Notes under the pieces: model-generated | Told to the model about the DNA's origin: nothing | Seen by the model: only the letters and a program-made list of their open reading frames with translations | Databases searched by the model: none | Translations under genes and position numbers: made by a program | Shown here: in pieces, positions 1 through 64,000 of the stretch | How positions within the stretch are numbered: position 1 is the first letter of the stretch | Layout of the letters: every line of letters starts with the position of its first letter | NCBI RefSeq assembly: GCF_030719295.1 | Contig: NZ_CP120998.1 | Coordinates: 265,813 to 329,812, forward strand | Direction of reading: 5' to 3' | Source of the DNA: Streptomyces sp. Mut1 | GTDB lineage: Bacteria; Actinomycetota; Actinomycetes; Streptomycetales; Streptomycetaceae | DNA length: 64,000 bases

Positions 1-159
1 ATGTGACCTTTTCGTCGTTTCCGGTATCGCTCCAGCCGTACACGACTACTGTCGCCCAGGATGAACGGAACCGGGCACCCCGGCCCGGTGCGCGATCCGG
101 ACCCGGGCCCTCCATGTCCTCCCCCGACGGGACGGGCCCGGGTCGGGGCGCGTCCGGTC

Positions 160-981
160 TCAGGCGGCGAACAGATCGAACGTCGACGTCCGCCGGGGTC
201 CCGACAGCACATCGAGCAGCGGGTCGACCGCCAGCATCGCCTGGTGCAGCCGCTGCAGTTGCGGCGAGGGCTCGACGCCCAGTTCCTCGATGAGCCGCGT
301 GCGGAGCCGCCGGTACACATCAAGTGCGGAACTCTGCCGGCCGGAGCGGTAGAGGGCGACCATGACCTGTGAGTGAAGCCCCTCGTGGCGTGGGTGACGG
401 GCGGTCAGCTCCATGAGTTCGGCGATGAGTTCCGTGTGCCGGCCCATCCTCAGGTCCGCGTCGATCCGACGCTCCACCGCCACCAGACGGCTCTCCTCCA
501 GCCGCATGGCCTCTATCTCAAGGACCGGGCCGAGCCGTACGTCCACGAGCGTCTGACCGCGCCACAGGTCGAGGGCGGAGCGAAGACGCTCGGCGGCCAG
601 TGCGTTGTCACCCTCCTCGAAGGCGATCTGCCCCTCACGCGCCAGTTTCTCGTAGACCCGGACATCTATATTCAATTCCGGTATCTGCAGTAAGTAACCG
701 CCGTGCCGAGTGGCCAGCACATCCTTCACGCCGTCACGCGAATCCGGACCCATTGCCGTGCCGAGTCTTCGGCGCAGCTGGAGAATATAGGTCTGCAAGG
801 TGGTGAGTGCACTCTGCGGCGGATTCGAGGCCCAGATCTCCTCCATCAGCGTGGGTACCGGCACCACTCGGCTTGGATAAAGCGCAAGCAACGCCAGGAT
901 CTGGCGGGGCTTGCCGGCCGTCGGGACGATCGACCCGCCGTTGACCTCGGCCGACAACGGCCCCAGAAGCTGAACCCTCAT
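160..981 (-). CDS. SARP-family pathway activator (copy 1)
   Basis: Streptomyces antibiotic regulatory protein of 273 residues. An OmpR-like winged helix spans about residues 1-95 (start MRVQLLGPLSAEV, helix PRQILALLAL, TLQTYILQLRRRLG). It is followed by a BTAD activation domain ending near GVEPSPQLQRLHQAML. There is no ATPase or TPR extension, so it is a small ActII-ORF4/JadR-type SARP. The ATG at 981 has GGGGAGGG just upstream. The leucine codon at 691-693 (in GGYLLQI) is TTA, and nearby codons (ATA, AAT, TTG) are also atypical, so translation should depend on the bldA tRNA. It lies 216 bp downstream of a second parallel SARP and is probably its paralogue. Family is clear; target promoters are inferred. 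Confidence 0.93.
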   Translation of the reverse strand: MRVQLLGPLSAEVNGGSIVPTAGKPRQILALLALYPSRVVPVPTLMEEIWASNPPQSALTTLQTYILQLRRRLGTAMGPDSRDGVKDVLATRHGGYLLQIPELNIDVRVYEKLAREGQIAFEEGDNALAAERLRSALDLWRGQTLVDVRLGPVLEIEAMRLEESRLVAVERRIDADLRMGRHTELIAELMELTARHPRHEGLHSQVMVALYRSGRQSSALDVYRRLRTRLIEELGVEPSPQLQRLHQAMLAVDPLLDVLSGPRRTSTFDLFAA

Positions 982-1197
982 TCCGCCCTCCCCGTTGGCG
1001 TCCGCTCGCCCATGGCCTTGAGTGGCCAGAAAGCTGCGCTGGGAAGCAAGCTATCGGGTCAGGACCCACCGAGTGTTTTTCTCCAGCGACTCTGTAGCGG
1101 ACTTCAAATAATTCGGTTTACGCAAGCTCTCGGTCTTTCATTTCCCATGGCTCTTCCGCCGGAAAGAGCCGACCTGTAGCGGAATCATTGCGCTGCG

Positions 1198-2043
1198 TCA
1201 GCTGATCGGCACGGCTCCCGCTCCGCCCAGCGGCAGCACGGAGCCGTTGAGGGGGTTGCGCCCGTCGTCGACCGGGGTCGCCAGCAGGGACTTGTGCAAC
1301 CGCGCGAGCCTGGCCGACGGCTCGATGCCCAGTTCGTGCACCAGGGTGTTGCGCAGCCGCCGGTAGAGCCCGAGGGCCTCGCCCCGGCGTCCCGACCGGT
1401 GCAGCGCGATCATGAACTGGGCGTGCAGGTTCTCGTGGGTGCGGTAACGGCTCACCAGAACCGTCAGCTCGGCCAGCAGTTCGCGGTGGCGCCCCAGCCT
1501 CAGGTCCGCGTCGATGCGCTGGTCGAGGGCGCACAGCCGGGTCTCCTCCAGCCGCTTGACCTCCATGCCCAACTGCCCGCCCGTCTGCACCCCGGAGAAG
1601 GGCGATCCGGTCCACAGCTCCAGCGCCTGCCGCAGGGTTTCGGCGGCCCTGGGGTAGTCGCCCGCGTCCATGGCGCGGTATCCGATGCCGGCGAGCCGGT
1701 CGAACTCCCGTACGTCGCTGACCCCGTCGCCGCTGACGAGCATGTAACCGCCGGGGGCGGTCACCAGGACGTCCTTGGAGGTGCGTGCAGGACGGTCGGC
1801 GGGGTCCTTGAGGAGGGCCACAGCGATGAGGTCGCGCACCTGGAGCACGTAGGTCTGGAGAGTCGTGCGGGCGCTGCGCGGCGGCTTGTCCCCCCACAAC
1901 TCCTCGACAAGGACCGACACGGGCACCACCTGGTCGGCGTGCAGAGCCAACAGAGCGAGAACCTGACGTGGCTTCGGCGCGGTAGGGGTGATGGACACCC
2001 CGTTCTCACGCACCTCCAGCGCACCCAGAGCATCTATGTCCAC
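1198..2043 (-). CDS. SARP-family pathway activator (copy 2)
   Basis: Second small SARP, 281 residues from the GTG at 2043. I chose that start because GGGAGG lies 7 nt upstream and because the reading VDIDALGALEV aligns with the N-terminus of the first SARP; the frame stays open to 2103 without a better site. The winged helix has PRQVLALLAL and TLQTYVLQVRDLI, and the BTAD domain runs to GIEPSARLARLHKSLL. Paired SARPs are common in angucycline clusters and may act in cascade. No TTA codon was noticed in this copy, unlike its neighbour, which suggests that only one of the pair carries the bldA checkpoint. It probably activates the polyketide operons. Confidence 0.92.
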   Translation of the reverse strand: MDIDALGALEVRENGVSITPTAPKPRQVLALLALHADQVVPVSVLVEELWGDKPPRSARTTLQTYVLQVRDLIAVALLKDPADRPARTSKDVLVTAPGGYMLVSGDGVSDVREFDRLAGIGYRAMDAGDYPRAAETLRQALELWTGSPFSGVQTGGQLGMEVKRLEETRLCALDQRIDADLRLGRHRELLAELTVLVSRYRTHENLHAQFMIALHRSGRRGEALGLYRRLRNTLVHELGIEPSARLARLHKSLLATPVDDGRNPLNGSVLPLGGAGAVPIS

Positions 2044-2179
2044 GCAGCTCGCCTCCCTGACTTCCCGTCCTGTGTGCACAAGGCTCACATTAAAAAACAG
2101 CACAGGCGGTTTGTCAATCGACCCGTAACGCCCAACCCCCTTGAGACAAAAGGGGTTTCGGGTGACGTTTGACCCTGTA

Positions 2180-3772
2180 TTACTGGGGCGGGTTGCCGTG
2201 TTTTCGGGATGGCAGGTCGGCGTGCTTGGAGCACAGCATCGCCAGGGAGCGGATGAGCACCCGACGGGTTTCGGCGGGGTCGATGACGTCGTCCACGAGT
2301 CCGCGTTCGGCTGCGTAGTACGGGTGCATCAGCTCGGTCTTGTACTCCTTGACCATGCGGGTGCGCATGGCTTCGGGGTCCTGGGCCTCGGCGATCTGGC
2401 GGCGGAAGATGACGTTGGCGGCGCCTTCGGCGCCCATGACGGCGATCTCGTTGGTGGGCCAGGCGTAGGTGAGGTCGGCGCCGATGGACTGGCTGTCCAT
2501 GACGATGTAGGCGCCGCCGTAGGCCTTGCGCAGGATCAGGGAGATCCTGGGCACCGTCGCGTTGCAGTAGGCGTAGAGCAGCTTCGCGCCGTGGCGGATG
2601 ATTCCACCGTGCTCCTGGTCGACGCCGGGCAGGAAGCCGGGGACGTCCAGAAGAGTGATGATGGGGATGTTGAAGGCATCGCACATCTGTACGAAGCGTG
2701 CGGCCTTCTCGGATGCCTCGATGTCCAGCACGCCCGCGAGGGCCTGGGGCTGGTTGGCGACGATCCCGACGACCTGGCCGTCCATCCGGGCCAGCGCGCA
2801 GATGATGTTGCGGGCCCAGCGCTCGTGGATCTCCAGGTAGTCCCCGTCGTCGACGAGCTCCTCGATCACCTTGTGCATGTCGTACGGACGGTTGCCCTCG
2901 GCCGGCACCAGATCGTACAGCCCCTCGCCACGGCGGTCCGCCGGGTCGTCCGTGGTCACCGGGGGCGGGCTCTGACGGTTGTTCTGCGGAAGCAACGACA
3001 GCAGGTAGCGGACCTCGGCGATGCAGGTCTCCTCGTCGTCGTACGCGAAGTGCGCGACGCCCGAGGTCTCCGCGTGCACGTCGGCCCCGCCGAGGCCGTT
3101 CTGGGTGATCTCCTCGCCCGTGACCGCCTTGACGACGTCCGGACCGGTGATGAACATCTGCGAGGTCTCACGGACCATGAACACGAAGTCCGTCAGGGCC
3201 GGACTGTACGCCGCGCCGCCCGCACACGGACCGAGCATCACGCTGATCTGCGGAATGACACCCGACGCCCTGGTATTGCGCTGGAAGATCCCCCCGTACC
3301 CGGCAAGCGCCGAGACACCCTCCTGGATACGGGCACCCGCACCGTCGTTCAGCGAGACCAGCGGCGCACCGGCCGAGATCGCCATGTCCATGATCTTATG
3401 GATCTTCGTCGCATGGGCCTCACCCAGCGCACCACCGAAGATCCGGAAATCATGCGCGTACACGAACACCGTCCGGCCATCCACCGTGCCCCACCCGGTG
3501 ATCACACCATCGGTATACGGCTTCTTCCCCTCCAGACCAAAACCCGTCGCCCGATGCCGGCGCAACTGCTCCACCTCATGAAACGAACCCTCATCCAGCA
3601 GCAGGGCAATGCGCTCACGCGCCGTCAGCTTGCCCTTGGCGTGCTGCGCTTCCGTCGCCCGGTCGCTCGGCCCGCGCAGCGCCTGCTCGCGGATCGCGTG
3701 CAGTTCGGCCACCCGCCCACCGCCGTCTCCCGTCCCCTGCTCCGTGAGCCCGGAGGCCGTCGCCACAGCCAT
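2180..3772 (-). CDS. Acyl-CoA carboxylase carboxyltransferase (beta) subunit, copy 1
   Basis: Biotin-dependent carboxyltransferase of the AccB/PccB/JadN type, 530 residues. It would use carboxybiotin to carboxylate acetyl- or propionyl-CoA and so provide malonyl-CoA extender units. The crotonase-fold halves are both present: KGKLTARERIALLLDEGSF, the LNDGAGARIQEGVSAL oxyanion region, GPCAGGAAYSPALTDF, and a C-terminal RHGAKLLYAYCNATVPRI. The ATG at 3772 (MAVATASG) follows AAAGGAC; an upstream in-frame start at 3865 would overlap the epsilon gene and lacks a good ribosome site. The biotinylated alpha subunit is not in the window and must come from elsewhere. About 650 bp of its N-terminal half is nearly identical to the copy at 41194-42783, which lies in opposite orientation. 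Confidence 0.95.
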   Translation of the reverse strand: MAVATASGLTEQGTGDGGGRVAELHAIREQALRGPSDRATEAQHAKGKLTARERIALLLDEGSFHEVEQLRRHRATGFGLEGKKPYTDGVITGWGTVDGRTVFVYAHDFRIFGGALGEAHATKIHKIMDMAISAGAPLVSLNDGAGARIQEGVSALAGYGGIFQRNTRASGVIPQISVMLGPCAGGAAYSPALTDFVFMVRETSQMFITGPDVVKAVTGEEITQNGLGGADVHAETSGVAHFAYDDEETCIAEVRYLLSLLPQNNRQSPPPVTTDDPADRRGEGLYDLVPAEGNRPYDMHKVIEELVDDGDYLEIHERWARNIICALARMDGQVVGIVANQPQALAGVLDIEASEKAARFVQMCDAFNIPIITLLDVPGFLPGVDQEHGGIIRHGAKLLYAYCNATVPRISLILRKAYGGAYIVMDSQSIGADLTYAWPTNEIAVMGAEGAANVIFRRQIAEAQDPEAMRTRMVKEYKTELMHPYYAAERGLVDDVIDPAETRRVLIRSLAMLCSKHADLPSRKHGNPPQ

Positions 3773-3807
3773 GTCAGTCCTTTCCCCCAGTACGTAGACC
3801 ATGTCCG

Positions 3808-4020
3808 TCACCGCCAGCTGCCGGGCGCCCGGTAGGCCGCCCGCGGCTCCGGCCACCGGGGCCACTCCGGCTCCAGCCGCTCGCCGTCCCGCTGACGGCC
3901 CCGGGCGCGCAGGCCGAGCAGCAGGACGGTGAGCGCCGCCACCTCCTCGGCGTCGGCCCGCCCCCGCTCGACGCGCAACAGGTCACCCGCCCCGTACTCG
4001 CTGATGTCCAGGTCCCTCAT
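3808..4020 (-). CDS. Acyl-CoA carboxylase epsilon subunit, copy 1
   Basis: Small 70-residue protein, MRDLDISEYGAGDLLRVERG... with AEEVAALTVLLLGLRARG in the middle and a Trp/Pro-rich end (PEWPRWPEP). This is the pattern of actinobacterial carboxylase epsilon subunits: an N-terminal strand, one amphipathic helix containing EE(V/L)AAL, and a basic/Trp C-terminus. Epsilon subunits bridge alpha and beta subunits and raise activity. The ATG at 4020 sits behind GAGGAGG. It precedes the beta gene by 35 bp in the same operon, which supports the call. A 26-bp-stem hairpin at 4101-4163 separates it from the upstream operon. Confidence 0.85.
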   Translation of the reverse strand: MRDLDISEYGAGDLLRVERGRADAEEVAALTVLLLGLRARGRQRDGERLEPEWPRWPEPRAAYRAPGSWR

Positions 4021-4100
4021 GACGGCCTCCTCAGACTCGTTCGATACGCCCGACGGGCGTTCTCGCCCCGCCGGCATCCGGCCGCACGCACCCGACCTCC

Positions 4101-4163
4101 AGGGCGTTTCGTCTGGATCGGGCCGGGCTCGCGGGGTCCGGCCCGATCCGAACGAAACGCCCT
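4101..4163 (-). terminator. Long hairpin overlapping a stop codon
   Basis: The outer arms AGGGCGTTTCGT (4101-4112) and ACGAAACGCCCT (4152-4163), and the inner arms GGATCGGGCCGG (4115-4126) and CCGGCCCGATCC (4138-4149), form a 26-bp stem with one 2-nt mismatch and an 11-nt loop. It overlaps the stop of the condensation-like gene at 4162, so it probably ends that operon before the epsilon gene. There is no clear U-tract, as is common in Streptomyces. Confidence 0.75.
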
Positions 4164-6198
4164 AGGTCCGGCCCGTCACCACCGACCGCAGAGCGGCCGC
4201 GAGGGCGTCCGCGCTCGCCTCGGCGCTCCCCGTGCCCGCCATCACCACGACCGGGACCCGGCCGGGCGCGACGGTGCGCGCGATCTCGTACGCCGTCACC
4301 GCGCCCGGCCCGCACCCGCACAGCAGCAGTCCGCCCCCGCGCACGGCCTCCACGAGAGCGGACGGCAGGGCGAGCGGCGGGCCCTGGCAGCGCAGTTCGA
4401 CAATGCGCTCAGGACCTTCGTGCAGGCGGGCGAAGCGGTCGTAGGCGCCGGCCACCACACCCTCCTGCGCGATCAGGCAGATGACGTCCGCGCCGGGCTC
4501 ACCGCGCCGCAGCGTGGTCAGGGACGGCGCCCGGGGCACCCGCGCCCGGGGCGGCCGCACCGCCGCACGCGGCACGTCCAGACCGTCCAGCACCTGGACG
4601 AGCTGCGCGACGGTGGTGCCCGCGTCGGTGAACTCCGCCAGCGCACGCAGCATCCGCACACACTGCGAAAGCAACAGCGCGGCGTCGTCGTCCCGCAGCA
4701 CCGCCCGGTCGTACAGCGAGGTCAGACCAAGGCTCCCGTCGGGCTCGTGGCGCGCCACGAGCGTGACCGCGGCGCCGCTGCCGCCGACAAGGCGCGGCAC
4801 GTCGACCCGGATGCCCTGGGCCTCCAGTTCCGCGCGCACGGCCGGAACCATCGGCGGCCTGCTGTCGAAATCGACCGTGGTGTCCGCCGCCCGCACCTCG
4901 CGGCCGGTCCACTGGCTCAGCAACTCCTCGCTGACCCAGGGGTAGTTGGCCATGTCCAGTCCGGCGTCGCGCAACCGGAGCATCAGCACCTCCAGCGGCT
5001 CCGCCGGGTCCACGGTCACCGTCAGCGGTGCGCAGCCGCCCAGCAGGCCCGGCACATCGGCCGCCCCCGACAACGCGACGTCCCGCCCCGAAAGACGCAC
5101 ACCGAAGGTCACATGCCCCGGGCGGACGGGGGACTCGGTGGCCCGGTGCAGCAGCAGCGCCCACACCAGGTGCAGCGCGCTGCACTCCCCCGCGCCCCGG
5201 GCGGTCGCCCAGGACCTCAGCCGCAGCACCTGCGCGGGGCTGAGCCGGCGCCGTATCCGGGCGTCCCCGCTCTGCCGCGTGGGGCCGCTCGGCCGGCCGG
5301 GGCCGTCCGCGGCGTCCGGCGGCGGGGCAGCCCGGGACCAGTAGGCGCGTGCGGCGTCCGGGGACTGCGCGGCCAGCCAGCGGGCGTGGTCGCGGACATC
5401 GGGGCGCCGTTCCCCTCCGGGCAGCGCCCCGCCCGCCAGATAGGCGCGGTAGAAGGCCCGCAGGAGGACGTGCACGGCACGCTCGTCCAGCAGCGCCCGG
5501 TGGTACGTCAGCAGGACGCGGGTGGACGGTCCGGACCCGTCGGCTTCGGGCGGGGCGTCCTCGAACAGCGTCAGCCGCAGCAGCCCCGCCCGGTTCAGCG
5601 GGAAGCCCTGGGCCCGGTCGTCCGCCAGCAGCTCGTTCCAGGACCGGAACGCCGTACGGGAGCGGTGGGCGACCTCGATGTCCGCGTGGTCGTGCAGCAC
5701 CAGCCGGGGGGTTGCCACCCAGTCGAACGCGCTGCGCAGCACCACCTCACGGGCCGCCACCGACTGCCAGGCCGCCACGAAGCGGTGCGGGTCCAGCGGG
5801 CCCGTCCAGCGCAGGGCCACCTGCTCGATGTGTCGGCCCGGATCGTCCGGCGCGCGGACGGCGGCCCGCACCCGTGCGCTCTGGGTGCCCGAAAGCGGCA
5901 CGGTCCGCGCGCCCCCCGGCAGCAGCAGGACATCGGCGAGCAGTTCGGGCGACAGCGGCGTCCGGCCACGGGCGGTGTCACGCGGGACGAGCGTCAGCGT
6001 GTGGTGGCTGTCGGTCCGGCTCGTGAACAGGACGGAGAAGGCGTGATGGCGCTCGACGAGCCGGGCCGCCAGCCGGTCGGCCTCGGCCTGTGTCAGCGCC
6101 CCGTGCAGCTCCAGCACATGCGAGCCGTCCGGCGTCGTCGCGGACGCCGTATGGGTCACGCACAGGACGCCGCCCGGGTTCGGGCGTCCACCGTTCAT
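4162..6198 (-). CDS. Stand-alone condensation-domain-like protein with a thioesterase-like tail
   Basis: 678 residues. Residues about 125-540 resemble the NRPS condensation/acyltransferase (CoA-dependent acyltransferase) fold: ALRWTGPLDPHRFVAAWQSV, REVVLRSAFDW and, later, FGVRLSGRD. The signature HHxxxDG is degenerate, HRALLDE at 233-239, so the catalytic second His is Arg. The last ~90 residues look like a clipped alpha/beta-hydrolase thioesterase with LLLCGCGPGAVTAYEIAR, where the nucleophile-elbow serine position (GxSxG) holds Cys. No adenylation or carrier domain is attached. The start ATG overlaps the stop of the PPTase gene (ATGA), so the two are translationally coupled. It may be a scaffold or an acyl- or ester-forming tailoring protein. 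Function is unknown, and activity by the classical mechanism is doubtful. Confidence 0.7.
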   Translation of the reverse strand: MNGGRPNPGGVLCVTHTASATTPDGSHVLELHGALTQAEADRLAARLVERHHAFSVLFTSRTDSHHTLTLVPRDTARGRTPLSPELLADVLLLPGGARTVPLSGTQSARVRAAVRAPDDPGRHIEQVALRWTGPLDPHRFVAAWQSVAAREVVLRSAFDWVATPRLVLHDHADIEVAHRSRTAFRSWNELLADDRAQGFPLNRAGLLRLTLFEDAPPEADGSGPSTRVLLTYHRALLDERAVHVLLRAFYRAYLAGGALPGGERRPDVRDHARWLAAQSPDAARAYWSRAAPPPDAADGPGRPSGPTRQSGDARIRRRLSPAQVLRLRSWATARGAGECSALHLVWALLLHRATESPVRPGHVTFGVRLSGRDVALSGAADVPGLLGGCAPLTVTVDPAEPLEVLMLRLRDAGLDMANYPWVSEELLSQWTGREVRAADTTVDFDSRPPMVPAVRAELEAQGIRVDVPRLVGGSGAAVTLVARHEPDGSLGLTSLYDRAVLRDDDAALLLSQCVRMLRALAEFTDAGTTVAQLVQVLDGLDVPRAAVRPPRARVPRAPSLTTLRRGEPGADVICLIAQEGVVAGAYDRFARLHEGPERIVELRCQGPPLALPSALVEAVRGGGLLLCGCGPGAVTAYEIARTVAPGRVPVVVMAGTGSAEASADALAAALRSVVTGRT

Positions 6199-7007
6199 CC
6201 CCGGTCCCGCGCGCCCTCGTCCTGGGCGGTGGACGTGCCGGTGGCCGCGGACGGGTCCGCCGCCCGGACGGGCGGCGCACCGCGGTGGGCCTCGCTCACC
6301 AGATACCGGTCCTGGACCCGGTGGGTGTCGAAGGTCCAGGCGTCGGCGTCGGGTGCGGGCGCGGCCAGCCTGGTGCGCCCTTCGGCGTCCTCGTCGAAGC
6401 CCACCCGGGAGAAGCTGTGGCGCAGGCCGTAGCCGAGCGCCTTGGTGTACGCCTCCTTCAGGGTCCACAGCCGCAGCAGCTCGGCGCGCTGTCGCTCGGC
6501 GGGCATCACGGCCAGCCGGCGGGCCTCGCGGGGAGTGCACATCTCCTCGCCCATCAGATCGAAGGGAATGGACCGGTCGGCCCGTTCGATGTCCACGCCG
6601 ATCGCCCCCGTGCCGCTCACCGCAACGACGAGCAGTTCGTCGGTGTGCGCCAGGCTCAGCGAGAGCTCGTCCCAGCCGCGCACCCCGGGCCGTCCGCCGG
6701 GCCGGAAGGTGAAGTCGATGGCCTGGACGGGAACCTCCAGCGCCGCGGCCACGGTGTACTTCATGACATAGCGCGAGGCGGCGAACCCGAGCCGCTGCCC
6801 GGTACCGGGGAACTGCCGGTAACGGGGCCAGTCCCGGCCCAGCATCCGGCGCAGCTCGGGGTCGAGCAGCGCGGCCGGCGCCCACACCCCCCACGTGGTG
6901 TGCACGACCACGCGCCCCGCACTGCTGAAACGGTCCTGCACTACGTCCCAGGGGCCGTCGGGGCAGTTCACGTACACCGGCGCCCCACCCCCGGCGGCGG
7001 CGGTCAC
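6195..7007 (-). CDS. Sfp-type 4'-phosphopantetheinyl transferase
   Basis: 270 residues. It transfers phosphopantetheine from CoA to the conserved serine of carrier proteins, here most likely Ser43 of the polyketide ACP encoded at 35226-35495. The two diagnostic motifs are present: IGVDIERADRS (Mg and CoA binding) and LLRLWTLKEAYTKALGYGL. The upstream FAASRYVMKYTVAAAL with SLSLAHTDELLVVAVSG matches the substrate-binding half of Sfp-type enzymes. The start is taken as the GTG at 7007, overlapping the preceding stop (GTGA); an adjacent GTG at 7010 is equally possible. It lies in the middle of a coupled four-gene operon. JadM plays this role in jadomycin biosynthesis. Confidence 0.92.
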   Translation of the reverse strand: MTAAAGGGAPVYVNCPDGPWDVVQDRFSSAGRVVVHTTWGVWAPAALLDPELRRMLGRDWPRYRQFPGTGQRLGFAASRYVMKYTVAAALEVPVQAIDFTFRPGGRPGVRGWDELSLSLAHTDELLVVAVSGTGAIGVDIERADRSIPFDLMGEEMCTPREARRLAVMPAERQRAELLRLWTLKEAYTKALGYGLRHSFSRVGFDEDAEGRTRLAAPAPDADAWTFDTHRVQDRYLVSEAHRGAPPVRAADPSAATGTSTAQDEGARDRG

Positions 7008-8332
7008 CACAGAATCCTGGTGGCATGGAGGTCGGTGTCGGCACTCAGCCGGTCGCGCCGGGCCAGCTCCGCCTCGACACCCGCCTGCGCCGCTTCGAAG
7101 GGGCCGACCGGTGGCAGGCCGAGACGCTGGACGCCACGGGCGAGCGCGACCGGCGCCCAGCCCCCGGAGGCGAGGAAGCGGCTGCCGCCGTACGCGGCCG
7201 CGTCCCGGCCGACCGCCAGCACCACGCAGACCATGAGGAGTTGGGCGTACCGCTCGGCCGCGGCCGCGCCCGCCCCGGGCACTCCCCGCTCTGGCCCGGT
7301 CAGCAGTCTGCGCTCGGCGAGCAGCCGCCGCGCCGCCCGGACCTGCCCGGAAGCCGCTCCGGCCGCGCCGGGGCCGCCACGGGCCGCCGCGGCGTCGAGG
7401 ACACCATGCAGCTCTGCCTCCCAGTCCACGGGCGGCACCTCGCCGCCGGCCACCGCGTCCCCCCGCACCGTGCCGGGGCGGTTCGCGGCGCGGCCGCCAC
7501 CGGGGCCCGCCGACGACGGCAGCGCGCGGATCAGCTGGGCCCTGCAATCGGCCGTCCCGCTCGCCTCGCGCACCCGGGACACCCCGGCCGCCGTCCGCAG
7601 GCACCACCGCAGCGCGGGGCTGTCGGGCCCATGGCCGCACTCGCCCAGGGTGAGCACGGCCTCGTCCAGGATCTCGGCGGCCAGGGCGGGCACGACACAG
7701 CCCGCCGCCGCGCGCAACGCCCGTCCCGTACCGGGCGAACGGCTCAGTGACCGCAGCGCCACGGCCGTCAGGCTCTCGCACGCGAGCAGGTCGGCGAAGC
7801 TCCGGGCGAGCGAGGCACGCCAGCGCGAGAGCCCCGGTGTCCGCCGCTCCCCTTCGGCGACGGCGCGCACCGCCGCACGCAGCGCGGTTCCGGCCGCGGC
7901 GGCCAGTGCCACGGGCCCGAGCAGCCGGGCCAGTTCCACGCTCCGGTCCGGCAGCGGCCCGTCGGGCCCTTCGGCGGACAGGACCGTGGTGACGGCGGCG
8001 TGACCGTGCTCCAGGTCGCGGCGGAACAGCGGGCGCAGGGCCGCGGCCATCACATCGCCACCGGTGAAGTGCCCGCCCTTGCCGGCCGGGCGGATCTCCG
8101 CTTCGACGATGCCGGCGAGCGCGGACAGCAGCCGCCGTCCGCCCTGGTGGGCCAAGGCGTGGTGGCCGTACGGATTGGCCCGGTCGCGCGGGTCCCCGAG
8201 CAACGCCTCAAGCCGCCAGGCGCGCTGGATCGCGGCGGCCGGCAGCGCCGCCGCCGCGTGGAAGGGCGGCACGACGGCCGGCGCGACCGCCCGCTCGTCC
8301 CGCAGGAGCGATCCCTGCCCGCTCACACCCAT
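7004..8332 (-). CDS. Degenerate acyl-CoA dehydrogenase homologue
   Basis: 442 residues, alanine-rich. The start (LEALLGDPRDRANPYGHHAL) and much of the C-terminal half (LARSFADLLACESLTAVALRSL, VVPALAAEILDEAVLTLGE, and the ending LSADTDLHATRI) resemble a subfamily of acyl-CoA dehydrogenases found in actinomycete biosynthetic clusters. The central part that should form the beta-barrel and most FAD contacts seems to be missing or very short, and family members are usually about 100 residues longer. It may be a non-catalytic or altered protein. The ATG at 8332 follows AGGAGGAAGG. Its stop overlaps the PPTase start, and it follows the aromatase gene by 37 bp. Confidence 0.6.
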   Translation of the reverse strand: MGVSGQGSLLRDERAVAPAVVPPFHAAAALPAAAIQRAWRLEALLGDPRDRANPYGHHALAHQGGRRLLSALAGIVEAEIRPAGKGGHFTGGDVMAAALRPLFRRDLEHGHAAVTTVLSAEGPDGPLPDRSVELARLLGPVALAAAAGTALRAAVRAVAEGERRTPGLSRWRASLARSFADLLACESLTAVALRSLSRSPGTGRALRAAAGCVVPALAAEILDEAVLTLGECGHGPDSPALRWCLRTAAGVSRVREASGTADCRAQLIRALPSSAGPGGGRAANRPGTVRGDAVAGGEVPPVDWEAELHGVLDAAAARGGPGAAGAASGQVRAARRLLAERRLLTGPERGVPGAGAAAAERYAQLLMVCVVLAVGRDAAAYGGSRFLASGGWAPVALARGVQRLGLPPVGPFEAAQAGVEAELARRDRLSADTDLHATRILW

Positions 8333-8369
8333 CGGCCTTCCTCCTCGTCGGTCCTGCCGGTGCGGTCGG

Positions 8370-9332
8370 TCACCCCACGTGGCGCAGGGCGCTCTCCGCA
8401 TGCCACTTGGCCAGCCCGAGGATCTCGGCGGAGGCCTCCCCCAGCCCCGTACGCACCTCGTGGCGCGCGTCGGTGAGGGTGGCTTCGGCGCCGAGGAACG
8501 AGGCGAGGGCCTCTTCCCTGAGCATCACCCAGTGCGTACAGACCACCGTGAGACCCGTACTGTCCGGCAGCAGGGTCCACCGGACGGTGTGCCCCGCGAG
8601 GATCTGGGGCGCCACCACGTCCTTGTGGACGATGCATCCGGCGGCCGGGAAACAGAGCCGGACGGCGCCCGATGTGACGGTGTCGCCGCCGTCCCAGGCA
8701 GTGCTGTCGATGTCGACGATCTGCACGCCCGGGGCGTCCGTGCTGACTTCGGTCCACTCGATGTGCGGCACGAGGTCGGGCCAGTCCTCGACGCGTTGGA
8801 GAAAGTCGTAGACCAGTTCCGGCGGCCCGGTGGTGCGGACGCTGTCCGAGAAGGCGAGCAGCAGTTCGTCCAGCCGCTCCCAGCGCTCGGCCACCGCCTT
8901 GACCTCGTCCAGCCGGGCCCTGACCTCCGTATCGAGATCCTGCGCGGCCGCGTCGGCCCAGGGCAGCGGGAAGGGAGATACGCCCAGTTCCCTTCGCAGG
9001 CTCAGCACACTGCCGCCGTTGGCGTCGGACGTCACCCGCCATACGCCGCACCCGATGACCCGCTGCGTCACGGGATCGATCCGCTCGGTCTCGATGGTTC
9101 TGGCATGCGGGTGCAGGCGCCGGCGCACATGCAGGGCGCGCAGGCCGTCGCTCGTCATGTCCCACAGGTGCAGCAGTTCACGGGAGCCGTCACCGTCTAT
9201 GCGCTCCGTATGGATGTACGACGGAAACAGCACGGGCCATCGGAGCGGGTCCGCGAGCAGGCCGTAGACCACGCCGACGGGAGCCGCCACCGAGATCGCG
9301 TATTCGGCCACATGTGCCTGGTGCGAGGACAT
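8370..9332 (-). CDS. Didomain polyketide aromatase/cyclase (SRPBCC), copy 1
   Basis: 320 residues in two START/SRPBCC repeats (about 8-150 and 170-315). Each repeat opens with the typical helix-grip start: EYAISVAAPVGVVYGLLADP and, in the second, TGPPELVYDFLQRVEDWPDL. Such didomain proteins direct first-ring cyclisation and aromatisation of poly-beta-ketone chains. A second, more canonical copy is in the main polyketide operon (36380-37336), so this divergent paralogue may act on another ring or have a new role. The ATG at 9332 was preferred over an in-frame TTG at 9353. It is the first gene of the operon running to 4162. Confidence 0.85.
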   Translation of the reverse strand: MSSHQAHVAEYAISVAAPVGVVYGLLADPLRWPVLFPSYIHTERIDGDGSRELLHLWDMTSDGLRALHVRRRLHPHARTIETERIDPVTQRVIGCGVWRVTSDANGGSVLSLRRELGVSPFPLPWADAAAQDLDTEVRARLDEVKAVAERWERLDELLLAFSDSVRTTGPPELVYDFLQRVEDWPDLVPHIEWTEVSTDAPGVQIVDIDSTAWDGGDTVTSGAVRLCFPAAGCIVHKDVVAPQILAGHTVRWTLLPDSTGLTVVCTHWVMLREEALASFLGAEATLTDARHEVRTGLGEASAEILGLAKWHAESALRHVG

Positions 9333-9428
9333 CCCTGCTGGCCCCCTCTCCAACGGCCCGGATCAGCGGACCAAGGATGCGGCGCGCGGCTGGAGTACGA
9401 CTTGAGGCGGGCAGGACCCTGCCGCCCG

Positions 9429-10070
9429 TCAGCCGGAGGCGGCCGTCCCCGCCCGCAGCCCGGAGCCCGGCCCGGGGTGCCCGTCCGGCGGCGGGGCGGA
9501 CAGCCAGGACAGGAGGAATTCACGGAACGGGACCATGTGTGCGTACGGCGGCTGCTCCGGATCACGGGTGCCGCCGAGCAGCACCACACCCGCGACGGCC
9601 GCGGAGATGACGGTGGCCGCGCCCTCCGGGGAGACCTCGTCCGGGAGTTCGCCGGTCTCTCTCGCCCGTGCCAGCAGATCGCTGACCCACTCGTACCACC
9701 AGACGACGACTCCGCCTCCGCTCTTCCGGGAAGGATCGCCGCCCAGCCGGAGGCCCGCCCGGGTCACGGGGTCCTCGCTGACGGCTTCGAGCAGGCGCGT
9801 CACGGTGCACGCCAGGCACTGGAGCAAGGTGCCCGAGGACTCGTGGCACTCGTTGACCAGGTTCCGCAGGCCGAGTTCCGCGGTGTTCTCGACCGCGGCA
9901 GCCAGCGCGTCCTTGCTCGAGAAGTGGAAGTGGAGGGCACCGGTGCTCACACCGGCCCGCTTGCTGATGGCAGGAAGCGAGGCCAGGGCGTACCCGTCGT
10001 CGGCGAAGACCTCCGCGGCCGCGATGATGAGAGCACGCCGGGTGCGGGCCGCCCGCTCCTGCTGGACCAT
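9429..10070 (-). CDS. TetR-family regulator, butyrolactone-receptor-like
   Basis: 213 residues. The N-terminal TetR HTH spans about 10-60: RRALIIAAAEVFADDGYALASL then ISKRAGVSTGALHFHFSSKDAL. This is the ScbR/ArpA style, where GALYFHF is typical. The ligand domain has the LLEAVSEDPVTRAGLRLG region seen in butyrolactone-receptor and pseudo-receptor proteins. The ATG at 10070 follows GAGGAGGAA; upstream in-frame codons to 10169 lack such a site. A candidate ARE-like operator lies at 10161-10182 in its promoter. It is probably a pseudo-receptor (antibiotic-sensing repressor), since the next gene looks more like the true receptor. Confidence 0.85.
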   Translation of the reverse strand: MVQQERAARTRRALIIAAAEVFADDGYALASLPAISKRAGVSTGALHFHFSSKDALAAAVENTAELGLRNLVNECHESSGTLLQCLACTVTRLLEAVSEDPVTRAGLRLGGDPSRKSGGGVVVWWYEWVSDLLARARETGELPDEVSPEGAATVISAAVAGVVLLGGTRDPEQPPYAHMVPFREFLLSWLSAPPPDGHPGPGSGLRAGTAASG

Positions 10071-10160
10071 GGGTTCCTCCTCATTCCCGCCCCGAGCGGC
10101 GCGCCGAGTCCCCCACTCCGGTCTCCGCGGACAGCGGTGTCCTGACTCGAAAACAATAGC

Positions 10161-10182
10161 AAACCGCATGCCTGGTTGGTTT
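10161..10182. promoter_or_regulatory. ARE-like operator upstream of the TetR gene
   Basis: Inverted arms AAACC (10161-10165) and GGTTT (10178-10182) with a 12-nt spacer, about 90 bp upstream of the start at 10070. Size and edge sequences are similar to autoregulatory elements bound by butyrolactone receptors. Visual match only. Confidence 0.45.
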
Positions 10183-10374
10183 ATGAAGGTCTGACACGTC
10201 CGTCACAGGTCACGGACGCGCGCGCAGCGGCGGAATGGCAAGGAAGAGCAGGTACACGCACATGCGGTCGCCGTGCGGTCCACTGTTTCCCGCTGATACC
10301 GCTGCCGACCGCACCGGATCACGGTGCGGTCGGCAGCAGCCGGAATCGAGGGATTCTCGAGTGCGGTCCGCCTG

Positions 10375-11040
10375 CTACGTGCCGGCGGACACGAACGGCC
10401 TGTCGGTCTCTTCGTCGAGCTCGGCCAGGACCCGGGCACCGCGGTCCGGCGCGGTGTCCAGTCTGATCAGCGCCGCAGGAGTGGCGATGGCGGGCAGTAC
10501 GTGGTTGTACAGCACGGAGATGCGCTGGTGGAGATCCTTCCAGCCGGACTCCACCTCGGACATCGTCTGCGTCCCGATCCACGCGCCGACGAAACACTGC
10601 GCGGTCTCCTCGGGGTTCACGTGCGGCAGCGCCTCGCCGCGTTCCTTCGCCTCGGTGACAAGCTTGGCGATCAGGCCGGACCAGGCGGGCCACGCGCTGC
10701 CGAACCGGGCGCGGCCCTGCATGTCGGCCGAGAGGCGGATACCGGCGAGCAGGATGACATCGCGAGGAATCCGGTGGGCCAGCGTCATCCCGACGTCGAC
10801 CCACTCCTGCAGTCTCAGATCACGCGGCGCCCACCGCGCGGGGTCGACCTGCGCGTCTATGACGCCGCGCGCCAGGGCTTCCTTGGAGTCGAAGTGGAAG
10901 TAGAGAGCGCCCTTGGTCACACCGGCACGCTCAAGGATCTCGGCCATGGTGGCCGCTGCGTAACCCCGTTCGGCGAACACCCCGGCGGCGCCCTCTATAA
11001 CAGCGCGGCGGGTACGTATCGCACGCTCTTGCCGTGCCAT
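10375..11040 (-). CDS. Gamma-butyrolactone receptor (ArpA/ScbR type TetR repressor)
   Basis: 221 residues. The HTH is near identical to known receptors: RRAVIEGAAGVFAERGYAAATM followed by ILERAGVTKGALYFHFDSKEAL. The ligand domain includes LAGIRLSADMQGRARFG, with Trp residues (PAWSGLI) of the kind that line the butyrolactone pocket. It is expected to repress its own gene, the afsA homologue and pathway activators until the autoregulator accumulates. The start ATG is at 11040; upstream lies an imperfect palindrome at 11069-11090. Its position next to AfsA, SDR and HAD genes supports a complete signalling locus. Confidence 0.92.
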   Translation of the reverse strand: MARQERAIRTRRAVIEGAAGVFAERGYAAATMAEILERAGVTKGALYFHFDSKEALARGVIDAQVDPARWAPRDLRLQEWVDVGMTLAHRIPRDVILLAGIRLSADMQGRARFGSAWPAWSGLIAKLVTEAKERGEALPHVNPEETAQCFVGAWIGTQTMSEVESGWKDLHQRISVLYNHVLPAIATPAALIRLDTAPDRGARVLAELDEETDRPFVSAGT

Positions 11041-11068
11041 GCCCCTCCTCCGATGGCGAACAAAACCG

Positions 11069-11090
11069 AACGGGAGGTACCTTACCCGTT
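11069..11090. promoter_or_regulatory. ARE-like palindrome upstream of the receptor gene
   Basis: Arms AACGGG (11069-11074) and CCCGTT (11085-11090) flank a core containing the palindrome AGGTACCT (11075-11082). It lies about 30 bp upstream of the receptor start, a position suited to autorepression. Confidence 0.5.
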
Positions 11091-11153
11091 TCCAGCCCTG
11101 TAAGCCGCTCCCCCTGGGGGTACTTCAGGGGGAGCGGTGCCATGTTCCGGGGG

Positions 11154-11924
11154 TTACCAGGCGGTCCGGCCTCCGTCCACCGGCACCGTCACGCCCGTCA
11201 CGAAGCTCGCCAGGTCACTGCACAGCCAGGCGGCCGTCTCCGCCACCTCTTCCGGCTCCGCGGCCCGCTTCTGCGGTGCGGACCGGTGGGCCCGCGCCTC
11301 GGTCTCCGGTGAGTTCGCGAACCATTCGGCGGTCATCTCGGAGCGGGTCAGCCCCGGAGCGATCGCGTTGACGCGGATGCCCTGCGCCGCGTACTCGACG
11401 GCGGCCGCCTTGGTCAGCCCGATCACCGCGTGCTTGGACGCGATGTAGGGGGCCCCGGTGCCGGAGGCGACCAGCCCGCCGACACTACTGGTGTTGACGA
11501 TCGCCCCGCCCTTGCCCTCCAGCATGGCCGCGATCTCGTGGCGCATGCAGTTCCACACCCCCGTCACGTTCGTACCGACGACATGTTCGTACACATCGTC
11601 TCCGATGAGGTGCATCGGGGTCCTCGGGAGGCCGACGCCCGCGTTGTTGAAGGCCACGTCCAGCCGTCCGTGCCGCTCCACGGTGTTCTCCACCACGCGC
11701 CGCACGGCCTCCCCGTCACGCACGTCCAGGACCTGGTGGGTCACCTCGGCGCCCGTGCCGCGAAGTTCGTCCGCGAGTTCGCGCAGCCGGTCCTCCCGAC
11801 GGGCCGTCAGCACGACGACAGCGCCGTGCCGGGCGAACACCCGCCCCGCGGCGGCCCCGATACCACTGCTGGCGCCATGGACGATCGCGATCTTTCCCTC
11901 CAGGATCGGAGCGGTGCCCTTCAT
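11154..11924 (-). CDS. Short-chain dehydrogenase/reductase, probable butyrolactone pathway reductase
   Basis: 256-residue classical SDR. The NAD(P) motif is GASSGIGAAAG (about 15-25), with NNAG (FNNAGVGLP), the active-site Ser in NTSSVGG, YIASK (catalytic Tyr and Lys) and the C-terminal PVDGGRTAW. The ATG at 11924 overlaps the upstream HAD gene stop (ATGA) and has GGAGGTG upstream, so the two are coupled. In butyrolactone loci an SDR-type reductase (for example ScbB or BarS1) reduces the C6 keto group or the butenolide intermediate. Given the neighbouring afsA homologue and receptor, that role is preferred over polyketide tailoring, but it is an inference. Confidence 0.8.
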   Translation of the reverse strand: MKGTAPILEGKIAIVHGASSGIGAAAGRVFARHGAVVVLTARREDRLRELADELRGTGAEVTHQVLDVRDGEAVRRVVENTVERHGRLDVAFNNAGVGLPRTPMHLIGDDVYEHVVGTNVTGVWNCMRHEIAAMLEGKGGAIVNTSSVGGLVASGTGAPYIASKHAVIGLTKAAAVEYAAQGIRVNAIAPGLTRSEMTAEWFANSPETEARAHRSAPQKRAAEPEEVAETAAWLCSDLASFVTGVTVPVDGGRTAW

Positions 11925-12652
11925 ATGCACACCTCCGCGCCCCGCGGCCGTGCCGCGTCCTGCCAGACGGTGCCCTCCCCGGCCTCCCGGTCGAGCCTGC
12001 GCACCAGGGCCTCGTCGATCTCGTCCGGCGAGCCGACCATGTGCCGGGTGCCGGCCGCACGCATCAGGGCCGGCTGGAAGCCGTGCTCGAAGGAGCTGGG
12101 GTGGCCGATGAAGGGGACGTCCAGCTCGCGGGCCCGGACCGCGAACGAGGCCGCGTCATCGATGAAGAGCACCTGCTCGCGGCGGAGACCGAAGCAGTCC
12201 TCGGCGATCTCACGGATCCCGGGTCTGAAGTCGTTGGTGCAGATGTACCCGGGGGCGGTGAACCACGAGGCGCTCTCGCCCAGATGGCGTTCGAAGTGGT
12301 CCGCCCCCAGGCCGCCGTAGCAGACGAGGTCCAGGCCCAGTGCCCGTAACCGCTTCAGCAGCGGCACGGCGCCGTCGACGGGTCGCACCGGATGCTCGCG
12401 CACATAGCGCTCGCGGGCCGCGAAGTAGGCCCGGAGCACTTCCTGTTCGCTCGCGTCCGTGCCGGTGGCCCCGGCCATGGCCCGCGCCGCCGCGCTCTGC
12501 GACTGCGACAGCAGGCGCTGCTCCAGCTCGGCGGTGTAGGTACCGCCCCACTCGACCACGAGCTGGTGCAGGACCGGGCTGAACGTGTCGTTGAGCAGGA
12601 CTCCGTCGATGTTGACCGCGGCGAGGCGGAGCGTACAGAGTGGTGCGTTCAT
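11921..12652 (-). CDS. HAD-superfamily-like protein of the butyrolactone locus
   Basis: 243 residues, HAD-like Rossmann fold. Motif I reads AVNIDGVLLND: the usual nucleophilic Asp (DxD) is Asn and the second Asp is kept. Later segments GLDLVCYGGLG, a Lys-less middle region and VLFIDDAASFAVRARELD (motif IV DD) follow the family order. HAD phosphatases often sit beside afsA genes, where removal of a phosphate from the condensed glycerol-phosphate ester is required. The ATG at 12652 follows GGGAG. It is the first gene of an operon with the SDR and is divergent from the afsA homologue. The Asn substitution makes simple phosphatase chemistry uncertain. Confidence 0.75.
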   Translation of the reverse strand: MNAPLCTLRLAAVNIDGVLLNDTFSPVLHQLVVEWGGTYTAELEQRLLSQSQSAAARAMAGATGTDASEQEVLRAYFAARERYVREHPVRPVDGAVPLLKRLRALGLDLVCYGGLGADHFERHLGESASWFTAPGYICTNDFRPGIREIAEDCFGLRREQVLFIDDAASFAVRARELDVPFIGHPSSFEHGFQPALMRAAGTRHMVGSPDEIDEALVRRLDREAGEGTVWQDAARPRGAEVCI

Positions 12653-12718
12653 CCAGCGAACTCCCTGTCTGTCTGACGGCCTGACGTTCACCCTGGGTAC
12701 CCCGCGGGAAAACATCGC

Positions 12719-12740
12719 ACACAACCGGTTTCTGTGTTGT
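12719..12740. promoter_or_regulatory. ARE-like operator, HAD/SDR operon side
   Basis: Perfect arms ACACA (12719-12723) and TGTGT (12733-12737) flank the core ACCGGTTTC. The AACCGGTT centre is the hallmark of autoregulatory elements. It is 67 bp upstream of the HAD start at 12652. Confidence 0.6.
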
Positions 12741-12897
12741 CGCATTTCCATGCCCCGACGGAGCGACGCACACCCCTTAAGTCCGGTTCTCCCTACTTTT
12801 CGCCCCGATTTGGCACTGTGAACGGCCCGTAAAGCGGAATGACGGACTCAACTAAACAGGCCGCACTTTGCAAAGATTTTACTTTCGGTCTCACGTT

Positions 12898-12922
12898 AAG
12901 AAAACCGGTAGGTCCGTATCTT
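12898..12922. promoter_or_regulatory. ARE-like operator, afsA side
   Basis: AAGA (12898-12901) and TCTT (12919-12922) bracket AAACCGGTAGGT, containing an ACCGGT core. It lies 47 bp upstream of the afsA-homologue ATG. Together with the site at 12719-12740 it would let a butyrolactone receptor control both divergent transcripts. Confidence 0.55.
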
Positions 12923-12969
12923 ATAGGCGTCGTCGCTGACCGCACCGCACGTTCAAGACGGGGGTCCCC

Positions 12970-13923
12970 ATGGCTCTGTCCATTGCGAGTAGCAATACCG
13001 AACTGCCCGATATGCCCAAGCTCACTACGACAGTTCCCAAGGAGTACGTACACCGCGCCTCCCTGGCCGAGGTGTTCCTCACCGGCTGCACCGACCAGGA
13101 AGGGCTGTGCTTCACGCTGACCGGGCAGTGGCCGCGCGCTCACACGCTTTTCAACAGCCTGGACGGACGCAGCCACGACCCGCTCCAAGTGGCCGAGACA
13201 TTCCGCCAGGCCGGTATGTTCCTGGCGCACGCCGAAATGGGCATACCGCTCGGCCACCACTTCGTGATGTGGAACCTCAATTACACGACGTATCTGGAAA
13301 ATCTGAACATAGGCCCCCGCCCGACCGACTTCGTGCTGGACGTGAGATGTGCGGACAGCGCCTACAGCGGGCGCACCGTCAGCCAGTTCCACATGGAGTT
13401 CACCATCCACCGGGACGGCGCCCTCGTCGCGCACGGAACGTCGCACTTCTCCGCCATCGCCCCGCGCGTCTACAACCGTCTGCGCGCGGGCCGTCCGCAG
13501 CGCGACGACTCCGCGGTGCCGTGGACCGGGCCGGACCGTGCCCCCATGGCGCCGGCCGCCGTGGGCCGTCACTCCGCGGCCGACGTGGCGCTCACCCCGA
13601 CCGACGATTCATCGCGCTGGCTGCTGACCCCGGATCTGAACCACCCGATCTTCTTCGACCACTCCGGTGACCATCTGCCCGGCATGGTGTTGCTCGAAGC
13701 GGCGCGTCAGGCGGCGTGCACCCTGGTCGCGCCCCAGGTGATGTCCCCCGCGAGCGCGGCCACGGTCTTCCACCGCTACGCCGAGCTCGACCGCCCCTGC
13801 TGGGTCGAGGTGACCCGGATCTCGGCGGAGCACAACGAGCTGATGACTGTGGAAGTCGTGGGCCGGCAGGACGGCGAGGCCGTCTTCACCTCGACCCTGA
13901 CGGGCCCCGTGCGGCCTCGGTGA
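12970..13923 (+). CDS. AfsA/ScbA-family butyrolactone synthase
   Basis: 317 residues, two hot-dog-fold A-factor repeats. The first is LTTTVPKEYVHRASLAEVFLTG... with SHDPLQVAETFRQAGMFLAH; the second has NHPIFFDHSGDHLPGMVLLEAARQAA, where the DH..DH(L/V)PGMVLLEA signature is unmistakable. AfsA-type enzymes condense a beta-ketoacyl-ACP with dihydroxyacetone phosphate, the first step to gamma-butyrolactone autoregulators. The ATG at 12970 follows GGGGGTCCCC with ARE-like sites upstream, and the gene is divergent from the HAD/SDR operon. With the receptor at 10375-11040 it forms a self-contained quorum-type switch, probably controlling the SARPs and hence the polyketide genes. Confidence 0.95.
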   Translation: MALSIASSNTELPDMPKLTTTVPKEYVHRASLAEVFLTGCTDQEGLCFTLTGQWPRAHTLFNSLDGRSHDPLQVAETFRQAGMFLAHAEMGIPLGHHFVMWNLNYTTYLENLNIGPRPTDFVLDVRCADSAYSGRTVSQFHMEFTIHRDGALVAHGTSHFSAIAPRVYNRLRAGRPQRDDSAVPWTGPDRAPMAPAAVGRHSAADVALTPTDDSSRWLLTPDLNHPIFFDHSGDHLPGMVLLEAARQAACTLVAPQVMSPASAATVFHRYAELDRPCWVEVTRISAEHNELMTVEVVGRQDGEAVFTSTLTGPVRPR

Positions 13924-13968
13924 CCGGGCTGCCCGCCGGGCCGGGCCCCCGCCGCGTCGTAGGCCGGT

Positions 13969-14358
13969 TCAGGAACGGGCCGGAACCGTCTCCGCGGTGC
14001 CCTGCGAACGGTTGGTCTTCTCCCCGACCTCGCCCGGCGCGACCGTGCGCGGGTCGACCGCTTCGAGCGGCGAGCCGACCTTGTACGGGCACTCGGGGTC
14101 GTCGGGCCGGTTGGGGCGGTCGTGCGGCAGAAGGTAGAACGTACGGCGGGCGAACAGGCCGCTGCCCAGGCTCCGGGGTGCCTTCGGCGCGAGGTTGGAG
14201 TAGCCGATGAGACGGCCGTCGCGCTCGTACCGGGGCTTGCCCTTACGGGTGTTGACCTTGTCCAGGGCCTGTCGGACGTAGTCGAGGCCCATCGGGTCCT
14301 CCAGCCACACGATCTCGACCTCCTGGGCGACATCGCCTTCCTGGGGCAGTGCGCTCAT
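13969..14358 (-). CDS. Conserved replicon-associated small protein (module 1)
   Basis: 129 residues, no recognised domain: MSALPQEGDVAQEVEIVWLE... with the block DYVRQALDKVNTRKGKPRYE, then DGRLIGYSNL and FYLLPHDRP. A clear homologue (127 residues, sharing DYVRQALDK, GKPRYERDGR and LLPHDR) lies in the equivalent position next to the second helicase at 54305-54688. In both modules the gene follows the SF3 helicase in the same direction, so it probably belongs to the replication or maintenance unit. The ATG at 14358 has GCAGGAGGG upstream. It converges with the afsA homologue. Confidence 0.75.
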   Translation of the reverse strand: MSALPQEGDVAQEVEIVWLEDPMGLDYVRQALDKVNTRKGKPRYERDGRLIGYSNLAPKAPRSLGSGLFARRTFYLLPHDRPNRPDDPECPYKVGSPLEAVDPRTVAPGEVGEKTNRSQGTAETVPARS

Positions 14359-14500
14359 CGGCCCTCCTGCGTGTGGGCGGCCGCGGGTCGGCCTGGTGGT
14401 GTGTCGTTCGCGGGGCTGGTGCCCCAAACGGCGGTGCGCCGTCCGGAACGTCCGCCTCCATCGTACGGGTGCCCGAGAATCGCGGGCAGGGCGCAGTCGG

Positions 14501-16045
14501 TCATCGTGCGCCCCCCTCGACCGCGCACTCCGGGAGCAGCGCGATGCCCGGATAGAGCTTCGTCGCATTATTCTTGATCATTTCCGCAGGTGACGCCAGA
14601 CCGAGTTCCTGACGGATGCGGCTGGCGAAGGCACGCGGTGTGGAGGCGCGGATGCCTTCGTCCGAGCACCAGCGGCAGTACGTCTCGTACAGCAGCTTCT
14701 GTTCGACGCGGAGGTCGGGGTTGGGTCCTTCGCCCTCGCCCTTGGTACAGCGTTCGGTGACGAACCGTCCGACGTGGTCCTCGGTGGTCTCGTACGCGGC
14801 CGTGGCGACCCGCACGGAGGCGGGTCCCGCCAGCGAGTCCCGGGTGGCCAGATAGCGCTGGGCGCCCTCGATGAGCCACTGCAGGATGCCGGGACCCTCG
14901 TCGGCGACGAGCTCGGCGGCCAGGTTGTCGATCTTGCGCTCGTCGGGAACACGCCGCTCGAAGGGAATGATGCGCATCCGGCGCCAGAACGCGTGGCCGC
15001 CGGTGCCGACCTCGGGGCGGTGGTTGCCGAGCAGCCAGAGCTTGTGGGTCGGGGTGAAGGTGAAGAAGTTCTGCCGCATGCGCCGGGCGGTGATGGTGTC
15101 GCCTCCGGTGAGCAGCTTGACCCGGGCCTCGTTGAACTTGTCGTTGGGCTTGAGTTCGGAGCAGACGACGATGCGGCGCCCGTGCAGCTCGGTCAGCTCG
15201 GTGGAGTGCTCGGTGAACTTGCCCTTCTCCATGAGGAATCCGGGCGGTGCGGCGTTCGCGTAGTCGCCGAGGATCTGCGTCATGACCTCCAGGAGCACGG
15301 ACTTGCCGTTGGCTCCGGAGCCGTACAGGAACGGCAGGACCTGCGCGCCGACGTCCCCGGTGACGGAGTAGCCGAGCAGCAGGTGCAGAAAGCGTGTGGT
15401 CTCCAGGCCCTTGTCGTCGCCGCCGAAGGTGTCCCGCAGAAAGCTGTCCCACCGCGGGACCGGCATCTTGAGCGGGGCGACGGTGGTGGCGCGCGAGTGC
15501 ATGTCCGTGAGGGGATCGGGCTTGCGCAGTTCTCCGGTACGCAGGTCCACCACGCCGGCCGGGGTGCACAGGGCGTAGATGTCGCCGTCCAGGACGTCCG
15601 GGTCCAGGCGCAGGCTCGGCGCGGCCTGGGCCTGGAAGAGGAGGGCCTTGACCCCGGCGGTCGACTCGGAGTGGCGGCTGTGCCCGGCCAGTTGCCGGTC
15701 CGTGAAACGGCCGCTCGGGTCATGGGTGGCGTACTGCTCGGCCATCTCGCCGGCCGCCCAGACGGCGGCCTCCTCGCCACCGGTCAGCTTCCAGCGGTAG
15801 GTGTCCCAGGAGTGCCAGCCCATGCCGATGACGTACCGGAAGCGGTCCCTGTAGAGACGGGCGAACAGCTTCGCGTTGCCGCGGTCGGTGAGGGAGCCCG
15901 GCAACAGCCCGGTGGGCCGGGCTGGAGGTGTTTCGTTCTGCTGCGCGGGAAGGTTCGGCTGCTCCTGGAGAGCGATGTCGAGGCTGTGCTGATGAATCTG
16001 CCTGGCTGCGGCTTCTGCGTCGAAGCGCACGGGCTCGGCGCTCAT
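14501..16045 (-). CDS. Plasmid/phage SF3 helicase (D5/P4 primase C-terminal type), module 1
   Basis: 514 residues. Residues about 55-230 form the D5-N-type region (LTDRGNAKLFARLYRDRFRY, YALCTPAGVVDLRTGEL). The superfamily-3 helicase follows with Walker A GSGANGKSVLLEVM, Walker B-like RRIVVCSELKPND and motif C HKLWLLGNHRPEV, then IPFERRVPDE. Such proteins unwind the origin of plasmids and phages. A close paralogue is at 54812-56350. Unlike that copy, this one has no intact prim-pol gene in front; only about 45 codons of a possible remnant precede it. The ATG at 16045 follows GAGGA. Confidence 0.9.
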   Translation of the reverse strand: MSAEPVRFDAEAAARQIHQHSLDIALQEQPNLPAQQNETPPARPTGLLPGSLTDRGNAKLFARLYRDRFRYVIGMGWHSWDTYRWKLTGGEEAAVWAAGEMAEQYATHDPSGRFTDRQLAGHSRHSESTAGVKALLFQAQAAPSLRLDPDVLDGDIYALCTPAGVVDLRTGELRKPDPLTDMHSRATTVAPLKMPVPRWDSFLRDTFGGDDKGLETTRFLHLLLGYSVTGDVGAQVLPFLYGSGANGKSVLLEVMTQILGDYANAAPPGFLMEKGKFTEHSTELTELHGRRIVVCSELKPNDKFNEARVKLLTGGDTITARRMRQNFFTFTPTHKLWLLGNHRPEVGTGGHAFWRRMRIIPFERRVPDERKIDNLAAELVADEGPGILQWLIEGAQRYLATRDSLAGPASVRVATAAYETTEDHVGRFVTERCTKGEGEGPNPDLRVEQKLLYETYCRWCSDEGIRASTPRAFASRIRQELGLASPAEMIKNNATKLYPGIALLPECAVEGGAR

Positions 16046-16185
16046 GAGCGTCCTCGCGCGGGGTCCGGGCGCTGCGCGCCGACGGACCGCCCGGCGGGGA
16101 CCGGCGGGAAGGTCGAGGCCTGGTCGAGCAACTTCGGGTCCTTTGTCGGGCTTTTCGTGTGCGGGCCGTAGTTCCGCGCGCCTCC
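16042..16185 (-). pseudogene. Possible 3' remnant of a prim-pol gene
   Basis: An open frame in the prim-pol position ends in ...SVGAQRPDPARGRS with its TGA overlapping the helicase ATG (ATGA). The second module's prim-pol gene ends ...SAGAARPFHPEGRP with the same overlap. The resemblance (G-A-x-R-P and G-R near the end) and identical coupling suggest that the rest of the primase-polymerase was deleted here. No start codon or catalytic region remains. Low certainty. Confidence 0.35.
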
Positions 16186-16416
16186 ATGAGGCCTGCGCCG
16201 GCAAAACCACGGGACTACGGGACTGAAGGGACTGAGCTTTTGAGTTAGCCGAGCAGAGCGTAGCCCACCTTCGGTGGCCGCAACCGAGGAAGACTCACGT
16301 GTCGGGAAAACTGAGTCCCGTCAGTCCCGTAGCACCCCTGGCCGGGCGGCCGGCTCCGGGGCTGGTTCAGTCCCGTGCGGGCTCGATCCCGTTCGGTCCC
16401 GTTCAGCCCCGCACAC

Positions 16417-16614
16417 AAAACCGCAGGTCAAAGCATTGGCCTGCAAAACAACGGGTCTGACGGGGCTGAACCGTGTAGTTATCCCCAGCATAGAGAATCA
16501 GACGTCGTACGCGCGCGTACACGTGTTCCCATATTCTTGAGTAGCTGATAACTACGAGGTTCAGCCCCGTCAGACCCGTTGTGGTGGGCAGGAAATGCTT
16601 TGACCTGCGGTTTT
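16417..16614. repeat. Giant inverted repeat, candidate replication origin (module 1)
   Basis: Arms 16417-16482 and 16548-16614 are complementary over about 66 bp with few mismatches. The inner part (CTGACGGGGCTGAACC, two mismatched bases, GTAGTTAT) matches 31 of 33 positions, and the outer part begins AAAACCGCAGGTCAAAGC. The 65-bp centre is AT-richer and contains the 14-bp palindrome GTACGCGCGCGTAC (16507-16520). The word AAAACCGCAGGTCA recurs at 57784-57797 beside the second helicase. It sits between helicase and par genes, the expected place for an origin or centromere. Confidence 0.65.
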
Positions 16615-16747
16615 ATGGCCACGGGACTGAACCGCAGGCGTGGGTCCCGTTCAGCCCCGCCCCGTTCAGCCCCGTGGGACTCTGCACCCGCCCCGGGCTG
16701 GTCTTCGAGCCCGGCTGGACCGCTCCTTGAGCCCCGTGTGCCGGGGC

Positions 16748-17365
16748 TCAGACGTCCCGGCGCCCCGGCAGGTACTGGTCGAGCACGACCGCCAGGAACT
16801 TGGTGTGGTCCGGCAGCCCGGCCTCGCTCACCAGGCCGTCGATGACCCCGCGCTGCGCACGCGTCGGCTTGTACTGGAGCTGTACGGGTCCGAGCCCGCG
16901 CAGGTCCGTGTTGTCCGGGGCAACCGCGAACAGCTTCGACTGGAACTTGGGCGCGCGGCGGGCGTCCCCGACCACCTGGGCGAGCCCCTTCTCGACGGCG
17001 GCCTCCACCGCGAGGAACACGATCTGGGTGTGCGTCAGGTCGCTGCTCTTGCGCAGCTTGCGGAAGCGGGTGGCCACATTGGTCGACACGTAGAACCCCA
17101 CCGGCTTCGCCGTGTCCGCGTCCGCGACCGCCGGTGCGGGCTCCTCGGCGAGCTCACGGCTGGGCTGCGGTACGACGACGGGGCGTGCGGCGGCCGGGAC
17201 GGGCTGCGGCGACGTGGCGGCGGGTGCGGGGCTCTGCGGCGTGGCCCAGCCGGCGAGCGCGCCGGACGGCGCTGCTCCCCCGCTGAACAGGTTGCCGACG
17301 CCTTCGTCCGACATGCTCTGCTCGTCGTCCTGGGCTTCGGTCCTCTTGTTCTTCGGCGGTGTCAT
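16748..17365 (-). CDS. ParA partner protein (small partition/DNA-binding protein), module 1
   Basis: 205 residues. The first half is low-complexity Pro/Ala (residues about 30-85). The C-terminal ~110 residues (VGFYVSTNVATRFRKLRKSSDLTHTQIVFLAVEAAVEKGL) look like a small helical, ribbon-helix-helix-type DNA-binding domain, not a ParB/Srx domain. The ATG overlaps the parA stop (ATGA), the usual arrangement for a plasmid partition operon. I infer that it binds a centromere near 16.4-16.7 kb and stimulates the adjacent ParA. There is no sequence similarity to the HTH-type ParB of module 2. Confidence 0.65.
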   Translation of the reverse strand: MTPPKNKRTEAQDDEQSMSDEGVGNLFSGGAAPSGALAGWATPQSPAPAATSPQPVPAAARPVVVPQPSRELAEEPAPAVADADTAKPVGFYVSTNVATRFRKLRKSSDLTHTQIVFLAVEAAVEKGLAQVVGDARRAPKFQSKLFAVAPDNTDLRGLGPVQLQYKPTRAQRGVIDGLVSEAGLPDHTKFLAVVLDQYLPGRRDV

Positions 17366-18288
17366 GCCGCGGCGTCCTTCCTGAGCTCCAGGGCCCTTGC
17401 GAACATCTCTTCGGTGAATCCTTCGTAGTCCGAGTCGAGCCCCGTCACGGCCCCGGGGACGGACCGGTCGCCGTTCGCCCGCTGTTCCGCCAGCTCGTGG
17501 ACAAGCAGACCGCGCTTCCGCACCAGCCTGGCCACCGACTCCGTGTGCCCGATGAGGTGCTTGAACATGTGGGCCTCCGCACCCAGCACCTTCTGCACCT
17601 GGAGCCGCACATCGGCGTGGATACCGCTGTAGTTGCGCCCGGTGTCGAACAGCAGTACGCCGAGCAGCGCGATGTGCGGATTGATGTGGCTGACGAACTT
17701 GACGTAGGAGAACTCGAGCCCGATCTGTGCGAGACCGTCCTCCGCGCCCCCGTCGCTCTTGACCGGGATGACCAGCCAACGCGCGGCCGCCAGGGCGAGA
17801 CGCTGGAGCGACGGGTTCTCCGGCGGGGTGTCGAGCACGATGATCTGGTACCGGTGCGCGATCGGCAGCAGGCACGTCAGCAGCCGCAGATACGCCTGCG
17901 GGCCTTCCTTGGCGAGAAGCGTGTGGAAGAAGATTCCGAACTCGTCGCCGAGCGCGGGACCGCCCAGGACGACATCCAGGTTCTCCCGCACGTTCTCGAC
18001 CGGAGTCAGCGGTGCGCCGGTGCGCAGCGACTCGATCAGCCCCGCTCCCCCGTCGTTCCACTCGGCCCGCTTGTACCCGAGCTCGCGCGCGATGTTGCCC
18101 TGCGCGTTGCAGTCGATGATGAGGGTGCGCAGTCCGCTGCGAGCGGCCTTGCCCGCGGCGTTAGCGGAGATGGACGACTTGCCGACGCCCCCCTTGCCGT
18201 TGCCGAACATGAAGATGTGCGACAGCGACTCCCAGGGGATGCCGTGGGGCTGCGCATGAGCGTCAGGCGCTTCGAAGGGGCTGGCCAT
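17362..18288 (-). CDS. ParA-type partition ATPase, module 1
   Basis: 308 residues. Deviant Walker A FGNGKGGVGKSSISANAAG near residue 30, Walker A' LIIDCNAQGNIAR, Walker B IIVLDTPPENPSLQRL. This is the Soj/ParA type that segregates low-copy plasmids. The N-terminal ~25 residues lack an HTH, so it is a small ParA (type Ib-like) that would rely on its partner for autoregulation. The ATG at 18288 (MASPFEAP) follows GAGAGGA; an in-frame start at 18300 is possible. It is distinct from the 412-residue ParA at 52517-53755, so the window carries two unrelated partition systems. Confidence 0.9.
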   Translation of the reverse strand: MASPFEAPDAHAQPHGIPWESLSHIFMFGNGKGGVGKSSISANAAGKAARSGLRTLIIDCNAQGNIARELGYKRAEWNDGGAGLIESLRTGAPLTPVENVRENLDVVLGGPALGDEFGIFFHTLLAKEGPQAYLRLLTCLLPIAHRYQIIVLDTPPENPSLQRLALAAARWLVIPVKSDGGAEDGLAQIGLEFSYVKFVSHINPHIALLGVLLFDTGRNYSGIHADVRLQVQKVLGAEAHMFKHLIGHTESVARLVRKRGLLVHELAEQRANGDRSVPGAVTGLDSDYEGFTEEMFARALELRKDAAA

Positions 18289-21200
18289 GGGTCCTCTCAC
18301 TCTGGTTCAGGCCCGAAAACAGGGCGCGAAGCGCCCCTTTTGAGCTGGTACGGGTGGTCAAACTTCGCTCAGAACGATTCTGCGCTCCGAGGCGGTCGGA
18401 GACGGTGTCCGGTAGGGCCCGAACCTGCCCTCCACGGCACCGAGTCGCCCTCGTGTTCCCCCGTCGTCGCAGCTCATACGGATACTTCGGGTTGGGAGTC
18501 CGGCAAGTGACACCACGTGGCCCGAAGTTGTGAAGGCCGCTTGTGTACGTGCCGTTCGCATCGCATTCCAAGACGTTGACTGCCCGGCGAGGGAGCCAGT
18601 TGGCACCTCAGCAAGGAAAGTCACCTCCAGGAAAGCAGTGAGAGAGGGCGGAGCCCAAGTTAGCACGAAGATCATGACATTCATGGACCCACACACCCAG
18701 GTATCGGCATCGTGGCCCACGGCCGGGCAGATGTAAGGGCCCACCCGGGGAGTGGTCGGCCACTCCCCCGCCATGCGCACCTGCGTACGTGGCTACGGGG
18801 TTACTGAGAGACCAAGTTGCCGGCTGGCTTGTCGGCGCATTGCCCGACCCAGTTGTTCCCCGGCCGTGCGTCAGACCCTGTTGCGTGCAGGCCTGGGGGT
18901 GGGACGGCCTGCTGCTTGTCTCCCTTGCACGCGGGTGTGGGTATCTGCCTCAAAGCCTGTTCGCAGTGATGACTGCACGGAAGCTTGCTGCGGGATGTGC
19001 GTACAGGTCGGGCATCAGGCCATGAGGGCGGCAGGCGGGGCGGCGTGTGTGCTGGTCTGCGGGGCCGCAAGCTGGCTGACCGGACGACAGGCTTGGCAGC
19101 CGACTGAGGGACTTGCCCGCATCTGGGTAGCCCGGGTGATGTCCTGACTCACTGGCCGGCCCGCTTGGAGTTCTGTGGTTCGGCTGGTGTGGTGACTGGC
19201 GGGCAGGCGGATATGCATGCGTCGTTGCAAGCCTGCTGAGGACCTTGCCTGCAACCGTGCCTGTACCTGTGTTTGGGCACAGGTCAACGAACTGGCTGGG
19301 CGACGGGCATGCATGGGTGCACGCAACTGTGGTGCCATGCCTACCCGGATGCCGACTGCCCGTCCTGTTAAGAGACCGGTTTTGGTATTGACGTCCGTGC
19401 TCGCATGCACGAACGCCTGAGACTCTGCTGATGGAGCGGTTGGTGCCCCCGCGTGTGTATGGGTGCGAGTGCCAGCCAGCATGCAGGCTTCTGTCACGGC
19501 GTAGACATACGCGTTGAACCAAGTGGATCTGGAAGCCTTCTGAACGGTGTGTTGCCACACCCTTATCCAACCAGCTGGCAAAACCGTCATCGATGCGGGA
19601 GAGCAGGCCATGGTTCACGCACTGCCTCCTAGTTGTACGCAAGCTTGCACCGATGTTTGCGGTATTGTTTGTTTTCCCAGGTCAGTGACCATTTTGACCG
19701 CCCTGACCTATGCACTCTAGCGTCGATTCCGCACCATCACCAGTACCTCCAGAACCTGCATGAACGAGGGGCAAAGAGATGCACATCTGACTGAGGCGCC
19801 CCCGTTGGCAAACATGGACTGGTGGCTGCCTTCACGTATCAGCCTCGGTCACTCGCTGCTGATTCCCCACCCGGTGTCTGGCCTCTGGTATGGCGGCCCA
19901 CCAGGACGGTCATCCGTTGGGAGAAGCAGGCGTCGTCACCAGTCCATGACCTGTCGGGGGAGTGGCAGGAGTATGCGGCCACGGGGTTGGGGCATGGTCA
20001 TGGATCTCGTTGAGTGACGTACTTCCCAGGCCCATGACACAGTGGAAGTATCCCGTCTCGGGCACCCCTTCCGGCCTCCGGAATCAGCGACACCGCCTCC
20101 GCGTCCTCAGCCATCAGGTCGCATCTGTGGCAAGACGTAAGGCGCCACCATCACGCACCCCGGACGTCCTCACTCCGGACAGCGCACTCGCAAGCTCTCC
20201 CCTATGAGGCCTCATCCAACCCGCCCATGGCGCACCATCTCCCCTACAGCGCGCCCACCCTCGCGCACCGCACGCGCCGCAGCCCGAGCCCTACGAGACG
20301 GCGCCTCAGCTCCACGTACCGCCAGACCCCGAGCAGCGATCCACCCCATCGGAGGGCGGCCCCCGAGCGATCCATCGATGACGCTCACGCGCTCCCAGGC
20401 CCCCTGAATCAATGCCGTCCGCGCTCTCGCCAATGCAGGATCAACGGCCGAGAATCCTCCCATTCGAGACCTCTCACGGTCGCCACAACGTGTCACCCCG
20501 GCGCCGACAGAAGAGCGGCTCACCGGTGGATTCACCGCGCGGACACGACGTACGCCGGAGGCTCCACGCCGCACAACCGGCAACGGATACGAGCCGCACG
20601 AGAAGTGTCCGTCCGTCAAGCGGTCGGCGTTCGGCGGAGGGGCCCGGGAGCGAGCCGTGCCCCCTCCGTCCGCAACGACGTGCCGGCCGTCCGCATTCGA
20701 TGACGCTCGACCTCAATCCGCTCGTCGGTACCGATACGGGCCGGCCGGCAGCACCACGTCCCTCAGGAGCATCGGTCCCAGGCCCCTCGCCGAGCATCGA
20801 GCGACAGCAGCGGCCGCGCGGACCCGGAGCAGGCCGCGCCACGTACCTCACCCGAGCCTCGCCCCCTCTCGGGCCCCGGAACCGCACCACCCGACGGGCT
20901 CGGTCGAGGCGCCCACGACCAGCGGCTGTCCCCCTCGGACGGTCGCTGGTTCGCGGCCCTGGCGAAGAGCGCATCGCGGTGCCGAGGGGTGCTTCGACAT
21001 GGCGGCGCGTGTCCGATTCGTACGGGGGAGAGGCACAGGGCCTGATGTGCGCCACCCCGCTCCGGGCGGGGGAGTGGTGGTCCGGTCCGGAGCGGGGACG
21101 CTCGACAGTGGTCCACGGTCCGGCCTCGGCAGAGGATCGTCCGAGGCTCCGACAGCCGGTTTTCGCGTCATGGCGCCGTTCGGGAGAACGGCTCTCACAG

Positions 21201-21360
21201 AAGTTGATCTTGAACTGCGGGGCGGCCGCCTCGACGCGGGTTCGAGCGTTTCACGAGGGACCCTCATGCGAGGGGCCGCATGGTGGAGGATCCGAAGCGA
21301 TGGAAGGAGTCCCCGTGCTGATGGCGGTGACCGGAACCATCAAGGCCGGAGAGGCCGGAC
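18289..21360. other. Three-kilobase region without a convincing gene
   Basis: Open frames here have no recognisable domains and poor ribosome sites. From about 18.6 to 20.0 kb the sequence is less GC-rich than its surroundings and contains many short palindromic words (GCATGC near 19214, 19307, 19404 and 19480; AAGCTT near 18980 and 19640) and repeated GGCTGG/CCAGCC words. Many overlapping frames translate to similar Arg/Pro/Ser/Gln strings. From 20.2 to 21.3 kb the GC content rises but I still see no gene. The stretch could be a replication or segregation control region next to the par genes, or decayed coding DNA. Confidence 0.5.
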
Positions 21361-22266
21361 GTGACAACGCTGCGTGACACCCTCGCCCGGCCCGACCCCT
21401 CGTTCTCCTTCGAGTTCTTCCCACCGAAGACCGAAGCCGGTATGTACGGCCTGTGGCAGGCGATCCGCCGGATCGAGCGCATCGCACCCGACTTCGTCTC
21501 CGTCACCTACGGAGCGGGCGGCTCCTCGCGCGACCGGACCATCGAGGTGACCAAACGGATCGTCGCCGAAACGACGCTGCGCCCGGTCGCCCACCTCACC
21601 GCGGTCGGCCACTCCGTGGCCCAGCTGCGCCACATCATCGGCCAGTACGCCGACGCGGGCGTACGCGACGTCCTCGTCCTGCGCGGGGACCCGCCGGGCG
21701 ATCCGAACGCACCGTGGATCCCGCACCCGGACGGCTTCCGGCACGCCCACGAACTGGTCTCGCTCGTCCGGGAACTGGGCGACTTCAGCATCGGGGTGGC
21801 GGCCTTCCCCGAACGGCACCCCCGCTCGCCCGACTGGGAGAGCGACATCAGGCACTTCGTCGCCAAGTGCCGGGCCGGCGCCGACTACGCCCTGACCCAG
21901 ATGTTCTTCCACGTAGAGGACTATCTGCGACTGCGCGACCGCGTCGCCGCCGCCGGCTGCGACATCCCGATCATCCCCGAGATCATGCCCGCCACCGACG
22001 CCCGCCAGATCAGCCGCTTCGCGGAACTGAGCGGCGCGGCCTTCCCCGAGGACCTGGCGCACCGCCTGAACGCCGCCCGTGACAACCCGGCGCACGGATA
22101 CCGCATCGGCGTCGAGTACGCCACCGCCATGGCCGAGCGGCTGCTCGCCGAAGGCGCACCGGGACTGCACTACATCACGCTCAACCGGTCGACGGCGGCG
22201 CCCGAGATCCACCGCGCCGTGACCGGTTCGAGGAGCGGACGGCGCGTGGAGATGCTCCACCGCTGA
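21361..22266 (+). CDS. metF: Methylenetetrahydrofolate reductase
   Basis: 301 residues, TIM-barrel flavoprotein reducing 5,10-methylene-THF to 5-methyl-THF, the methyl donor for methionine and hence SAM. The family start [12 protein letters not shown], the FAD/folate region [30 protein letters not shown] and RGDPPGD, and the later [16 protein letters not shown] are all present, and the length is normal. The GTG at 21361 follows a GGAGAGG-type site. A housekeeping gene within a plasmid-like accessory region suggests a dedicated supply of methyl groups. It is followed by a small ORF and the DAHP synthase in the same direction. No methyltransferase gene was recognised in this window. Confidence 0.95.
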
Positions 22267-22299
22267 CGCTCCACCGACCTGCTGAGAGCGGAGGACCAC

Positions 22300-22494
22300 G
22301 TGCACGACACCAAGGAACAGGACGCTCTGTTCGTCCACGAGGCGGCGCGATTCACCCCCGGGGCCTGTCCTGAGGGTCCTCGCGGCCCCACGAAGACCCT
22401 CAGGACAGGCTCCCGCACCGTCCCGCCACTGCTGCTCGCGGGCATCGACGAGGACGACATGGCCGAGCCGCACGTCGTACGCGGCATCGACTGA
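22300..22494 (+). CDS. Small hypothetical protein with a perfect hairpin inside its frame
   Basis: 64 residues from the GTG at 22300 behind GGAGG: MHDTKEQDALFVHEAARF..., ending in VPPLLLAGIDEDDMAEPHVV. The two ends look like ordinary protein. The centre (GACPEGPRGPTKTLRTGS) is translated from a perfect 16-bp-stem hairpin at 22363-22410. Either the hairpin was inserted into a small gene or the frame is fortuitous. It lies between metF and the DAHP synthase gene, 33 bp after metF. Function unknown. Confidence 0.4.
   Translation: MHDTKEQDALFVHEAARFTPGACPEGPRGPTKTLRTGSRTVPPLLLAGIDEDDMAEPHVVRGID
22363..22410. terminator. Perfect 16-bp stem hairpin
   Basis: GCCTGTCCTGAGGGTC (22363-22378) pairs perfectly with GACCCTCAGGACAGGC (22395-22410) around a 16-nt loop. 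It could end metF transcription or regulate read-through into the DAHP synthase gene. There is no T-tract. Confidence 0.6.
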
Positions 22495-22665
22495 CGCCCC
22501 CGGTGCGCCGCGTGCCGATCACGACAGGAACTCGACCGGGTCTCAAGTCGCTTGCCCGATACTCCCGATGACCCCTCGACTACCTCCCGAGGTCAGGCGT
22601 ACGGGCATCCCGGCTTGACGACGTCCCCTGACACGAGCGAGAGCACCGTTGGATCGGAGTACGCA

Positions 22666-23859
22666 ATGAAGGACGTCGTGAAGGACGTGATCCGTGAGAT
22701 CAGCGTCCGCGGCGCACTGCAACAGCCCGCATGGACCGATCTGCTCCAGCTGAACCGGGTCAGGGAGACACTCGCGGCGCGCCCCGCCCTCGTACGGCCC
22801 GACGACGTGGGCACCTTGCGGACGCTGCTCTCCACCGTGGCCTCGGGCAGGGCCCTGGTGGTGCAGTCCGGCGACTGCGCCGAGGACCCCCAGCAGTGCG
22901 GGCCCGAACACGTCGCCCGGAAGGTGGCTGTGCTCGACCTGCTCGCCGGAGTCCTCGGACTGATCGCCGGCAGACCCGTACTGCGCGCGGGCCGCATCGC
23001 GGGGCAGTTCGCCAAGCCCCGGTCCCAGCCCACCGAGGTCGTCGGCGGCGTCGAACTCCCCGTGTTCCGCGGCCACATGGTCAACGGACCCGAGGCGGAC
23101 TCCGAGAGCCGCCGGCTCGACCCGCTGCGCATCCTCACCGGCTACATGGCCGCGGGCGACGCCGTCGAACACCTGGGCTGGCGCGAGCGCGGCGCCGGGC
23201 ACCACGCCGTGGGCCCCCAGGTGTGGACGAGCCACGAGGCGCTGCTGCTCGACTACGAGATGCCCCTGCTGCGCACCGACGACGAGGGGCGGCTCTTCCT
23301 CGGCTCCACGCACTGGCCCTGGATCGGGGAGCGCACCCGCCAGCTCGACGGCGCGCACGTCGCCATGCTGTCCCAGGTCGCCAACCCGGTGGCCTGCAAG
23401 GTGGGCCCCACCATGGAACCCGGGGAACTGGTGGCCCTGTGCGAGCGGCTCGACGCCTGGCGCGAACCGGGCCGGCTCACCCTGATCGCCCGGATGGGCG
23501 CCGACAAGGTCGCCGGCCGGCTGCCGCGCCTGGTCGAGGCGGTGCGCGAGGCCGGACACCCCGCCATCTGGCTCACCGACCCGGTGCACGGCAATACCGT
23601 CACCGCGCCCGGCGGCCACAAGACCCGGATCGTGGAGACCGTCGCGCAGGAGGTCTCGCGCTTCGTGGTGGCCGTACGCGACGCGGGCGGCGTCCCCGGT
23701 GGCCTGCACCTGGAGACGACGCCCGACGACGTCACCGAATGCGCCGACACCGAGGCCGATCTGACCTCCGTCGGCGAGCGCTACACCTCGTTCTGCGACC
23801 CCCGTCTCACCCCGTCGCAGGCCGTGGCCGTGACCTCGGCGTGGGCCGTCCGGTCATGA
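22666..23859 (+). CDS. Class II 3-deoxy-7-phosphoheptulonate (DAHP) synthase
   Basis: 397 residues. It condenses PEP and erythrose 4-phosphate, the entry step of the shikimate pathway. Plant-type motifs are SGDCAED, RAGRIAGQFAKPRS, WTSHEALLLDYE, WIGERTRQLDGAHV, KVGPTMEPGEL and the metal/active-site DPVHGNT and HLETTPDDVTEC. It is somewhat shorter than housekeeping enzymes (about 450-460), mainly at the N-terminus where regulatory elements reside, which suggests a feedback-relaxed pathway copy. The ATG at 22666 follows CGGAG; the frame is open further upstream, but those starts lack a site. Such copies occur in clusters that need extra aromatic precursors. What it feeds here is not evident from the window. 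Confidence 0.92.
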   Translation: MKDVVKDVIREISVRGALQQPAWTDLLQLNRVRETLAARPALVRPDDVGTLRTLLSTVASGRALVVQSGDCAEDPQQCGPEHVARKVAVLDLLAGVLGLIAGRPVLRAGRIAGQFAKPRSQPTEVVGGVELPVFRGHMVNGPEADSESRRLDPLRILTGYMAAGDAVEHLGWRERGAGHHAVGPQVWTSHEALLLDYEMPLLRTDDEGRLFLGSTHWPWIGERTRQLDGAHVAMLSQVANPVACKVGPTMEPGELVALCERLDAWREPGRLTLIARMGADKVAGRLPRLVEAVREAGHPAIWLTDPVHGNTVTAPGGHKTRIVETVAQEVSRFVVAVRDAGGVPGGLHLETTPDDVTECADTEADLTSVGERYTSFCDPRLTPSQAVAVTSAWAVRS

Positions 23860-23932
23860 CCGCACCGGTGCCGGATCCGTGCTTCCCGGTCGTTGCCGCG
23901 CCACCGGGTCAGCCGCCGGAACAGTCGCCCGA

Positions 23933-24130
23933 TCAGTCGCCGCGCGGGCGCCTGGGGGAGCGGGACAGAAGCTCGTACAGCTCGTCCAGATCGTATTCGG
24001 CGCGCTGCGGGCTGCCGAAGCGGGTGATCTTCCCCCGGCTCACCCACTTGCGGATGGTCGCCGGGCTGACGCCCGCGGCCAGCGCGGCCAGTTCGGTCGG
24101 TACGGTGCGCCGGCGCCCTTCGGCCGTCAC
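23933..24130 (-). CDS. Small MerR-like HTH DNA-binding protein
   Basis: 65 residues from the GTG at 24130, which overlaps the preceding stop (GTGA): VTAEGRRRTVPTELAALAAGVSP.... The core ELAALAAGVSPATIRKWVSR is followed by GKITRFG and YDLDELYELL, the layout of HTH_17/excisionase-type winged helices. The basic tail is SRSPRRPRGD. It is cotranscribed with the unknown gene upstream. It may regulate that pair or be left from a mobile element. It converges with the DAHP synthase gene. Confidence 0.65.
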   Translation of the reverse strand: MTAEGRRRTVPTELAALAAGVSPATIRKWVSRGKITRFGSPQRAEYDLDELYELLSRSPRRPRGD

Positions 24131-24771
24131 GCCGCACCGCCCGTCCGGTCGGTGTCCTGCCGGGTCCGGCCGGACAGCAGCAGCCACTCCCTGGGCGGCA
24201 CCGTGTGCCCGGCGTCGCAGGCGACCTGGGAGTAGACCGAGTCACGGGTACCCGACAGCGTGGCGTGCAGCCGGGCCGTACAGCCGCTGTGGCAGCACAG
24301 GCCGAGGGAGACCTCGTAGGACCGGGGGCCGAGCAGTGAGCGTGCCGATTCGAGGAGTGCGGTCAGTTCGGCGTCCAGGTCCTGGGCCGCCGGGTGTTCG
24401 GCCAGCCACCGGACATGGCCGGCCAGGAAGCGGAGGAGCGTCGGGACCTCCGTACCGGGCACGGGCGGAAGCCCGCGCTCGGAGACCACGAGCCCGGCCC
24501 AGGAGCACAGGAGATCGGTGACCTGCGAACGCAGCGTCAGCATCCGGTCGTCGAGGCGCAGGCCCACCGGCTGGGTGCCGCTGACACGCTCCACCGGCCC
24601 TCCGCTCAGGACGGCCAGCTCCTCCTCGCTGTCCCGGTAGACCTCTTTGACGTCCCGCAACTTTGCGCTCAGTCTTTCCGCCGGAGAATCCAGCGACGAT
24701 TCCGCTTCGGGTGCGTAGTGATGACTCTTGGATCGTTGTGATGCTTCCGAGTAATCCTGCTGATGCTGCAC
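24127..24771 (-). CDS. Hypothetical protein with a Cys/His cluster
   Basis: 214 residues from the GTG at 24771. The N-terminal ~50 residues are polar; then comes a helical region with LLCSWAGLVVSERGLPPVPG and LLRFLAGHVRWLAEHP. The C-terminus contains LGLCCHSGCTARLHATL and VACDAGHTVPPREWLLL, where CC...C and C..GH could bind zinc. I recognise no family function; similar proteins paired with a short HTH gene are familiar from Streptomyces genomes. It is translationally coupled to the HTH gene. Its promoter lies in the 24772-25329 region, divergent from the polyketide-side operon. Confidence 0.55.
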   Translation of the reverse strand: MQHQQDYSEASQRSKSHHYAPEAESSLDSPAERLSAKLRDVKEVYRDSEEELAVLSGGPVERVSGTQPVGLRLDDRMLTLRSQVTDLLCSWAGLVVSERGLPPVPGTEVPTLLRFLAGHVRWLAEHPAAQDLDAELTALLESARSLLGPRSYEVSLGLCCHSGCTARLHATLSGTRDSVYSQVACDAGHTVPPREWLLLSGRTRQDTDRTGGAA

Positions 24772-25329
24772 GATTTTGGCCTCGCATCCCCTGTAGACCG
24801 AGCGTCCTGTTCTTACGGTCGGCGTCCTCGTGACGGCCGGAACGTGCCCATGCCTTCCGGCTCGTCACCTTGCTGAGATGTCCCCATGTGGGCGTGGGAG
24901 TAATCACGCCATAACCAAATCGGGCGAAGAGGGCATTTACTTCGCCGGTACGGTGTCGGCCATATGCCCATCAATTGTCGCGCCCGCCGACTCGGACGTG
25001 TCAAGAAGGCCTCGTGTGCGTCGCATCACTTCCCTCGGGACTCACTACAGATCAACCAACTGGCCCACCGGAAAACTGTTGTTGACATCTGTCACGGGCA
25101 ACTGTCACACTTCTCGCGGGCCACTGGTCTGCGCAAATCCGGATCGGTGTCCGATCCAGGGCAGCCGGCGCAAGGCTCCGCTCCCTTATTGCCACCCGCG
25201 CCTTCCGCGCGGTGGCTTCCTTCCCTTCCGGCACACCCATTGCGTGCCCGTCTGCATTCGCTCAAGCGGTATTCATGCCAGACTCCAGCGGTTTTCATGC
25301 CGACCACGACACCCAGCCTTGAGGGCTTC
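24772..25329. other. Divergent promoter region upstream of the P450 operon
   Basis: 558 bp without a credible gene. It separates the leftward HTH pair from the rightward operon beginning at 25330 and is relatively AT-rich for this DNA, as expected of regulatory sequence. The clearest element is the direct repeat at 25265-25301. Confidence 0.5.
25265..25301 (+). promoter_or_regulatory. Direct repeat with 22-bp period, candidate SARP-binding site
   Basis: AGCGGTATTCATGCC (25265-25279) and AGCGGTTTTCATGCC (25287-25301) differ at one base and start 22 bp apart, two helical turns, on the same face. SARPs bind direct repeats spaced by 11 or 22 bp close to the -35 region. The pair lies just upstream of the first gene of the tailoring operon. 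Confidence 0.55.
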
Positions 25330-26229
25330 ATGGATCAGCAGGACAGAAATCACGGATACGCGCGTCATTGCGCTCAGGCAGTGAACGCGCTTCATTCAAT
25401 TCCCTATTTCACAAGCGATTTGGCCACCGAAGTCGGGCCGTTCGGCATCGATGATCATTCGAGCGTCTACCTTGCCGGCCGCGCGTCCGCACTGGGCATC
25501 GTGGACCCCGCTGTGGTGACTGCTGTATTCAACTCCTTCGCCCCCCGTCTCGTCGCCGAAAGAATTCCCGCGCTCTGGGATCTCATATCGCCCGGACAGG
25601 CCCTGCGGGCCCGCGAGAACGCCGTCGCCGCCGCCCTCGAACGCCTGCTGGGGACCGAGACCGTGCGCTCCGCGGAGCTGTCGGAGGCGGCGAAGCTCGC
25701 GACCGCCGCGGCCGAGGCGGGTGCGCTGCCCGGACGCCCGCTGTACGCGGCGAACTCCGCGCTCGACCTGCCGGAACGCCCCCACACGGCCCTGTGGCAC
25801 GCGGCGACGATGCTGCGCGAGCACCGGGGCGACGGACACGTCGCCGTCCTCGGCCACTTCGAACTGACCGGCGTCGACTCGCTCGTGATCGACTGCGCCA
25901 GCAGCCACGGCATGGCCAAGGAGATCGTCATGCCCATGCGCGGCTGGACGGAGGCCGAGTGGTCGGCCGGACGGGAGCGCCTCGCCGACCGCGGACTGGT
26001 CGACGCGGAGGGCAGGATCACCCCGCGCGGCACGGCGCTCAGGGACGAAGTGGAGGCGGAGACGACCCGGCTCGACCGCCGCCCCTACGACGCCCTGGGA
26101 GCCGCGGGCGTCGAACGGCTGGCCCGCTACGTGCACCGGCTCGTCGGGACCGCCGCCGACGCCGGGGTCTTCCCGCCCCCGCTGCGCGGCTTCTTCGCGC
26201 CCGCGGCCGATGTCTGGAACGCGCTCTGA
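25330..26229 (+). CDS. SalK/SCO6745-like protein
   Basis: 299 residues from the ATG at 25330 (MDQQDRNHGYARHCAQAV), preceded by GAGGG; an in-frame ATG at 25297 is an alternative. The sequence NALHSIPYFTSDLATEVGPFGI, ASALGIVDPAVVTAVFNSFAP and the final third, with a winged-helix look (MRGWTEAEWSAGRERLADRGLV), resemble SalK/SCO6745 family proteins. These have a conserved N-terminal region and an HTH-like C-terminal part and occur in several antibiotic clusters with no settled role. It is the first gene of the operon continuing into P450 and ferredoxin (31-bp gap). Function unknown; regulatory or accessory roles are both possible. Confidence 0.55.
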   Translation: MDQQDRNHGYARHCAQAVNALHSIPYFTSDLATEVGPFGIDDHSSVYLAGRASALGIVDPAVVTAVFNSFAPRLVAERIPALWDLISPGQALRARENAVAAALERLLGTETVRSAELSEAAKLATAAAEAGALPGRPLYAANSALDLPERPHTALWHAATMLREHRGDGHVAVLGHFELTGVDSLVIDCASSHGMAKEIVMPMRGWTEAEWSAGRERLADRGLVDAEGRITPRGTALRDEVEAETTRLDRRPYDALGAAGVERLARYVHRLVGTAADAGVFPPPLRGFFAPAADVWNAL

Positions 26230-26260
26230 CCCCGCAGCCCGCCCCCGGAGAGGACCAGCC

Positions 26261-27523
26261 ATGACGCTGTCGACGCCGACACCGGCGCAACCACCCGCCG
26301 CCCTGTTCTCGCCCGCCTACTACCAGGACCCGCACACCACCCTCGCCTGGCTGCGGGAGAACTCCCCGGTCCACGAGTTCCGCTTCCCGGCCGGCGACGT
26401 AAGAACCTGGCTCGTGACCCGCTACGACGACGTCAAGGCCGTACTCGCCGACCAGCGCTACAGCGCGGAGGCCTCCACCTGGGCCAACGACGAGTTCCGC
26501 GCCGCCGGCCTGGTCGCCGCCGAGGGCACCATCCTGGGGCGTGGCATCTCCGTGGTCGACCCGCCGCACCACACCAAGCTGCGGCGGCGGGCGATGGGGG
26601 CCTTCACCACCCGGCGGGTGGAACAGTGGCGCACGACCGTCCAGGAACAGGTCGACCGGGTCCTCGCCGACTGCGCGCGCCGCGACACCTTCGACGTCAT
26701 GGACGACTACGCGGGCGAGGTGTCCGCCGGCGTCCTGGGCGAGATCCTCGGCATGCGCATCGAACGCCACCGCGAACTGGTCAGCGCGCTCAACGAGGCG
26801 TTCCCGTCCGACCCCGCGCTCATGCACAAGGTGCCCGAGGCGTTCGGCCGGATCTGCGAGTACGCGGCCGAACTGGTCGCCGACAAGCGCAGCAAGCCCG
26901 CCGACGACCTGACCTCCGCCCTGATCCGGGGCGTGGACGACGACGAGGAGCTGACCGAGGACGAGCTGATCGGCCTCGTCGCCGCCATCATCATGGGCGG
27001 CAGCGACACCGTGCGCGGCTTCATCGGCAACGCCGTCCTCTCGCTGCTCGACCACCCCGGCCAGGCCGAGCTGCTGCGGGCCCGGCCCGAGCTGGCCGAA
27101 CCGGCCGTCGAGGAACTCCTGCGCTACGACGGGGCGCTGAGCACCGCCCTGTTCCGGGTCACCACACAGGAGGTGGAACTCGCCGGCACCGTCCTGCCCG
27201 CAGGTGCCCCGGTGATCGTCGGACTCCTGGCGGCCAACCGCGACCCGCGCCGCTTCGAACGGCCCGAGCTGCTGGACCTCGGGCGCCAGGGCCACCGGCA
27301 CGTCGGCTTCGGGCACGGGCTGCACAACTGCCTGGGCGCGGCACTGGCCCGTCTGGAGGGCGCCATCGCCATCCCCGCCCTCATCGACCGCTTCCCGGAA
27401 CTGGTCCTCGACGCGCCCCGGGACTCCGTGCGGTACATCGACAACTGGGCGATCCGCCGCCTGGTCGCGCTGCCCGTCGCCGCGTCGCCGAAGGCCGCCG
27501 CGCGGGCATCCCGGGAGGCCTGA
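26261..27523 (+). CDS. Cytochrome P450 monooxygenase
   Basis: 420 residues, soluble bacterial class I P450. The I-helix oxygen-activation motif is IMGGSDTVRGF, the K-helix ExxR is EELLRYDG, and the heme loop FGHGLHNCLG carries the cysteine ligand. The length is standard. The ATG at 26261 follows GGAGAGGA. The adjacent [3Fe-4S] ferredoxin gene (34 bp downstream) is its likely electron donor, while the ferredoxin reductase must come from the host. It probably hydroxylates or couples the polyketide or a side precursor. The exact site cannot be read from sequence. Confidence 0.95.
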   Translation: MTLSTPTPAQPPAALFSPAYYQDPHTTLAWLRENSPVHEFRFPAGDVRTWLVTRYDDVKAVLADQRYSAEASTWANDEFRAAGLVAAEGTILGRGISVVDPPHHTKLRRRAMGAFTTRRVEQWRTTVQEQVDRVLADCARRDTFDVMDDYAGEVSAGVLGEILGMRIERHRELVSALNEAFPSDPALMHKVPEAFGRICEYAAELVADKRSKPADDLTSALIRGVDDDEELTEDELIGLVAAIIMGGSDTVRGFIGNAVLSLLDHPGQAELLRARPELAEPAVEELLRYDGALSTALFRVTTQEVELAGTVLPAGAPVIVGLLAANRDPRRFERPELLDLGRQGHRHVGFGHGLHNCLGAALARLEGAIAIPALIDRFPELVLDAPRDSVRYIDNWAIRRLVALPVAASPKAAARASREA

Positions 27524-27556
27524 CGTGCGTGCCCCCAACGGCCCCGGGCGGCCGTC

Positions 27557-27802
27557 ATGAGCGCCTCCGCCCGGATCGACCGCACGCTGTGCCTCGGGAC
27601 GGGGCTGTGCGAGTCGATGGCACAGGACCTGTTCCTCCTGGACGACGAAGGACTCGCCGTGCCACTGCCCGGCGACGGAGGCGACGAACGGACGGAGCTG
27701 CTGCGGTCCATCGCAGACTGCTGCCCGACCGGCGCGATCACCGTCACCGAGAAGGGCCCCGGCGCGGCCGCACGCGAGAACGCACACGAGAGCAAGGGGT
27801 GA
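27557..27802 (+). CDS. Single-cluster ferredoxin
   Basis: 81 residues: RIDRTLCLGTGLCESMAQDLF, then ADCCPTGAITV. The cysteine spacing (C-x5-C near the N-terminus, with Gly/Thr in place of a fourth cysteine, and CCP near the C-terminus) fits the [3Fe-4S] ferredoxins that serve P450s in Streptomyces. The acidic middle (LDDEGLAVPLPGDGGDE) is usual. The C-terminal tail is about 10 residues longer than the core fold. It lies between the P450 and an FAD monooxygenase in one operon. Confidence 0.9.
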   Translation: MSASARIDRTLCLGTGLCESMAQDLFLLDDEGLAVPLPGDGGDERTELLRSIADCCPTGAITVTEKGPGAAARENAHESKG

Positions 27803-27808
27803 GACGGC

Positions 27809-29302
27809 ATGCAGGGGCAGTCCGCACAGCGGGACACCGACGTCGTCGTGGCAGGAGCGGGACCCGCGGGGCTCATGCTGGCCGCCGAACTACGGCTGGC
27901 CGGTGCCGAGGTCGTGGTCCTGGAACAGGAGAGCGGGCCGACCGCCGAGTCGCGCGGCATGGGATTCACCGCCCGCACCCTGGAGGTGTTCGACCAGCGC
28001 GGGCTGCTGCCGAGGTTCGGTGAGCTGAAACGTTCCCCCGGCGGCCACTTCGGCAGCGTCCCGGTCGACTTCGCGACCGGCGACGGACGCCACGCCAGTG
28101 TCACCGGCATCTCCCAGGCCCGTACCGTCGCCGCGCTGGGGGAGTGGGCGGCGGAGCTCGGCGCCGACATCCGGCGCGGCCACCGGCTGACCCGCTTCAC
28201 CGACAACGGCGACCGGGTCGAGGTATGGGCCGACGGCCCCGACGGCGAGGCCGGGCTGACCGCGTCCTACCTCGTCGGGTGCGACGGCGGCCGCAGCACC
28301 GTCCGCCGGGCCGGCGGCTTCGACTTCCCCGGCACCGACGCCACCGCCGAACTGCTGCTCGCCGATGTGAAGGACCTCCGGCTCCCGCCGAAATGGTCCG
28401 GCGAGCGCCGCCCCGGAGGCATGCTGCTCGCCGCACCCCTGGGCGGCGGAATGGTCCGGATCGTCGTCTCCGAGCACGGCAGGGCGCCGCGGGAACGCAC
28501 CGGGCCCCCGGCCTTCAGCGAAGTGGCCGACGCCTGGAAACGGGTCAGCGGCGACGACATCACCGGCGCCACACCCGTCTGGGTCAGCTCCTTCGGGGAC
28601 GCGGCCAGACAGGCGTCCGCGTACCGCAAGGGCCGGGTCCTGCTCGCCGGGGACGCCGCGCACGTCCACCTGCCCGCCAGCGGCCAGGGCATGAACGTCA
28701 GCATCCAGGACGCCGTCAACCTCGGCTGGAAACTGGGCGCCGTCGTCACCGGCCGCGTACCCGGAACACTCCTGGACAGCTACCACACGGAACGCCACCC
28801 GGTCGGCGCCGAACTGCTGCGCAACACCCGGGCCCAGGCCTCACTGTTCCTCGGCGGACCCGAGATGCAGCCCCTGCGCGACGTCCTCACCCAGGTCTTC
28901 GGCGGCGAGGAGGCCGCACTGCTGCTGGCGGGGCTCGTCAGCGGCCTGGAGATCCGCTACGACGTCGGACCCGGCGACCACCCGCTGCTCGGGCGGCGGC
29001 TGCCGGACATCCCGCTGGTCCTGGACGACGGGGAGAAGACCCGCAGCACCCGGCTGCTCCACCCCGCCCGCGGCGTCCTGCTGTCCCTGGGCACCGACCC
29101 CGCACCCGCGCGCACCGCCGGCCGCTGGGCGCCCCGGGTGGACGTCGTACGCTCCGCCCGCCCCGACGGCACCGGACCGGCCGGCGAGACGGTCGACGCC
29201 GACGCCGTACTGGTGCGCCCCGACGGCTACGTGGCCTGGGTGGCCGGATCCGGCGACCTCTCCACCGCCCTGCACCACTGCTTCGGCGAGCCCACCGGCT
29301 GA
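27809..29302 (+). CDS. FAD-dependent aromatic monooxygenase (PgaE/RdmE type), copy 1
   Basis: 497 residues, class A flavoprotein hydroxylase. FAD-binding GxGxxG is VVVAGAGPAGLMLAAELRLA near residue 12; [19 protein letters not shown] is typical of polyketide hydroxylases; the DG motif is GCDGGRSTVRR; the GD motif is [20 protein letters not shown]. The C-terminal thioredoxin-like domain (about 400-497) lacks a CxxC, as in PgaE. It is about half identical by eye to the enzyme at 30834-32303, so the cluster carries two PgaE-like oxygenases plus a third fused to a reductase. One probably performs C12-type quinone hydroxylation of the angucyclinone; the other is a specialised duplicate. Confidence 0.93.
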   Translation: MQGQSAQRDTDVVVAGAGPAGLMLAAELRLAGAEVVVLEQESGPTAESRGMGFTARTLEVFDQRGLLPRFGELKRSPGGHFGSVPVDFATGDGRHASVTGISQARTVAALGEWAAELGADIRRGHRLTRFTDNGDRVEVWADGPDGEAGLTASYLVGCDGGRSTVRRAGGFDFPGTDATAELLLADVKDLRLPPKWSGERRPGGMLLAAPLGGGMVRIVVSEHGRAPRERTGPPAFSEVADAWKRVSGDDITGATPVWVSSFGDAARQASAYRKGRVLLAGDAAHVHLPASGQGMNVSIQDAVNLGWKLGAVVTGRVPGTLLDSYHTERHPVGAELLRNTRAQASLFLGGPEMQPLRDVLTQVFGGEEAALLLAGLVSGLEIRYDVGPGDHPLLGRRLPDIPLVLDDGEKTRSTRLLHPARGVLLSLGTDPAPARTAGRWAPRVDVVRSARPDGTGPAGETVDADAVLVRPDGYVAWVAGSGDLSTALHHCFGEPTG

Positions 29303-29333
29303 GCCCGGCCACCCCACGAGACAGGAGACGACC

Positions 29334-29993
29334 ATGACCAGGACCCGGACCCAGCAGGCGGCCGCACCCGTCATCGACCGCGGGGACGCGCACGCCGTCT
29401 TCATGACCTACTGGCACGTGGCCGGTCAGGAGCAGGGCCGCGCCGTTCTCGACGAGATCGCGGACGCCTGGGAAGAGGCGTCCCGGCCCGCGGACATCCT
29501 CTCCTTCTCCTGCTACCTGAGCACCGGCAGCGACGACTTCACCGCGATGACGTACGCCCAGTGCGCGCACCCCGACGGCTACCGCCCCTTCATCCGCGCC
29601 CTGCCCACGCCGGCCGCACGGGTCGAGCCGGTCGAGTACCGCCTGCACCGGAGCGTGCCGCTCGCCCCCGGGACCGGGCCGGCCGCCTCGGTGGTCATCG
29701 CCAGCTTCGACGTCGACGGCCGCGAACGCCAGGAGCACATCGTCTCCTCCGTCACGGAGAACATCGAGAAGTCACCCCGTACCGACCAGCGCGGACTGAT
29801 CGCCTCCCACTTCCACCTCAGCGTCGACGGCACCCGCGTCATCAACTTCGCCGAGTGGACGAGCGACGAGGAGCACATCGCGTTCCTGGAGGGCGCCACC
29901 CGGCACCGGTCGCTGCGCCTGGCCACCCGGACCCCGGGCGTCCGCCCCATCGGCTTCACCCGCTACCACCTGTATCGCGCCATCGGCTCCTGA
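29334..29993 (+). CDS. Didomain ABM-superfamily monooxygenase, copy 1
   Basis: 219 residues formed by two dimeric alpha-beta barrel (antibiotic biosynthesis monooxygenase) repeats, about 20-110 and 120-215. Each ends in the WTS or AQ...H hallmark: FTAMTYAQCAHPDGYRPFI and VINFAEWTSDEEHIAFL. Members include cofactor-free quinone-forming anthrone oxygenases and, in angucycline pathways, reduced-flavin-using B-ring-opening oxygenases such as GilOII, JadG and AlpJ. A flavin reductase gene is present at 43109. The RBS is AGGAGACG before 29334. A second homologue follows at 30104. Confidence 0.85.
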   Translation: MTRTRTQQAAAPVIDRGDAHAVFMTYWHVAGQEQGRAVLDEIADAWEEASRPADILSFSCYLSTGSDDFTAMTYAQCAHPDGYRPFIRALPTPAARVEPVEYRLHRSVPLAPGTGPAASVVIASFDVDGRERQEHIVSSVTENIEKSPRTDQRGLIASHFHLSVDGTRVINFAEWTSDEEHIAFLEGATRHRSLRLATRTPGVRPIGFTRYHLYRAIGS

Positions 29994-30103
29994 TGAATGG
30001 CTGACAGGGTACAAATCGGATCATTGGACTCCGGCTTTTGCCATCATGGTTGACGGCCCGGCAGTGATGACGGTCCGACAGTGACGGCACGAAGGAGAAG
30101 CCC

Positions 30104-30742
30104 ATGGCCGATGCCCCCAGTCCCTTTCCGGACGTCGCCCGCACGGATACCGGAGTCGCGCTCGTGACCCCGCTGTACGTCGGGGGCCCCGGACACCAGC
30201 GCGCGGAGGCGGAACGGGTCCTGGCCCCGTACAGAAACGGTTCGCTGCCCGAGGGCTTCCTCTCCGTGAGCGTCTTCACCAGCACCGAGGGCGAGAACGT
30301 GCTCACGTACGCCCAGTGGACCTCCGACGACGCCTACCGCGCGTTCGTACGGGACGGCGGCCTAGGCGAACCGGACGAGAACACCACCGAGCCGGTCCGC
30401 TACAAGCTCTACCGGGGCCGGGTCCTGGAACCCGGCAGCGTCCCCACCATGCTGGTGCCCCCCGTCTTCGACGTGGACGGCCGGGACCGGCAGCGGCGCT
30501 CGATCGACAACCTCATCGACGGGCCGCTCGGCACCCCGTTCCCCGGCCTGGTCGCCTCCCACTTCCACATCAGCCTCGACGGCACCCGCGTCCTCAACTG
30601 GGCCGAGTGGGTCGACGAGGACGCCCATGTGGGCTTCATGAAGAGCAGCCGCCCCAAGGAGTGCCTGGAGGCCATCACGATGCCCGGCGTCCGCGGCATA
30701 GGCGGCAAGAGGTACGTCCTCGCGGGTGCCGTGACCCGCTGA
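30104..30742 (+). CDS. Didomain ABM-superfamily monooxygenase, copy 2
   Basis: 212 residues, same two-repeat architecture as the upstream gene (VLTYAQWTSDDAYRAFV in the first half, VLNWAEWVDEDAHVGFM in the second), but with clearly divergent sequence. The promoter-sized 110-bp gap before it and the strong terminator after it (30759-30788) suggest that it may have its own expression control. Two unlike ABM didomain enzymes could perform successive oxidations, for instance quinone formation and Baeyer-Villiger-like B-ring cleavage. Alternatively one may be non-catalytic. The ATG at 30104 follows GAAGGAGAAG. Confidence 0.85.
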   Translation: MADAPSPFPDVARTDTGVALVTPLYVGGPGHQRAEAERVLAPYRNGSLPEGFLSVSVFTSTEGENVLTYAQWTSDDAYRAFVRDGGLGEPDENTTEPVRYKLYRGRVLEPGSVPTMLVPPVFDVDGRDRQRRSIDNLIDGPLGTPFPGLVASHFHISLDGTRVLNWAEWVDEDAHVGFMKSSRPKECLEAITMPGVRGIGGKRYVLAGAVTR

Positions 30743-30758
30743 CTTCACGGCTTCCCGG

Positions 30759-30788
30759 AACGGCCCAGGTCCTCGGACCTGGGCCGTT
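30759..30788 (+). terminator. Strong intrinsic terminator
   Basis: AACGGCCCAGGTCC (30759-30772) and GGACCTGGGCCGTT (30775-30788) form a perfect 14-bp stem with a 2-nt loop, followed by CGTCTTTT. It lies between the second ABM gene and the FAD monooxygenase that begins the core polyketide operon, so at least two transcripts are expected. Confidence 0.88.
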
Positions 30789-30833
30789 CGTCTTTTCCGG
30801 ATCGTCCCGCGCAGGACCGAACAAGGAGGGTGC

Positions 30834-32303
30834 ATGGACACTCAAGTGATCGTCGTCGGAGCCGGACCGGCCGGAATGATGCTCGCCGGTGAACTGCGGC
30901 TGGCCGGGGTCGACGTCGTCGTCCTCGAAAAGCTCGCCCGGCGGACCGGGGAATCACGGGGACTGGGCTTCACCGCCCGCACGATGGAGGTCTTCGACCA
31001 GCGCGGTCTGCTCTCCCGGTTCGGTGACATCGAGGTCAGCGACCAGGGACACTTCGGCGGCCTGCCGATCGACTTCTCCATCCTGGACGGCGCCCACCAG
31101 GCCGCCAAGACCATCCCCCAGTCACACACCGAAACCGTGCTGGAGGAGTGGGTCACCTCCCTAGGCGGCGACATACGGCGCAGCCACGAACTGCTCTCCG
31201 TCAAGGACGCCGGAGACCACGTCGAGGCGGAGGTACGCGGCCCCGAAGGCGTCCACCGGCTGACCGCGCCCTACCTCGTGGGATGCGACGGCGGGCGCAG
31301 CCTGGTCCGCAAGGAAGCCGGATTCGAATTCCCCGGCACCGCCTCGACGATGGAGATGTTCCTCGCCGACGTGAAGGGGCTCGACCTGTCGCCCCGCATG
31401 ATCGGCGAGACACTGCCCGGCGGCATGGTCATGGTGGGACCGCTCCCGGGCGGCGTCACCCGGCTGATCGTGTGCGAGCGCGGAACACCGCCCCAGCGGC
31501 GCGAGACCCCGCCGTCGTACGACGAGGTGGCCGCCGCCTGGAAGCGGCTGACCGGGGACGACATCTCCCACGGCGAACCGGTCTGGGTCAGCTCCTTCGG
31601 GGACGCCACCCGCCAGGCCACCCACTACCGGCAGGGCCGCGTCCTGCTGGCCGGCGACTCCGCGCACATCCACCTGCCGGCCGGCGGCCAGGGCATGAAC
31701 ACCAGCATCCAGGACGCCGTCAACCTCGGCTGGAAGCTCGCGGCCGTCGTCCGGGGCCGGATGGACGACGCGTTCCTGGACACCTACCACGACGAACGCC
31801 ACCCCGTGGGCAAGCGCCTCCTGATGAACACCCGGGCCCAGGGCCTGCTGTTCCTCAGCGGCGCCGAGGTCCAGCCCCTGCGGGACGTCTTCAAGGAACT
31901 CATCGCCTACGAACCGGTCGGCCGCCACCTGGCCGCCATGGTCAGCGGACTGGAGATCCGCTACGGCATCGCCGCCGGCACCCACCCCCTGCTCGGCCGC
32001 CGGATGCCGGACCTGCGGCTGACCGGCATCACCAGCCCCGGCAGCAGCACCGAGGCCCTGCACGGCGCCCGCGGCGTCCTCCTCGACCTCACGGACAACA
32101 CCGAACTGCGCCGCCGCGCGGCCGGCTGGACGGACCGCGTGGACGTGGTGACCGCCGAACCGAAGGCCCTGCCGGACGACGGATCACTGGACGGCACCAC
32201 CGCCGTTCTCATCCGCCCCGACGGCTACGTGGCCTGGGCCGCACCGGGAAGCCACAGCGACCTCCCGATGGCCCTGGAGCGCTGGTTCGGACCGGCGCGC
32301 TGA
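30834..32303 (+). CDS. FAD-dependent aromatic monooxygenase (PgaE type), copy 2
   Basis: 489 residues. The motifs are those of the class: [17 protein letters not shown] (FAD), [37 protein letters not shown], and [20 protein letters not shown] with GD. Immediately after it come a TcmI-type cyclase, KS-alpha, CLF, ACP, KR, aromatase and fused oxygenase-reductase. This is the gene order of pgaE-F-A-B-C-D-L-M and other angucycline clusters, so this copy is the positional PgaE equivalent. It probably hydroxylates the early angucyclinone (prejadomycin-type) intermediate. The ATG at 30834 follows AAGGAGG. Confidence 0.94.
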
Positions 32304-32336
32304 CCCCCGTACACCCCAGAGAAGAGAGAAGAGACC

Positions 32337-32666
32337 ATGCACAGCACCTTGATCGTCGCGCGGATGGACCCGGGTTCCGGACCCGATGTAGCCGGTCTGT
32401 TCGAGGCCTTCGACAAGACGGAGATGCCGCACCTCATGGGCACCCGGCGCCGCCAGCTGTTCTCCTACCGCGGCCTGTACTTCCACCTCCAGGAATTCGA
32501 CGAGGACAACGGCGGCCGGCTGATCGAACAGGCCAAGACCGACCCCCGGTTCATCGCCATCAGCGACGACCTCAAGCCGTTCATCGAGGCCTACGACCCC
32601 GCCACCTGGCGCTCGCCCGCCGACGCGATGGCGACCCGCTTCTACCACTGGGATGGTTCCGCGTGA
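32337..32666 (+). CDS. TcmI-family polyketide cyclase
   Basis: 109 residues, dimeric alpha-beta barrel cyclase: [42 protein letters not shown] (the RRQLFSY...YFHL block is typical) and the end [10 protein letters not shown]. It directs closure of later rings; PgaF and JadI act with the aromatase to give the benz[a]anthracene skeleton. The stop overlaps the KS-alpha GTG (GTGA), ensuring coupled translation. The ATG follows AGAAGAGA. Confidence 0.93.
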
Positions 32667-33934
32667 CCGGGCGCAGGGTGGTCATCACCGGCATCGGCGT
32701 CCTCGCCCCCGGCGGCGTCGGGGTCAAGGACTTCTGGAGCCTGCTCAGCGAGGGCCGCACCGCCACCCGCGGCATCACCTTCTTCGACCCCGCGCCGTTC
32801 CGGTCCCGGGTGGCCGCCGAGATCGACTTCGACGCCGAGGCGAGCGGCCTGAGCCCCCAGGAGATCCGGCGCATGGACCGGGCGGCGCAGCTCGCGATCG
32901 TCGCCACCCGGGAAGCGGTCGCCGACAGCGGCCTCGACGTGGGCGCCATGGACCCGTACCGGCTCGGCGTCACGATCGGCAGCGCGGTCGGCGCGACCAT
33001 GGGGCTCGACGAGGAGTACCGCGTCGTCAGCGACGAGGGCCGGCTGGACCTGGTCGACCACGAGTACGCCATCCCCCACCTCTACAACTACTTCGTCCCC
33101 AGCTCCTTCGCCGCCGAGGTCGCCTGGGCCGTGGGCGCGCAGGGCCCCAGCACCGTCGTGTCGACCGGCTGCACCTCCGGCCTGGACTCCGTCGGATACG
33201 CCGTCGAGCTGCTGCGCGAGGGCTCGGTGGACGTCATGATCGCCGGAGCCTCCGACGCCCCGATCTCCCCGATCACGATGGCGTGCTTCGACGCGATCAA
33301 GGCGACCACCCCGCGCGACGACGCCCCCGAGCAGGCCTCCCGGCCCTTCGACGGCACCCGCAACGGATTCGTCCTGGGCGAGGGGTCCGCGGTGTTCGTC
33401 CTGGAGGAACTGGAGAGCGCCCGGCGGCGGGGCGCGCACATCTACGCCGAGATCTCCGGCTACGCCTCCCGCTGCAACGCCTTCCACATGACCGGGCTGC
33501 GCCCCGACGGCGAGGAGATGGCCGAGGCCATCAGGGTGGCCCTGGACGAGGCCCGGATCGCCGGTGACCGTATCGACTACATCAACGCGCACGGCTCCGG
33601 CACCAAGCAGAACGACCGGCACGAGACCGCCGCGTTCAAGAAGAGCCTCGGCGACCACGCCTACCGCACCCCGGTCAGCTCCATCAAGTCGATGGTGGGG
33701 CACTCGCTGGGCGCGATCGGATCCATCGAGATCGCCGCCTGCGCCCTGGCCATGGAGAACAACGTCGTTCCCCCCACGGCCAACCTGCACACAGCCGACC
33801 CCGAGTGCGACCTCGACTACGTGCCGCTCACCGCGCGGGACCACCGCACGGACACGGTGCTCACCGTGGGCAGCGGATTCGGCGGATTCCAGAGCGCCAT
33901 GGTGCTGGCGCGGGTCGAAGGGAGCACGCGATGA
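32663..33934 (+). CDS. Type II PKS ketosynthase alpha subunit
   Basis: 423 residues from the GTG at 32663. Catalytic Cys170 is in [18 protein letters not shown]; the histidines are in [12 protein letters not shown] and [10 protein letters not shown]. With the chain-length factor it builds the decaketide chain from malonyl-ACP. The start [15 protein letters not shown] and the end [14 protein letters not shown] are standard. It is coupled to the cyclase upstream and the CLF downstream (ATGA overlap). It is closest in layout to the angucycline KS PgaA/JadA. The extender supply is likely from the two carboxylase beta/epsilon pairs. Confidence 0.97.
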
Positions 33935-35151
33935 CGACATCGGTCGTGATCACCGGTCTGGGCGTCGCCGCCCCCAACGGCCTGGGCAAGGAGGACTTCT
34001 GGGAGGCCACCCGCGAGGGGCGGAGCGGAATCGGACCCCTCACCCGGTTCGACGGCTCGGGCTACCCGGCGAAGCTGGCCGGCGAGGTGCCCGGCTTCGA
34101 CGCGAAGGAACACCTGCCGAGCCGGCTGCTCCCGCAGACGGACCGGATGACCCGGCTCGCCCTGGTCGCCACCGACTGGGCCCTGGCCGACGCCGGAATC
34201 AAGCCCCAGGAGGCCGAGGGCTTCGAGATGGGCGTCGTCACGGCCAGCTCGTCGGGCGGCTTCGAGTTCGGCCAGAACGAGCTGCGGAAGCTGTGGAGCA
34301 AGGGCAGCCAGCACGTCAGCGCCTACCAGTCCTTCGCCTGGTTCTACGCCGTCAACAGCGGCCAGATCTCCATCCGCAACGGCATGAAGGGGCCCAGCGG
34401 TGTCCTGGTGAGCGACCAGGCGGGCGGCCTCGACGCCGTCGCGCACGCGCGCCGCCAGATCCGCAAGGGCACCGGGATGATCGTCTCCGGCAGCATCGAC
34501 GCCTCCGTCTGCCCCTGGGGCTGGGTCGCCCAGCTCGCGAGCGGACGCCTGAGCACCGTCGAGGACCCCGCCCGCGCCTACCTGCCGTTCGACCCCCGGG
34601 CCGCCGGCCACGTCGCGGGCGAGGGCGGCGCGATGCTCATCCTGGAACAGGCCGACAAGGCGCGCCGCCGCGGCGCCCGGATCTACGGCGAGGTCGCCGG
34701 ATACGGCGCCACGTTCGACCCGAAGCCCGGCAGCGGCGCCGAACCCGGCCTGCGCAAGGCCATCGAACTGGCCCTGGCCGACGCCGGCACCGCGCCCGGC
34801 GACGTCGACGTGGTCTTCGCCGACGCGGCGGCCGTACCGGAACTGGACCGGGCCGAGGCCGACGCGATCAACACGGTCTTCGGGCCGCGCGCGGTCGCCG
34901 TCACCGCGCCGAAGACGATGACCGGCCGCCTCTACTCCGGGGCGGCACCGCTCGACCTGGCCACCGCGCTGCTGGCGATGGAATCCGGGCTGATCCCGCC
35001 CAGCACCAACACCGAACCCGACCCGGCCCTCGGCCTTGACCTCGTCACCGGCGACGCCCGGCCCGCCCGGGTGAACACCGCGCTGGTGCTGGCCCGCGGC
35101 CACGGCGGCTTCAACTCCGCGGTGCTGCTGCGCACCGCCCCCACCGGCTGA
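33931..35151 (+). CDS. Type II PKS chain-length factor (KS-beta)
   Basis: 406 residues. The active-site Cys is replaced by Gln163 in [12 protein letters not shown], the mark of CLF subunits, which decarboxylate malonyl-ACP for priming and set chain length with KS-alpha. The start [17 protein letters not shown] and the closing [16 protein letters not shown] are typical. The ATG overlaps the KS-alpha stop. A decaketide (C20) product fits the angucycline context, but chain length cannot be proven from these motifs alone. Confidence 0.96.
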
Positions 35152-35225
35152 TCCGGCCGGACACGGCACGACCTCTCTCCCGTACACAACCGGCACGAAC
35201 CCTCAGAAGGAAGGCAGGACAGACG

Positions 35226-35495
35226 GTGAGCACTCAGCCGTTCACGATCGAGGACCTCAAGCGAATCCTGCTCGAAGGCTCCGGCGCCGCGGAGGACGTG
35301 GACCTCGACACCGACATCCTGGACCAGGAGTTCGAGGACCTCGGCTACGACTCCCTGGCACTGCTGGAGACCAGCAGCCGGATCGAACGCACCTACGGCA
35401 TCACGATCTCCGACTCCATCCTGGCCGACGCGACGACCCCGCGCGCCCTGGTCGGAGCCGTCAACGAGCACCTGGCCGAGGACGCCGCGGCCTGA
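35226..35495 (+). CDS. Acyl carrier protein of the type II PKS
   Basis: 89 residues. The phosphopantetheine attachment Ser43 is in EDLGYDSLALLET, within an acidic four-helix protein (MSTQPFTIEDLKRILLEGSG at the start). The GTG at 35226 follows GAAGGAAGG and comes 74 bp after the CLF gene. It must be activated by a PPTase such as the one encoded at 6195-7007. It holds the growing chain for KS, KR and cyclases. Confidence 0.95.
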   Translation: MSTQPFTIEDLKRILLEGSGAAEDVDLDTDILDQEFEDLGYDSLALLETSSRIERTYGITISDSILADATTPRALVGAVNEHLAEDAAA

Positions 35496-35553
35496 CCCCC
35501 GCCGCACCTCTCGCGTACCGCACGCACCTCATCCACCGTTCACGGGAGCAGCC

Positions 35554-36345
35554 ATGTCACAGGACACTCAGGACACCAGGGTCGCCGTCGTCACCGGCGC
35601 CACCAGCGGAATCGGTCTCGCCGTCGCCCGGCTGCTGGCCGGCCAGGGCCACCGGGTCTACATCGGGGCCCGCAACGCCGAGAACGTGGCCTCCACCGTC
35701 AAGGAGCTGCGGGAGGAGGGCCTCGACGTCGACGGCGCGACGCTCGACGTCCGGTCCCCGGAGGGCGTCGAGGAGTTCGTGCGCGCCGCCGTGCAGCGCT
35801 ACGGCACCGTCGACGTCCTGGTGAACAACGCGGGCCGCAGCGGCGGCGGCGTCACCGCCGACATCGACGACGAGCTGTGGGCCGATGTCATCGACACCAA
35901 CCTCAACAGCGTCTTCCGGATGACCCGCGCCGTGCTGAACGCGGGCGGCATGCGGGACAAGAGCCGGGGCCGCATCATCAACATCGCCTCCACCGCCGGC
36001 AAGCAGGGCGTCGTCCTCGGAGCGCCCTACTCGGCCTCCAAACACGGCGTGGTCGGCTTCACCAAGGCGCTCGGCAACGAACTCGCCCCGACCGGTATCA
36101 CCGTCAACGCCGTCTGCCCCGGCTACGTCGAGACCCCCATGGCCCAGCGGGTGCGCCAGGGCTACGCGGCGGCGTACGACACCGACGAGGCCGCGATCAT
36201 GAAGCGCTTCTCCGCGAAGATCCCGCTCGGCCGCTACTCGACCCCCGAGGAAGTGGCCGGCCTCGTCGGCTACCTGACCTCGGACACCGCGGCATCGATC
36301 ACGGCCCAGGCGCTCAACGTCTGCGGCGGACTCGGCAACTTCTGA
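35554..36345 (+). CDS. Type II PKS ketoreductase (ActIII/PgaD type)
   Basis: 263-residue SDR. NADPH motif TGATSGIGLAVAR, NNAGRSGGG (the GRSGGG extension is characteristic of C9 ketoreductases), active-site Ser in NIASTAGKQG, YSASKHGVVGF with Tyr/Lys, and the C-terminal ALNVCGGLGNF. It reduces the C9 carbonyl of the nascent chain before first-ring closure, as in actinorhodin and angucyclines. The ATG follows GGGAGCAG. It sits between the ACP and aromatase genes as in pga/cab/jad clusters. Confidence 0.95.
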   Translation: MSQDTQDTRVAVVTGATSGIGLAVARLLAGQGHRVYIGARNAENVASTVKELREEGLDVDGATLDVRSPEGVEEFVRAAVQRYGTVDVLVNNAGRSGGGVTADIDDELWADVIDTNLNSVFRMTRAVLNAGGMRDKSRGRIINIASTAGKQGVVLGAPYSASKHGVVGFTKALGNELAPTGITVNAVCPGYVETPMAQRVRQGYAAAYDTDEAAIMKRFSAKIPLGRYSTPEEVAGLVGYLTSDTAASITAQALNVCGGLGNF

Positions 36346-36379
36346 TCCCTCCCGAGCAACCCTCGCTAGGAGACACGTC

Positions 36380-37336
36380 ATGACGACCCAGCACGTCGAG
36401 CACGAGATCACCGTGGCCGCGCCCGCGGCCGACGTCTACCGCCTGATCGCGGAGGTGGAGAACTGGCCACGGATATTCCCGCCCACCATCCACGTCGACG
36501 TCGCCGAACGGACCGGCACCGACGAGCGCATCCGGATCTGGGCCACCGCCAACGGCACCGCGAAGAACTGGACGTCCCGCCGCACCCTCGACCCCGAGGG
36601 GCTGCGCATCGAATTCCGCCAGGAGGTCTCCACCCCGCCCGTCGCGGCCATGGGCGGCACCTGGATCATCGAACCGCTCCCCGGCGGGGACTCCCGCGTC
36701 CGGCTCCTGCACGACTACCGGGCCATCGACGACGACCCGGACGGCCTGAAGTGGATCGAGGAGGCCGTCGACCGCAACTCCCGCTCGGAACTGGCCGCGC
36801 TCAGGACCAACGTCGAACTCGCGCACGCGTCGAAGGAACTGACCTTCTCCTTCGAGGACAGCGTGCGGATCGACGGACCGGCCAAGGACGCCTTCGACTT
36901 CATCAACGAAGCCGGCCTGTGGGCCGAGCGGCTGCCGCACGTGGCCTCCGTCCGCTTCGGCGAGGACGCTCCCGGGCTCCAGACCCTGGAGATGGACACC
37001 CGCGCCCGGGACGGCTCCGTGCACACCACCAAGTCCTACCGGGTGGCCTTCCCGCACCAGAAGATCGCGTACAAGCAGATCACGCTGCCCGCGCTCATGA
37101 CCCTGCACACCGGCTGCTGGACCTTCACCGAGGAGGATGACGGCGGCGTCACCGCCGTCTCCCAGCACACCGTGGTGCTCAACACGGCCAACATCGCCCG
37201 TGTCCTGGGCGAGGAGGCGACCGTCGAGGACGCCCGCGCCTATGTGCACGGCGCCCTGAGCACCAACAGCCGCGCCACGCTCGGTTACGCCAAGGAGTAC
37301 GCCGAGAGCGACAGCCACGCCGAGAGCAAGAGCTGA
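36380..37336 (+). CDS. Didomain aromatase/cyclase (PgaL/JadD type)
   Basis: 318 residues with two SRPBCC repeats: EHEITVAAPAADVYRLIAEV with NWPRIFPPTIHV, and DSVRIDGPAKDAFDFINEAG with ERLPHVASV. It catalyses first-ring (C7-C12) cyclisation and aromatisation of the 9-reduced chain. This is the canonical copy; the divergent one is at 8370-9332. The ATG follows TAGGAGACAC. The GTG of the next gene comes 3 bp after its stop, so expression is coupled. Confidence 0.93.
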   Translation: MTTQHVEHEITVAAPAADVYRLIAEVENWPRIFPPTIHVDVAERTGTDERIRIWATANGTAKNWTSRRTLDPEGLRIEFRQEVSTPPVAAMGGTWIIEPLPGGDSRVRLLHDYRAIDDDPDGLKWIEEAVDRNSRSELAALRTNVELAHASKELTFSFEDSVRIDGPAKDAFDFINEAGLWAERLPHVASVRFGEDAPGLQTLEMDTRARDGSVHTTKSYRVAFPHQKIAYKQITLPALMTLHTGCWTFTEEDDGGVTAVSQHTVVLNTANIARVLGEEATVEDARAYVHGALSTNSRATLGYAKEYAESDSHAESKS

Positions 37337-37338
37337 CC

Positions 37339-39696
37339 GTGGCCGCCCTGGACTGCGATGTCGTCGTCGTCGGAGCGGGACCGGTCGGGCTGCTCCTCGC
37401 GGGCGAACTCAGGCTCGGCGGGGCGCAGGTGGTGGTGCTGGAGCGCCGGGCGGAGCCCGGAACGGAGTCGCGGGCGTCCACGCTGCACGCCCGCACGATG
37501 GAGATCCTCGACAGCCGCGGCCTTCTGGACCGGCTGGGGCCCCTGCCCAACGACGTCATGGGCCACTTCGGCGGCATCCCGCTCGACCTGACCCTGCCGT
37601 CCCCGTATCCGGGGCAGTGGAAGATCCCGCAGACCAGCACCGAGGCCGCCCTGCGCGAGTGGGCGCTGTCCCTGGGCGCCGACCTGCGGCCCGGCCACGA
37701 GGTGACCGGGCTGACCGCACACCCGGACCATGTGACGGCCGAGACGGCGGGCCCGCGAGGACCGGTCAGCGCCCGGTACCTCGTCGCGTGCGACGGCGAG
37801 GACAGCACCGTCCGCCGGCTGACCGGAGCGGCCTTCCCCGGCGAGCCCGCACGCCGGGAGCTGATCCGCGCCGACGTCGCCGGTATCGACATCCCCGCCC
37901 GGCGCTTCCAGCGGCTGCCCCGGGGACTGGCCATCGCGGCCCGCAACCCGCAGGGCGTGACCCGGGTGATGGCGCACGAGTTCGGCACCCCGGCCCGGGA
38001 GCGGTCAGGGGCGCCCGGATTCGCCGAGATCCGCGACCTCTGGCAGCGGGTCACCGGGGAGGACATCGGGCACGGCGACGCCCTGTGGGTGAACTCCTTC
38101 GCGGACGCCGCCCGGCAGGTGGCCCACTACCGGCAGGGGCGGGTGCTGTTCGCGGGCGACGCCGCCCACCAGCAGATGCCCATCGGCGGCCAGGCCCTCA
38201 ACCTCGGGCTCCAGGACGCCGCCAACCTCGGCTGGAAACTCGCCCTCCAGGTGACCGGGCGGGCCCCCGAAGGCCTGCTCGACAGCTACCACACGGAGCG
38301 GCACGCGGTCGGCTCCCGGGCCCTCGGCAACATCAAGGCCCAGGCCCTGCTGCTCCTGGGCGGCGCCGAGGTGGAGGCGGTACGGGAGGTCGTCGCCGAA
38401 CTCGTACGGCGGGAACCGGTGCGCGCCCACCTCGCCGCGATGATCTCCGGCCTCGATATCCGGTACGACACCGGCCCCGGTACCCACGAACTCCTGGGCC
38501 GCCGCCTGGCCCACGGCCACCAGGGGCACGGCTCCCGGGGCCTGCTGCGGCCGCACACCGACGCGCCGGACCGGGCGGCCGGGCTGCGGCGGGCCCTGGC
38601 CCCCTGGAGCGACCGGGTCGACCTCGTCACGGACGGTACGCCGGCGGCCGTCCCCGACCCGGGGGCCACCGTGCTGATCCGGCCGGACGGATACGTCGTG
38701 TGGGCCGACGAGGAGCGGCCCCGGGGCGGCAGCGGCGAGGTGGAGCCGGCCGGGCTCGGCGCGGCCCTGCGGCGCTGGTTCGGCGAACCGGCGGCGAGCG
38801 GGACCGCGTACGACCTCACCCGCACGCCGCATCGCACCCCCGCCCGCACCCAGTCCCCGCCCCCGGCCGCACCCGGCGGCCCGGCCGTCGGCGCACCCTC
38901 ACACACCACCTCACATGGGAGAGACGCAGGTATGAACAGGTTCACGGGCAAGACGGCGCTGGTGACCGGTTCCAGCCGGGGCATCGGCCGGGCCATCGCC
39001 CTGCGGCTGGCCAGGGAAGGCGCACTCGTCGTCGTACACAGCTCCAGCGGCGGCCGGGCGGCGGACGACGTCGTCGCCACGATCGAGAAGGACGGCGGCA
39101 GGGCCTTCGCCGTCCGGGCGGAGCTGGGCGTGCCCGGCGACGTCCACGAACTCTTCCTCGGCCTGGAGCAGGGCCTGAAGGAACGTACCGGCACCGTCGA
39201 CCTGGACATCCTCGTCAACAACGCCGGGATCATGGGCGGCGGGGTCGCGGCCGACGCCACGACACCCGAGCAGTTCGACCGGCTCTTCGCGGTCAACGCC
39301 AAGGCGCCGTTCTTCGCGATCCAGCGGGCCCTGAAGAACCTGACCGACGGCGGCCGGGTCATCAACATCACGTCCGGGCTGACCCACTTCGCCAACCCGG
39401 AGGAGATCGCCTACGCGATGACGAAGGGCGCCGTCGAACAGCTGGCGCTGCACTTCGCCAAGTACCTCGCGCCGCGCGGCATCACCATCAACAGCGTCGC
39501 GCCCGGCATCACGCGCAACGACAACCCGGTCTTCGACATCCCGGAGGCCGTCGAGCAGATGGGGCAGCTGTCTGCGTTCGGCCGGGTGGGCGAGCCGAGG
39601 GACGTCGCCGACGTGGTGGCGTTCCTGGCGAGCGACGACGCCCGCTGGGTCACCGGGGCGTTCCTCGACGCCACCGGAGGCACCCTCCTGGGCTGA
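37339..39696 (+). CDS. Fused FAD monooxygenase and SDR reductase (PgaM/UrdM type)
   Basis: 785 residues. Residues 1-490 are a class A flavoprotein: GAGPVGLLLAGELRLGG, CDGEDSTVRRLTG, and RVLFAGDAAHQQMPIGGQAL. A Pro/Ala/Thr-rich linker covers about 490-530. From about 532 there is a complete SDR: GSSRGIGRAIALRLA, NNAGIMGGGVAAD, YAMTKGAVEQLAL, with the end ATGGTLLG. PgaM, CabM, UrdM and LanV have this architecture and carry out 2,3-dehydration/12b-hydroxylation and C6 ketoreduction in angucycline formation. In PgaM the reductase is also made separately from an internal start. A matching internal ATG is at 38932. The GTG at 37339 starts the frame. Confidence 0.93.
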   Translation: MAALDCDVVVVGAGPVGLLLAGELRLGGAQVVVLERRAEPGTESRASTLHARTMEILDSRGLLDRLGPLPNDVMGHFGGIPLDLTLPSPYPGQWKIPQTSTEAALREWALSLGADLRPGHEVTGLTAHPDHVTAETAGPRGPVSARYLVACDGEDSTVRRLTGAAFPGEPARRELIRADVAGIDIPARRFQRLPRGLAIAARNPQGVTRVMAHEFGTPARERSGAPGFAEIRDLWQRVTGEDIGHGDALWVNSFADAARQVAHYRQGRVLFAGDAAHQQMPIGGQALNLGLQDAANLGWKLALQVTGRAPEGLLDSYHTERHAVGSRALGNIKAQALLLLGGAEVEAVREVVAELVRREPVRAHLAAMISGLDIRYDTGPGTHELLGRRLAHGHQGHGSRGLLRPHTDAPDRAAGLRRALAPWSDRVDLVTDGTPAAVPDPGATVLIRPDGYVVWADEERPRGGSGEVEPAGLGAALRRWFGEPAASGTAYDLTRTPHRTPARTQSPPPAAPGGPAVGAPSHTTSHGRDAGMNRFTGKTALVTGSSRGIGRAIALRLAREGALVVVHSSSGGRAADDVVATIEKDGGRAFAVRAELGVPGDVHELFLGLEQGLKERTGTVDLDILVNNAGIMGGGVAADATTPEQFDRLFAVNAKAPFFAIQRALKNLTDGGRVINITSGLTHFANPEEIAYAMTKGAVEQLALHFAKYLAPRGITINSVAPGITRNDNPVFDIPEAVEQMGQLSAFGRVGEPRDVADVVAFLASDDARWVTGAFLDATGGTLLG
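38912..38934 (+). promoter_or_regulatory. Candidate internal translation start for the free SDR domain
   Basis: The in-frame ATG at 38932 begins MNRFTGKTALVTG, exactly where an SDR protein should start. It is preceded by GGGAGAGACGCAGG. Initiation here would give a 254-residue stand-alone reductase in addition to the 785-residue fusion, as shown for pgaM and cabM. Confidence 0.65.
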
Positions 39697-39746
39697 GCGG
39701 AGGCAGGGACGGAACGGGAGCCGGACGGAGTGAAGGAGCTCGGACG

Positions 39747-41186
39747 ATGCCCATGACACGCACTCAGGATTCCTTCGGCTCCCCGCCCGCCGCAGGGGAG
39801 CGGTGGAGCCCCCGGCTGTGGGGGCTGCTGTTCGTCCTGGCCGGGAACATGCTCATCGACGCCCTCGAAGTGTCGGCGATGATCGTGGCCATGCCGGCGG
39901 CGGGCAAGGCGCTCGGCCTGTCGCTGACCGGGGCGCAGTGGCTGATCACCGGCTTCGCCGTCGGCTTCGGCGGGCTCATCCTCTTCGGCGGCCGGCTCGT
40001 GGAACTCCTCGGCCGGCGCCGCGTCTATCTGTGGGCGCTGCTCGGCTTCGCCGCGGCGTCCCTGGCGGGCGGGCTGACCGACGAACCCGCCGTGCTGGTG
40101 GCCACCCGGATACTGAAGGGCTTCTTCGCCGCGCTGACCGCGCCCACCGGCCTCGCGATCATCGCCTCGGAGTTCCCGGCGGGGCGGAGCCGCGAGCGCG
40201 CGGTGTCCGTCTACACCCTCTTCGGCGGTTCCGGGTTCGCCGCGGGCCTGGTGCTGTCGGGTCTGCTGACCGCGGTCAGCTGGCGCTGGACCGTCGCCTT
40301 CCCGGCCCCCATCGTCCTGGTCCTGTTCGCCTTCGCCGTACGCCTGATCCCGCGCGGCCCCGCGCCCTCCGCCCCGCCCCCGGGCACCCCGCGCCACTTC
40401 GACGTGCCCGGTGCGCTCGCCCTGACCGGGGCCCTGGTGTGCCTGGTGCAGGGCATCGTCTCGGTGCCGGCCCACGGCTGGCTCGACGCGCGCGCGGCCG
40501 GCCCGCTGACGCTGGCCGTGGTGCTGGGCGCGCTCCTCGTCGCCGCGGAGCGCACCGCGCCCCGGCCGCTGATCCAGGGCCGGCTGCTGCGCAACCGCAC
40601 GCTGCTCCGCTCGATGGCCGGGGCCGCCGCGCTGAACGGCGTGAACCTGGGGCTGCTGCTGATCCTGACGGCCCGGCTGCAGACCGGCCTCGGCTGGTCC
40701 CCGCCGCGCACCGCCCTGGCACTCCTGCCCGCCAGCGTGCCACTGGCCGTCACGGCACTGCTGTCCCGGAAGCTGATCGCCCGTTACGGCACCGCCCGGC
40801 TGATCACGCTGGGGGCGCTGGGCCCGGTCCTGGGCGCGGCGCTCTGCCTGCGCCACCCGGTCCCGGAGCGCTACGTCACCGACGTGCTGCCGGCCCTGCT
40901 GCTGGTCGGCGCGGGGTTCGTGCTGGCCTTCGCCGCGCTGAACACCCAGGCCACCTCCCGGCTGGCCGCCGTCGACCGGGCGGCCGCCATCGGTCTCTAC
41001 CAGAGTGCCGTGCAGGTCGCCGCCGTCGTCGTGCCGGCCCTGGCCGCGGCGCTGGCCGTCGGCCGGTCCGACGACCGCGCGGCGTTCCTGCTCGTCACCG
41101 CCGTCGCCGTGGCCGGGCTGCTCGCCGGGCTCAGCGGCTTGAGAGACGGTCGGGCCCGGGTCGAGAAACCATCCAGAGGAGAGTGA
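39747..41186 (+). CDS. MFS drug exporter (DHA2-like)
   Basis: 479 residues, very hydrophobic, with about 12-14 predicted membrane segments. Family signs are the loop GGRLVELLGRRRVY (motif A), TRILKGFFAALTAPTGLAII, and LTGAQWLITGFAVGFGGLIL (motif D1-like) in the first half. It probably exports the cluster product using the proton gradient and gives self-resistance. The ATG at 39747 follows AAGGAG, 50 bp after the fused oxygenase, so it ends the core operon before the carboxylase genes. A second MFS gene (44317) has its own MarR repressor. Confidence 0.9.
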   Translation: MPMTRTQDSFGSPPAAGERWSPRLWGLLFVLAGNMLIDALEVSAMIVAMPAAGKALGLSLTGAQWLITGFAVGFGGLILFGGRLVELLGRRRVYLWALLGFAAASLAGGLTDEPAVLVATRILKGFFAALTAPTGLAIIASEFPAGRSRERAVSVYTLFGGSGFAAGLVLSGLLTAVSWRWTVAFPAPIVLVLFAFAVRLIPRGPAPSAPPPGTPRHFDVPGALALTGALVCLVQGIVSVPAHGWLDARAAGPLTLAVVLGALLVAAERTAPRPLIQGRLLRNRTLLRSMAGAAALNGVNLGLLLILTARLQTGLGWSPPRTALALLPASVPLAVTALLSRKLIARYGTARLITLGALGPVLGAALCLRHPVPERYVTDVLPALLLVGAGFVLAFAALNTQATSRLAAVDRAAAIGLYQSAVQVAAVVVPALAAALAVGRSDDRAAFLLVTAVAVAGLLAGLSGLRDGRARVEKPSRGE

Positions 41187-41193
41187 CGCACCG

Positions 41194-42783
41194 ATGTCCG
41201 TAACCGACACGACTCCGGCCCGGCGTACCGAATGGACGCTGTACGAGCGCCTGGAGGAACTCCGGCTGATCAAGGACGAGGCCCGGCACGGCCCGGACCC
41301 GGCCGCCACCGACCGGCAGCACGCCAAGGGCAAGCTGACGGCGCGTGAGCGCATCGCGCTGCTGCTCGATGAGGGTTCGTTTCATGAGGTGGAGCAGTTG
41401 CGCCGGCATCGGGCGACGGGTTTCGGCCTGGAGGCGAAGAAGCCGTACACCGATGGTGTGATCACCGGGTGGGGCACGGTGGATGGCCGGACGGTGTTCG
41501 TGTACGCGCATGATTTTCGGATCTTCGGTGGTGCGCTGGGTGAGGCCCACGCGACGAAGATCCACAAGATCATGGACATGGCGATCTCGGCCGGTGCGCC
41601 GCTGGTCTCGCTGAACGACGGCGCGGGTGCCCGTATCCAGGAGGGCGTCTCGGCGCTCGCCGGGTACGGGGGGATCTTCCAGCGCAATACCAGGGCGTCG
41701 GGTGTCATCCCGCAGATCAGCGTGATGCTCGGTCCGTGTGCGGGCGGCGCGGCCTACAGTCCCGCCCTCACCGACTTCGTGTTCATGGTCCGTGAGACCT
41801 CGCAGATGTTCATCACCGGTCCGGACGTCGTCAAGGCGGTCACGGGCGAGGAGATCACGCAGAACGGCCTCGGCGGCGCCGACGTGCACGCGGAGACCTC
41901 GGGCGTCGCGCACTTCGCGTACGACGACGAGGAGACCTGCATCGCCGAGGTCCGCTACCTCATCGGACTGCTGCCCTCCAACAACCGTGAACTCGCCCCG
42001 ACCGTCCTGTCCGACGACCCGCACGACCGGCGGAGCGACGCACTGCTCGACCTGGTCCCCGCCGACCCCGGCCGGGTCTACGACATGCGCGCCGTCATCG
42101 AGGAGATCGTCGACAACGGGGACTTCTTCGAGATCCACTCCGGCTGGGCGGGCAACAGCCTCTGCGTCCTGGCCCGCCTCGGCGGCGAGGTCGTCGGCAT
42201 CGTCGCCAACCAGCCGGCCACCACCGCCGGGGTACTGGACATCCGGGCCAGCGAGAAGGCGGCCCGCTTCGTCCAGTTCTGCGACGCCTTCAACATCCCG
42301 CTGGTCACACTCATCGACGTACCCGGCTTCCTGCCCGGCATCGAACAGGAGCACAACGGCATCATCCGGCACGGCGCGAAGCTGCTCTACGCCTACTGCA
42401 ACGCCACCGTTCCTAGAGTCTCGGTCGTGGTTCGCAAGGCATACGGTGGTGCCTACATCGTGATGGACTCAAGGTCCATCGGAACCGACCTGTCTTTTGC
42501 CTGGCCCGGCAACGAGATCGCGGTCATGGGGGCGGAGGGCGCGGCCAACGTCATCTTCCGCCGCGAGATCAACAGCGCCGACGACCCCGAGGCGATGCGG
42601 CGGCAGAAGATCGAGGAGTACCGCTCCCAGCTCATGCATCCGTACTACGCGGCCGAACGCGGCCTCGTGGACGACGTCATCGACCCCCGGACGACCCGCG
42701 AGACCCTCATCGGATCGCTCGCGATGCTGCGCGACAAGCACGCCGAACTGCCCTCCCGCAAGCACGGCAACCCCCCTCTGTGA
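41194..42783 (+). CDS. Acyl-CoA carboxylase carboxyltransferase (beta) subunit, copy 2
   Basis: 529 residues, same enzyme as 2180-3772. The segment KGKLTARERIALLLDEGSF through DEETCIAEVRYL is nearly identical in protein and DNA to the first copy, but the N-terminal ~45 residues and the region after residue ~265 (IGLLPSNNRELAPTV) differ normally. The shared block also uses more T-ending codons (GAT, GGT, TTT, CAT) than its own flanks. It provides malonyl-CoA for the PKS. Its epsilon partner follows after 9 bp. The ATG at 41194 comes 7 bp after the MFS stop. Confidence 0.95.
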   Translation: MSVTDTTPARRTEWTLYERLEELRLIKDEARHGPDPAATDRQHAKGKLTARERIALLLDEGSFHEVEQLRRHRATGFGLEAKKPYTDGVITGWGTVDGRTVFVYAHDFRIFGGALGEAHATKIHKIMDMAISAGAPLVSLNDGAGARIQEGVSALAGYGGIFQRNTRASGVIPQISVMLGPCAGGAAYSPALTDFVFMVRETSQMFITGPDVVKAVTGEEITQNGLGGADVHAETSGVAHFAYDDEETCIAEVRYLIGLLPSNNRELAPTVLSDDPHDRRSDALLDLVPADPGRVYDMRAVIEEIVDNGDFFEIHSGWAGNSLCVLARLGGEVVGIVANQPATTAGVLDIRASEKAARFVQFCDAFNIPLVTLIDVPGFLPGIEQEHNGIIRHGAKLLYAYCNATVPRVSVVVRKAYGGAYIVMDSRSIGTDLSFAWPGNEIAVMGAEGAANVIFRREINSADDPEAMRRQKIEEYRSQLMHPYYAAERGLVDDVIDPRTTRETLIGSLAMLRDKHAELPSRKHGNPPL

Positions 42784-42792
42784 CGGAGAACC

Positions 42793-43029
42793 ATGTCGGA
42801 CATCCGGGTAATCCGCGGCTACGCTACTCCCGAGGAACTCGCCGCTCTCGTCGTGGTGTTGATGGCCCGGTCCGCCGCGGCCCAGCCCCAGCCCCTTCGC
42901 CCGTCCCGCCGCCGCGCACCCAACTGGCACCGCCTCGAACGCGCGCTGCGCCACAGCGGCGCCCGGGGCTGGGGCCGGGAGCAGGGAACGGGCCGCACGC
43001 TCGCAGTGAGCTCCCCGGGCCGGACTTGA
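42793..43029 (+). CDS. Acyl-CoA carboxylase epsilon subunit, copy 2
   Basis: 78 residues: MSDIRVIRGYATPEELAALVVVLMARSAAA..., then a basic Trp-containing tail (APNWHRLERAL). The pattern (strand, then PEELAALVVVL helix) is that of actinobacterial epsilon subunits. It begins 9 bp after the beta gene with GGAG upstream. It is more typical than the epsilon at 3808-4020. The pair suggests two independently acquired carboxylase modules in one cluster. Confidence 0.88.
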   Translation: MSDIRVIRGYATPEELAALVVVLMARSAAAQPQPLRPSRRRAPNWHRLERALRHSGARGWGREQGTGRTLAVSSPGRT

Positions 43030-43108
43030 CTTCAGCCTTGGTTCAACGTTCAGACTCGGGCGGAAAGGCCCCAGGCCGTCTCCGCCCGGCCGGTACTAGA
43101 GGAGATAT

Positions 43109-43693
43109 ATGTCCGCCGCACCTCTGCGCCTCGCCGTGATCAACAGCAGCGTCCGGGAGGGCCGGTTCGGCCCGACCGTCGCACGATGGTTCCTCACCCA
43201 GACCGAGCAGCGCGCGGACGTGGAGGTCGACCTGATCGACCTCGACGAGCACGCGCTGCCGCACCAGATGTCGCACTCGCCCAGTGACGAGGTGGCCGCG
43301 GAACTGGCCCGGGTGTCGCCCCGCCTGGCCGCCGCCGAGGCCTTCGTCGTGGTGACGCCGGAGTACAACCACAGCTACCCGGCCTCGCTCAAGAACCTCA
43401 TCGACTGGCACTCCACCCCGTGGCAGGCCAAGCCGCTCGGCTTCGTCTCGTACGGCGGCCTGGCCGGCGGCCTGCGGTCGGTGGAGCACCTGCGCCCCGT
43501 CTTCGCCGAGCTGCACGCGGTCACCGTGCGCGACTGCGTGAGCTTCCACAACGTGTGGGGGCAGTTCGACGAGTCGGGAGCCCTCGTGGAGCCCACCGCG
43601 GCGAGCACGGCCGCCAAGGCCCTCCTCGACCAGCTGGTGTGGTGGGGCGTCTCGCTGCGCGAGGCCCGCGAGAAGCGCCCGTACGGGGCCTGA
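43109..43693 (+). CDS. NAD(P)H-dependent FMN reductase
   Basis: 194 residues, flavodoxin-like fold. The FMN phosphate loop is VINSSVREGRFGPTVARW (about 10-27), the isoalloxazine segment is VVTPEYNHSYPASLKNLIDW (PEYN...P motif), and SYGGLAGGLRSVEHLR follows. Such SsuE/chromate-reductase-like proteins make free reduced flavin. A reduced-flavin supplier fits the B-ring-opening ABM oxygenases of angucycline pathways, or may recycle quinone products. The ATG at 43109 follows AGAGGAGATAT, an unusually strong and AT-rich site. The upstream AACGTTCAG (43045-43053) is shared with the MarR operator region. Confidence 0.9.
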   Translation: MSAAPLRLAVINSSVREGRFGPTVARWFLTQTEQRADVEVDLIDLDEHALPHQMSHSPSDEVAAELARVSPRLAAAEAFVVVTPEYNHSYPASLKNLIDWHSTPWQAKPLGFVSYGGLAGGLRSVEHLRPVFAELHAVTVRDCVSFHNVWGQFDESGALVEPTAASTAAKALLDQLVWWGVSLREAREKRPYGA

Positions 43694-43755
43694 GACCCGG
43701 CAGGCCTACCGGGCCGTCCCACCGCGGACGGCCCGTGGGCCCGACACCCGCGAAA

Positions 43756-44187
43756 TCACTGGTCGCCCTGCGCGAGGCGCACCAGCACCTTGTGGAAGTC
43801 CTCGCGCTCAGCGGGGGAGAAGGCCGCGAACATGGTCTCGTTGGCCTGTTCGACGGCCCGGTCCATCTCCTCGAACAGCTTCCGGCCCTCCTCGGTACTC
43901 CTGACGAGGTTGCGGCGACGGTTGGCGGGGTCCGTTTTACGGGTGACGGCCCCGCGGCCCTCCAGGTCTCCCAGGAGCGCGACCATGTTTCCCGCGTCCA
44001 GGCCGAGGGCCCGCCCCAGGTCGGCCTGGGTGCACTCGCCGAGTTCGGCCAGGCCCGCCATCACGCGGTAGTGCTGCATCCGCAGACCGGTGGTGTCGAG
44101 GTATTCGCAGAGCAGCCGCTGGGCCCGCAGAGCGGCGCCGGAGAGCAGCCAGACATCCAGTTCGACCAGGCGTCCGTACAGGGTCAT
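43756..44187 (-). CDS. MarR-family repressor
   Basis: 143 residues, winged HTH: MTLYGRLVELDVWLLSGAALRAQRLL, RMQHYRVMAGLAELGECTQADLGRALGLDAGNMVALLGDLEGRG (recognition helix) and the wing KTDPANRRRNLVRSTEEG. It is divergent from the MFS exporter at 44317, with an 18-bp inverted repeat between them, so it probably represses the exporter and itself until it binds the cluster product or an intermediate. The ATG at 44187 is chosen because it begins the conserved domain; a GTG-type start at 44223 would overlap the operator. No cysteine sensor motif stands out. Confidence 0.9.
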   Translation of the reverse strand: MTLYGRLVELDVWLLSGAALRAQRLLCEYLDTTGLRMQHYRVMAGLAELGECTQADLGRALGLDAGNMVALLGDLEGRGAVTRKTDPANRRRNLVRSTEEGRKLFEEMDRAVEQANETMFAAFSPAEREDFHKVLVRLAQGDQ

Positions 44188-44209
44188 GCGGACGAGTCTA
44201 CGGGACAGT

Positions 44210-44268
44210 GTTGCACCGACCAACGTTCAGGCCATATCGTTATGCCGTACAACATTGGTCGACACAAC
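44210..44268. promoter_or_regulatory. MarR operator: 18-bp inverted half-sites
   Basis: Half-site 44210-44227 (GTTGCACCGACCAACGTT) and the reverse complement of 44251-44268 (GTTGTGTCGACCAATGTT) match at 14 of 18 positions, separated by 23 bp. They occupy the space between the divergent marR and MFS genes. Confidence 0.65.
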
Positions 44269-44316
44269 AAATGTGTCAGGGCCATCGGCCTGCCGTCACA
44301 GAAGTGAGAACTCGTC

Positions 44317-45816
44317 ATGGCTGAAGAGCACATCACCGCGCCCCGTGAGTCCGGCGCCGCCACCCCGGACGCCCGGCGCTGGCAGGCCCTGGTCTACATC
44401 GCCCTCGCCCAGCTGATGGTGTCCGTGGACAGCACCATCGTGAACATCGCGCTGCCCTCCGCACAGCGGGCACTCGACATCTCCGACAGCAACCGGCAAT
44501 GGGTCATCACCGCCTACATGCTCGCCTTCGGCGGATTACTGCTCCTGGGCGGCCGGATCAGCGACACCATCGGCCGCAAGCGCGCCTTCCTCATCGGCGT
44601 CATCGGCTTCGGAGTGGCGTCCGCCATCGGCGGCCTGGCGGTCAACTCCGGGATGCTGCTGACCGCGCGGGCCCTGCAAGGCGCGTTCGGCGCCCTGCTG
44701 GCACCGGCCGGCCTGTCCCTGCTGGCGGTCACGTTCGCCGAACCCAAGGAGCGGGCCAAGGCCTTCGGGGTGTTCAGCGCGATCGCCGGAAGCGGCTCCG
44801 CCGTCGGCCTGATCCTCGGCGGCGTGCTGACCGAGTACCTCAACTGGCGCTGGTCCCTCTTCGTGAACATCGCCTTCGCCGTGGTCGTGGTGGCCGGCGC
44901 CGTCTCCGTCGTCCGCGACGAGGGCAGCCGCCCGCCCCGCGAGAAGCTCGACATCGCCGGCACCCTGCTCTCCGTCGCCGGAATCGTCGCCCTCGTCTAC
45001 GGATTCACGCTCGCCGACAGCGAAGGCTGGACCGCCACCCCCACGCTGGCCCTCTTCGTGGCGTGCGTCGTCCTGCTGACCCTGTTCGTGGTCGTCGAGA
45101 AGCGGAGCAGCGCACCGCTCCTGCCGCTGCGGATCGTGACCGAGCGCAACCGGGCCGGTGTCTTCGCCTCCCAGGCACTCGCCGTGATCACCATGTTCGG
45201 CCTGCTGCTCTTCCTGACCTACTACTTCCAGGAGATCCGCGGCTACGGCGCCCTCGCCTCGGGTGTGGCGTTCCTGCCCATGGTGGCCGGCATGCTCATC
45301 GGGGCGGGCCAGATCGCCAGCCGCATGATGCCGAAGACGGCCCCGCGCTGGATCATGGGCCCCGGCTTCCTCGTCGCCGCACTCGGCATGCTGATCCTGA
45401 CCCAGCTGGACGTCGACTCCTCCTACCCGCTGCTCGTCCTGCCCGGCCAGCTGCTGTTCGGCATCGGCCTCGGCATGGCCTTCACCCCGGCGATGAGCCT
45501 GGCCACCCACGGCGTCGAGGACCACGAGACCGGTGTCGCGTCCGCGATGATCAACGCCTCGCAGCAGCTCGGCGGCTCCATCGGCACCGCCCTGCTCAAC
45601 ACCATCGCGGCCAGCACCGCCGCCGCCTACCTGGCCTCCCACAGCGGCGGCTCCGGCATCGCGAACCAGGCGGCGGTCCACGGCTACGCCGTCGCCGTGT
45701 GGTGGACCGTCGGCATCCTGCTGCTGGCCGGCGCGCTGATCATGCTCACCAACAACCTGCCCAAGCCGCGGCAGGACGAGAAGGCGGCCGAGGACATCGC
45801 CCCCGTAGCCGTGTAG
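44317..45816 (+). CDS. MFS exporter, EmrB/QacA (14-TMS DHA2) family
   Basis: 499 residues. Motif A is GGRISDTIGRKRAFLIG; the start ALAQLMVSVDSTIVNIALPSA (motif D1) and the loop around SAIAGSGSAVGLILGGVLTEYL (antiporter motif C) are diagnostic of the drug:H+ antiporter-2 family. It probably exports the polyketide. Codon 44536-44538 is TTA, so synthesis should need the bldA tRNA, tying efflux to development. It is under the divergent MarR repressor. The ATG at 44317 follows GAAGTGAG. It is followed by an alpha/beta hydrolase gene 119 bp later. Confidence 0.95.
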   Translation: MAEEHITAPRESGAATPDARRWQALVYIALAQLMVSVDSTIVNIALPSAQRALDISDSNRQWVITAYMLAFGGLLLLGGRISDTIGRKRAFLIGVIGFGVASAIGGLAVNSGMLLTARALQGAFGALLAPAGLSLLAVTFAEPKERAKAFGVFSAIAGSGSAVGLILGGVLTEYLNWRWSLFVNIAFAVVVVAGAVSVVRDEGSRPPREKLDIAGTLLSVAGIVALVYGFTLADSEGWTATPTLALFVACVVLLTLFVVVEKRSSAPLLPLRIVTERNRAGVFASQALAVITMFGLLLFLTYYFQEIRGYGALASGVAFLPMVAGMLIGAGQIASRMMPKTAPRWIMGPGFLVAALGMLILTQLDVDSSYPLLVLPGQLLFGIGLGMAFTPAMSLATHGVEDHETGVASAMINASQQLGGSIGTALLNTIAASTAAAYLASHSGGSGIANQAAVHGYAVAVWWTVGILLLAGALIMLTNNLPKPRQDEKAAEDIAPVAV

Positions 45817-45935
45817 GCGGCACAGCCGCACCCCATGAACGGCGACCGCCGGCGCCCCTCCCCCGTGGCGTCGGCGGTCGCTGCCGTTCGCGGCCCGCCC
45901 GCACGACCGGCCCCCGACGCAGCACAGGAGACCTC

Positions 45936-46859
45936 GTGGACCACGAGCAAGAGGCGGCGAACTCCTCCGTGCCCGCACCCGCCACCGGCACACCCCCGGT
46001 CCGTACGGTCACCCTGCACGGCAACGGCGTCACCCTCTCCGGACTGCTCGCCGAACCCGCCCGCGAACCCCGCGCCCTCCTGGTGGCCCTGCACGGCGGC
46101 GGAATGCGGGCCGGATACTTCGACGGCCGCGCCGACCCGGCCACCTCGCTGCTGACCCTCGCCGCGTCCTGCGGATACACGGCACTCGCCGTCGACCGCC
46201 CCGGCTACGGCCGGTCCGCCGCGCGACTCCCCGGCGGCGCGGCCCTGTCCGAGCAGGCGGACACCCTCCGCGCCGCCCTGGACGACTACCGGCTCCGCCA
46301 CCCCGCCGGCGCCGGAGTCCTCCTCGTCGGACACTCCCTGGGCGGTGCCACCGCCCTGCACACGGCCTCACGGTGGACGGACAAAGGACTCCTCGGCGCG
46401 GACGTCTCCGGCATCGGCGACCGATGGGCCCCCGCCGCGAAACAACTCGCCGCACGCGGCGGCCGCCTCTCCCACCGCATGCACTGGGGACCCCTCGCCC
46501 TCTACCCGCCCGGCACCTTCCGCTCCGCCGACACCCTGATCACGCCCGTCCCCGAGCGGGAGGCCCGCGAAATACTGGACTGGCCCCAGACGTACGCCCG
46601 GCTGGCACGGCACGTGCGGGTGCCGGTGCGGTTCACCTTCGCCGAGCACGAACGGTGGTGGCGCAGCGACCCGGAGACCGTACGGGCCATGCTCGGCCGC
46701 CTCGGATCCCCGCTGTCCCGGAGCGAACGGCTCCCCGGCGCGGGCCACAACATCAGCCTCGGCCGGACGGCCCGCGCCTATCATCTGCGGGTCCTCGCCT
46801 TCCTGGAGGAGTGCCTGACACTCCCGGAAGCCGCGAAGAACCCGCCGGGACCCCGCTGA
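45936..46859 (+). CDS. Alpha/beta hydrolase
   Basis: 307 residues from the GTG at 45936 behind CAGGAGA. The oxyanion region is LVALHGGGMRAGYFDG, the nucleophile elbow LLVGHSLGGATALH (Ser), and the late histidine is in LPGAGHNISLGRTA; an acid is plausible in the FTFAEHERWWRSD segment. No signal peptide. Such hydrolases in polyketide clusters may cleave esters or lactones, or act as detoxifying or editing enzymes. It is probably cotranscribed with the MFS exporter. Substrate unknown. Confidence 0.85.
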   Translation: MDHEQEAANSSVPAPATGTPPVRTVTLHGNGVTLSGLLAEPAREPRALLVALHGGGMRAGYFDGRADPATSLLTLAASCGYTALAVDRPGYGRSAARLPGGAALSEQADTLRAALDDYRLRHPAGAGVLLVGHSLGGATALHTASRWTDKGLLGADVSGIGDRWAPAAKQLAARGGRLSHRMHWGPLALYPPGTFRSADTLITPVPEREAREILDWPQTYARLARHVRVPVRFTFAEHERWWRSDPETVRAMLGRLGSPLSRSERLPGAGHNISLGRTARAYHLRVLAFLEECLTLPEAAKNPPGPR

Positions 46860-47079
46860 CCGGGCAACTCCCGCCCACCGCACCCGTACCGGAACCCACC
46901 CCGCCGAGATCCACTCCACAACCACTGCACAAACCCTTGAGAAACGCACCGAATTCAGTGGGGCAGGACTCGACATACGTTCTCGGATCAGCCATGCGAT
47001 TCATGCGCACGATACGCTCGCGCCGCTCCAGCGCAATTACTGGAAGCCGACCGCGAACGATGTCCTCCCATGAGTCCCA

Positions 47080-47613
47080 ATGACGGATCACGAGACCGGG
47101 GGTCGATTCCTCGTGCGACAGGATCAAGTCGACGTCAAACTTCTGCGCTGGCCTGCGGAATCGGCCAGAAGACGCCAATGCATGGAAGAAGGCCTCCTGC
47201 GCCTGCTCATCGTGGAGGGCGGCGGCCCCGCCCCGATCTGCTCCGACACACGCGAGGACTGGGCACGGGCGCCCATCAGCAACGACGACTTACGCGCACG
47301 GATGACAGCCCTGCGCGCCAAGTCCTACCCCTTCACCGTACCGACCGTCGACCCGAGCGGTGCGCTGAAGTACCGCGACCGCGTAGTAGCGGTCTCACCT
47401 GTGGAAACAGCCTTACTGGACAGCCTGACCGGCTCCTTCCGAGCGCTCGTGGGCCGTGAGGAACTACTGGACCGCCTGGGCGAACGCCAGGCGTGCATCA
47501 GCCGCAACGCACTGGACCTGCACATCATGCGCATCCGCCGGCGCATCCAGCCGCTGGGCCTGGCGCTCCAGACCGCCCGGGGCAGGGGCTACATCCTCGC
47601 ACCGGCCTCCTGA
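47080..47613 (+). CDS. Winged-helix (OmpR-type C-terminal) regulator with TTA codons
   Basis: 177 residues. The C-terminal ~90 residues (LKYRDRVVAVSPVETALLDSL, LLDRLGERQACISRNALDLHIMRIRRRI, ARGRGYIL) form a PhoB/OmpR-type winged helix. The N-terminal ~85 residues (QVDVKLLRWPAESARRRQCM, LLRLLIVEGGGPAPICSDT, EDWARAPISNDDLRARMTAL) are not a phosphorylatable receiver. This architecture occurs in Streptomyces orphan regulators. Leucine codons 47290-47292 and 47413-47415 are both TTA, so it is strongly bldA dependent. It lies directly upstream of the thiosugar genes and is probably their local activator. No clear Shine-Dalgarno precedes the ATG at 47080. Confidence 0.8.
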   Translation: MTDHETGGRFLVRQDQVDVKLLRWPAESARRRQCMEEGLLRLLIVEGGGPAPICSDTREDWARAPISNDDLRARMTALRAKSYPFTVPTVDPSGALKYRDRVVAVSPVETALLDSLTGSFRALVGREELLDRLGERQACISRNALDLHIMRIRRRIQPLGLALQTARGRGYILAPAS

Positions 47614-47770
47614 CAAAAAGGTACGGCGGAAACATCCCCCGGAAAACAGGATGGAAAGACAGCGGACAGGAACGGCTGACAGGCCCGCCGAGTTCGATGT
47701 CCAATGTTTCGGCAGCATGAAGAAACCCGTTGCTCGCGGCATTCTGCCATCCACTCCGATGGGATACTCC

Positions 47771-48541
47771 ATGACCATTCAGCGACCGGCCTCCATCGAC
47801 CACCGGGAACCCTGGCTCAGGATCGGCACCCGCGAGTTCCGTTCCCGCCTGATCGTCGGAATCGAGCAGTACGATTCCGTCTCCGTGGTGCGGGACGTCC
47901 TCACGGTGACCGAAGCCGACATCTTCATCACCACCGTCGACCCGGACAACCGCCGCAGCAGCCTCCTGCTGTCCGACCTGGACGCCGCCCTCGACCTCGA
48001 CCGGTTCACCTGGATCGGCACCACCTCGTTCGCCCGCTCCAAGGACGGCGCCCTGCGCACGGCCGACGTCCTGCGCGACTCCTGGGGCATCGACATCCTG
48101 AAGCTGGACGTACGCGGCGACAACAACATGCCCGACAACCGCCAGACCATCGAAGCCGCCCACGAACTGAGGGCGAAGGGCTGGTCGCTGCTGCCCTTCA
48201 TCCTGCCCGACCTGAGCACCGCCCTGGCCCTCCAGGACGCGGGCTGTTCGGCGCTGCGCGTCATGGCGGCCCCCGTCGCCTCCGGGCGCGGCATCGTCGA
48301 CCCCGGCCCCATCCAGGAGATCATCGACGTCCTGAGCATCCCCGTCATCGTCGAAGGCGGCCTCGGCACCGCCCACCACGTCGCCCAGGCCATGGGCATG
48401 GGAGCCGCGGCCACCCTCGTCAACACCGCCCTCGTCGAGGCGAAGGACCCGATGAAGATGGCACTGGCCATGCGGCACGCCACCACAGCGGGCCGCTGCG
48501 CCTACGAGTCCGGACCGATGGCCGAGACCATCGCGGCCTGA
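47771..48541 (+). CDS. bexX: ThiG-like 2-thiosugar synthase (BexX homologue)
   Basis: 256 residues, TIM barrel of the thiazole synthase family: LRIGTREFRSRLIVG at the start, GIDILKLDVRGDN with the Schiff-base Lys111, LLPFILPDLSTALALQDAGC, PVASGRGIVDPGPIQEI, VIVEGGLGTAHHVAQAMGMGA and TALVEAKDPMKMALAM. There is no thiS, thiF or thiO beside it and thiamine is not made here. In BE-7585A biosynthesis BexX, a ThiG homologue, forms an adduct with glucose 6-phosphate through this lysine (Lys110) and inserts sulfur from a carrier-protein thiocarboxylate, giving 2-thioglucose 6-phosphate. The angucycline context and the GT20 gene two places downstream make that the preferred role. The start at 47771 is chosen by lysine numbering; 47717 is possible. 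Confidence 0.88.
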   Translation: MTIQRPASIDHREPWLRIGTREFRSRLIVGIEQYDSVSVVRDVLTVTEADIFITTVDPDNRRSSLLLSDLDAALDLDRFTWIGTTSFARSKDGALRTADVLRDSWGIDILKLDVRGDNNMPDNRQTIEAAHELRAKGWSLLPFILPDLSTALALQDAGCSALRVMAAPVASGRGIVDPGPIQEIIDVLSIPVIVEGGLGTAHHVAQAMGMGAAATLVNTALVEAKDPMKMALAMRHATTAGRCAYESGPMAETIAA

Positions 48542-48635
48542 GGAAAGGCCCGCCGGCCCAGCGCCCGACGCCGGCCCGGTGCACACCGCGCAGGAGAGGA
48601 TGACGTACCCCTGAACCGCCAAGAGGGTTACAGCC

Positions 48636-48657
48636 CCACCCGGGAACACCCGGGTGG
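48636..48657 (+). promoter_or_regulatory. Short perfect hairpin at the 5' end of the exporter gene
   Basis: CCACCCGGG (48636-48644) and CCCGGGTGG (48649-48657) form a 9-bp stem with an AACA loop. It lies in the stretch that is either leader RNA or the frameshifted N-terminal coding part of the exporter gene. Confidence 0.5.
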
Positions 48658-48748
48658 CAGCGCGGCCGGCCCGAACCGGCCACCGCACACGGCCGGGCCG
48701 GGCGACCCGTGGCCAGGCGTACCGGCGTTCGTCGCCGGCACCACGGCC

Positions 48749-49915
48749 GTGGCCGCCATCGGCCTCGCCGCAGGCGGAACAGCCGGCGTCCTGCTCGCCA
48801 CGGAACTGGCCGGCACGGCCTCGGTGGCCGGACTGCCCGTGGCCCTCCACCTGGGCGGCTCGGCGGCCGGCGCACTCCTGGTGTCCCACCAGGCAGGACG
48901 CGGACACCGCGGCCGCGGACTGGCCCTCGGCCTGGTCCTCGGGGCCTTCGGGGCACTGGTCGTCGTCCTCGCCGCCCGGCAGGGCAGCCTCGGCTGGATG
49001 CTGGCCGGCAGCGCCCTGCTGGGCATGGCCAACTCCTCCATCTTCCTTCTCCGTTACACCGCGGCCCAGGCCGTGCCGGAAGGCAACCGCGGCAGGGCAC
49101 TGGGCCTGGTGTTCCTCGCCACCGCCATCGGCGCGGTCATCAGCCCACTGCTGCTCGGCCCCAGCGGCTCCGCCGCACGGGCCGTGGGCCTGCCCACACT
49201 GTGCGGCCTGTACCTGGTCGCCTTCGCGGCGTTCGGCTGCTCCGCGCTCCTGCTGGCAGCGGGCTGCTCCCCGCGCACACCCGTACTGGGACGGGCCGCC
49301 GGCGTGCTCGCCTCCGGCACGAAACCCGCACGCGGCACCCTCCGGCTGGGCGCCGCACTGCGGGAGCCGGCAGCCGTGGTGGCCATGAGCGCGCTGGCCG
49401 GGGCCAACTTCATCATGGTCGGCATCATGACGATCACCCCGGTGCACCTCAGCCAGCACGGCGCGAGCACCGGCGTGGTCGGCTCCTTCGTGGCGCTGCA
49501 CGTCGTCGGCATGTTCGCCCCCGCCCCCCTCGTCGGACGACTCGCCGACCGCCACGGGCCCGTACCCGTCGTCCTCATCGGCGCCGTGATCTCCCTCGTG
49601 GCCTGCGCACTCGGCGGCTTCAGCACAGGCCCCACAACGATGACCACCGCGCACCTCGTCCTGGCGGGCCTCGGCTGGAACTTCGGCGTGGTCGGCGCCA
49701 GCACACTGCTGACCGGCGCGGTCCCAGGACAGCTACGCCCCTACGTCGAGGGGATCGGCGAAGCCACGATGGGCGCCGCCGCCATGGTCGTCGCCCCCCT
49801 CGTGGCCCTCTTCCCCGGCGCCTGGGGATACCAGCTCCTGGCGCTCTGCGCCCTCGCACTCACAGCCCTCGCCCTCGCCCGCATGCGCGTCCCCGCCTCC
49901 GGCCCGCTCGCCTAG
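48749..49915 (+). CDS. MFS transporter of the thiosugar module, N-terminus uncertain
   Basis: 388 residues from the GTG at 48749, with about 11-12 hydrophobic segments: LATELAGTASVAGLPVALHL, the loop SHQAGRGHRGRGLALGLVLG, LRYTAAQAVPEGNRGRALGLV in the first half, and LVGRLADRHGPVPVVLIGAV as motif A of the second half. The frame is open upstream to 48611 without ATG/GTG/TTG, and a good ribosome site (CAGGAGAGG) precedes an ATG at 48600 that runs in another frame. One extra C in the CCCC run at 48608-48611 would join them (MTYPLNRQ...). So the true start is probably 48600, with either a sequence error or a frameshift. It is likely an exporter for the glycosylated product. Confidence 0.82.
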   Translation: MAAIGLAAGGTAGVLLATELAGTASVAGLPVALHLGGSAAGALLVSHQAGRGHRGRGLALGLVLGAFGALVVVLAARQGSLGWMLAGSALLGMANSSIFLLRYTAAQAVPEGNRGRALGLVFLATAIGAVISPLLLGPSGSAARAVGLPTLCGLYLVAFAAFGCSALLLAAGCSPRTPVLGRAAGVLASGTKPARGTLRLGAALREPAAVVAMSALAGANFIMVGIMTITPVHLSQHGASTGVVGSFVALHVVGMFAPAPLVGRLADRHGPVPVVLIGAVISLVACALGGFSTGPTTMTTAHLVLAGLGWNFGVVGASTLLTGAVPGQLRPYVEGIGEATMGAAAMVVAPLVALFPGAWGYQLLALCALALTALALARMRVPASGPLA

Positions 49916-49932
49916 ACATCAAGGATGCCGAC

Positions 49933-51327
49933 ATGAAAATTCTGACCTGCAGCAACAGCTGCCCCCAGTGGACGGACGGACAGCTCAACCCCCGCTCCGC
50001 GGGCGGGCTCGTCCCCATGCTGATCGCCCTGCTCGACGAACACGGCGGCGACTGGATCTTCACCTCACCCCCCGGCGACGACCTGCCCGCATCGGTGACC
50101 CTGGCCGGCGGCGTCACCCTGCACCCCATGGGCCTGGACGAGGACCTGCGCCGCCACCACTACGACACCATCTCCATCCAGCTGTTGCTGGGACTCCTGC
50201 ACTACATGCACGACACGTCCGTCGAACCCGTCTTCGACAGCAGGCTCGCCGACGCATGGGCGGGCTACGAGACCGTGAACCGGCTGTACGCGCAGCGGCT
50301 CACCACCCTGTCCGCCGACACCGCCGACGAACTGATCCTCATCAACGACCCGCACCTCATGCTCGTCCCGGAGTTCTTCACCGCGGGCAAGACCTCCAGG
50401 CAGAGCAAGCTCACCTACTTCCTCGGCACACCCTGGTGCGAGCCCGACTACTTCACCCTCCTGCCGGGACACGTCCGCACCCGGATCCTGGAATCCCTCC
50501 TCACCTGCGACACCGTCGGCTTCCACGCCCGCCGCTGGACCGACGCATTCGCCGCCTGCTGCGCCAGGTTCCTGCCCGACGCCGTCATCGAGGGCGACAC
50601 CGTCGTGCACCGGGGCCACCGCACCCGCCTGGTGTCCTCCCCGTTCCCGCTCGACGTACAGGTGCTGGACACGATGGTGGAGGAACCCGCCACCGCGTCA
50701 TGGACCCAGCGGCTGACGGAGATGGCGGACGGCCGGCGCGTGATGGTGCGGGCCGACCGGATCGACCTCTGGAAGAACATGCCCCGCGGGTTCGCCGCCT
50801 TCGAAGCGGCCCTGGAACGCTCCCCGGAACTCGCCGAAACCACCTGGTTCCTCGCCATCGGCACCTCGCCCAGCCGCGCGTCCGCCCGCCACCTCGCCTA
50901 CCAGCGGCTCACCGAGGAGGCGATCCAACGGGTCAACGACCGCTTCGGGAAACCCGGCCGGCCGGTGGCCACCCTCCTCCAGCCCGGCAAGGGCCGCGAC
51001 TCGCGCAACTGCGTCGTCGCCGCCCTGCTCATGAGCACCGCGGCGATCGTCAACTCCACCTACGACGGCCTCAACCTGTTCGCCAAGGAGGCCGCCTACC
51101 TGCTGGACGACTCCGCTTCGCTGCTCCTGTCGGTCAACGCGGGCATCCACGAACAGCTCGGCCCGTTCGCCCGCGCCATCGACCCCTTCGACATCGACCA
51201 GAGCAGCCGCGTCATCGAGGCCGCGCTGAACACGGCCGCCGACGGCACCGGCCCCGCCGAGAAGCGCCGCGCACTGCTGCGCTCGGAGACCGCCGAGGAG
51301 TGGCTCACCTCGGTCTTCCCCAGCTGA
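49933..51327 (+). CDS. bexG2: GT20 glycosyltransferase, trehalose-6-phosphate-synthase-like (BexG2 homologue)
   Basis: 464 residues, GT-B fold. ELILINDPHLMLVPEFF corresponds to the HDYHL region of OtsA; RADRIDLWKNMPRGFAAFEAAL matches the E/V-R-L-D-x-x-K-G segment; STYDGLNLFAKEA is the DGMNLVAKE donor-binding motif. Canonical trehalose-phosphate synthases join UDP-glucose and glucose 6-phosphate. BexG2 of BE-7585A uses 2-thioglucose 6-phosphate instead to give 2-thiotrehalose 6-phosphate. Pairing with the ThiG-like gene strongly suggests this activity. No trehalose phosphatase gene is visible in the window. The ATG follows AAGGA; the gene ends before a strong terminator. Confidence 0.88.
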   Translation: MKILTCSNSCPQWTDGQLNPRSAGGLVPMLIALLDEHGGDWIFTSPPGDDLPASVTLAGGVTLHPMGLDEDLRRHHYDTISIQLLLGLLHYMHDTSVEPVFDSRLADAWAGYETVNRLYAQRLTTLSADTADELILINDPHLMLVPEFFTAGKTSRQSKLTYFLGTPWCEPDYFTLLPGHVRTRILESLLTCDTVGFHARRWTDAFAACCARFLPDAVIEGDTVVHRGHRTRLVSSPFPLDVQVLDTMVEEPATASWTQRLTEMADGRRVMVRADRIDLWKNMPRGFAAFEAALERSPELAETTWFLAIGTSPSRASARHLAYQRLTEEAIQRVNDRFGKPGRPVATLLQPGKGRDSRNCVVAALLMSTAAIVNSTYDGLNLFAKEAAYLLDDSASLLLSVNAGIHEQLGPFARAIDPFDIDQSSRVIEAALNTAADGTGPAEKRRALLRSETAEEWLTSVFPS

Positions 51328-51340
51328 CCCCGGGCGACCG

Positions 51341-51381
51341 CGCGTCGTGGTGCCGCGTCCTCCACGCGGCACCACGACGCG
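51341..51381 (+). terminator. Perfect 18-bp stem terminator
   Basis: CGCGTCGTGGTGCCGCGT (51341-51358) pairs perfectly with ACGCGGCACCACGACGCG (51364-51381) around CCTCC, 13 bp after the GT20 stop. It marks the right end of the biosynthetic transcripts. Confidence 0.88.
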
Positions 51382-51512
51382 TCCGACAGGGTTGAATTCA
51401 CGGGGTGAAAACAAGGGTTGACGTCTGCTGCTCTCCGCCCTGGAGGTACAGACACATGGCTCCGAGCCGAAGCCGAGGGGCTCAAGGCGGTCCGCTTCCA
51501 GGACGGCCCTGC

Positions 51513-51531
51513 GGTATTACGCCGTAATACC
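51513..51531. repeat. Candidate parS palindrome, downstream of parB
   Basis: GGTATTACGCCGTAATACC is a 19-bp palindrome around a central C, followed by GAGCCGCC. The 13-bp core ATTACGCCGTAAT recurs at 54236-54248 on the other side of the parAB operon. AT-rich palindromes flanking parAB are the usual form of plasmid centromere sites. Confidence 0.65.
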
Positions 51532-51602
51532 GAGCCGCCGAAGGAGGTTCACCTGCCTGGAGGCGCGCGGCTTCCGCGCCCGCAGACAGGTGGAGGCGGG
51601 CG

Positions 51603-52520
51603 TCACGTGATGTCGGCGGTCGTGGCGGACTTCTCCGCCCGCATCCGCTTCGACTCCTCGATCTTGTAGTCGACCAGCAGCTCTGTCAGCTTGCGCCGGG
51701 CCGGTACATCGAGCTGCGCGACGATGAGGGCGGTCAGGGTGTGGGGGTCGGTCGAGGGCAGCGGGGCGGCGGGGCCGGTGGCCGGCGCCTGCTGCTCGGC
51801 GGGACGTGACTTCTTCGCCCTGGTGGCCTTCAGCCGCTGGAGGTGGGCCTCCTGCTCCTCGGCCTTCTTCTTGCCGACCAGGCGCAGGGTGGCCGCGGAC
51901 TCCTCGCCCGACTGGAGCTTTTCCTTGAGCGCGGGCGTCAGGGTCAGCAGCGCGAGGCGCTGGGAGACCCAGCCCTGGGAGCGGTGGAGGCGGGCCGCGA
52001 GGGCCTCCTGCGTGCCGTGGATCCGCAGGAGCTGTTCGAGGGCCCTGGCCTCGTCCAGGTGGTTGAGTTCCTGGCGGTGGATGTTGGCGACGAGGGCCGA
52101 CTCCAGTATCTCGTCGGGGTTGCTGCCGAGTTCGTCGTCGAGCATCACCTTGATCCGGGCGACGCCCGCCTCGCGGGCCGCCGCCAGGCGGGAGTTGCCG
52201 TCGATGACGACGTACTTGGTGCCGGGTTCCAGGTCGTCTTCCCGCCCCGGGTTGCCTTCGAGGTAGGCGAACCGGCCCATGATGCTGACGGCGGTCTTCT
52301 GGCCGTGGTCGCGCAGGCTGTTGCCGAGGTCGGTGAGGTCACCGAGGTCGGACCTGGGGTTGTCGGGGTTGAGGCTGATGACGTCGACGGGCAGGTCGAC
52401 CGGGGGAGGGGCCCCCTCGGTCGGTGCGGCTGCCACCTGGTTGATGGCGGCGCGGCGGGCACTGATGGACTGGGTCTGGCCGAAGGAGGCGCCGGCGCCG
52501 AGCCGGGATGCCTTGCTCAT
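51603..52520 (-). CDS. parB: ParB partition protein, module 2
   Basis: 305 residues. N-terminal ParB/Srx domain with ISLNPDNPRSDLGDLTDL and the conserved VIDGNSRLAAAREAG box; the central HTH is TQEALAARLHRSQGWVSQRLALL; the C-terminal dimerisation region is basic and Ala-rich (KKAEEQEAHLQRLKATRAKK). It binds parS and loads onto plasmid DNA for ParA-driven segregation. The ATG overlaps the parA stop (ATGA). Two palindromes (51513-51531, 54232-54252) flank the operon as likely binding sites. Confidence 0.93.
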   Translation of the reverse strand: MSKASRLGAGASFGQTQSISARRAAINQVAAAPTEGAPPPVDLPVDVISLNPDNPRSDLGDLTDLGNSLRDHGQKTAVSIMGRFAYLEGNPGREDDLEPGTKYVVIDGNSRLAAAREAGVARIKVMLDDELGSNPDEILESALVANIHRQELNHLDEARALEQLLRIHGTQEALAARLHRSQGWVSQRLALLTLTPALKEKLQSGEESAATLRLVGKKKAEEQEAHLQRLKATRAKKSRPAEQQAPATGPAAPLPSTDPHTLTALIVAQLDVPARRKLTELLVDYKIEESKRMRAEKSATTADIT

Positions 52521-53755
52521 GAGATCTCCCGTGCGAGTGCGCGCATGCCGACCGCCTGGTCACAGCGGGGTGAGTACGCGAGCAGGGGCTGCTTCACACG
52601 TACCGCCTCCTTCTGCTCCTTCAGGTCTCCGATGACTCCGACGACCCGGGGGTCCTTGATGTCCATCCAGGAGCTGAGGGAGGAGGTGGCGATGTAGCCG
52701 CGGCGTGCGTCGTAGTGGTTGACGACGATGCCGAGGTAGTCGAGTTCGAGGTGCATGTCGTTGCGGAGGTCCTCGATCTGCGAGGTGAGGAGCCCGTAGG
52801 CGTCGGCGGAGCTGTCCTCGGCCTGGACGACGACGAGGACACCGGAGTTGCCCGGGGCCTCGCCCTGCCGGCGGCGCCCGTAGTACGCGGCGGCGTCCAT
52901 GCTGAGCCCGAGGCTCGGCGGGCAGTCGATGATCACGGCGTCGTAGTCCCCCTCGATCGCCGACAGGGCCCGTTCCAGCGCCGCCTCGCGCGCCCGGACC
53001 GCGGAGAGCTTGACGTCGAGGAGGAAGGCGTCGGTGCAGGCGGGCAGCAGATGGAGCCGGTCGCCGAAGCGGGGGTCCTCCACCGGTACGACGAGATCGG
53101 CGAGCCGGCCCATCGCCTCACCGGCCATGTGCTTGGTGAGGCTGTCGCCCTCGATGGGCAGCGGCTGGTGGCCGAGCTGCTTGGTGAGGTGGCACTGCGG
53201 GTCGAAGTCGACGAGGAGAACACGCAGCCCGAGCCCGGGAAGGTCCTCGTGGTCGAGAGACGAACTCTCCTCGCCCCCGAAGAGCGCCGCCGCGAAGTGC
53301 TTGGAGATGCGGACGGGGTGGAGCGCGTCGGCATCCTCGGCAAGCGCTTCGCCGGTACCGGCGGCGATGGCGGTCTTGCCCACGCCGCCCTTCTGGTTGC
53401 AGGTGATGATGCGCTTGGGGTGCTCCGGTCGTACGGCGGTGGGCGCGGGGTTCGTCTCCAGCCACATGACGACCGACTGGGCGAGCCCCTGAATGAGCGA
53501 CACCCCGCGGGAGGCGCAGTCGGTGCGGAACTCCTCCCACTGCCCGTCGGGGAGAAAGGTGGCGAAGGATTTGGCACCGGCCGTGTCGACGGAGGACAGG
53601 TTGGAGCCGAGCCGCCGCCAGGCCCTGATGCCGGCTTCGACGGCGTGCTGGATGTCGACGTTGTGCTGGGCGGCCCGGATCTTCAGATCCTGCTGCAACA
53701 CCGAGGGCAGCTTGGAGACGACCTTCTCGCGGTCGCCGGGGGAGGGCGAAGTCAT
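52517..53755 (-). CDS. parA: ParA partition ATPase, module 2
   Basis: 412 residues. Deviant Walker A TCNQKGGVGKTAIAAG near residue 125, LLVDFDPQCHLTKQLG (A'), and AVIIDCPPSLGLSMDAAAYY (B). The ~110-residue N-terminal extension contains helices (LPSVLQQDLKIRAAQHNVDI) that could bind the promoter, as in type Ia ParA proteins. An insertion between motifs A and A' (LFGGEESSSLDHEDLPG) enlarges it. The ATG at 53755 is preferred (AGGTGA upstream) over a far upstream start at 53887. An inverted repeat with ACTAAC/GTTAGT lies just upstream at about 53767-53805 and may be the operator. Confidence 0.93.
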   Translation of the reverse strand: MTSPSPGDREKVVSKLPSVLQQDLKIRAAQHNVDIQHAVEAGIRAWRRLGSNLSSVDTAGAKSFATFLPDGQWEEFRTDCASRGVSLIQGLAQSVVMWLETNPAPTAVRPEHPKRIITCNQKGGVGKTAIAAGTGEALAEDADALHPVRISKHFAAALFGGEESSSLDHEDLPGLGLRVLLVDFDPQCHLTKQLGHQPLPIEGDSLTKHMAGEAMGRLADLVVPVEDPRFGDRLHLLPACTDAFLLDVKLSAVRAREAALERALSAIEGDYDAVIIDCPPSLGLSMDAAAYYGRRRQGEAPGNSGVLVVVQAEDSSADAYGLLTSQIEDLRNDMHLELDYLGIVVNHYDARRGYIATSSLSSWMDIKDPRVVGVIGDLKEQKEAVRVKQPLLAYSPRCDQAVGMRALAREIS

Positions 53756-54304
53756 AGGAGTCACCTTACTAACTTTGGTGATCCTTTCCGACACCAGCAC
53801 GTTAGTTGTGTCGTTGAGGAGGTCCTCCGCGCTGGGAAAGGCGGGGCTCGCGTTCAGGAGGGCTTCCGGTACCGCGGACTCCTTCACGGAGAGGCCGAGT
53901 CGGCGATCCCCGGGGCCGGCGGTCCGGCGTACCGGATCGATTCCGATACCCGCCGTGCGCAGGGTGCGGGGCCGGGCGGCGGGGGTGTCGTTCCGGCGGC
54001 TGGTCCGAAAGCACGTGGAGCGGCACCCGGGTGGGCGACTACGCGGGTACCTCCGGCCGCTACACGAACGCGCCGAAGGGCGGCCTCACCCGGACCGGCG
54101 ACGGCGGGTTCGCCGTGACCGGGACCGGTGGCGTCGCACCGTGGGCCGGCCCGGTCGTGCTCACGGCGTGGACCCGACCGCGCTGCTGACCGGTGACCTG
54201 CTGCTGCACAGGCGCGACGCGTAGCCGGCTCGGCTATTACGCCGTAATGGCCGAGCCGCCAGAGCCGCCGCCAGAGCCGCCGCCCGTCCCGTCGGTTCGC
54301 CCCG
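53756..54304. other. par promoter and gene debris
   Basis: The first ~60 bp hold the parA promoter, with CACC...GGTG and ACTAAC...GTTAGT inverted repeats. From about 54000 to 54190 a frame reading GDYAGTSGRYTNAPKGG and TGDGGFAVTGTGG resembles part of a protein-coding gene, but it has no start and no recognisable family; I take it as a remnant. The parS-like palindrome is at 54232-54252. Confidence 0.4.
54232..54252. repeat. Candidate parS palindrome, upstream of parA
   Basis: The core ATTACGCCGTAAT (54236-54248) with GGC and GCC edges, followed by GAGCCGCC as at 51513-51531. Outside the core one position pair does not match. It shares its core and right flank with the site below parB. Confidence 0.6.
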
Positions 54305-54688
54305 TCAGTTCGCGGCGTCAGCCGTCGCGGTCAGCCCCCGCTGCGAACGCGGCGTCTTGTCGCCGACCCGCTTCGGCTCGATGGTGCTCGGGTCGACCGC
54401 TTCGCCGGGCGCGCCCTCGTGGTACGGGCCGTCGGGGTCGGCGTCGCGGTCATGGGGGAGCAGGAAGAAGACCCGGCGCAGATGGAGACCGCTGTCGGGG
54501 TCGGCCTCCGTGTGCGACTCCAGCTCCGTGTAGCCGACCATGCGGCCGTCCCGCTCGTAACGGGGCTTCCCCCGGCGACGGGTGGTCTTGTCGAGGGCCT
54601 GGCGCACGTAGTCGAGGTTGTCGGGGTTCTCCAGCCAGACCACGGCGTTCTCGTGGTGGAGGTCGCTCTCGTTCAGCAGCGAGCTCAT
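54305..54688 (-). CDS. Conserved replicon-associated small protein (module 2)
   Basis: 127 residues, homologue of the protein at 13969-14358: shared NLDYVRQALDK, RGKPRYERDGR, GYTELES and FFLLPHDRD, with a similar acidic N-terminus (MSSLLNESDLHHENAVVW). No known domain. It follows the SF3 helicase by 123 bp in the same direction, again as in module 1. The conservation of both sequence and position argues that it is part of the replication unit, perhaps a helicase accessory or copy-number factor, but that is inference. Confidence 0.75.
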   Translation of the reverse strand: MSSLLNESDLHHENAVVWLENPDNLDYVRQALDKTTRRRGKPRYERDGRMVGYTELESHTEADPDSGLHLRRVFFLLPHDRDADPDGPYHEGAPGEAVDPSTIEPKRVGDKTPRSQRGLTATADAAN

Positions 54689-54811
54689 GGCTGCAGCCCC
54701 TTTGTGTTTCGGCCGGCCGGGAGAGGGCCGGGATGGGTGTGAGCACGTTCCCTGGTGGGGGCACCGTGTTCATGGTAGGCCGAGGCGGCGGATGTGCGCC
54801 GGGCGCGTGGG

Positions 54812-56350
54812 TCAGGCATGGCCGGTCCGGGAGTCGTCGTCGGTGAGGAGCCCGAGGCCCGGGTAGTACTTCTTGCCGCTGGACTTCATCATGTCGGCGG
54901 GCGAGGCGAGGGAGAGTTCCTGGCGGACCCGGGTCGCGAACGCGCGTGCCGTCGCGGGCCGGATGCCCTCACCGGCACTGCACCAGCTGCAGTACGTCGC
55001 GTACAACAGCCCCTGCTCCACCCGGAGATCGGTGGTGTGGGTGGTGCAGCACTCGGTGAGGAAGCGGCCGATGTGGTCCTCGGTGGTGGCGTACGCGGCG
55101 GTGGCGGTTCGGACGGTGGCGGGCCCGTCGAGCGGGTCACGGGTCGCGAGATAGAGCTTGGCGCCCTCGATGAGCCACTGCAGGATGCCGGGGCCCTCGC
55201 TCTGGACCAGTTCCTTGGCGAGGTTGTCGATCTTGCGGGCGGCGGGGACGACGCGCTCGAAGGGGATGAGCCGGATCCGCCGCCAGAACGCGTGACCGCC
55301 GGTGCCGACCTCGGGGCGGTGGTTGCCGAGCAGCCAGAGCTTGTGGGTCGGGTTGAAGCTGAAGAAGTCCTGCCGCATACGACGGGCCATGATGCGGTCG
55401 CCGCCGGTCAGGAGCTTCACACGGGATTCGTCGAACTTGTCGTTCGGCTTGAGTTCGGAGCAGACGACGATGCGCCGGCCGTGGAGTTCGGTCAGCTCGG
55501 TGGAATGCTCGGAGAACTTGCCCTTCTCCATCAGGAACCCCGGCGGGGCGGCCTGCGCGTAGTCGCCGAGGATCTGCGTCATGACGTCGAGGAGGACGGA
55601 CTTGCCGTTGGCGCCGGTCCCGTAGAGAAAAGGAAGCACCTGGGCCCCGACGTCACCCGTCACGGAGTAGCCGAGGAGCAGATGGAGGAAGTGGATGGTC
55701 TCCTCGCCCTTGGCGTCGTCACCGAAGGTGTCGTGGAGGAAACGGTGCCAGCGCGGGGTGGGCGTCGCCTCGGGAGCCACACTCGTGGCACGGGAGTGCA
55801 TGTCGCCCACGGGGTCGGGCTTGTGGAGGTGCCCGGTGTGGAGGTCGACGACACCGGCAGGGGTGCACAGCGCGTACGGATCGCCGTCCAGGACATCCGG
55901 ATCCAGGGCGAGCGCGGGGGAGGCCTTGGCCTGGGTGAGCATCGCCTTGATACCGGGGGTCGACATGGAACGCCGCCGGTGGGAGCTGAGTTCCCGGTCG
56001 GTGAACTGACCGGAGGGGTCGGTCGCGGGCATCTGCTCGGCCAGATCGCCCGCCGCCCAGACAGCGGCCTTCTCACCCCCGGTGCGCTTCCAGCGGTACT
56101 GGTCCCAGTGGTACCAGCCCAGCCCCTCGACGTGGCGGAACTGGTCGCCGAACATGACCGCGAACAGCTTGGCATTGCCCCGGTCGGTCAGGAGCGAGGG
56201 CAGCCGCCCCCCGGACGGCGCCGGCTCGGGCACCGCGGAGGCGTTCTGCTGAGCGGGCAGGCCGGGTAGTCCGCCCTCCTCTTCGAGAGCGAGCATCTGC
56301 TGCGCTGCGGCAGTGGCGTCGAAGCGCGGGCTGCTGTCGGCGCTGCTCAT
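54812..56350 (-). CDS. Plasmid/phage SF3 helicase (D5/P4 type), module 2
   Basis: 512 residues. Walker A is GTGANGKSVLLDVM, preceded by HLLLGYSVTGDVGAQVLPFL; RRIVVCSELKPNDKFDES and HKLWLLGNHRPEVGTGG follow. It aligns end to end with the helicase at 14501-16045 at high identity, visible also in DNA (for example around 55285-55360 versus 14965-15045). Its ATG overlaps the prim-pol stop (ATGA), so the two act together: prim-pol makes primers and this ring helicase unwinds the origin. The module looks complete. Confidence 0.92.
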   Translation of the reverse strand: MSSADSSPRFDATAAAQQMLALEEEGGLPGLPAQQNASAVPEPAPSGGRLPSLLTDRGNAKLFAVMFGDQFRHVEGLGWYHWDQYRWKRTGGEKAAVWAAGDLAEQMPATDPSGQFTDRELSSHRRRSMSTPGIKAMLTQAKASPALALDPDVLDGDPYALCTPAGVVDLHTGHLHKPDPVGDMHSRATSVAPEATPTPRWHRFLHDTFGDDAKGEETIHFLHLLLGYSVTGDVGAQVLPFLYGTGANGKSVLLDVMTQILGDYAQAAPPGFLMEKGKFSEHSTELTELHGRRIVVCSELKPNDKFDESRVKLLTGGDRIMARRMRQDFFSFNPTHKLWLLGNHRPEVGTGGHAFWRRIRLIPFERVVPAARKIDNLAKELVQSEGPGILQWLIEGAKLYLATRDPLDGPATVRTATAAYATTEDHIGRFLTECCTTHTTDLRVEQGLLYATYCSWCSAGEGIRPATARAFATRVRQELSLASPADMMKSSGKKYYPGLGLLTDDDSRTGHA

Positions 56351-57429
56351 GGGCGTCCTTCGGGATGGAACGGGCGGGCTGCGCCGGCGGACAGGGCGGA
56401 AGCGATGACGGTGAGGCTGTGCCGGCTGCGGTGCGGCCGCGCGCGGTCGGCGGCCGCGGTCAGCAGGTCCTGTGCCTGGCTCTCGGTGAGGTGCCCGCCG
56501 GCCACCAGGCCACCGGCGGTGTAGGCGGCCCGGTTCAGCTTCTCGGTGAAGGCCGTCCCCTCGGCCGCCGCCCCGCAGGCCTCGACTTCGGCGAGCAACG
56601 GCTCCAGCAGCCGCGTGGCGCGCCGTTCGCCGCGTGCGGCCCGCACGGGCCGTGGCCGGGGCGCGGGGACCTGTACGGGGGCGGGGCGGGGCGTATGGCC
56701 GGTACGCCGGAGCTCGGCGGCGAGCCAGTCGGGCAGGGGCGCGGGGAGACGGGCCGCGCCGACCGGGGTGTAGGTGCCGGCGGGGGTGCGGGTGGCCGGG
56801 GTCACGATGTAGCCGCCGACGGCACGGACATCGACCTGCCAGGCCAGGGCGACCTTGGGGCTGGACCCGACCGACGACCGGTAGCTCGGCCCGTCGCGAT
56901 CGGTGCGGTACCAGACGTGGAGGCCTCCGGAGGGCGTACGGACGCGGAGCGTCGACGCGTCGTCCGCCGGACTCGGCCGGCCGCGCAGCGCCGCGAGGAG
57001 GGCCAGGGTGTCGAACCCGGAGGCCAGGCCCGCCAGGTTGACGCTCTCGTGGATGGGGATGCCGGGCAGGAGCCGGTCGCGGTGCGGGACTTCGGCACTG
57101 TGGGCGTCGACGTCCAGTACGACGAGCCCGGCCGGGCCGCACGAGACCCCGACCCCCAGCGCGGGGTTGACGCCCCACCAGGCCGCCAGCAGCTCCGGGT
57201 CCGTGGTCGCCGCGTGAAAGCCGTGACACCACTTGCCCGCCGGAAGACAGGGGCAGTCGGCCGGACGGTGGTGGTCCTTGCGGCAGGCCGGACAGTTGCC
57301 CGCGGGAGTCTTGCGGCCGGCGGCCAGCGGATGGACCGGCCAGCCGTGGCCCGCACACCAACGGGCCATGTCGAAGGGACTCGTGGTTCCCGCCGCACGC
57401 GGGCCACTGGTCTCGCTTTGACGCGGCAC
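56347..57429 (-). CDS. Bifunctional DNA primase/polymerase (prim-pol)
   Basis: 360 residues from the GTG at 57429 (AAGGAC upstream); an in-frame start at 57540 lies in repeat DNA and is less likely. A probable zinc ribbon is C-P-A-C...DCPC at about 45-60. The archaeo-eukaryotic-primase-like catalytic region includes GVGVSCGPAGLVVLDVDAHS (metal-binding DxD) and TPSGGLHVWYRTD (the HxW-type nucleotide-binding strand); VRAVGGYIVTPATRTPAGTY follows. Such proteins prime and copy plasmid or phage replicons. The C-terminal 120 residues are helical. It is coupled to the helicase and next to the repeat-rich origin candidate. Confidence 0.88.
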   Translation of the reverse strand: MPRQSETSGPRAAGTTSPFDMARWCAGHGWPVHPLAAGRKTPAGNCPACRKDHHRPADCPCLPAGKWCHGFHAATTDPELLAAWWGVNPALGVGVSCGPAGLVVLDVDAHSAEVPHRDRLLPGIPIHESVNLAGLASGFDTLALLAALRGRPSPADDASTLRVRTPSGGLHVWYRTDRDGPSYRSSVGSSPKVALAWQVDVRAVGGYIVTPATRTPAGTYTPVGAARLPAPLPDWLAAELRRTGHTPRPAPVQVPAPRPRPVRAARGERRATRLLEPLLAEVEACGAAAEGTAFTEKLNRAAYTAGGLVAGGHLTESQAQDLLTAAADRARPHRSRHSLTVIASALSAGAARPFHPEGRP

Positions 57430-58119
57430 GCTGATTCGTCCTTGCCGAGGGCCAACAGGTTGTTTCAGTCCCTGGAAGAAAGACCAGGTCACAGCGTTTC
57501 CGCTGCGAGACAGAGGGACTGAAGGGACTGAGTTTTCCAATCGGGTCAGAGCCTACAACAGCAGCCTCCGCGCACGTGGGACTGTTTCCTTCCGCGAGTC
57601 CCTTCAGTCCCTTGACCACCTGCGGGAGTTGCGCCGCACCGCCGCCGGAACCCGACGCGGCGGCCGGCGAGCAGGCCGGGCGTGTCGGCCGTCGCACCCC
57701 GGACGCGAAGCGAGGGACCGAAGAGGGACGGAAGAGGGACCGAAGGGACTGGACCCTTTCGGTCCCTCTTCGGTCCCTCCAACAAAACCGCAGGTCACAG
57801 CGTTTTACGGGATAAAGCGAGGGACTGAAGGGACTGAGAGTCAGTAGTTATGAACGGCTCAGGAGTACAGGGGGTAAATAAGGGGAGAATAGGGTGGTTT
57901 GTCTCGCGTGCGCGCATACACGCGCACGCATAATGACTGGAACAGGGAAGTTGAGTCCCTTCAGTCCCTTCGGACCCTCTCCAGCACCCACTCCAAGCCT
58001 CTGACCTGGCCTTTTCTCAGAGGGACCGAAAAGGGACCGAAGCAAGAGGGACCGAAGGCCCACCAACGCCCGACAACAGAACCGCCCGCCGCCCGCCCCG
58101 CCGGACCCGGTGGAGAGGG
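57430..58119. repeat. Repeat-rich origin candidate (module 2)
   Basis: No gene. The word GAGGGACTGAAGGGACTGAG occurs at 57513-57532 and 57819-57838, and its inverted form (tcccttcagtccctt) at about 57598-57612 and 57955-57969, making two nested inverted repeats. CAGGTCACAGCGTTT precedes both direct copies (57485-57499, 57791-57805), so the whole unit is repeated with a 306-bp period. The loop at about 57840-57950 is AT-richer and includes a CGTGCGCGCATACACGCGCACG-like alternating stretch. The shared word AAAACCGCAGGTCA links it to the inverted repeat of module 1. Further GGGACCGAA iterations lie at 57717-57780 and 58020-58055. Confidence 0.65.
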
Positions 58120-59115
58120 CTAGAAAGCCGCCGTCCTGTCCTCGCTGCGAGGGTCGACCACTTGGTGCTCGGCGTACAGACCCGCCCGCGCCGCCCGCCG
58201 CCAGGGGCGCGCGTAGGCAACCGCCTCGACGGCCGCCTCTGAACCGTCGTCAAGGTCCACGACGGCCACCGACGGCGAGCCCCCCGCAGGGCATTGCGCA
58301 AGCCAGTCACCGTTGGGGGCGACGATCCCTGACCGCGTGGCGGCACTGTCCTGTACGGGCACAGCCAGACTGACCCAGTAACTGTTGACCGCGGCGTGCC
58401 CCTGAGCCTGCGCGGCGGTGTTGCCGAGAGTGCCGCCGGTGGAGAACAGGACGCAGTCGGCATCCAGCCTCTCGTACTCCGCGAACAACTCCGGATAGTG
58501 GATCTCCATACCGAGCAGGCACCCGAACCGCACACCATCGACGTCAAAGGTGACAGGCGCCCTGCCCGGCGAGTACATGTACGAGACCTTCGTCTTCGAC
58601 AACAGGCGCTCGTCGTAACGCGTGACGACCTCGCCCCGATCGGAGACGACGTAGAGGCTGTTGTGCGGGCGGTGCGGACCGGTCAGACGATGCACCGACG
58701 AGACCACCGACCACAACCCCAGCTCACGGGCGGTCTCGGCGATCGCGGCCAACTCCGACCGGAGCACGGACCATTGGCACCGCTCCCAGTCCGCCGGACC
58801 CACCGCACCGGGGCCGGCGACAGACATGACCCGCTTGTCGGGAAAGCAGATCGCCCCCTCAGGGAAATGCACGACCCGCGCCCCCTGCCCGGCGGCCTCA
58901 CGCATCAGAGCACGGACCCCACGCCCGCTCTCACGCAGCGCCTCCGCGTCCCCGGGATCATTGCGCACGAGGGACTGCGCCACGGCGAGCCGTACGCTCC
59001 CCGGCGCACTCTCCGACGGAGCCGCCCGGAAATGCCGCAGGGCGGACGTATAGGACTCACCGGTCTTCGCGGAGCGGGCCCGCACCTGGTGCTTGAAATT
59101 CCTACGCGAGGTCAT
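58120..59115 (-). CDS. Nitrilase-superfamily fold protein without the catalytic cysteine
   Basis: 331 residues. Residues about 40-330 are a carbon-nitrogen hydrolase fold: VRLAVAQSL, the catalytic Glu region VVHFPEGAICFP, the Lys region DERLLSKTKVSYMY and FGCLLGMEIHYPELFAEY. In active enzymes the last block reads L-I-C-Y-D/E; here the Cys position is Gly (LLGME), with a Cys three residues earlier. It is therefore probably inactive as an amidase or uses different chemistry. The N-terminal ~33 residues (TSRRNFKHQVRARSAKTGES) are a basic segment seen at the start of various actinobacterial proteins. The ATG is at 59115. It faces the module 2 origin. Confidence 0.75.
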   Translation of the reverse strand: MTSRRNFKHQVRARSAKTGESYTSALRHFRAAPSESAPGSVRLAVAQSLVRNDPGDAEALRESGRGVRALMREAAGQGARVVHFPEGAICFPDKRVMSVAGPGAVGPADWERCQWSVLRSELAAIAETARELGLWSVVSSVHRLTGPHRPHNSLYVVSDRGEVVTRYDERLLSKTKVSYMYSPGRAPVTFDVDGVRFGCLLGMEIHYPELFAEYERLDADCVLFSTGGTLGNTAAQAQGHAAVNSYWVSLAVPVQDSAATRSGIVAPNGDWLAQCPAGGSPSVAVVDLDDGSEAAVEAVAYARPWRRAARAGLYAEHQVVDPRSEDRTAAF

Positions 59116-59521
59116 TCGCTGCCTTCCACGCCCGGAGCGACGGCCCCCCAGCAGCGCCGCCCGAGGCGATCGGGCTGCACGAACGACCTGAGACACTGGT
59201 CCCTTTGCCTCCGACAGGAGACCGCGCTGGGGACGGTCACGGGAGGTTCGGCGTAGGCCACGCAGTCCAACATCCTGCCGCCGCCCACAGCCCCCGTCAA
59301 CCACCAACGGCCCGCGCTCCAGATGATGTGATCGCTGGTCCGGAACCGTGTTCACTCTCGATGAGGTGCGCCGGATCATGGACCGTCAGCGACAGACCGG
59401 CGAACCAGAGGGCGACTACTGGTGGTGTTGGGACGGCCTCATCGTGCGCGATGGGTGTGCCATCGATGGTCAAGGTCATCGACGGATTCGTCGCCGCAAA
59501 TGAGCACGGGACAGTCCTTCG
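59116..59521. other. Intergenic stretch with only a doubtful short ORF
   Basis: A 51-codon frame on the plus strand (59348-59503, GTG start, VFTLDEVRRIMDRQRQTGEP with YWWCWDGLIVRDG) looks protein-like but has no ribosome site and no family. It may be a fragment. Nothing else was recognised. Confidence 0.3.
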
Positions 59522-59768
59522 TCACGTGGGGCCCGTCTTCGCGCGGTGCACGGTTCCCTCGGAGTCGGCGAGCAGCTTGATGACGCCGGTGAGGTCGACG
59601 GAGACGCACCGAATCGCTCAGACGTGAGCACGCCTGCGCAGCGCACGCGAAGTACACGCTGTCCGCTCGGCGGGCGACCTCGTACGCGCCCTTCATCGCC
59701 TCGAAGGCTGCCACCACAGGCAGGGCGGCGTTCTCGTACGCCCTGCCGTCGTGGACGGGCGCCGCCAT
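59522..59768 (-). pseudogene. Small gene with a probable frameshift
   Basis: It starts at the ATG at 59768 as MAAPVHDGRAYENAALPVVA, AFEAMKGAYEVARRADSVYF, then about 59610 the sensible frame changes to AIRCVSVDLTGVIKLLADSE and EGTVHRAKTGPT with a stop at 59522. The second part sits in a frame closed by TGA just before it, so a 1-nt indel is needed. The family is not recognised. It follows the broken lipoprotein gene on the same strand. Confidence 0.45.
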
Positions 59769-59782
59769 CCGGCTCGGTTCCG

Positions 59783-60344
59783 TCAGTTGGAGGATGCGGT
59801 GTCCTCGGCTGCCTGGACCTTCGTGACGCAGGAATCTTCGAAGGCGCTCAGACTGAGCGTTCGGCTGAGGGAGGACCCGCGGTAGTCCATGACTACGGTC
59901 CAGCCGCGCTTTTTGAACACCGCCCGCACTACGGCGACGGTGTCGTCCGGTGCCTCGTACTCATCGCGTTCCTTGGCCTCTGTCCACCCACCGGTCAACG
60001 CGGCCGCCACGGCTCTGGCCCTGTCCACGTTCAGCGTGGAGGCGGCTTTGGCCACCCCCTTGTAGTCGACGAAGCACGCAGCCAGCGGGTTGTCGGACGT
60101 CTCCGATCTCGAAGCCACTCCTGGATGGTTCGGCGGCGCCCCGACGTCCTTGGTGATGCCGTCGAGCACCAGGCGCATCTTGGCTCTGGTGATCGGACCG
60201 GAGTCTTCCGGCCTCGGTGCAACCGGGGCGGAGGCAGCTGCGGGCGTCCTGTTCCCATTCCTATCGGAACGGTCGCCCCCCGCAGCCGGCCACCCCGATC
60301 GTCATTGCAGCCGTACAGACGACAACCCACCCCACCCTGTTCAC
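59783..60344 (-). pseudogene. Lipoprotein gene interrupted by a G-run frameshift
   Basis: The GTG at 60344 (after GAAGGA) starts a good signal peptide VNRVGWVVVCTAAMTIGVAG with lipobox GVAGC. A run of six C on the plus strand (60276-60281) then shifts the frame to an early stop; with five, the frame continues into an Ala/Pro linker and the domain MRLVLDGITKDVGAPPNHPG ... GWTVVMDYRGSSLSRTLSLS, ending at 59783. The intact product would be a ~185-residue surface lipoprotein of unknown role. Either a sequence error or a genuine off-state at a homopolymer. The downstream part alone could start at 60178. Confidence 0.65.
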
Positions 60345-60555
60345 ACGCGTTCCTTCAGCGCACGAGAGCCGAACACCCCATATGAGGAGAGGAGTGTGAC
60401 ACGAGGCGCCGACGCCGTATGGCTGTCCGGGATCGTGCCCCCGTGGTGGACGAGCGGGCAGACCTCCGTGTGCATGGACCTGTCCGGCTGGATGCCCCTG
60501 GTGACCAGGGGCAGGTTCCCCTGTGCACAGCCGCGGTGACCACAGCGATCGCCAG

Positions 60556-60888
60556 CTATTGCGCCCGCCGCGCCGAGCAGCTGCGCGGCTCCTCCGGCCC
60601 TTTCGCGGGTTGTATCAAGGGCGGGCACCAAGTCACCCACCGGATACCGGGGCTTGTGCCCCAGTGTGTGGGGGTCCGGGGGTGTCTGAGCTGGATTCGT
60701 ATGTTTTCGTCGAGCGTTTTGAGGTATGTGGTCCTGGTGGGGGAGGGGGTGGTGAATGGGTGGTGGCTGAGGTCCTTGGTGTCATGAACGAGAACGCCGC
60801 CGGCTGCCCGGGCGGCCTCCACGCAGGCGTCCTCGAATTCGGTGCTGTAGCTGCTCTTATGCCAGCAGTTCATGAGTGGGAGCGTCAT
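60556..60888 (-). CDS. DUF397-family protein with an extended C-terminus
   Basis: 110 residues from the ATG at 60888 (GGAGG upstream). The core NCWHKSSYSTEFEDACVEAA with GGVLVHDTKD is a typical DUF397 domain, small proteins that act with XRE-type regulators in actinomycete development (BldB/WhiJ-like systems). After about residue 45 the sequence (HHPFTTPSPTRTTYLKTLDE) departs from the family, and the tail is longer than usual, suggesting a changed frame or fusion. No XRE partner is present upstream. Confidence 0.7.
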   Translation of the reverse strand: MTLPLMNCWHKSSYSTEFEDACVEAARAAGGVLVHDTKDLSHHPFTTPSPTRTTYLKTLDENIRIQLRHPRTPTHWGTSPGIRWVTWCPPLIQPAKGPEEPRSCSARRAQ

Positions 60889-60968
60889 GATGATCCTCCT
60901 GGTCGTAACGAGAGTGCAGAGTCGGATGCCTTGGGGCGTTGATTCTGCGGGGTAGGGGGGAGAGGGAC

Positions 60969-61244
60969 ATGTCTGATCGGATGAGGCTGTCGCGTTGGAC
61001 GTCGGCGGAGGTGGATGTCTTCGAATGGGCGAGGGCGTTATTGAACGTGGTGATTGCCGCCTGCAGCGGCAGGATCGGGGACGCATCGATTCGCGGGGCT
61101 GCCCGGGCCTTTCGTGCTGAGCGGGCCCTGCTGCTCGAAGCGCGTGATCGGATGGCCGCCGATGACCAGGACCGCATCGCGGTGATCCTGCGCGAGGTGC
61201 CCGACCAGCTGACTGCCGTCCGTGAAGGCGGCAGCGGTGGGTGA
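60969..61244 (+). CDS. Small helical protein, possible antitoxin-type partner
   Basis: 91 residues: MSDRMRLSRWTSAEVDVFEW, ARALLNVVIAACSGRIGDAS, then RAERALLLEARDRMAADDQD. Mainly helical with a good GGGAGAGG ribosome site at 60969. It lies directly before remnants of a zeta-toxin-like kinase gene in the same direction, the arrangement of small partner genes preceding such toxins in Streptomyces. The antitoxin role is inferred from context only. Confidence 0.5.
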   Translation: MSDRMRLSRWTSAEVDVFEWARALLNVVIAACSGRIGDASIRGAARAFRAERALLLEARDRMAADDQDRIAVILREVPDQLTAVREGGSGG

Positions 61245-61247
61245 AGA

Positions 61248-61614
61248 GTGAGAGGCGACACGGCTGCTGACGGGCGAAGGGATCACGGAGATCGTCCGAG
61301 AGGATGTCCTGCCGCCTCTGGCCCTCATAGTGTCTCAGGACACACCCTGCATGATCGTCTTCGGCGGGCCCCAGGGGTCAAGGAAGACGGCCCCGCGCCC
61401 GAGTGTCTCGGGCTGGGCGAGGACATCGTGTTCTACGACGGCGACGACCAACTATTTCCACCCGCACTGCGATCGTCTCGCCTGCGAACAGGGGGCCCCG
61501 GAAGCGTCCCGCTCACCGGCCCTGATAGTGGAGGTCGTCCGAGCGGCGGTCATGGATGAGGTGGGGACCAGGTGGCTGAGCATCATGGTCGTCGGCTCCT
61601 TCACGAGTCAGGAC
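61248..61614 (+). pseudogene. Zeta-toxin-like kinase remnant
   Basis: Pieces in different frames: RLLTGEGITEIVREDVLPPL, then IVFGGPQGSRKTA (a P-loop like GGxPGSGKT, with RK for GK), DIVFYDGDD, and YFHPHCDRLACEQGAPEAS, which recalls the DDxRxxHPxYxxL block of zeta toxins. At least two frameshifts and no complete C-terminal half. Consistent with an inactivated toxin gene behind its partner. Confidence 0.5.
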
Positions 61615-61959
61615 TCAGCTTGTTCTTTGATTACCGTGGGTAGCTGTTTCGACTAGCTTCACGAGGGGTGCCAGGATTTGTGGCAGTTCGTTCTCGGAGG
61701 TGAGCACCGGTTGGTCCTGCCAGGTGTGCTCGGTTCCGGAGTCGATGAAGAGCAGTGAAGTAGTACCCGATTCCCAGAGGAACATGATCCCTGTGCGCTC
61801 GTCGGATTCCAGTGTGAGGCTCACTGCTGTGGCCTTCGGCCGTCCTCGGGATGGGGTTCCTGGGACGGGTCGCTTTACCGTAGAGCTGATCCCACGAGAG
61901 CGAAGCTCGTGTTCATGTGCGGCATACCAGTCCTTGAGCCACTGAGCGATCTCTGACAT
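61615..61959 (-). CDS. Hypothetical small protein
   Basis: 114 residues from the ATG at 61959: MSEIAQWLKDWYAAHEHELR, a Pro/Arg-rich loop (SSTVKRPVPGTPSRGRPKAT), then strands AVSLTLESDERTGIMFLWES, TTSLLFIDSGTEHTW and LAPLVKLVETATHG. It looks like an intact small alpha+beta protein of the immunity or DUF type; no family assigned. The in-frame upstream extension to 62013 lacks a ribosome site. Confidence 0.5.
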   Translation of the reverse strand: MSEIAQWLKDWYAAHEHELRSRGISSTVKRPVPGTPSRGRPKATAVSLTLESDERTGIMFLWESGTTSLLFIDSGTEHTWQDQPVLTSENELPQILAPLVKLVETATHGNQRTS

Positions 61960-62148
61960 TGCGCCCCCATGTGGGCCTCGAACGGCCGTCGGAATTGATC
62001 GTAAGCCTGGCAATCATCGGACGCAGGAACGGCCTTCGTCTGATCATGTGCTCCGGCCAAGGGTGCACGTGACCAAGACGAAGGCCGTGAGGGTGAGTCT
62101 GCTGCCTGGTGCTGTCCGGAGGGATGCGTTCGCGCAAGCGTCAGCCTT

Positions 62149-62590
62149 CGAGGTGAGTTCTATGAGTGTCTGACCACACGGCGCGACGAGTTGTTCGAGC
62201 TGGTGGACGCGGTGCTGTGTGCGGACGGTGCGGTGAAGTCCCCGGTGGACCTGACGCTGCTGCCCGAACATCGACGTGGGCACGGAGCGATGTACGGCGG
62301 CCTGAACCACGGCCTGAACCACGGCCGGATCGACGTCGGTCGGTTGCGGACGGTGCTGGCCGGACTGTCGCTGCCTCGGTTTGCCGGCGGGCGGCTGGTC
62401 CTCGCGGTAGATGTGTCGCCGTGGCTTCGCTCGGACGCGCCGTGCTCAGCGGACCGGCTGTTCTGCCACGTCTACGGCCGGTCGAAGACGGCATCGTAGT
62501 TCATCCCGGGCTGGCCCTACTCCTTTGTCGCCGTGCTGGAGCCGGGCGCCACCTCCTGGACCACGGTCCTGGACGCGGCCGGCTGGGTAT
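62149..62590 (+). pseudogene. IS701-like transposase fragment
   Basis: RGEFYECLTTRRDELFELVD, AVLCADGAVKSPVDLTLLPE, HRRGHGAMYGGLNHG, LVLAVDVSPWLRSDAPCSAD, RLFCHVYGRSKTAS, a TAG stop (62497), then FIPGWPYSFVAVLEPGATSW in the same frame. This is the N-terminal third of an IS701-family DDE transposase common in Streptomyces. The NHGLNHG repeat comes from a 12-bp tandem duplication. The catalytic core after ~62590 is missing and no terminal repeats are seen. Confidence 0.75.
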
Positions 62591-62602
62591 TGTGCCGTGC
62601 GT

Positions 62603-63327
62603 TCATCCGGCACCTCCGGCCTTGTCCTGCTCGTTCGTGCCCTGCGGGCCGACGAGGACGCGTTCGTGCAGCGGCGCCTCCAGGTCCGTCGTGAGCTGTC
62701 CGTGCCACAGGGCATGGTAGAGGGCGGGAAGCACCTTGATCGGGTCACCGACAGCTTCGGCTCCTTCCAGCAGCGGCCGCGGCCGCGCGAACGCCTCCAA
62801 AACCGTGGGCGTCAGGCCCGGGTGGCTGGCGTTGCGGGGGTGGCGGTAGCCAGCCAGCCACTTCGGATTGGCGGCCGGTACATCGTCGAGCGGTGCAAGG
62901 CGCCGGTAGGCCCAGCCGACGTCCGTGCATCTGCGCCATCGCTTCGGCGGCGTTCATTGCGCGTTCGCCGCCGGCGTCGGGGTGGCCGGGGCAGTCGGCG
63001 AGCAGCGCGGTGCCGTCGCGGTACTGGGCGAAGAGCTGCGGCACCCAGGACCGCGCCTGCCCGAGCCGGTCGTGCCACAGCAGCTGTACCGGCCGCCCAG
63101 CCAGGCCCGTCACGTCGGGGTCGCGGTCCAGCACCATGAGCTGGGTGCGCATCGCGTTCGACCCCGCGGCGACGTGCCGTCCGGTGGTGGCCGACCACCA
63201 CAGGCCTGGCCCCCAGCGCCTCCAGGACGTGGCGGCGCTCCTTGGTGTGCGGGTACATGCGCGGCAGCACCGTCTCCCGGACGAACATCTTCAGGCGCAC
63301 CAGGTCCGCCCGCTCACGCTGCCTCAC
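62603..63327 (-). pseudogene. TnsA-like transposon endonuclease gene, frameshifted
   Basis: It begins at GTG 63327 (VRQRERADLVRLKMFVRETV, LPRMYPHTKERRHVLEALGA), then in a second frame WWSATTGRHVAAGSNAM, RTQLMVLDRDPDVTGLAGRP, VQLLWHDRLGQARSWVPQLF, AQYRDGTALLADCPG, and in a third VGWAYRRLAPLDDVPAANPK with WLAGYRHPRN. The order (ATTGRH, LMVLDxDPDV, VPxxF, DGT, GWxYR, WLAGYRHPR) is that of TnsA-like N-terminal endonuclease proteins of actinomycetes. Two frame changes (about 63200 and 62930) disable it. Confidence 0.65.
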
Positions 63328-63703
63328 GTCCGCGATATGTGCAGCCAGTTCAGCGGCCCCGGCCGGCCGCCACGCCGTGACCAGTCCCGGTCCGAGATGC
63401 CCACCAGGGCCTCGCTCACGGCCATGGCGCCCTCATCCCAGCCATCCTCGAACGCTTCACCCCGAGAGGCCGGCGCCATCCTGTCCAGCTCCACGACCTT
63501 GCACTGGCCCCGGCGACCGCCCAGGCCTCCAGCGCCGCCACCAGACCGTCCGCCTCAGCCGCAGGTGCGCCCTGGGCGACCAGGAGCGCGAACAGCTTCA
63601 ACTGGGCGTTGCTGCCCCCCCCGTCTGGTACTGCTTCACCTTCCGAACGGAAATCGCTGCTCAGCGCTTGAGCCTTTCCGGTAGATTCGCCGTGACTGGT
63701 CAT
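63324..63703 (-). pseudogene. Partner gene of the TnsA-like protein, frameshifted
   Basis: The ATG at 63703: MTSHGESTGKAQALSSDFRS, then QLKLFALLVAQGAPAAEADG, LVAALEAWAVAGAS; near 63503 the frame moves to KVVELDRMAPASRGEAFEDG, WDEGAMAVSEALVGISDRDW, ending with TGA at 63324 that overlaps the TnsA-like GTG. Intact, it would be a ~125-residue acidic helical protein coupled to the endonuclease. No family recognised. Confidence 0.5.
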
Positions 63704-63853
63704 CAGCGGTCGTTCCTCTCGAACGTGAGGGAGTTTTCCAGATGGCGGGGTGTCCCATCTTTCCGCCAACAGTACATGTGCATCAAACTGGATGCACCCA
63801 CTACACCGAAGCCCGAAACGAACGAATGCCCACCACCTCTGCATGGCCAGCCG

Positions 63854-63953
63854 AGCCCGCGTAGCGGGCTTCAGGCCCTGAAGGCGAAGCCGGAAGGGCC
63901 CGGGGTGGGGGAGCGCAGCGGACACACCCTCAGACGAGTGCGAAGCACTCGTC
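63854..63953. repeat. Cluster of hairpins closed by GNA triloops
   Basis: AGCCCGC-GTA-GCGGGCT (63854-63870); GGCCCT...AGGGCC (63874-63900) enclosing GGC-GAA-GCC; a short GC-GCA-GC near 63913-63919; and GACGAGTGC-GAA-GCACTCGTC (63933-63953). Four hairpins in 100 bp, each with a C-GNA-G loop, the loop type typical of Streptomyces telomeric palindromes and also of some dispersed plasmid repeats. Confidence 0.6.
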
Positions 63954-64000
63954 AACTCCCCAATTGCATCTGACATCACGCCAGACCGGGCCCCGCAACG

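What the first reader, a model, noticed from the sequence alone, without database searches (positions are those of the whole stretch)
47080..51327. BexX/BexG2-like thiosugar module beside an angucycline core
Seen: a ThiG-family protein with the Schiff-base lysine (LKLDVRGD, Lys111) but no thiamine genes around it, followed by an exporter and a GT20 trehalose-phosphate-synthase-like enzyme, all about 7 kb from a complete angucycline gene set. Known: in BE-7585A biosynthesis BexX makes 2-thioglucose 6-phosphate and BexG2 couples it to glucose. Inference: this locus makes a thiosugar-bearing angucycline, possibly new because the tailoring set (two ABM didomain oxygenases, P450, extra cyclase) is unlike a plain BE-7585A cluster and no deoxysugar genes are visible here.
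Basis: partly seen in the sequence, partly recalled or inferred. Interest (0 to 1): 0.9.

Follow-up and report, generated by a model that had tools for sequence, protein, structure and literature searches.

The report
Thiosugar cassette beside an angucycline cluster
A Streptomyces plasmid carries the genes for an antibiotic-type angucycline next to a three-gene cassette that probably makes and exports a rare sulfur-containing disaccharide; the same cassette also occurs without angucycline genes in other actinobacteria, so the sulfur sugar may be a product in its own right.

Summary
Observation confirmed. 47771-48541 is a BexX-type ThiG-fold protein, not a thiazole synthase: 365 bits against the solved 'thiosugar synthase' 4n6e, 135 against the best true ThiG; the host has its own thiG-thiS. 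An MFS exporter and a GT20 enzyme follow; the GT20 carries a signature (FLGTPW) found in 68 of its 68 best hits and 2 of the next 52. Likely product: 2-thiotrehalose 6-phosphate, made with borrowed host sulfur carriers, then coupled to the angucycline as a thioether.

Core plus cassette form one block, about 88% identical on three other plasmids, ending at the GT20 gene. A BE-7585A-type Amycolatopsis cluster shares core, P450/ferredoxin and cassette but has deoxysugar genes that the window lacks.

New: the cassette is portable. Of 17 cassette loci, 8 are angucycline-linked, 8 have no angucycline core within 17-40 kb, 1 is unclear; linkage changed at least 2-3 times on the tree. Related BexX loci carry their own sulfur carriers, and four combine BexX with GlgA-, MalQ- and TreY-like genes, perhaps a second route to a 1,1-linked thiosugar. 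Chemistry is untested.

The parts
47771..48541 (+). BexX-type 2-thioglucose-6-phosphate synthase (ThiG fold), Lys111
   Evidence: 365 bits to 4n6e against 135 to true ThiG; 70% identical to G458 BexX, 35% to the host ThiG
48683..49915 (+). MFS exporter of the cassette (longest ORF starts at 48749; homology starts near 48683)
   Evidence: an MFS gene lies between BexX and GT20 in 17 of 17 cassette loci
49933..51327 (+). GT20 enzyme, BexG2-type (predicted 2-thiotrehalose-6-phosphate synthase); FLGTPW from residue 163, NDPHL from residue 138; last gene of the conserved block
47182..47613 (+). regulator with Trans_reg_C domain
   Evidence: conserved in the plasmid block
43109..43693 (+). NADPH-dependent FMN reductase; a 37% relative lies next to BexX in A. 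xylanica and two genes from BexX in G458
25420..26229 (+). HTH_67 (SCO6745) family protein, shared with A. xylanica
26261..27523 (+). cytochrome P450
   Evidence: 66% to G458, 75% to A. xylanica
27557..27802 (+). ferredoxin
27809..29302 (+). second angucycline-type FAD monooxygenase
   Evidence: 74% to A. xylanica
29334..29993 (+). ABM-type didomain oxygenase a
   Evidence: 37% identical to b; no Pfam match
30104..30742 (+). ABM-type didomain oxygenase b
30834..32303 (+). PgaE/BexE-type FAD oxygenase
32337..32666 (+). TcmI-type polyketide cyclase
32663..33934 (+). ketosynthase alpha
33931..35151 (+). chain-length factor
35226..35495 (+). acyl carrier protein
35554..36345 (+). ketoreductase
36380..37336 (+). 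aromatase/cyclase
37339..39696 (+). fused FAD oxygenase-SDR reductase (the architecture described for LugOII)
39747..41186 (+). MFS transporter 1
41194..43029 (+). acyl-CoA carboxylase beta subunit and a small protein annotated as epsilon subunit in the plasmid relative
43756..44187 (-). MarR regulator
44317..46859 (+). MFS transporter 2 and alpha/beta hydrolase

Best explanation
The three genes at 47.8-51.3 kb are a cassette that makes and exports a 2-thiotrehalose unit, built into an angucycline cluster. BexX (Lys111) forms an imine with a hexose 6-phosphate and takes sulfur from the thiocarboxylate of a sulfur-carrier protein borrowed from host primary metabolism and charged by the host MoeZ-like enzyme, giving 2-thioglucose 6-phosphate. 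The GT20 enzyme joins it to UDP-glucose as 2-thiotrehalose 6-phosphate. A host phosphatase (for example the OtsB-like protein) removes the phosphate. The free thiol then adds to an electrophilic site of the angucycline (quinone or epoxide) as a thioether, and the product leaves through an MFS pump. The aglycone carries no deoxysugar made by this cluster. Shown here: the gene identities, the host's own thiG/thiS, OtsB-like and ThiF-family genes, the block conservation, and the missing deoxysugar homologues. Inferred: every reaction, the phosphatase, the coupling chemistry and the transport substrate.
For: BexX identity: 365 bits to 4n6e against 135 to the best ThiG; in the quick tree the window row is in a 22-row group (SH-aLRT 100) with G458 BexX and without the host ThiG. 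GT20: 60% identical to the GT20 beside G458 BexX; FLGTPW in 68 of 68 best hits and 2 of the next 52. Linkage: 3 of 140 matching plasmid records carry 98% of the queried 24.9 kb at 87.9-88.7% identity; nucleotide identity ends at 51328, 51329 and 51466 in L007, L034 and L018. G458 has the same core plus cassette, and G441 shows the same run of matches. Host relay: four ThiS-like matches, one next to a cysteine-synthase-like gene by eye; a 392-aa ThiF-family protein that reads like MoeZ by eye; an OtsB-like match next to a protein that reads like OtsA by eye. Literature: BexX, MoeZ and borrowed carriers make the 2-thiosugar of BE-7585A (passages of PMC5321127, PMC4784017, PMC6225789). The title of a paper on an enzyme-bound 2-ketohexose in BexX is in a reference list. 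That BexG2 makes 2-thiotrehalose 6-phosphate, and that BE-7585A holds it through sulfur, is recalled; the 2010 paper is not held.
Against: No gene for the coupling step or for phosphate removal is in the cassette. Half of the cassette loci have no angucycline core nearby, so the cassette does not need one. The linked Streptomyces loci form one clade and may descend from one event. The Gly where solved GT20s have His is not specific to the clade: the nearest non-cassette GT20s (FHGLPW) have it too. No product, expression or mutant data.
Confidence: 0.62

Rival explanations
1. The cassette works on its own: it makes and exports free 2-thiotrehalose (a sugar thiol, trehalose mimic or antibiotic in its own right), and the angucycline cluster next to it is a neighbour on the plasmid, at most co-regulated.
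For: 8 of 17 cassette loci have no angucycline core within 17-40 kb. In two Amycolatopsis genomes (G480, G485) nadA/nadB/nadC-like genes lie on the GT20 side, and in G480 WXG100-like genes on the other (names by eye; the other side of G485 was not read). In Prauserella the neighbours are response regulators, TerC and Sua5. An MFS gene is always between (17 of 17). The linked cassettes are not one clade (AU p 2.9e-68; 2.0e-51 without A. xylanica).
Against: In the window's clade and in the BE-7585A-type clusters the cassette is inside or at the edge of an angucycline block, and BE-7585A carries a 2-thiosugar. Some unlinked cassettes have other biosynthetic genes near (NRPS, P450 and oxidases in L006; an NRPS gene in L008, the unclear locus; P450 and a 37% PgaE-like gene in G402), so they may decorate other scaffolds and not stand alone.
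Confidence: 0.25
2. The GT20 enzyme couples a different acceptor (a cyclitol as in validamycin, or another phosphorylated sugar), so that the product is not 2-thiotrehalose.
For: GT20 enzymes can change acceptor: the validamycin enzyme VldE is among its best solved relatives (E 4.7e-41 to 3.6e-40).
Against: 60% identity to the GT20 next to the exact BexX relative, which from recall is BexG2, shown to use 2-thioglucose 6-phosphate. No cyclitol synthase among the 40 of 64 called window genes that were scanned with Pfam.
Confidence: 0.06
3. An ordinary second thiazole synthase or a second trehalose-phosphate synthase (thiamine or osmolyte duplicates).
For: Pfam calls them ThiG and GT20; public annotation names plasmid relatives nitronate monooxygenase and trehalose-6-phosphate synthase.
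Against: The host keeps its own thiG-thiS and an OtsB-like gene beside an OtsA-like one (OtsA by eye); the protein is 35% identical to the host ThiG and 70% to BexX; the GT20 scores 181 bits against a cut-off of 565 for OtsA.
Confidence: 0.02

Closest known systems
BE-7585A cluster (bex) of Amycolatopsis orientalis subsp. vinearia, represented here by the cluster of genome G458, whose BexX matches 4n6e by eye
   Same: angucycline minimal PKS, PgaE/BexE-type oxygenase, oxygenase-reductase, P450 and ferredoxin, FMN reductase, and the BexX-MFS-GT20 cassette
   Different: seven G458 genes at 23112-30648 (deoxysugar and transferase genes among them, by eye) and one at 32729 find no window homologue; the window adds a second FAD monooxygenase, two ABM didomain oxygenases and an HTH_67 protein, which the A. 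xylanica locus shares
Amycolatopsis xylanica locus L010
   Same: HTH_67, P450, ferredoxin, FAD monooxygenase, both ABM oxygenases, FMN reductase and the cassette within 11 kb, with two TetR-type genes between (one scanned)
   Different: an NDP-hexose 2,3-dehydratase at the contig end; PKS cores lie on other contigs (C5, C16 and C10), and which of them belongs to this locus is not known
lug/tac angucycline clusters (lugdunomycin, thioangucycline)
   Same: fused oxygenase-SDR and a pair of ABM-family proteins; in lug the ABM protein LugOIII is reported to install a C6a-C12a epoxide (passages of PMC10728087)
   Different: orthology of the window's ABM pair was not tested; sulfur in thioangucyclines is described as inorganic and added without an enzyme (a passage of PMC8733708 citing Cao 2021); the passages I saw mention no BexX gene
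Housekeeping ThiG and OtsA
   Same: protein families
   Different: 35% identity to the host ThiG; 181 bits on the OtsA model, cut-off 565

Membership tests
BexX-type 2-thiosugar synthase | closer to BexX (4n6e, identity by recall) than to thiazole synthases, Schiff-base lysine kept | tested here: met
   365 against 135 bits; ILKLDV lysine at residue 111
BexX-type 2-thiosugar synthase | no dedicated sulfur carrier in the cluster; host carriers and a MoeZ-like enzyme available | tested here: met
   four ThiS matches in the genome at E <= 0.001, all on C1, none in the window; ThiF-family protein on C1, MoeZ-like by eye, rhodanese part not scanned
BexX-type 2-thiosugar synthase | makes 2-thioglucose 6-phosphate from glucose 6-phosphate and a thiocarboxylate | not testable with these tools
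   enzyme assay needed
BexG2-type 2-thiotrehalose-6-phosphate synthase | GT20 enzyme next to a BexX gene, in the same clade as the GT20 gene of the BE-7585A-type cluster | tested here: met
   group of 17 cassette GT20s, support 99/99, apart from three other GT20s
BexG2-type 2-thiotrehalose-6-phosphate synthase | uses 2-thioglucose 6-phosphate and UDP-glucose | not testable with these tools
   enzyme assay needed
BE-7585A-type cluster | angucycline core with BexE-type oxygenase plus BexX and GT20 | tested here: met
BE-7585A-type cluster | deoxysugar (rhodinose, by recall) genes and their glycosyltransferase | tested here: not met
   no window homologue of the seven G458 genes at 23112-30648; names of those genes by eye. 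So the window cluster is not filed as a BE-7585A cluster but as a variant that works like it
Housekeeping thiazole synthase (ThiG) | only thiG of the genome, or linked to thiS | tested here: not met
   the host thiG with thiS lies on C1:1812925-1813871
OtsA trehalose-phosphate synthase | reaches the TIGR02400 cut-off | tested here: not met
   180.7 bits against 564.85

The most novel reading that the evidence does not exclude
2-Thiotrehalose (or a close 1,1-linked thio-disaccharide) is an exported actinobacterial metabolite in its own right, made by a portable BexX-MFS-GT20 cassette, and by a second, non-homologous route (BexX with its own sulfur carrier, HAD protein, GlgA-, MalQ- and TreY-like enzymes and a related MFS pump in Micromonospora and Catellatospora). 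Angucycline clusters recruited the cassette at least twice as a source of a sulfur nucleophile.
Probability: 0.42. Interest if true: 0.8.

Novelty: new variant of a known kind. Interest (0 to 1): 0.62.

Why it matters
Sulfur sugars are rare; [quoted passage not shown] The window gives a version without deoxysugar genes on a Streptomyces plasmid, and the comparison shows that the thiosugar genes are a movable unit with an exporter, easy to miss because public annotation names the key enzyme thiazole synthase or nitronate monooxygenase. Two questions become testable: does a free thio-disaccharide exist, and is it attached to polyketides through its thiol.

Tried and rejected
Housekeeping ThiG or OtsA duplicates: rejected. 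A link between all GT20 relatives and BexX: rejected; the eight genomes whose GT20 is 42-52% identical show no BexX match in the 19.9 kb fetched around it. One origin of angucycline linkage on the cassette tree: rejected by the AU test with all eight linked rows and with A. xylanica left out. The groups were set by gene context before any tree was seen; leaving A. xylanica out was decided afterwards. Gain or loss stays open. The quick BexX tree has long branches (host ThiG 6.99) and an unsafe root; I rely on the GT20 and joined trees. A Gly-for-His change in the GT20 as a mark of the clade: dropped, since the nearest non-cassette GT20s (FHGLPW) have the same Gly; FLGTPW as a whole and NDPHL (70 of 120 hits) remain. 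Contig-length matching between the BexX and GT20 listings (27 of 68 signature GT20s against 2 of 52 others share a longest-contig length with a listed BexX relative) is a weak hint, since each list stops at 120 and equal lengths can be chance. Orthology of the ABM pair with LugOIII/LugOV was not tested. No structure prediction or fold search was run. Literature: the two BE-7585A papers and the thioangucycline paper are not held. Searches for BexX, thioglucose, BE-7585A, thiotrehalose, thiosugar, rhodonocardin, thioangucycline and genome-mining terms listed no paper whose title or shown start of abstract describes free-standing thiosugar cassettes. Three of those lists were cut (20 of 265, 20 of 21, 20 of 25), and of the papers I saw passages or one section only.
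Full report
What is there. My gene calls place a ThiG-family gene at 47771-48541, an MFS gene at 48749-49915 (homology from about 48683) and a GT20 gene at 49933-51327, all on the + strand. The window is the right end of contig C2 (329,812 bases) of a 7.99-Mb genome with four contigs; C1 has 7,646,342 bases. The nearest relative, L005 (99% for BexX), is Streptomyces sp. ATexAB-D23; its match position equals that of G155, marked same species. Contig number and sizes fit the table for Streptomyces castrisilvae Mut1 (section read), said there to be the same species as ATexAB-D23 (passages). So the window is probably from that strain's plasmid; this naming is inference.

BexX. The protein scores 364.8 bits (E 2.1e-108) against 4n6e, named putative thiosugar synthase, and 134.7 bits against the best thiazole synthase. 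That 4n6e is BexX is recalled. The Amycolatopsis protein P0046 reads letter for letter like 4n6e over the aligned stretch, by eye. Its contig length, 10,190,959, equals that of G458, and the G458 gene starts with the same letters, so I use the G458 locus as the BE-7585A-type reference. The window protein is 70% identical to it and 35% to the host's own ThiG, which lies beside ThiS.

GT20. It is 60% identical to the GT20 of G458. In the tree, 17 cassette GT20s form a group with support 99/99 apart from three other GT20s. FLGTPW is in 68 of the 68 best database hits and in 2 of the next 52; NDPHL is in 70 of all 120. Solved relatives have His where this clade has Gly (FTHTPW in 5lqd, FVHIPW in VldE), but so do the nearest non-cassette GT20s (FHGLPW in L128 and L134), so that change alone is not a mark of the clade. 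The host has an OtsB-like gene next to a protein that reads like OtsA by eye.

Sulfur supply. No ThiS-like match falls in the window; four are on C1. One (ending VAGGMN) is beside a cysteine-synthase-like gene and near a small protein that looks, by eye, like a JAMM-type protease. A 392-aa ThiF-family protein reads like MoeZ. This would fit the borrowed relay described for BE-7585A (passages of PMC5321127, PMC4784017 and PMC6225789).

The angucycline cluster. Minimal PKS, cyclases and a PgaE/BexE-type oxygenase are clear. Against G458 the window shares the core, P450, ferredoxin, oxygenase-reductase (over half of its length), FMN reductase and cassette. Seven G458 genes at 23112-30648 (deoxysugar and transferase genes among them, judged by their N-termini, not scanned) and one at 32729 find no window homologue. 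The window's second FAD oxygenase, both ABM proteins and the HTH_67 protein are shared with Amycolatopsis xylanica L010, where they run into the cassette; L010 also has an NDP-hexose 2,3-dehydratase at its contig end. The two ABM proteins are 37% identical. In lugdunomycin an ABM protein is reported to make an angucycline epoxide (passages). I suggest, as inference only, that such an electrophile could be opened by the thiol of 2-thiotrehalose.

One block. Megablast of 24.9 kb (26400-51327) against 72,556 plasmid records gave 140 matching records, of which 3 hold at least 80% in one place: 98% coverage at 87.9-88.7% identity. Two of the three were looked up and are linear. Only these 3 of 72,556 records hold the GT20 at E <= 1e-60. 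Nucleotide identity stops at 51328 in L007, 51329 in L034 and 51466 in L018, at or just past the GT20 stop. So the cassette belongs to the block and is its last part. Several of the 17 further records listed show ketosynthase and chain-length-factor genes under the match, that is, related cores without the cassette.

Portable cassette. A scan of genome contigs gave 25 loci with BexX relatives. A cassette-type GT20 (62-99%) is in 10 of these 25 genomes, each time just after BexX and MFS. With the window, one plasmid (L034) and five Amycolatopsis genomes the set is 17 loci. Eight are counted as linked: window, L005 (contig broken between core and cassette), L007, L018, L034, G458, G441, and L010 by its tailoring genes, its PKS cores being on other contigs. 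Eight are not, searched 17-40 kb to each side: L006, L009, L011, L015, L017, G480, G485, G446. L008 is unclear: a 14.4-kb contig with an NRPS gene. Against a purely free-standing reading: L006 has NRPS, P450 and oxidase genes near the cassette, and G402 (L015) a P450 and a 37% PgaE-like gene, so some may serve other scaffolds. For it: in G480 and G485 nad genes lie on the GT20 side (by eye), and Prauserella has regulators, TerC and Sua5. On the trees the linked state needs 3 changes; one clade is rejected (AU p 5.6e-36 for GT20, 2.9e-68 joined). Without L010 it needs 2 changes and one clade is still rejected (p 2.0e-51). Frequency: 5 of 392 genomes of the window's genus and 13 of 80 of the genus of A. 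xylanica have a BexX relative at E <= 1e-60; of the 13, the six at 69-76% identity carry the cassette, and the other seven (48-58%) were not followed beyond short loci, except L024.

Wider family. Thirteen of the 25 loci carry a ThiS/MoaD-like carrier near BexX and 14 an HAD protein; in L011, L015 and L017 the carrier follows the GT20 gene. In four loci (L012, L013, L014, L016) the order is BexX, carrier, HAD, GlgA-like, MalQ-like, TreY-like, MFS. Only L012 was scanned: TreY passes its cut-off (814 against 499 bits), GlgA (420 against 328) and MalQ (312 against 206) too. TreY turns a reducing-end 1,4 link into a 1,1 link (established knowledge), so this looks like a second way to a trehalose-like thiosugar. 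Three Cellulomonas loci add a protein with ThiF and rhodanese domains (one scanned; 481 bits on the MoeZ model, under its cut-off of 647). These loci are outside the window and are the most novel part.

Verdict. Cassette identity: about 0.85 likely. Coupling to the angucycline: about 0.65. A variant that works like the BE-7585A cluster but lacks its deoxysugar genes, with a new, movable setting for the sugar genes. No chemistry was seen.

Noticed in passing
L012, L013, L014, L016 (about 9.96-18.2 kb in each): BexX, sulfur carrier, HAD protein, GlgA-like, MalQ-like, TreY-like and MFS genes in one run in Micromonospora and Catellatospora; possible second route to 1,1-linked 2-thioglucose.
   Followed up: partly
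L022, L025, L027 and L020, L023, L029: Cellulomonas loci with BexX, HAD, carrier and a ThiF-rhodanese protein; Streptomyces loci with BexX, HAD, carrier and MFS, which could make free 2-thioglucose.
   Followed up: partly
L035 (NZ_CP108468.1 229609-249111): The whole cassette is present twice in inverted orientation near a plasmid end, with IS3 genes between.
   Followed up: no
13969-16045 and 54305-56350, also 17362-18288 and 52517-53887: The angucycline region lies between two diverged copies of a DUF6009-like plus D5-type primase pair (72% for the primase, by way of L005) and two ParA-like genes.
   Followed up: no
2180-12652: A second carboxylase beta subunit (about 80% like 41194-42783, by way of relatives), a condensation-domain protein, a polyketide cyclase and a KR suggest another biosynthetic cluster at the left, with an AfsA-type gene at 12970.
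   Followed up: no
21361-23859: MTHFR (metF) and a class II DAHP synthase precede the angucycline genes and are also next to the cluster on NZ_CP108034.1.
   Followed up: no
L128-L135: GT20 relatives at 41-52% identity in other actinobacteria without a BexX match nearby; four of the eight have a distant ketosynthase-like match (30%) nearby.
   Followed up: no
NZ_CP108034.1 6731-7504 and listed relatives: Public annotation names BexX-type proteins nitronate monooxygenase, thiazole synthase or HisA/HisF-related.
   Followed up: partly
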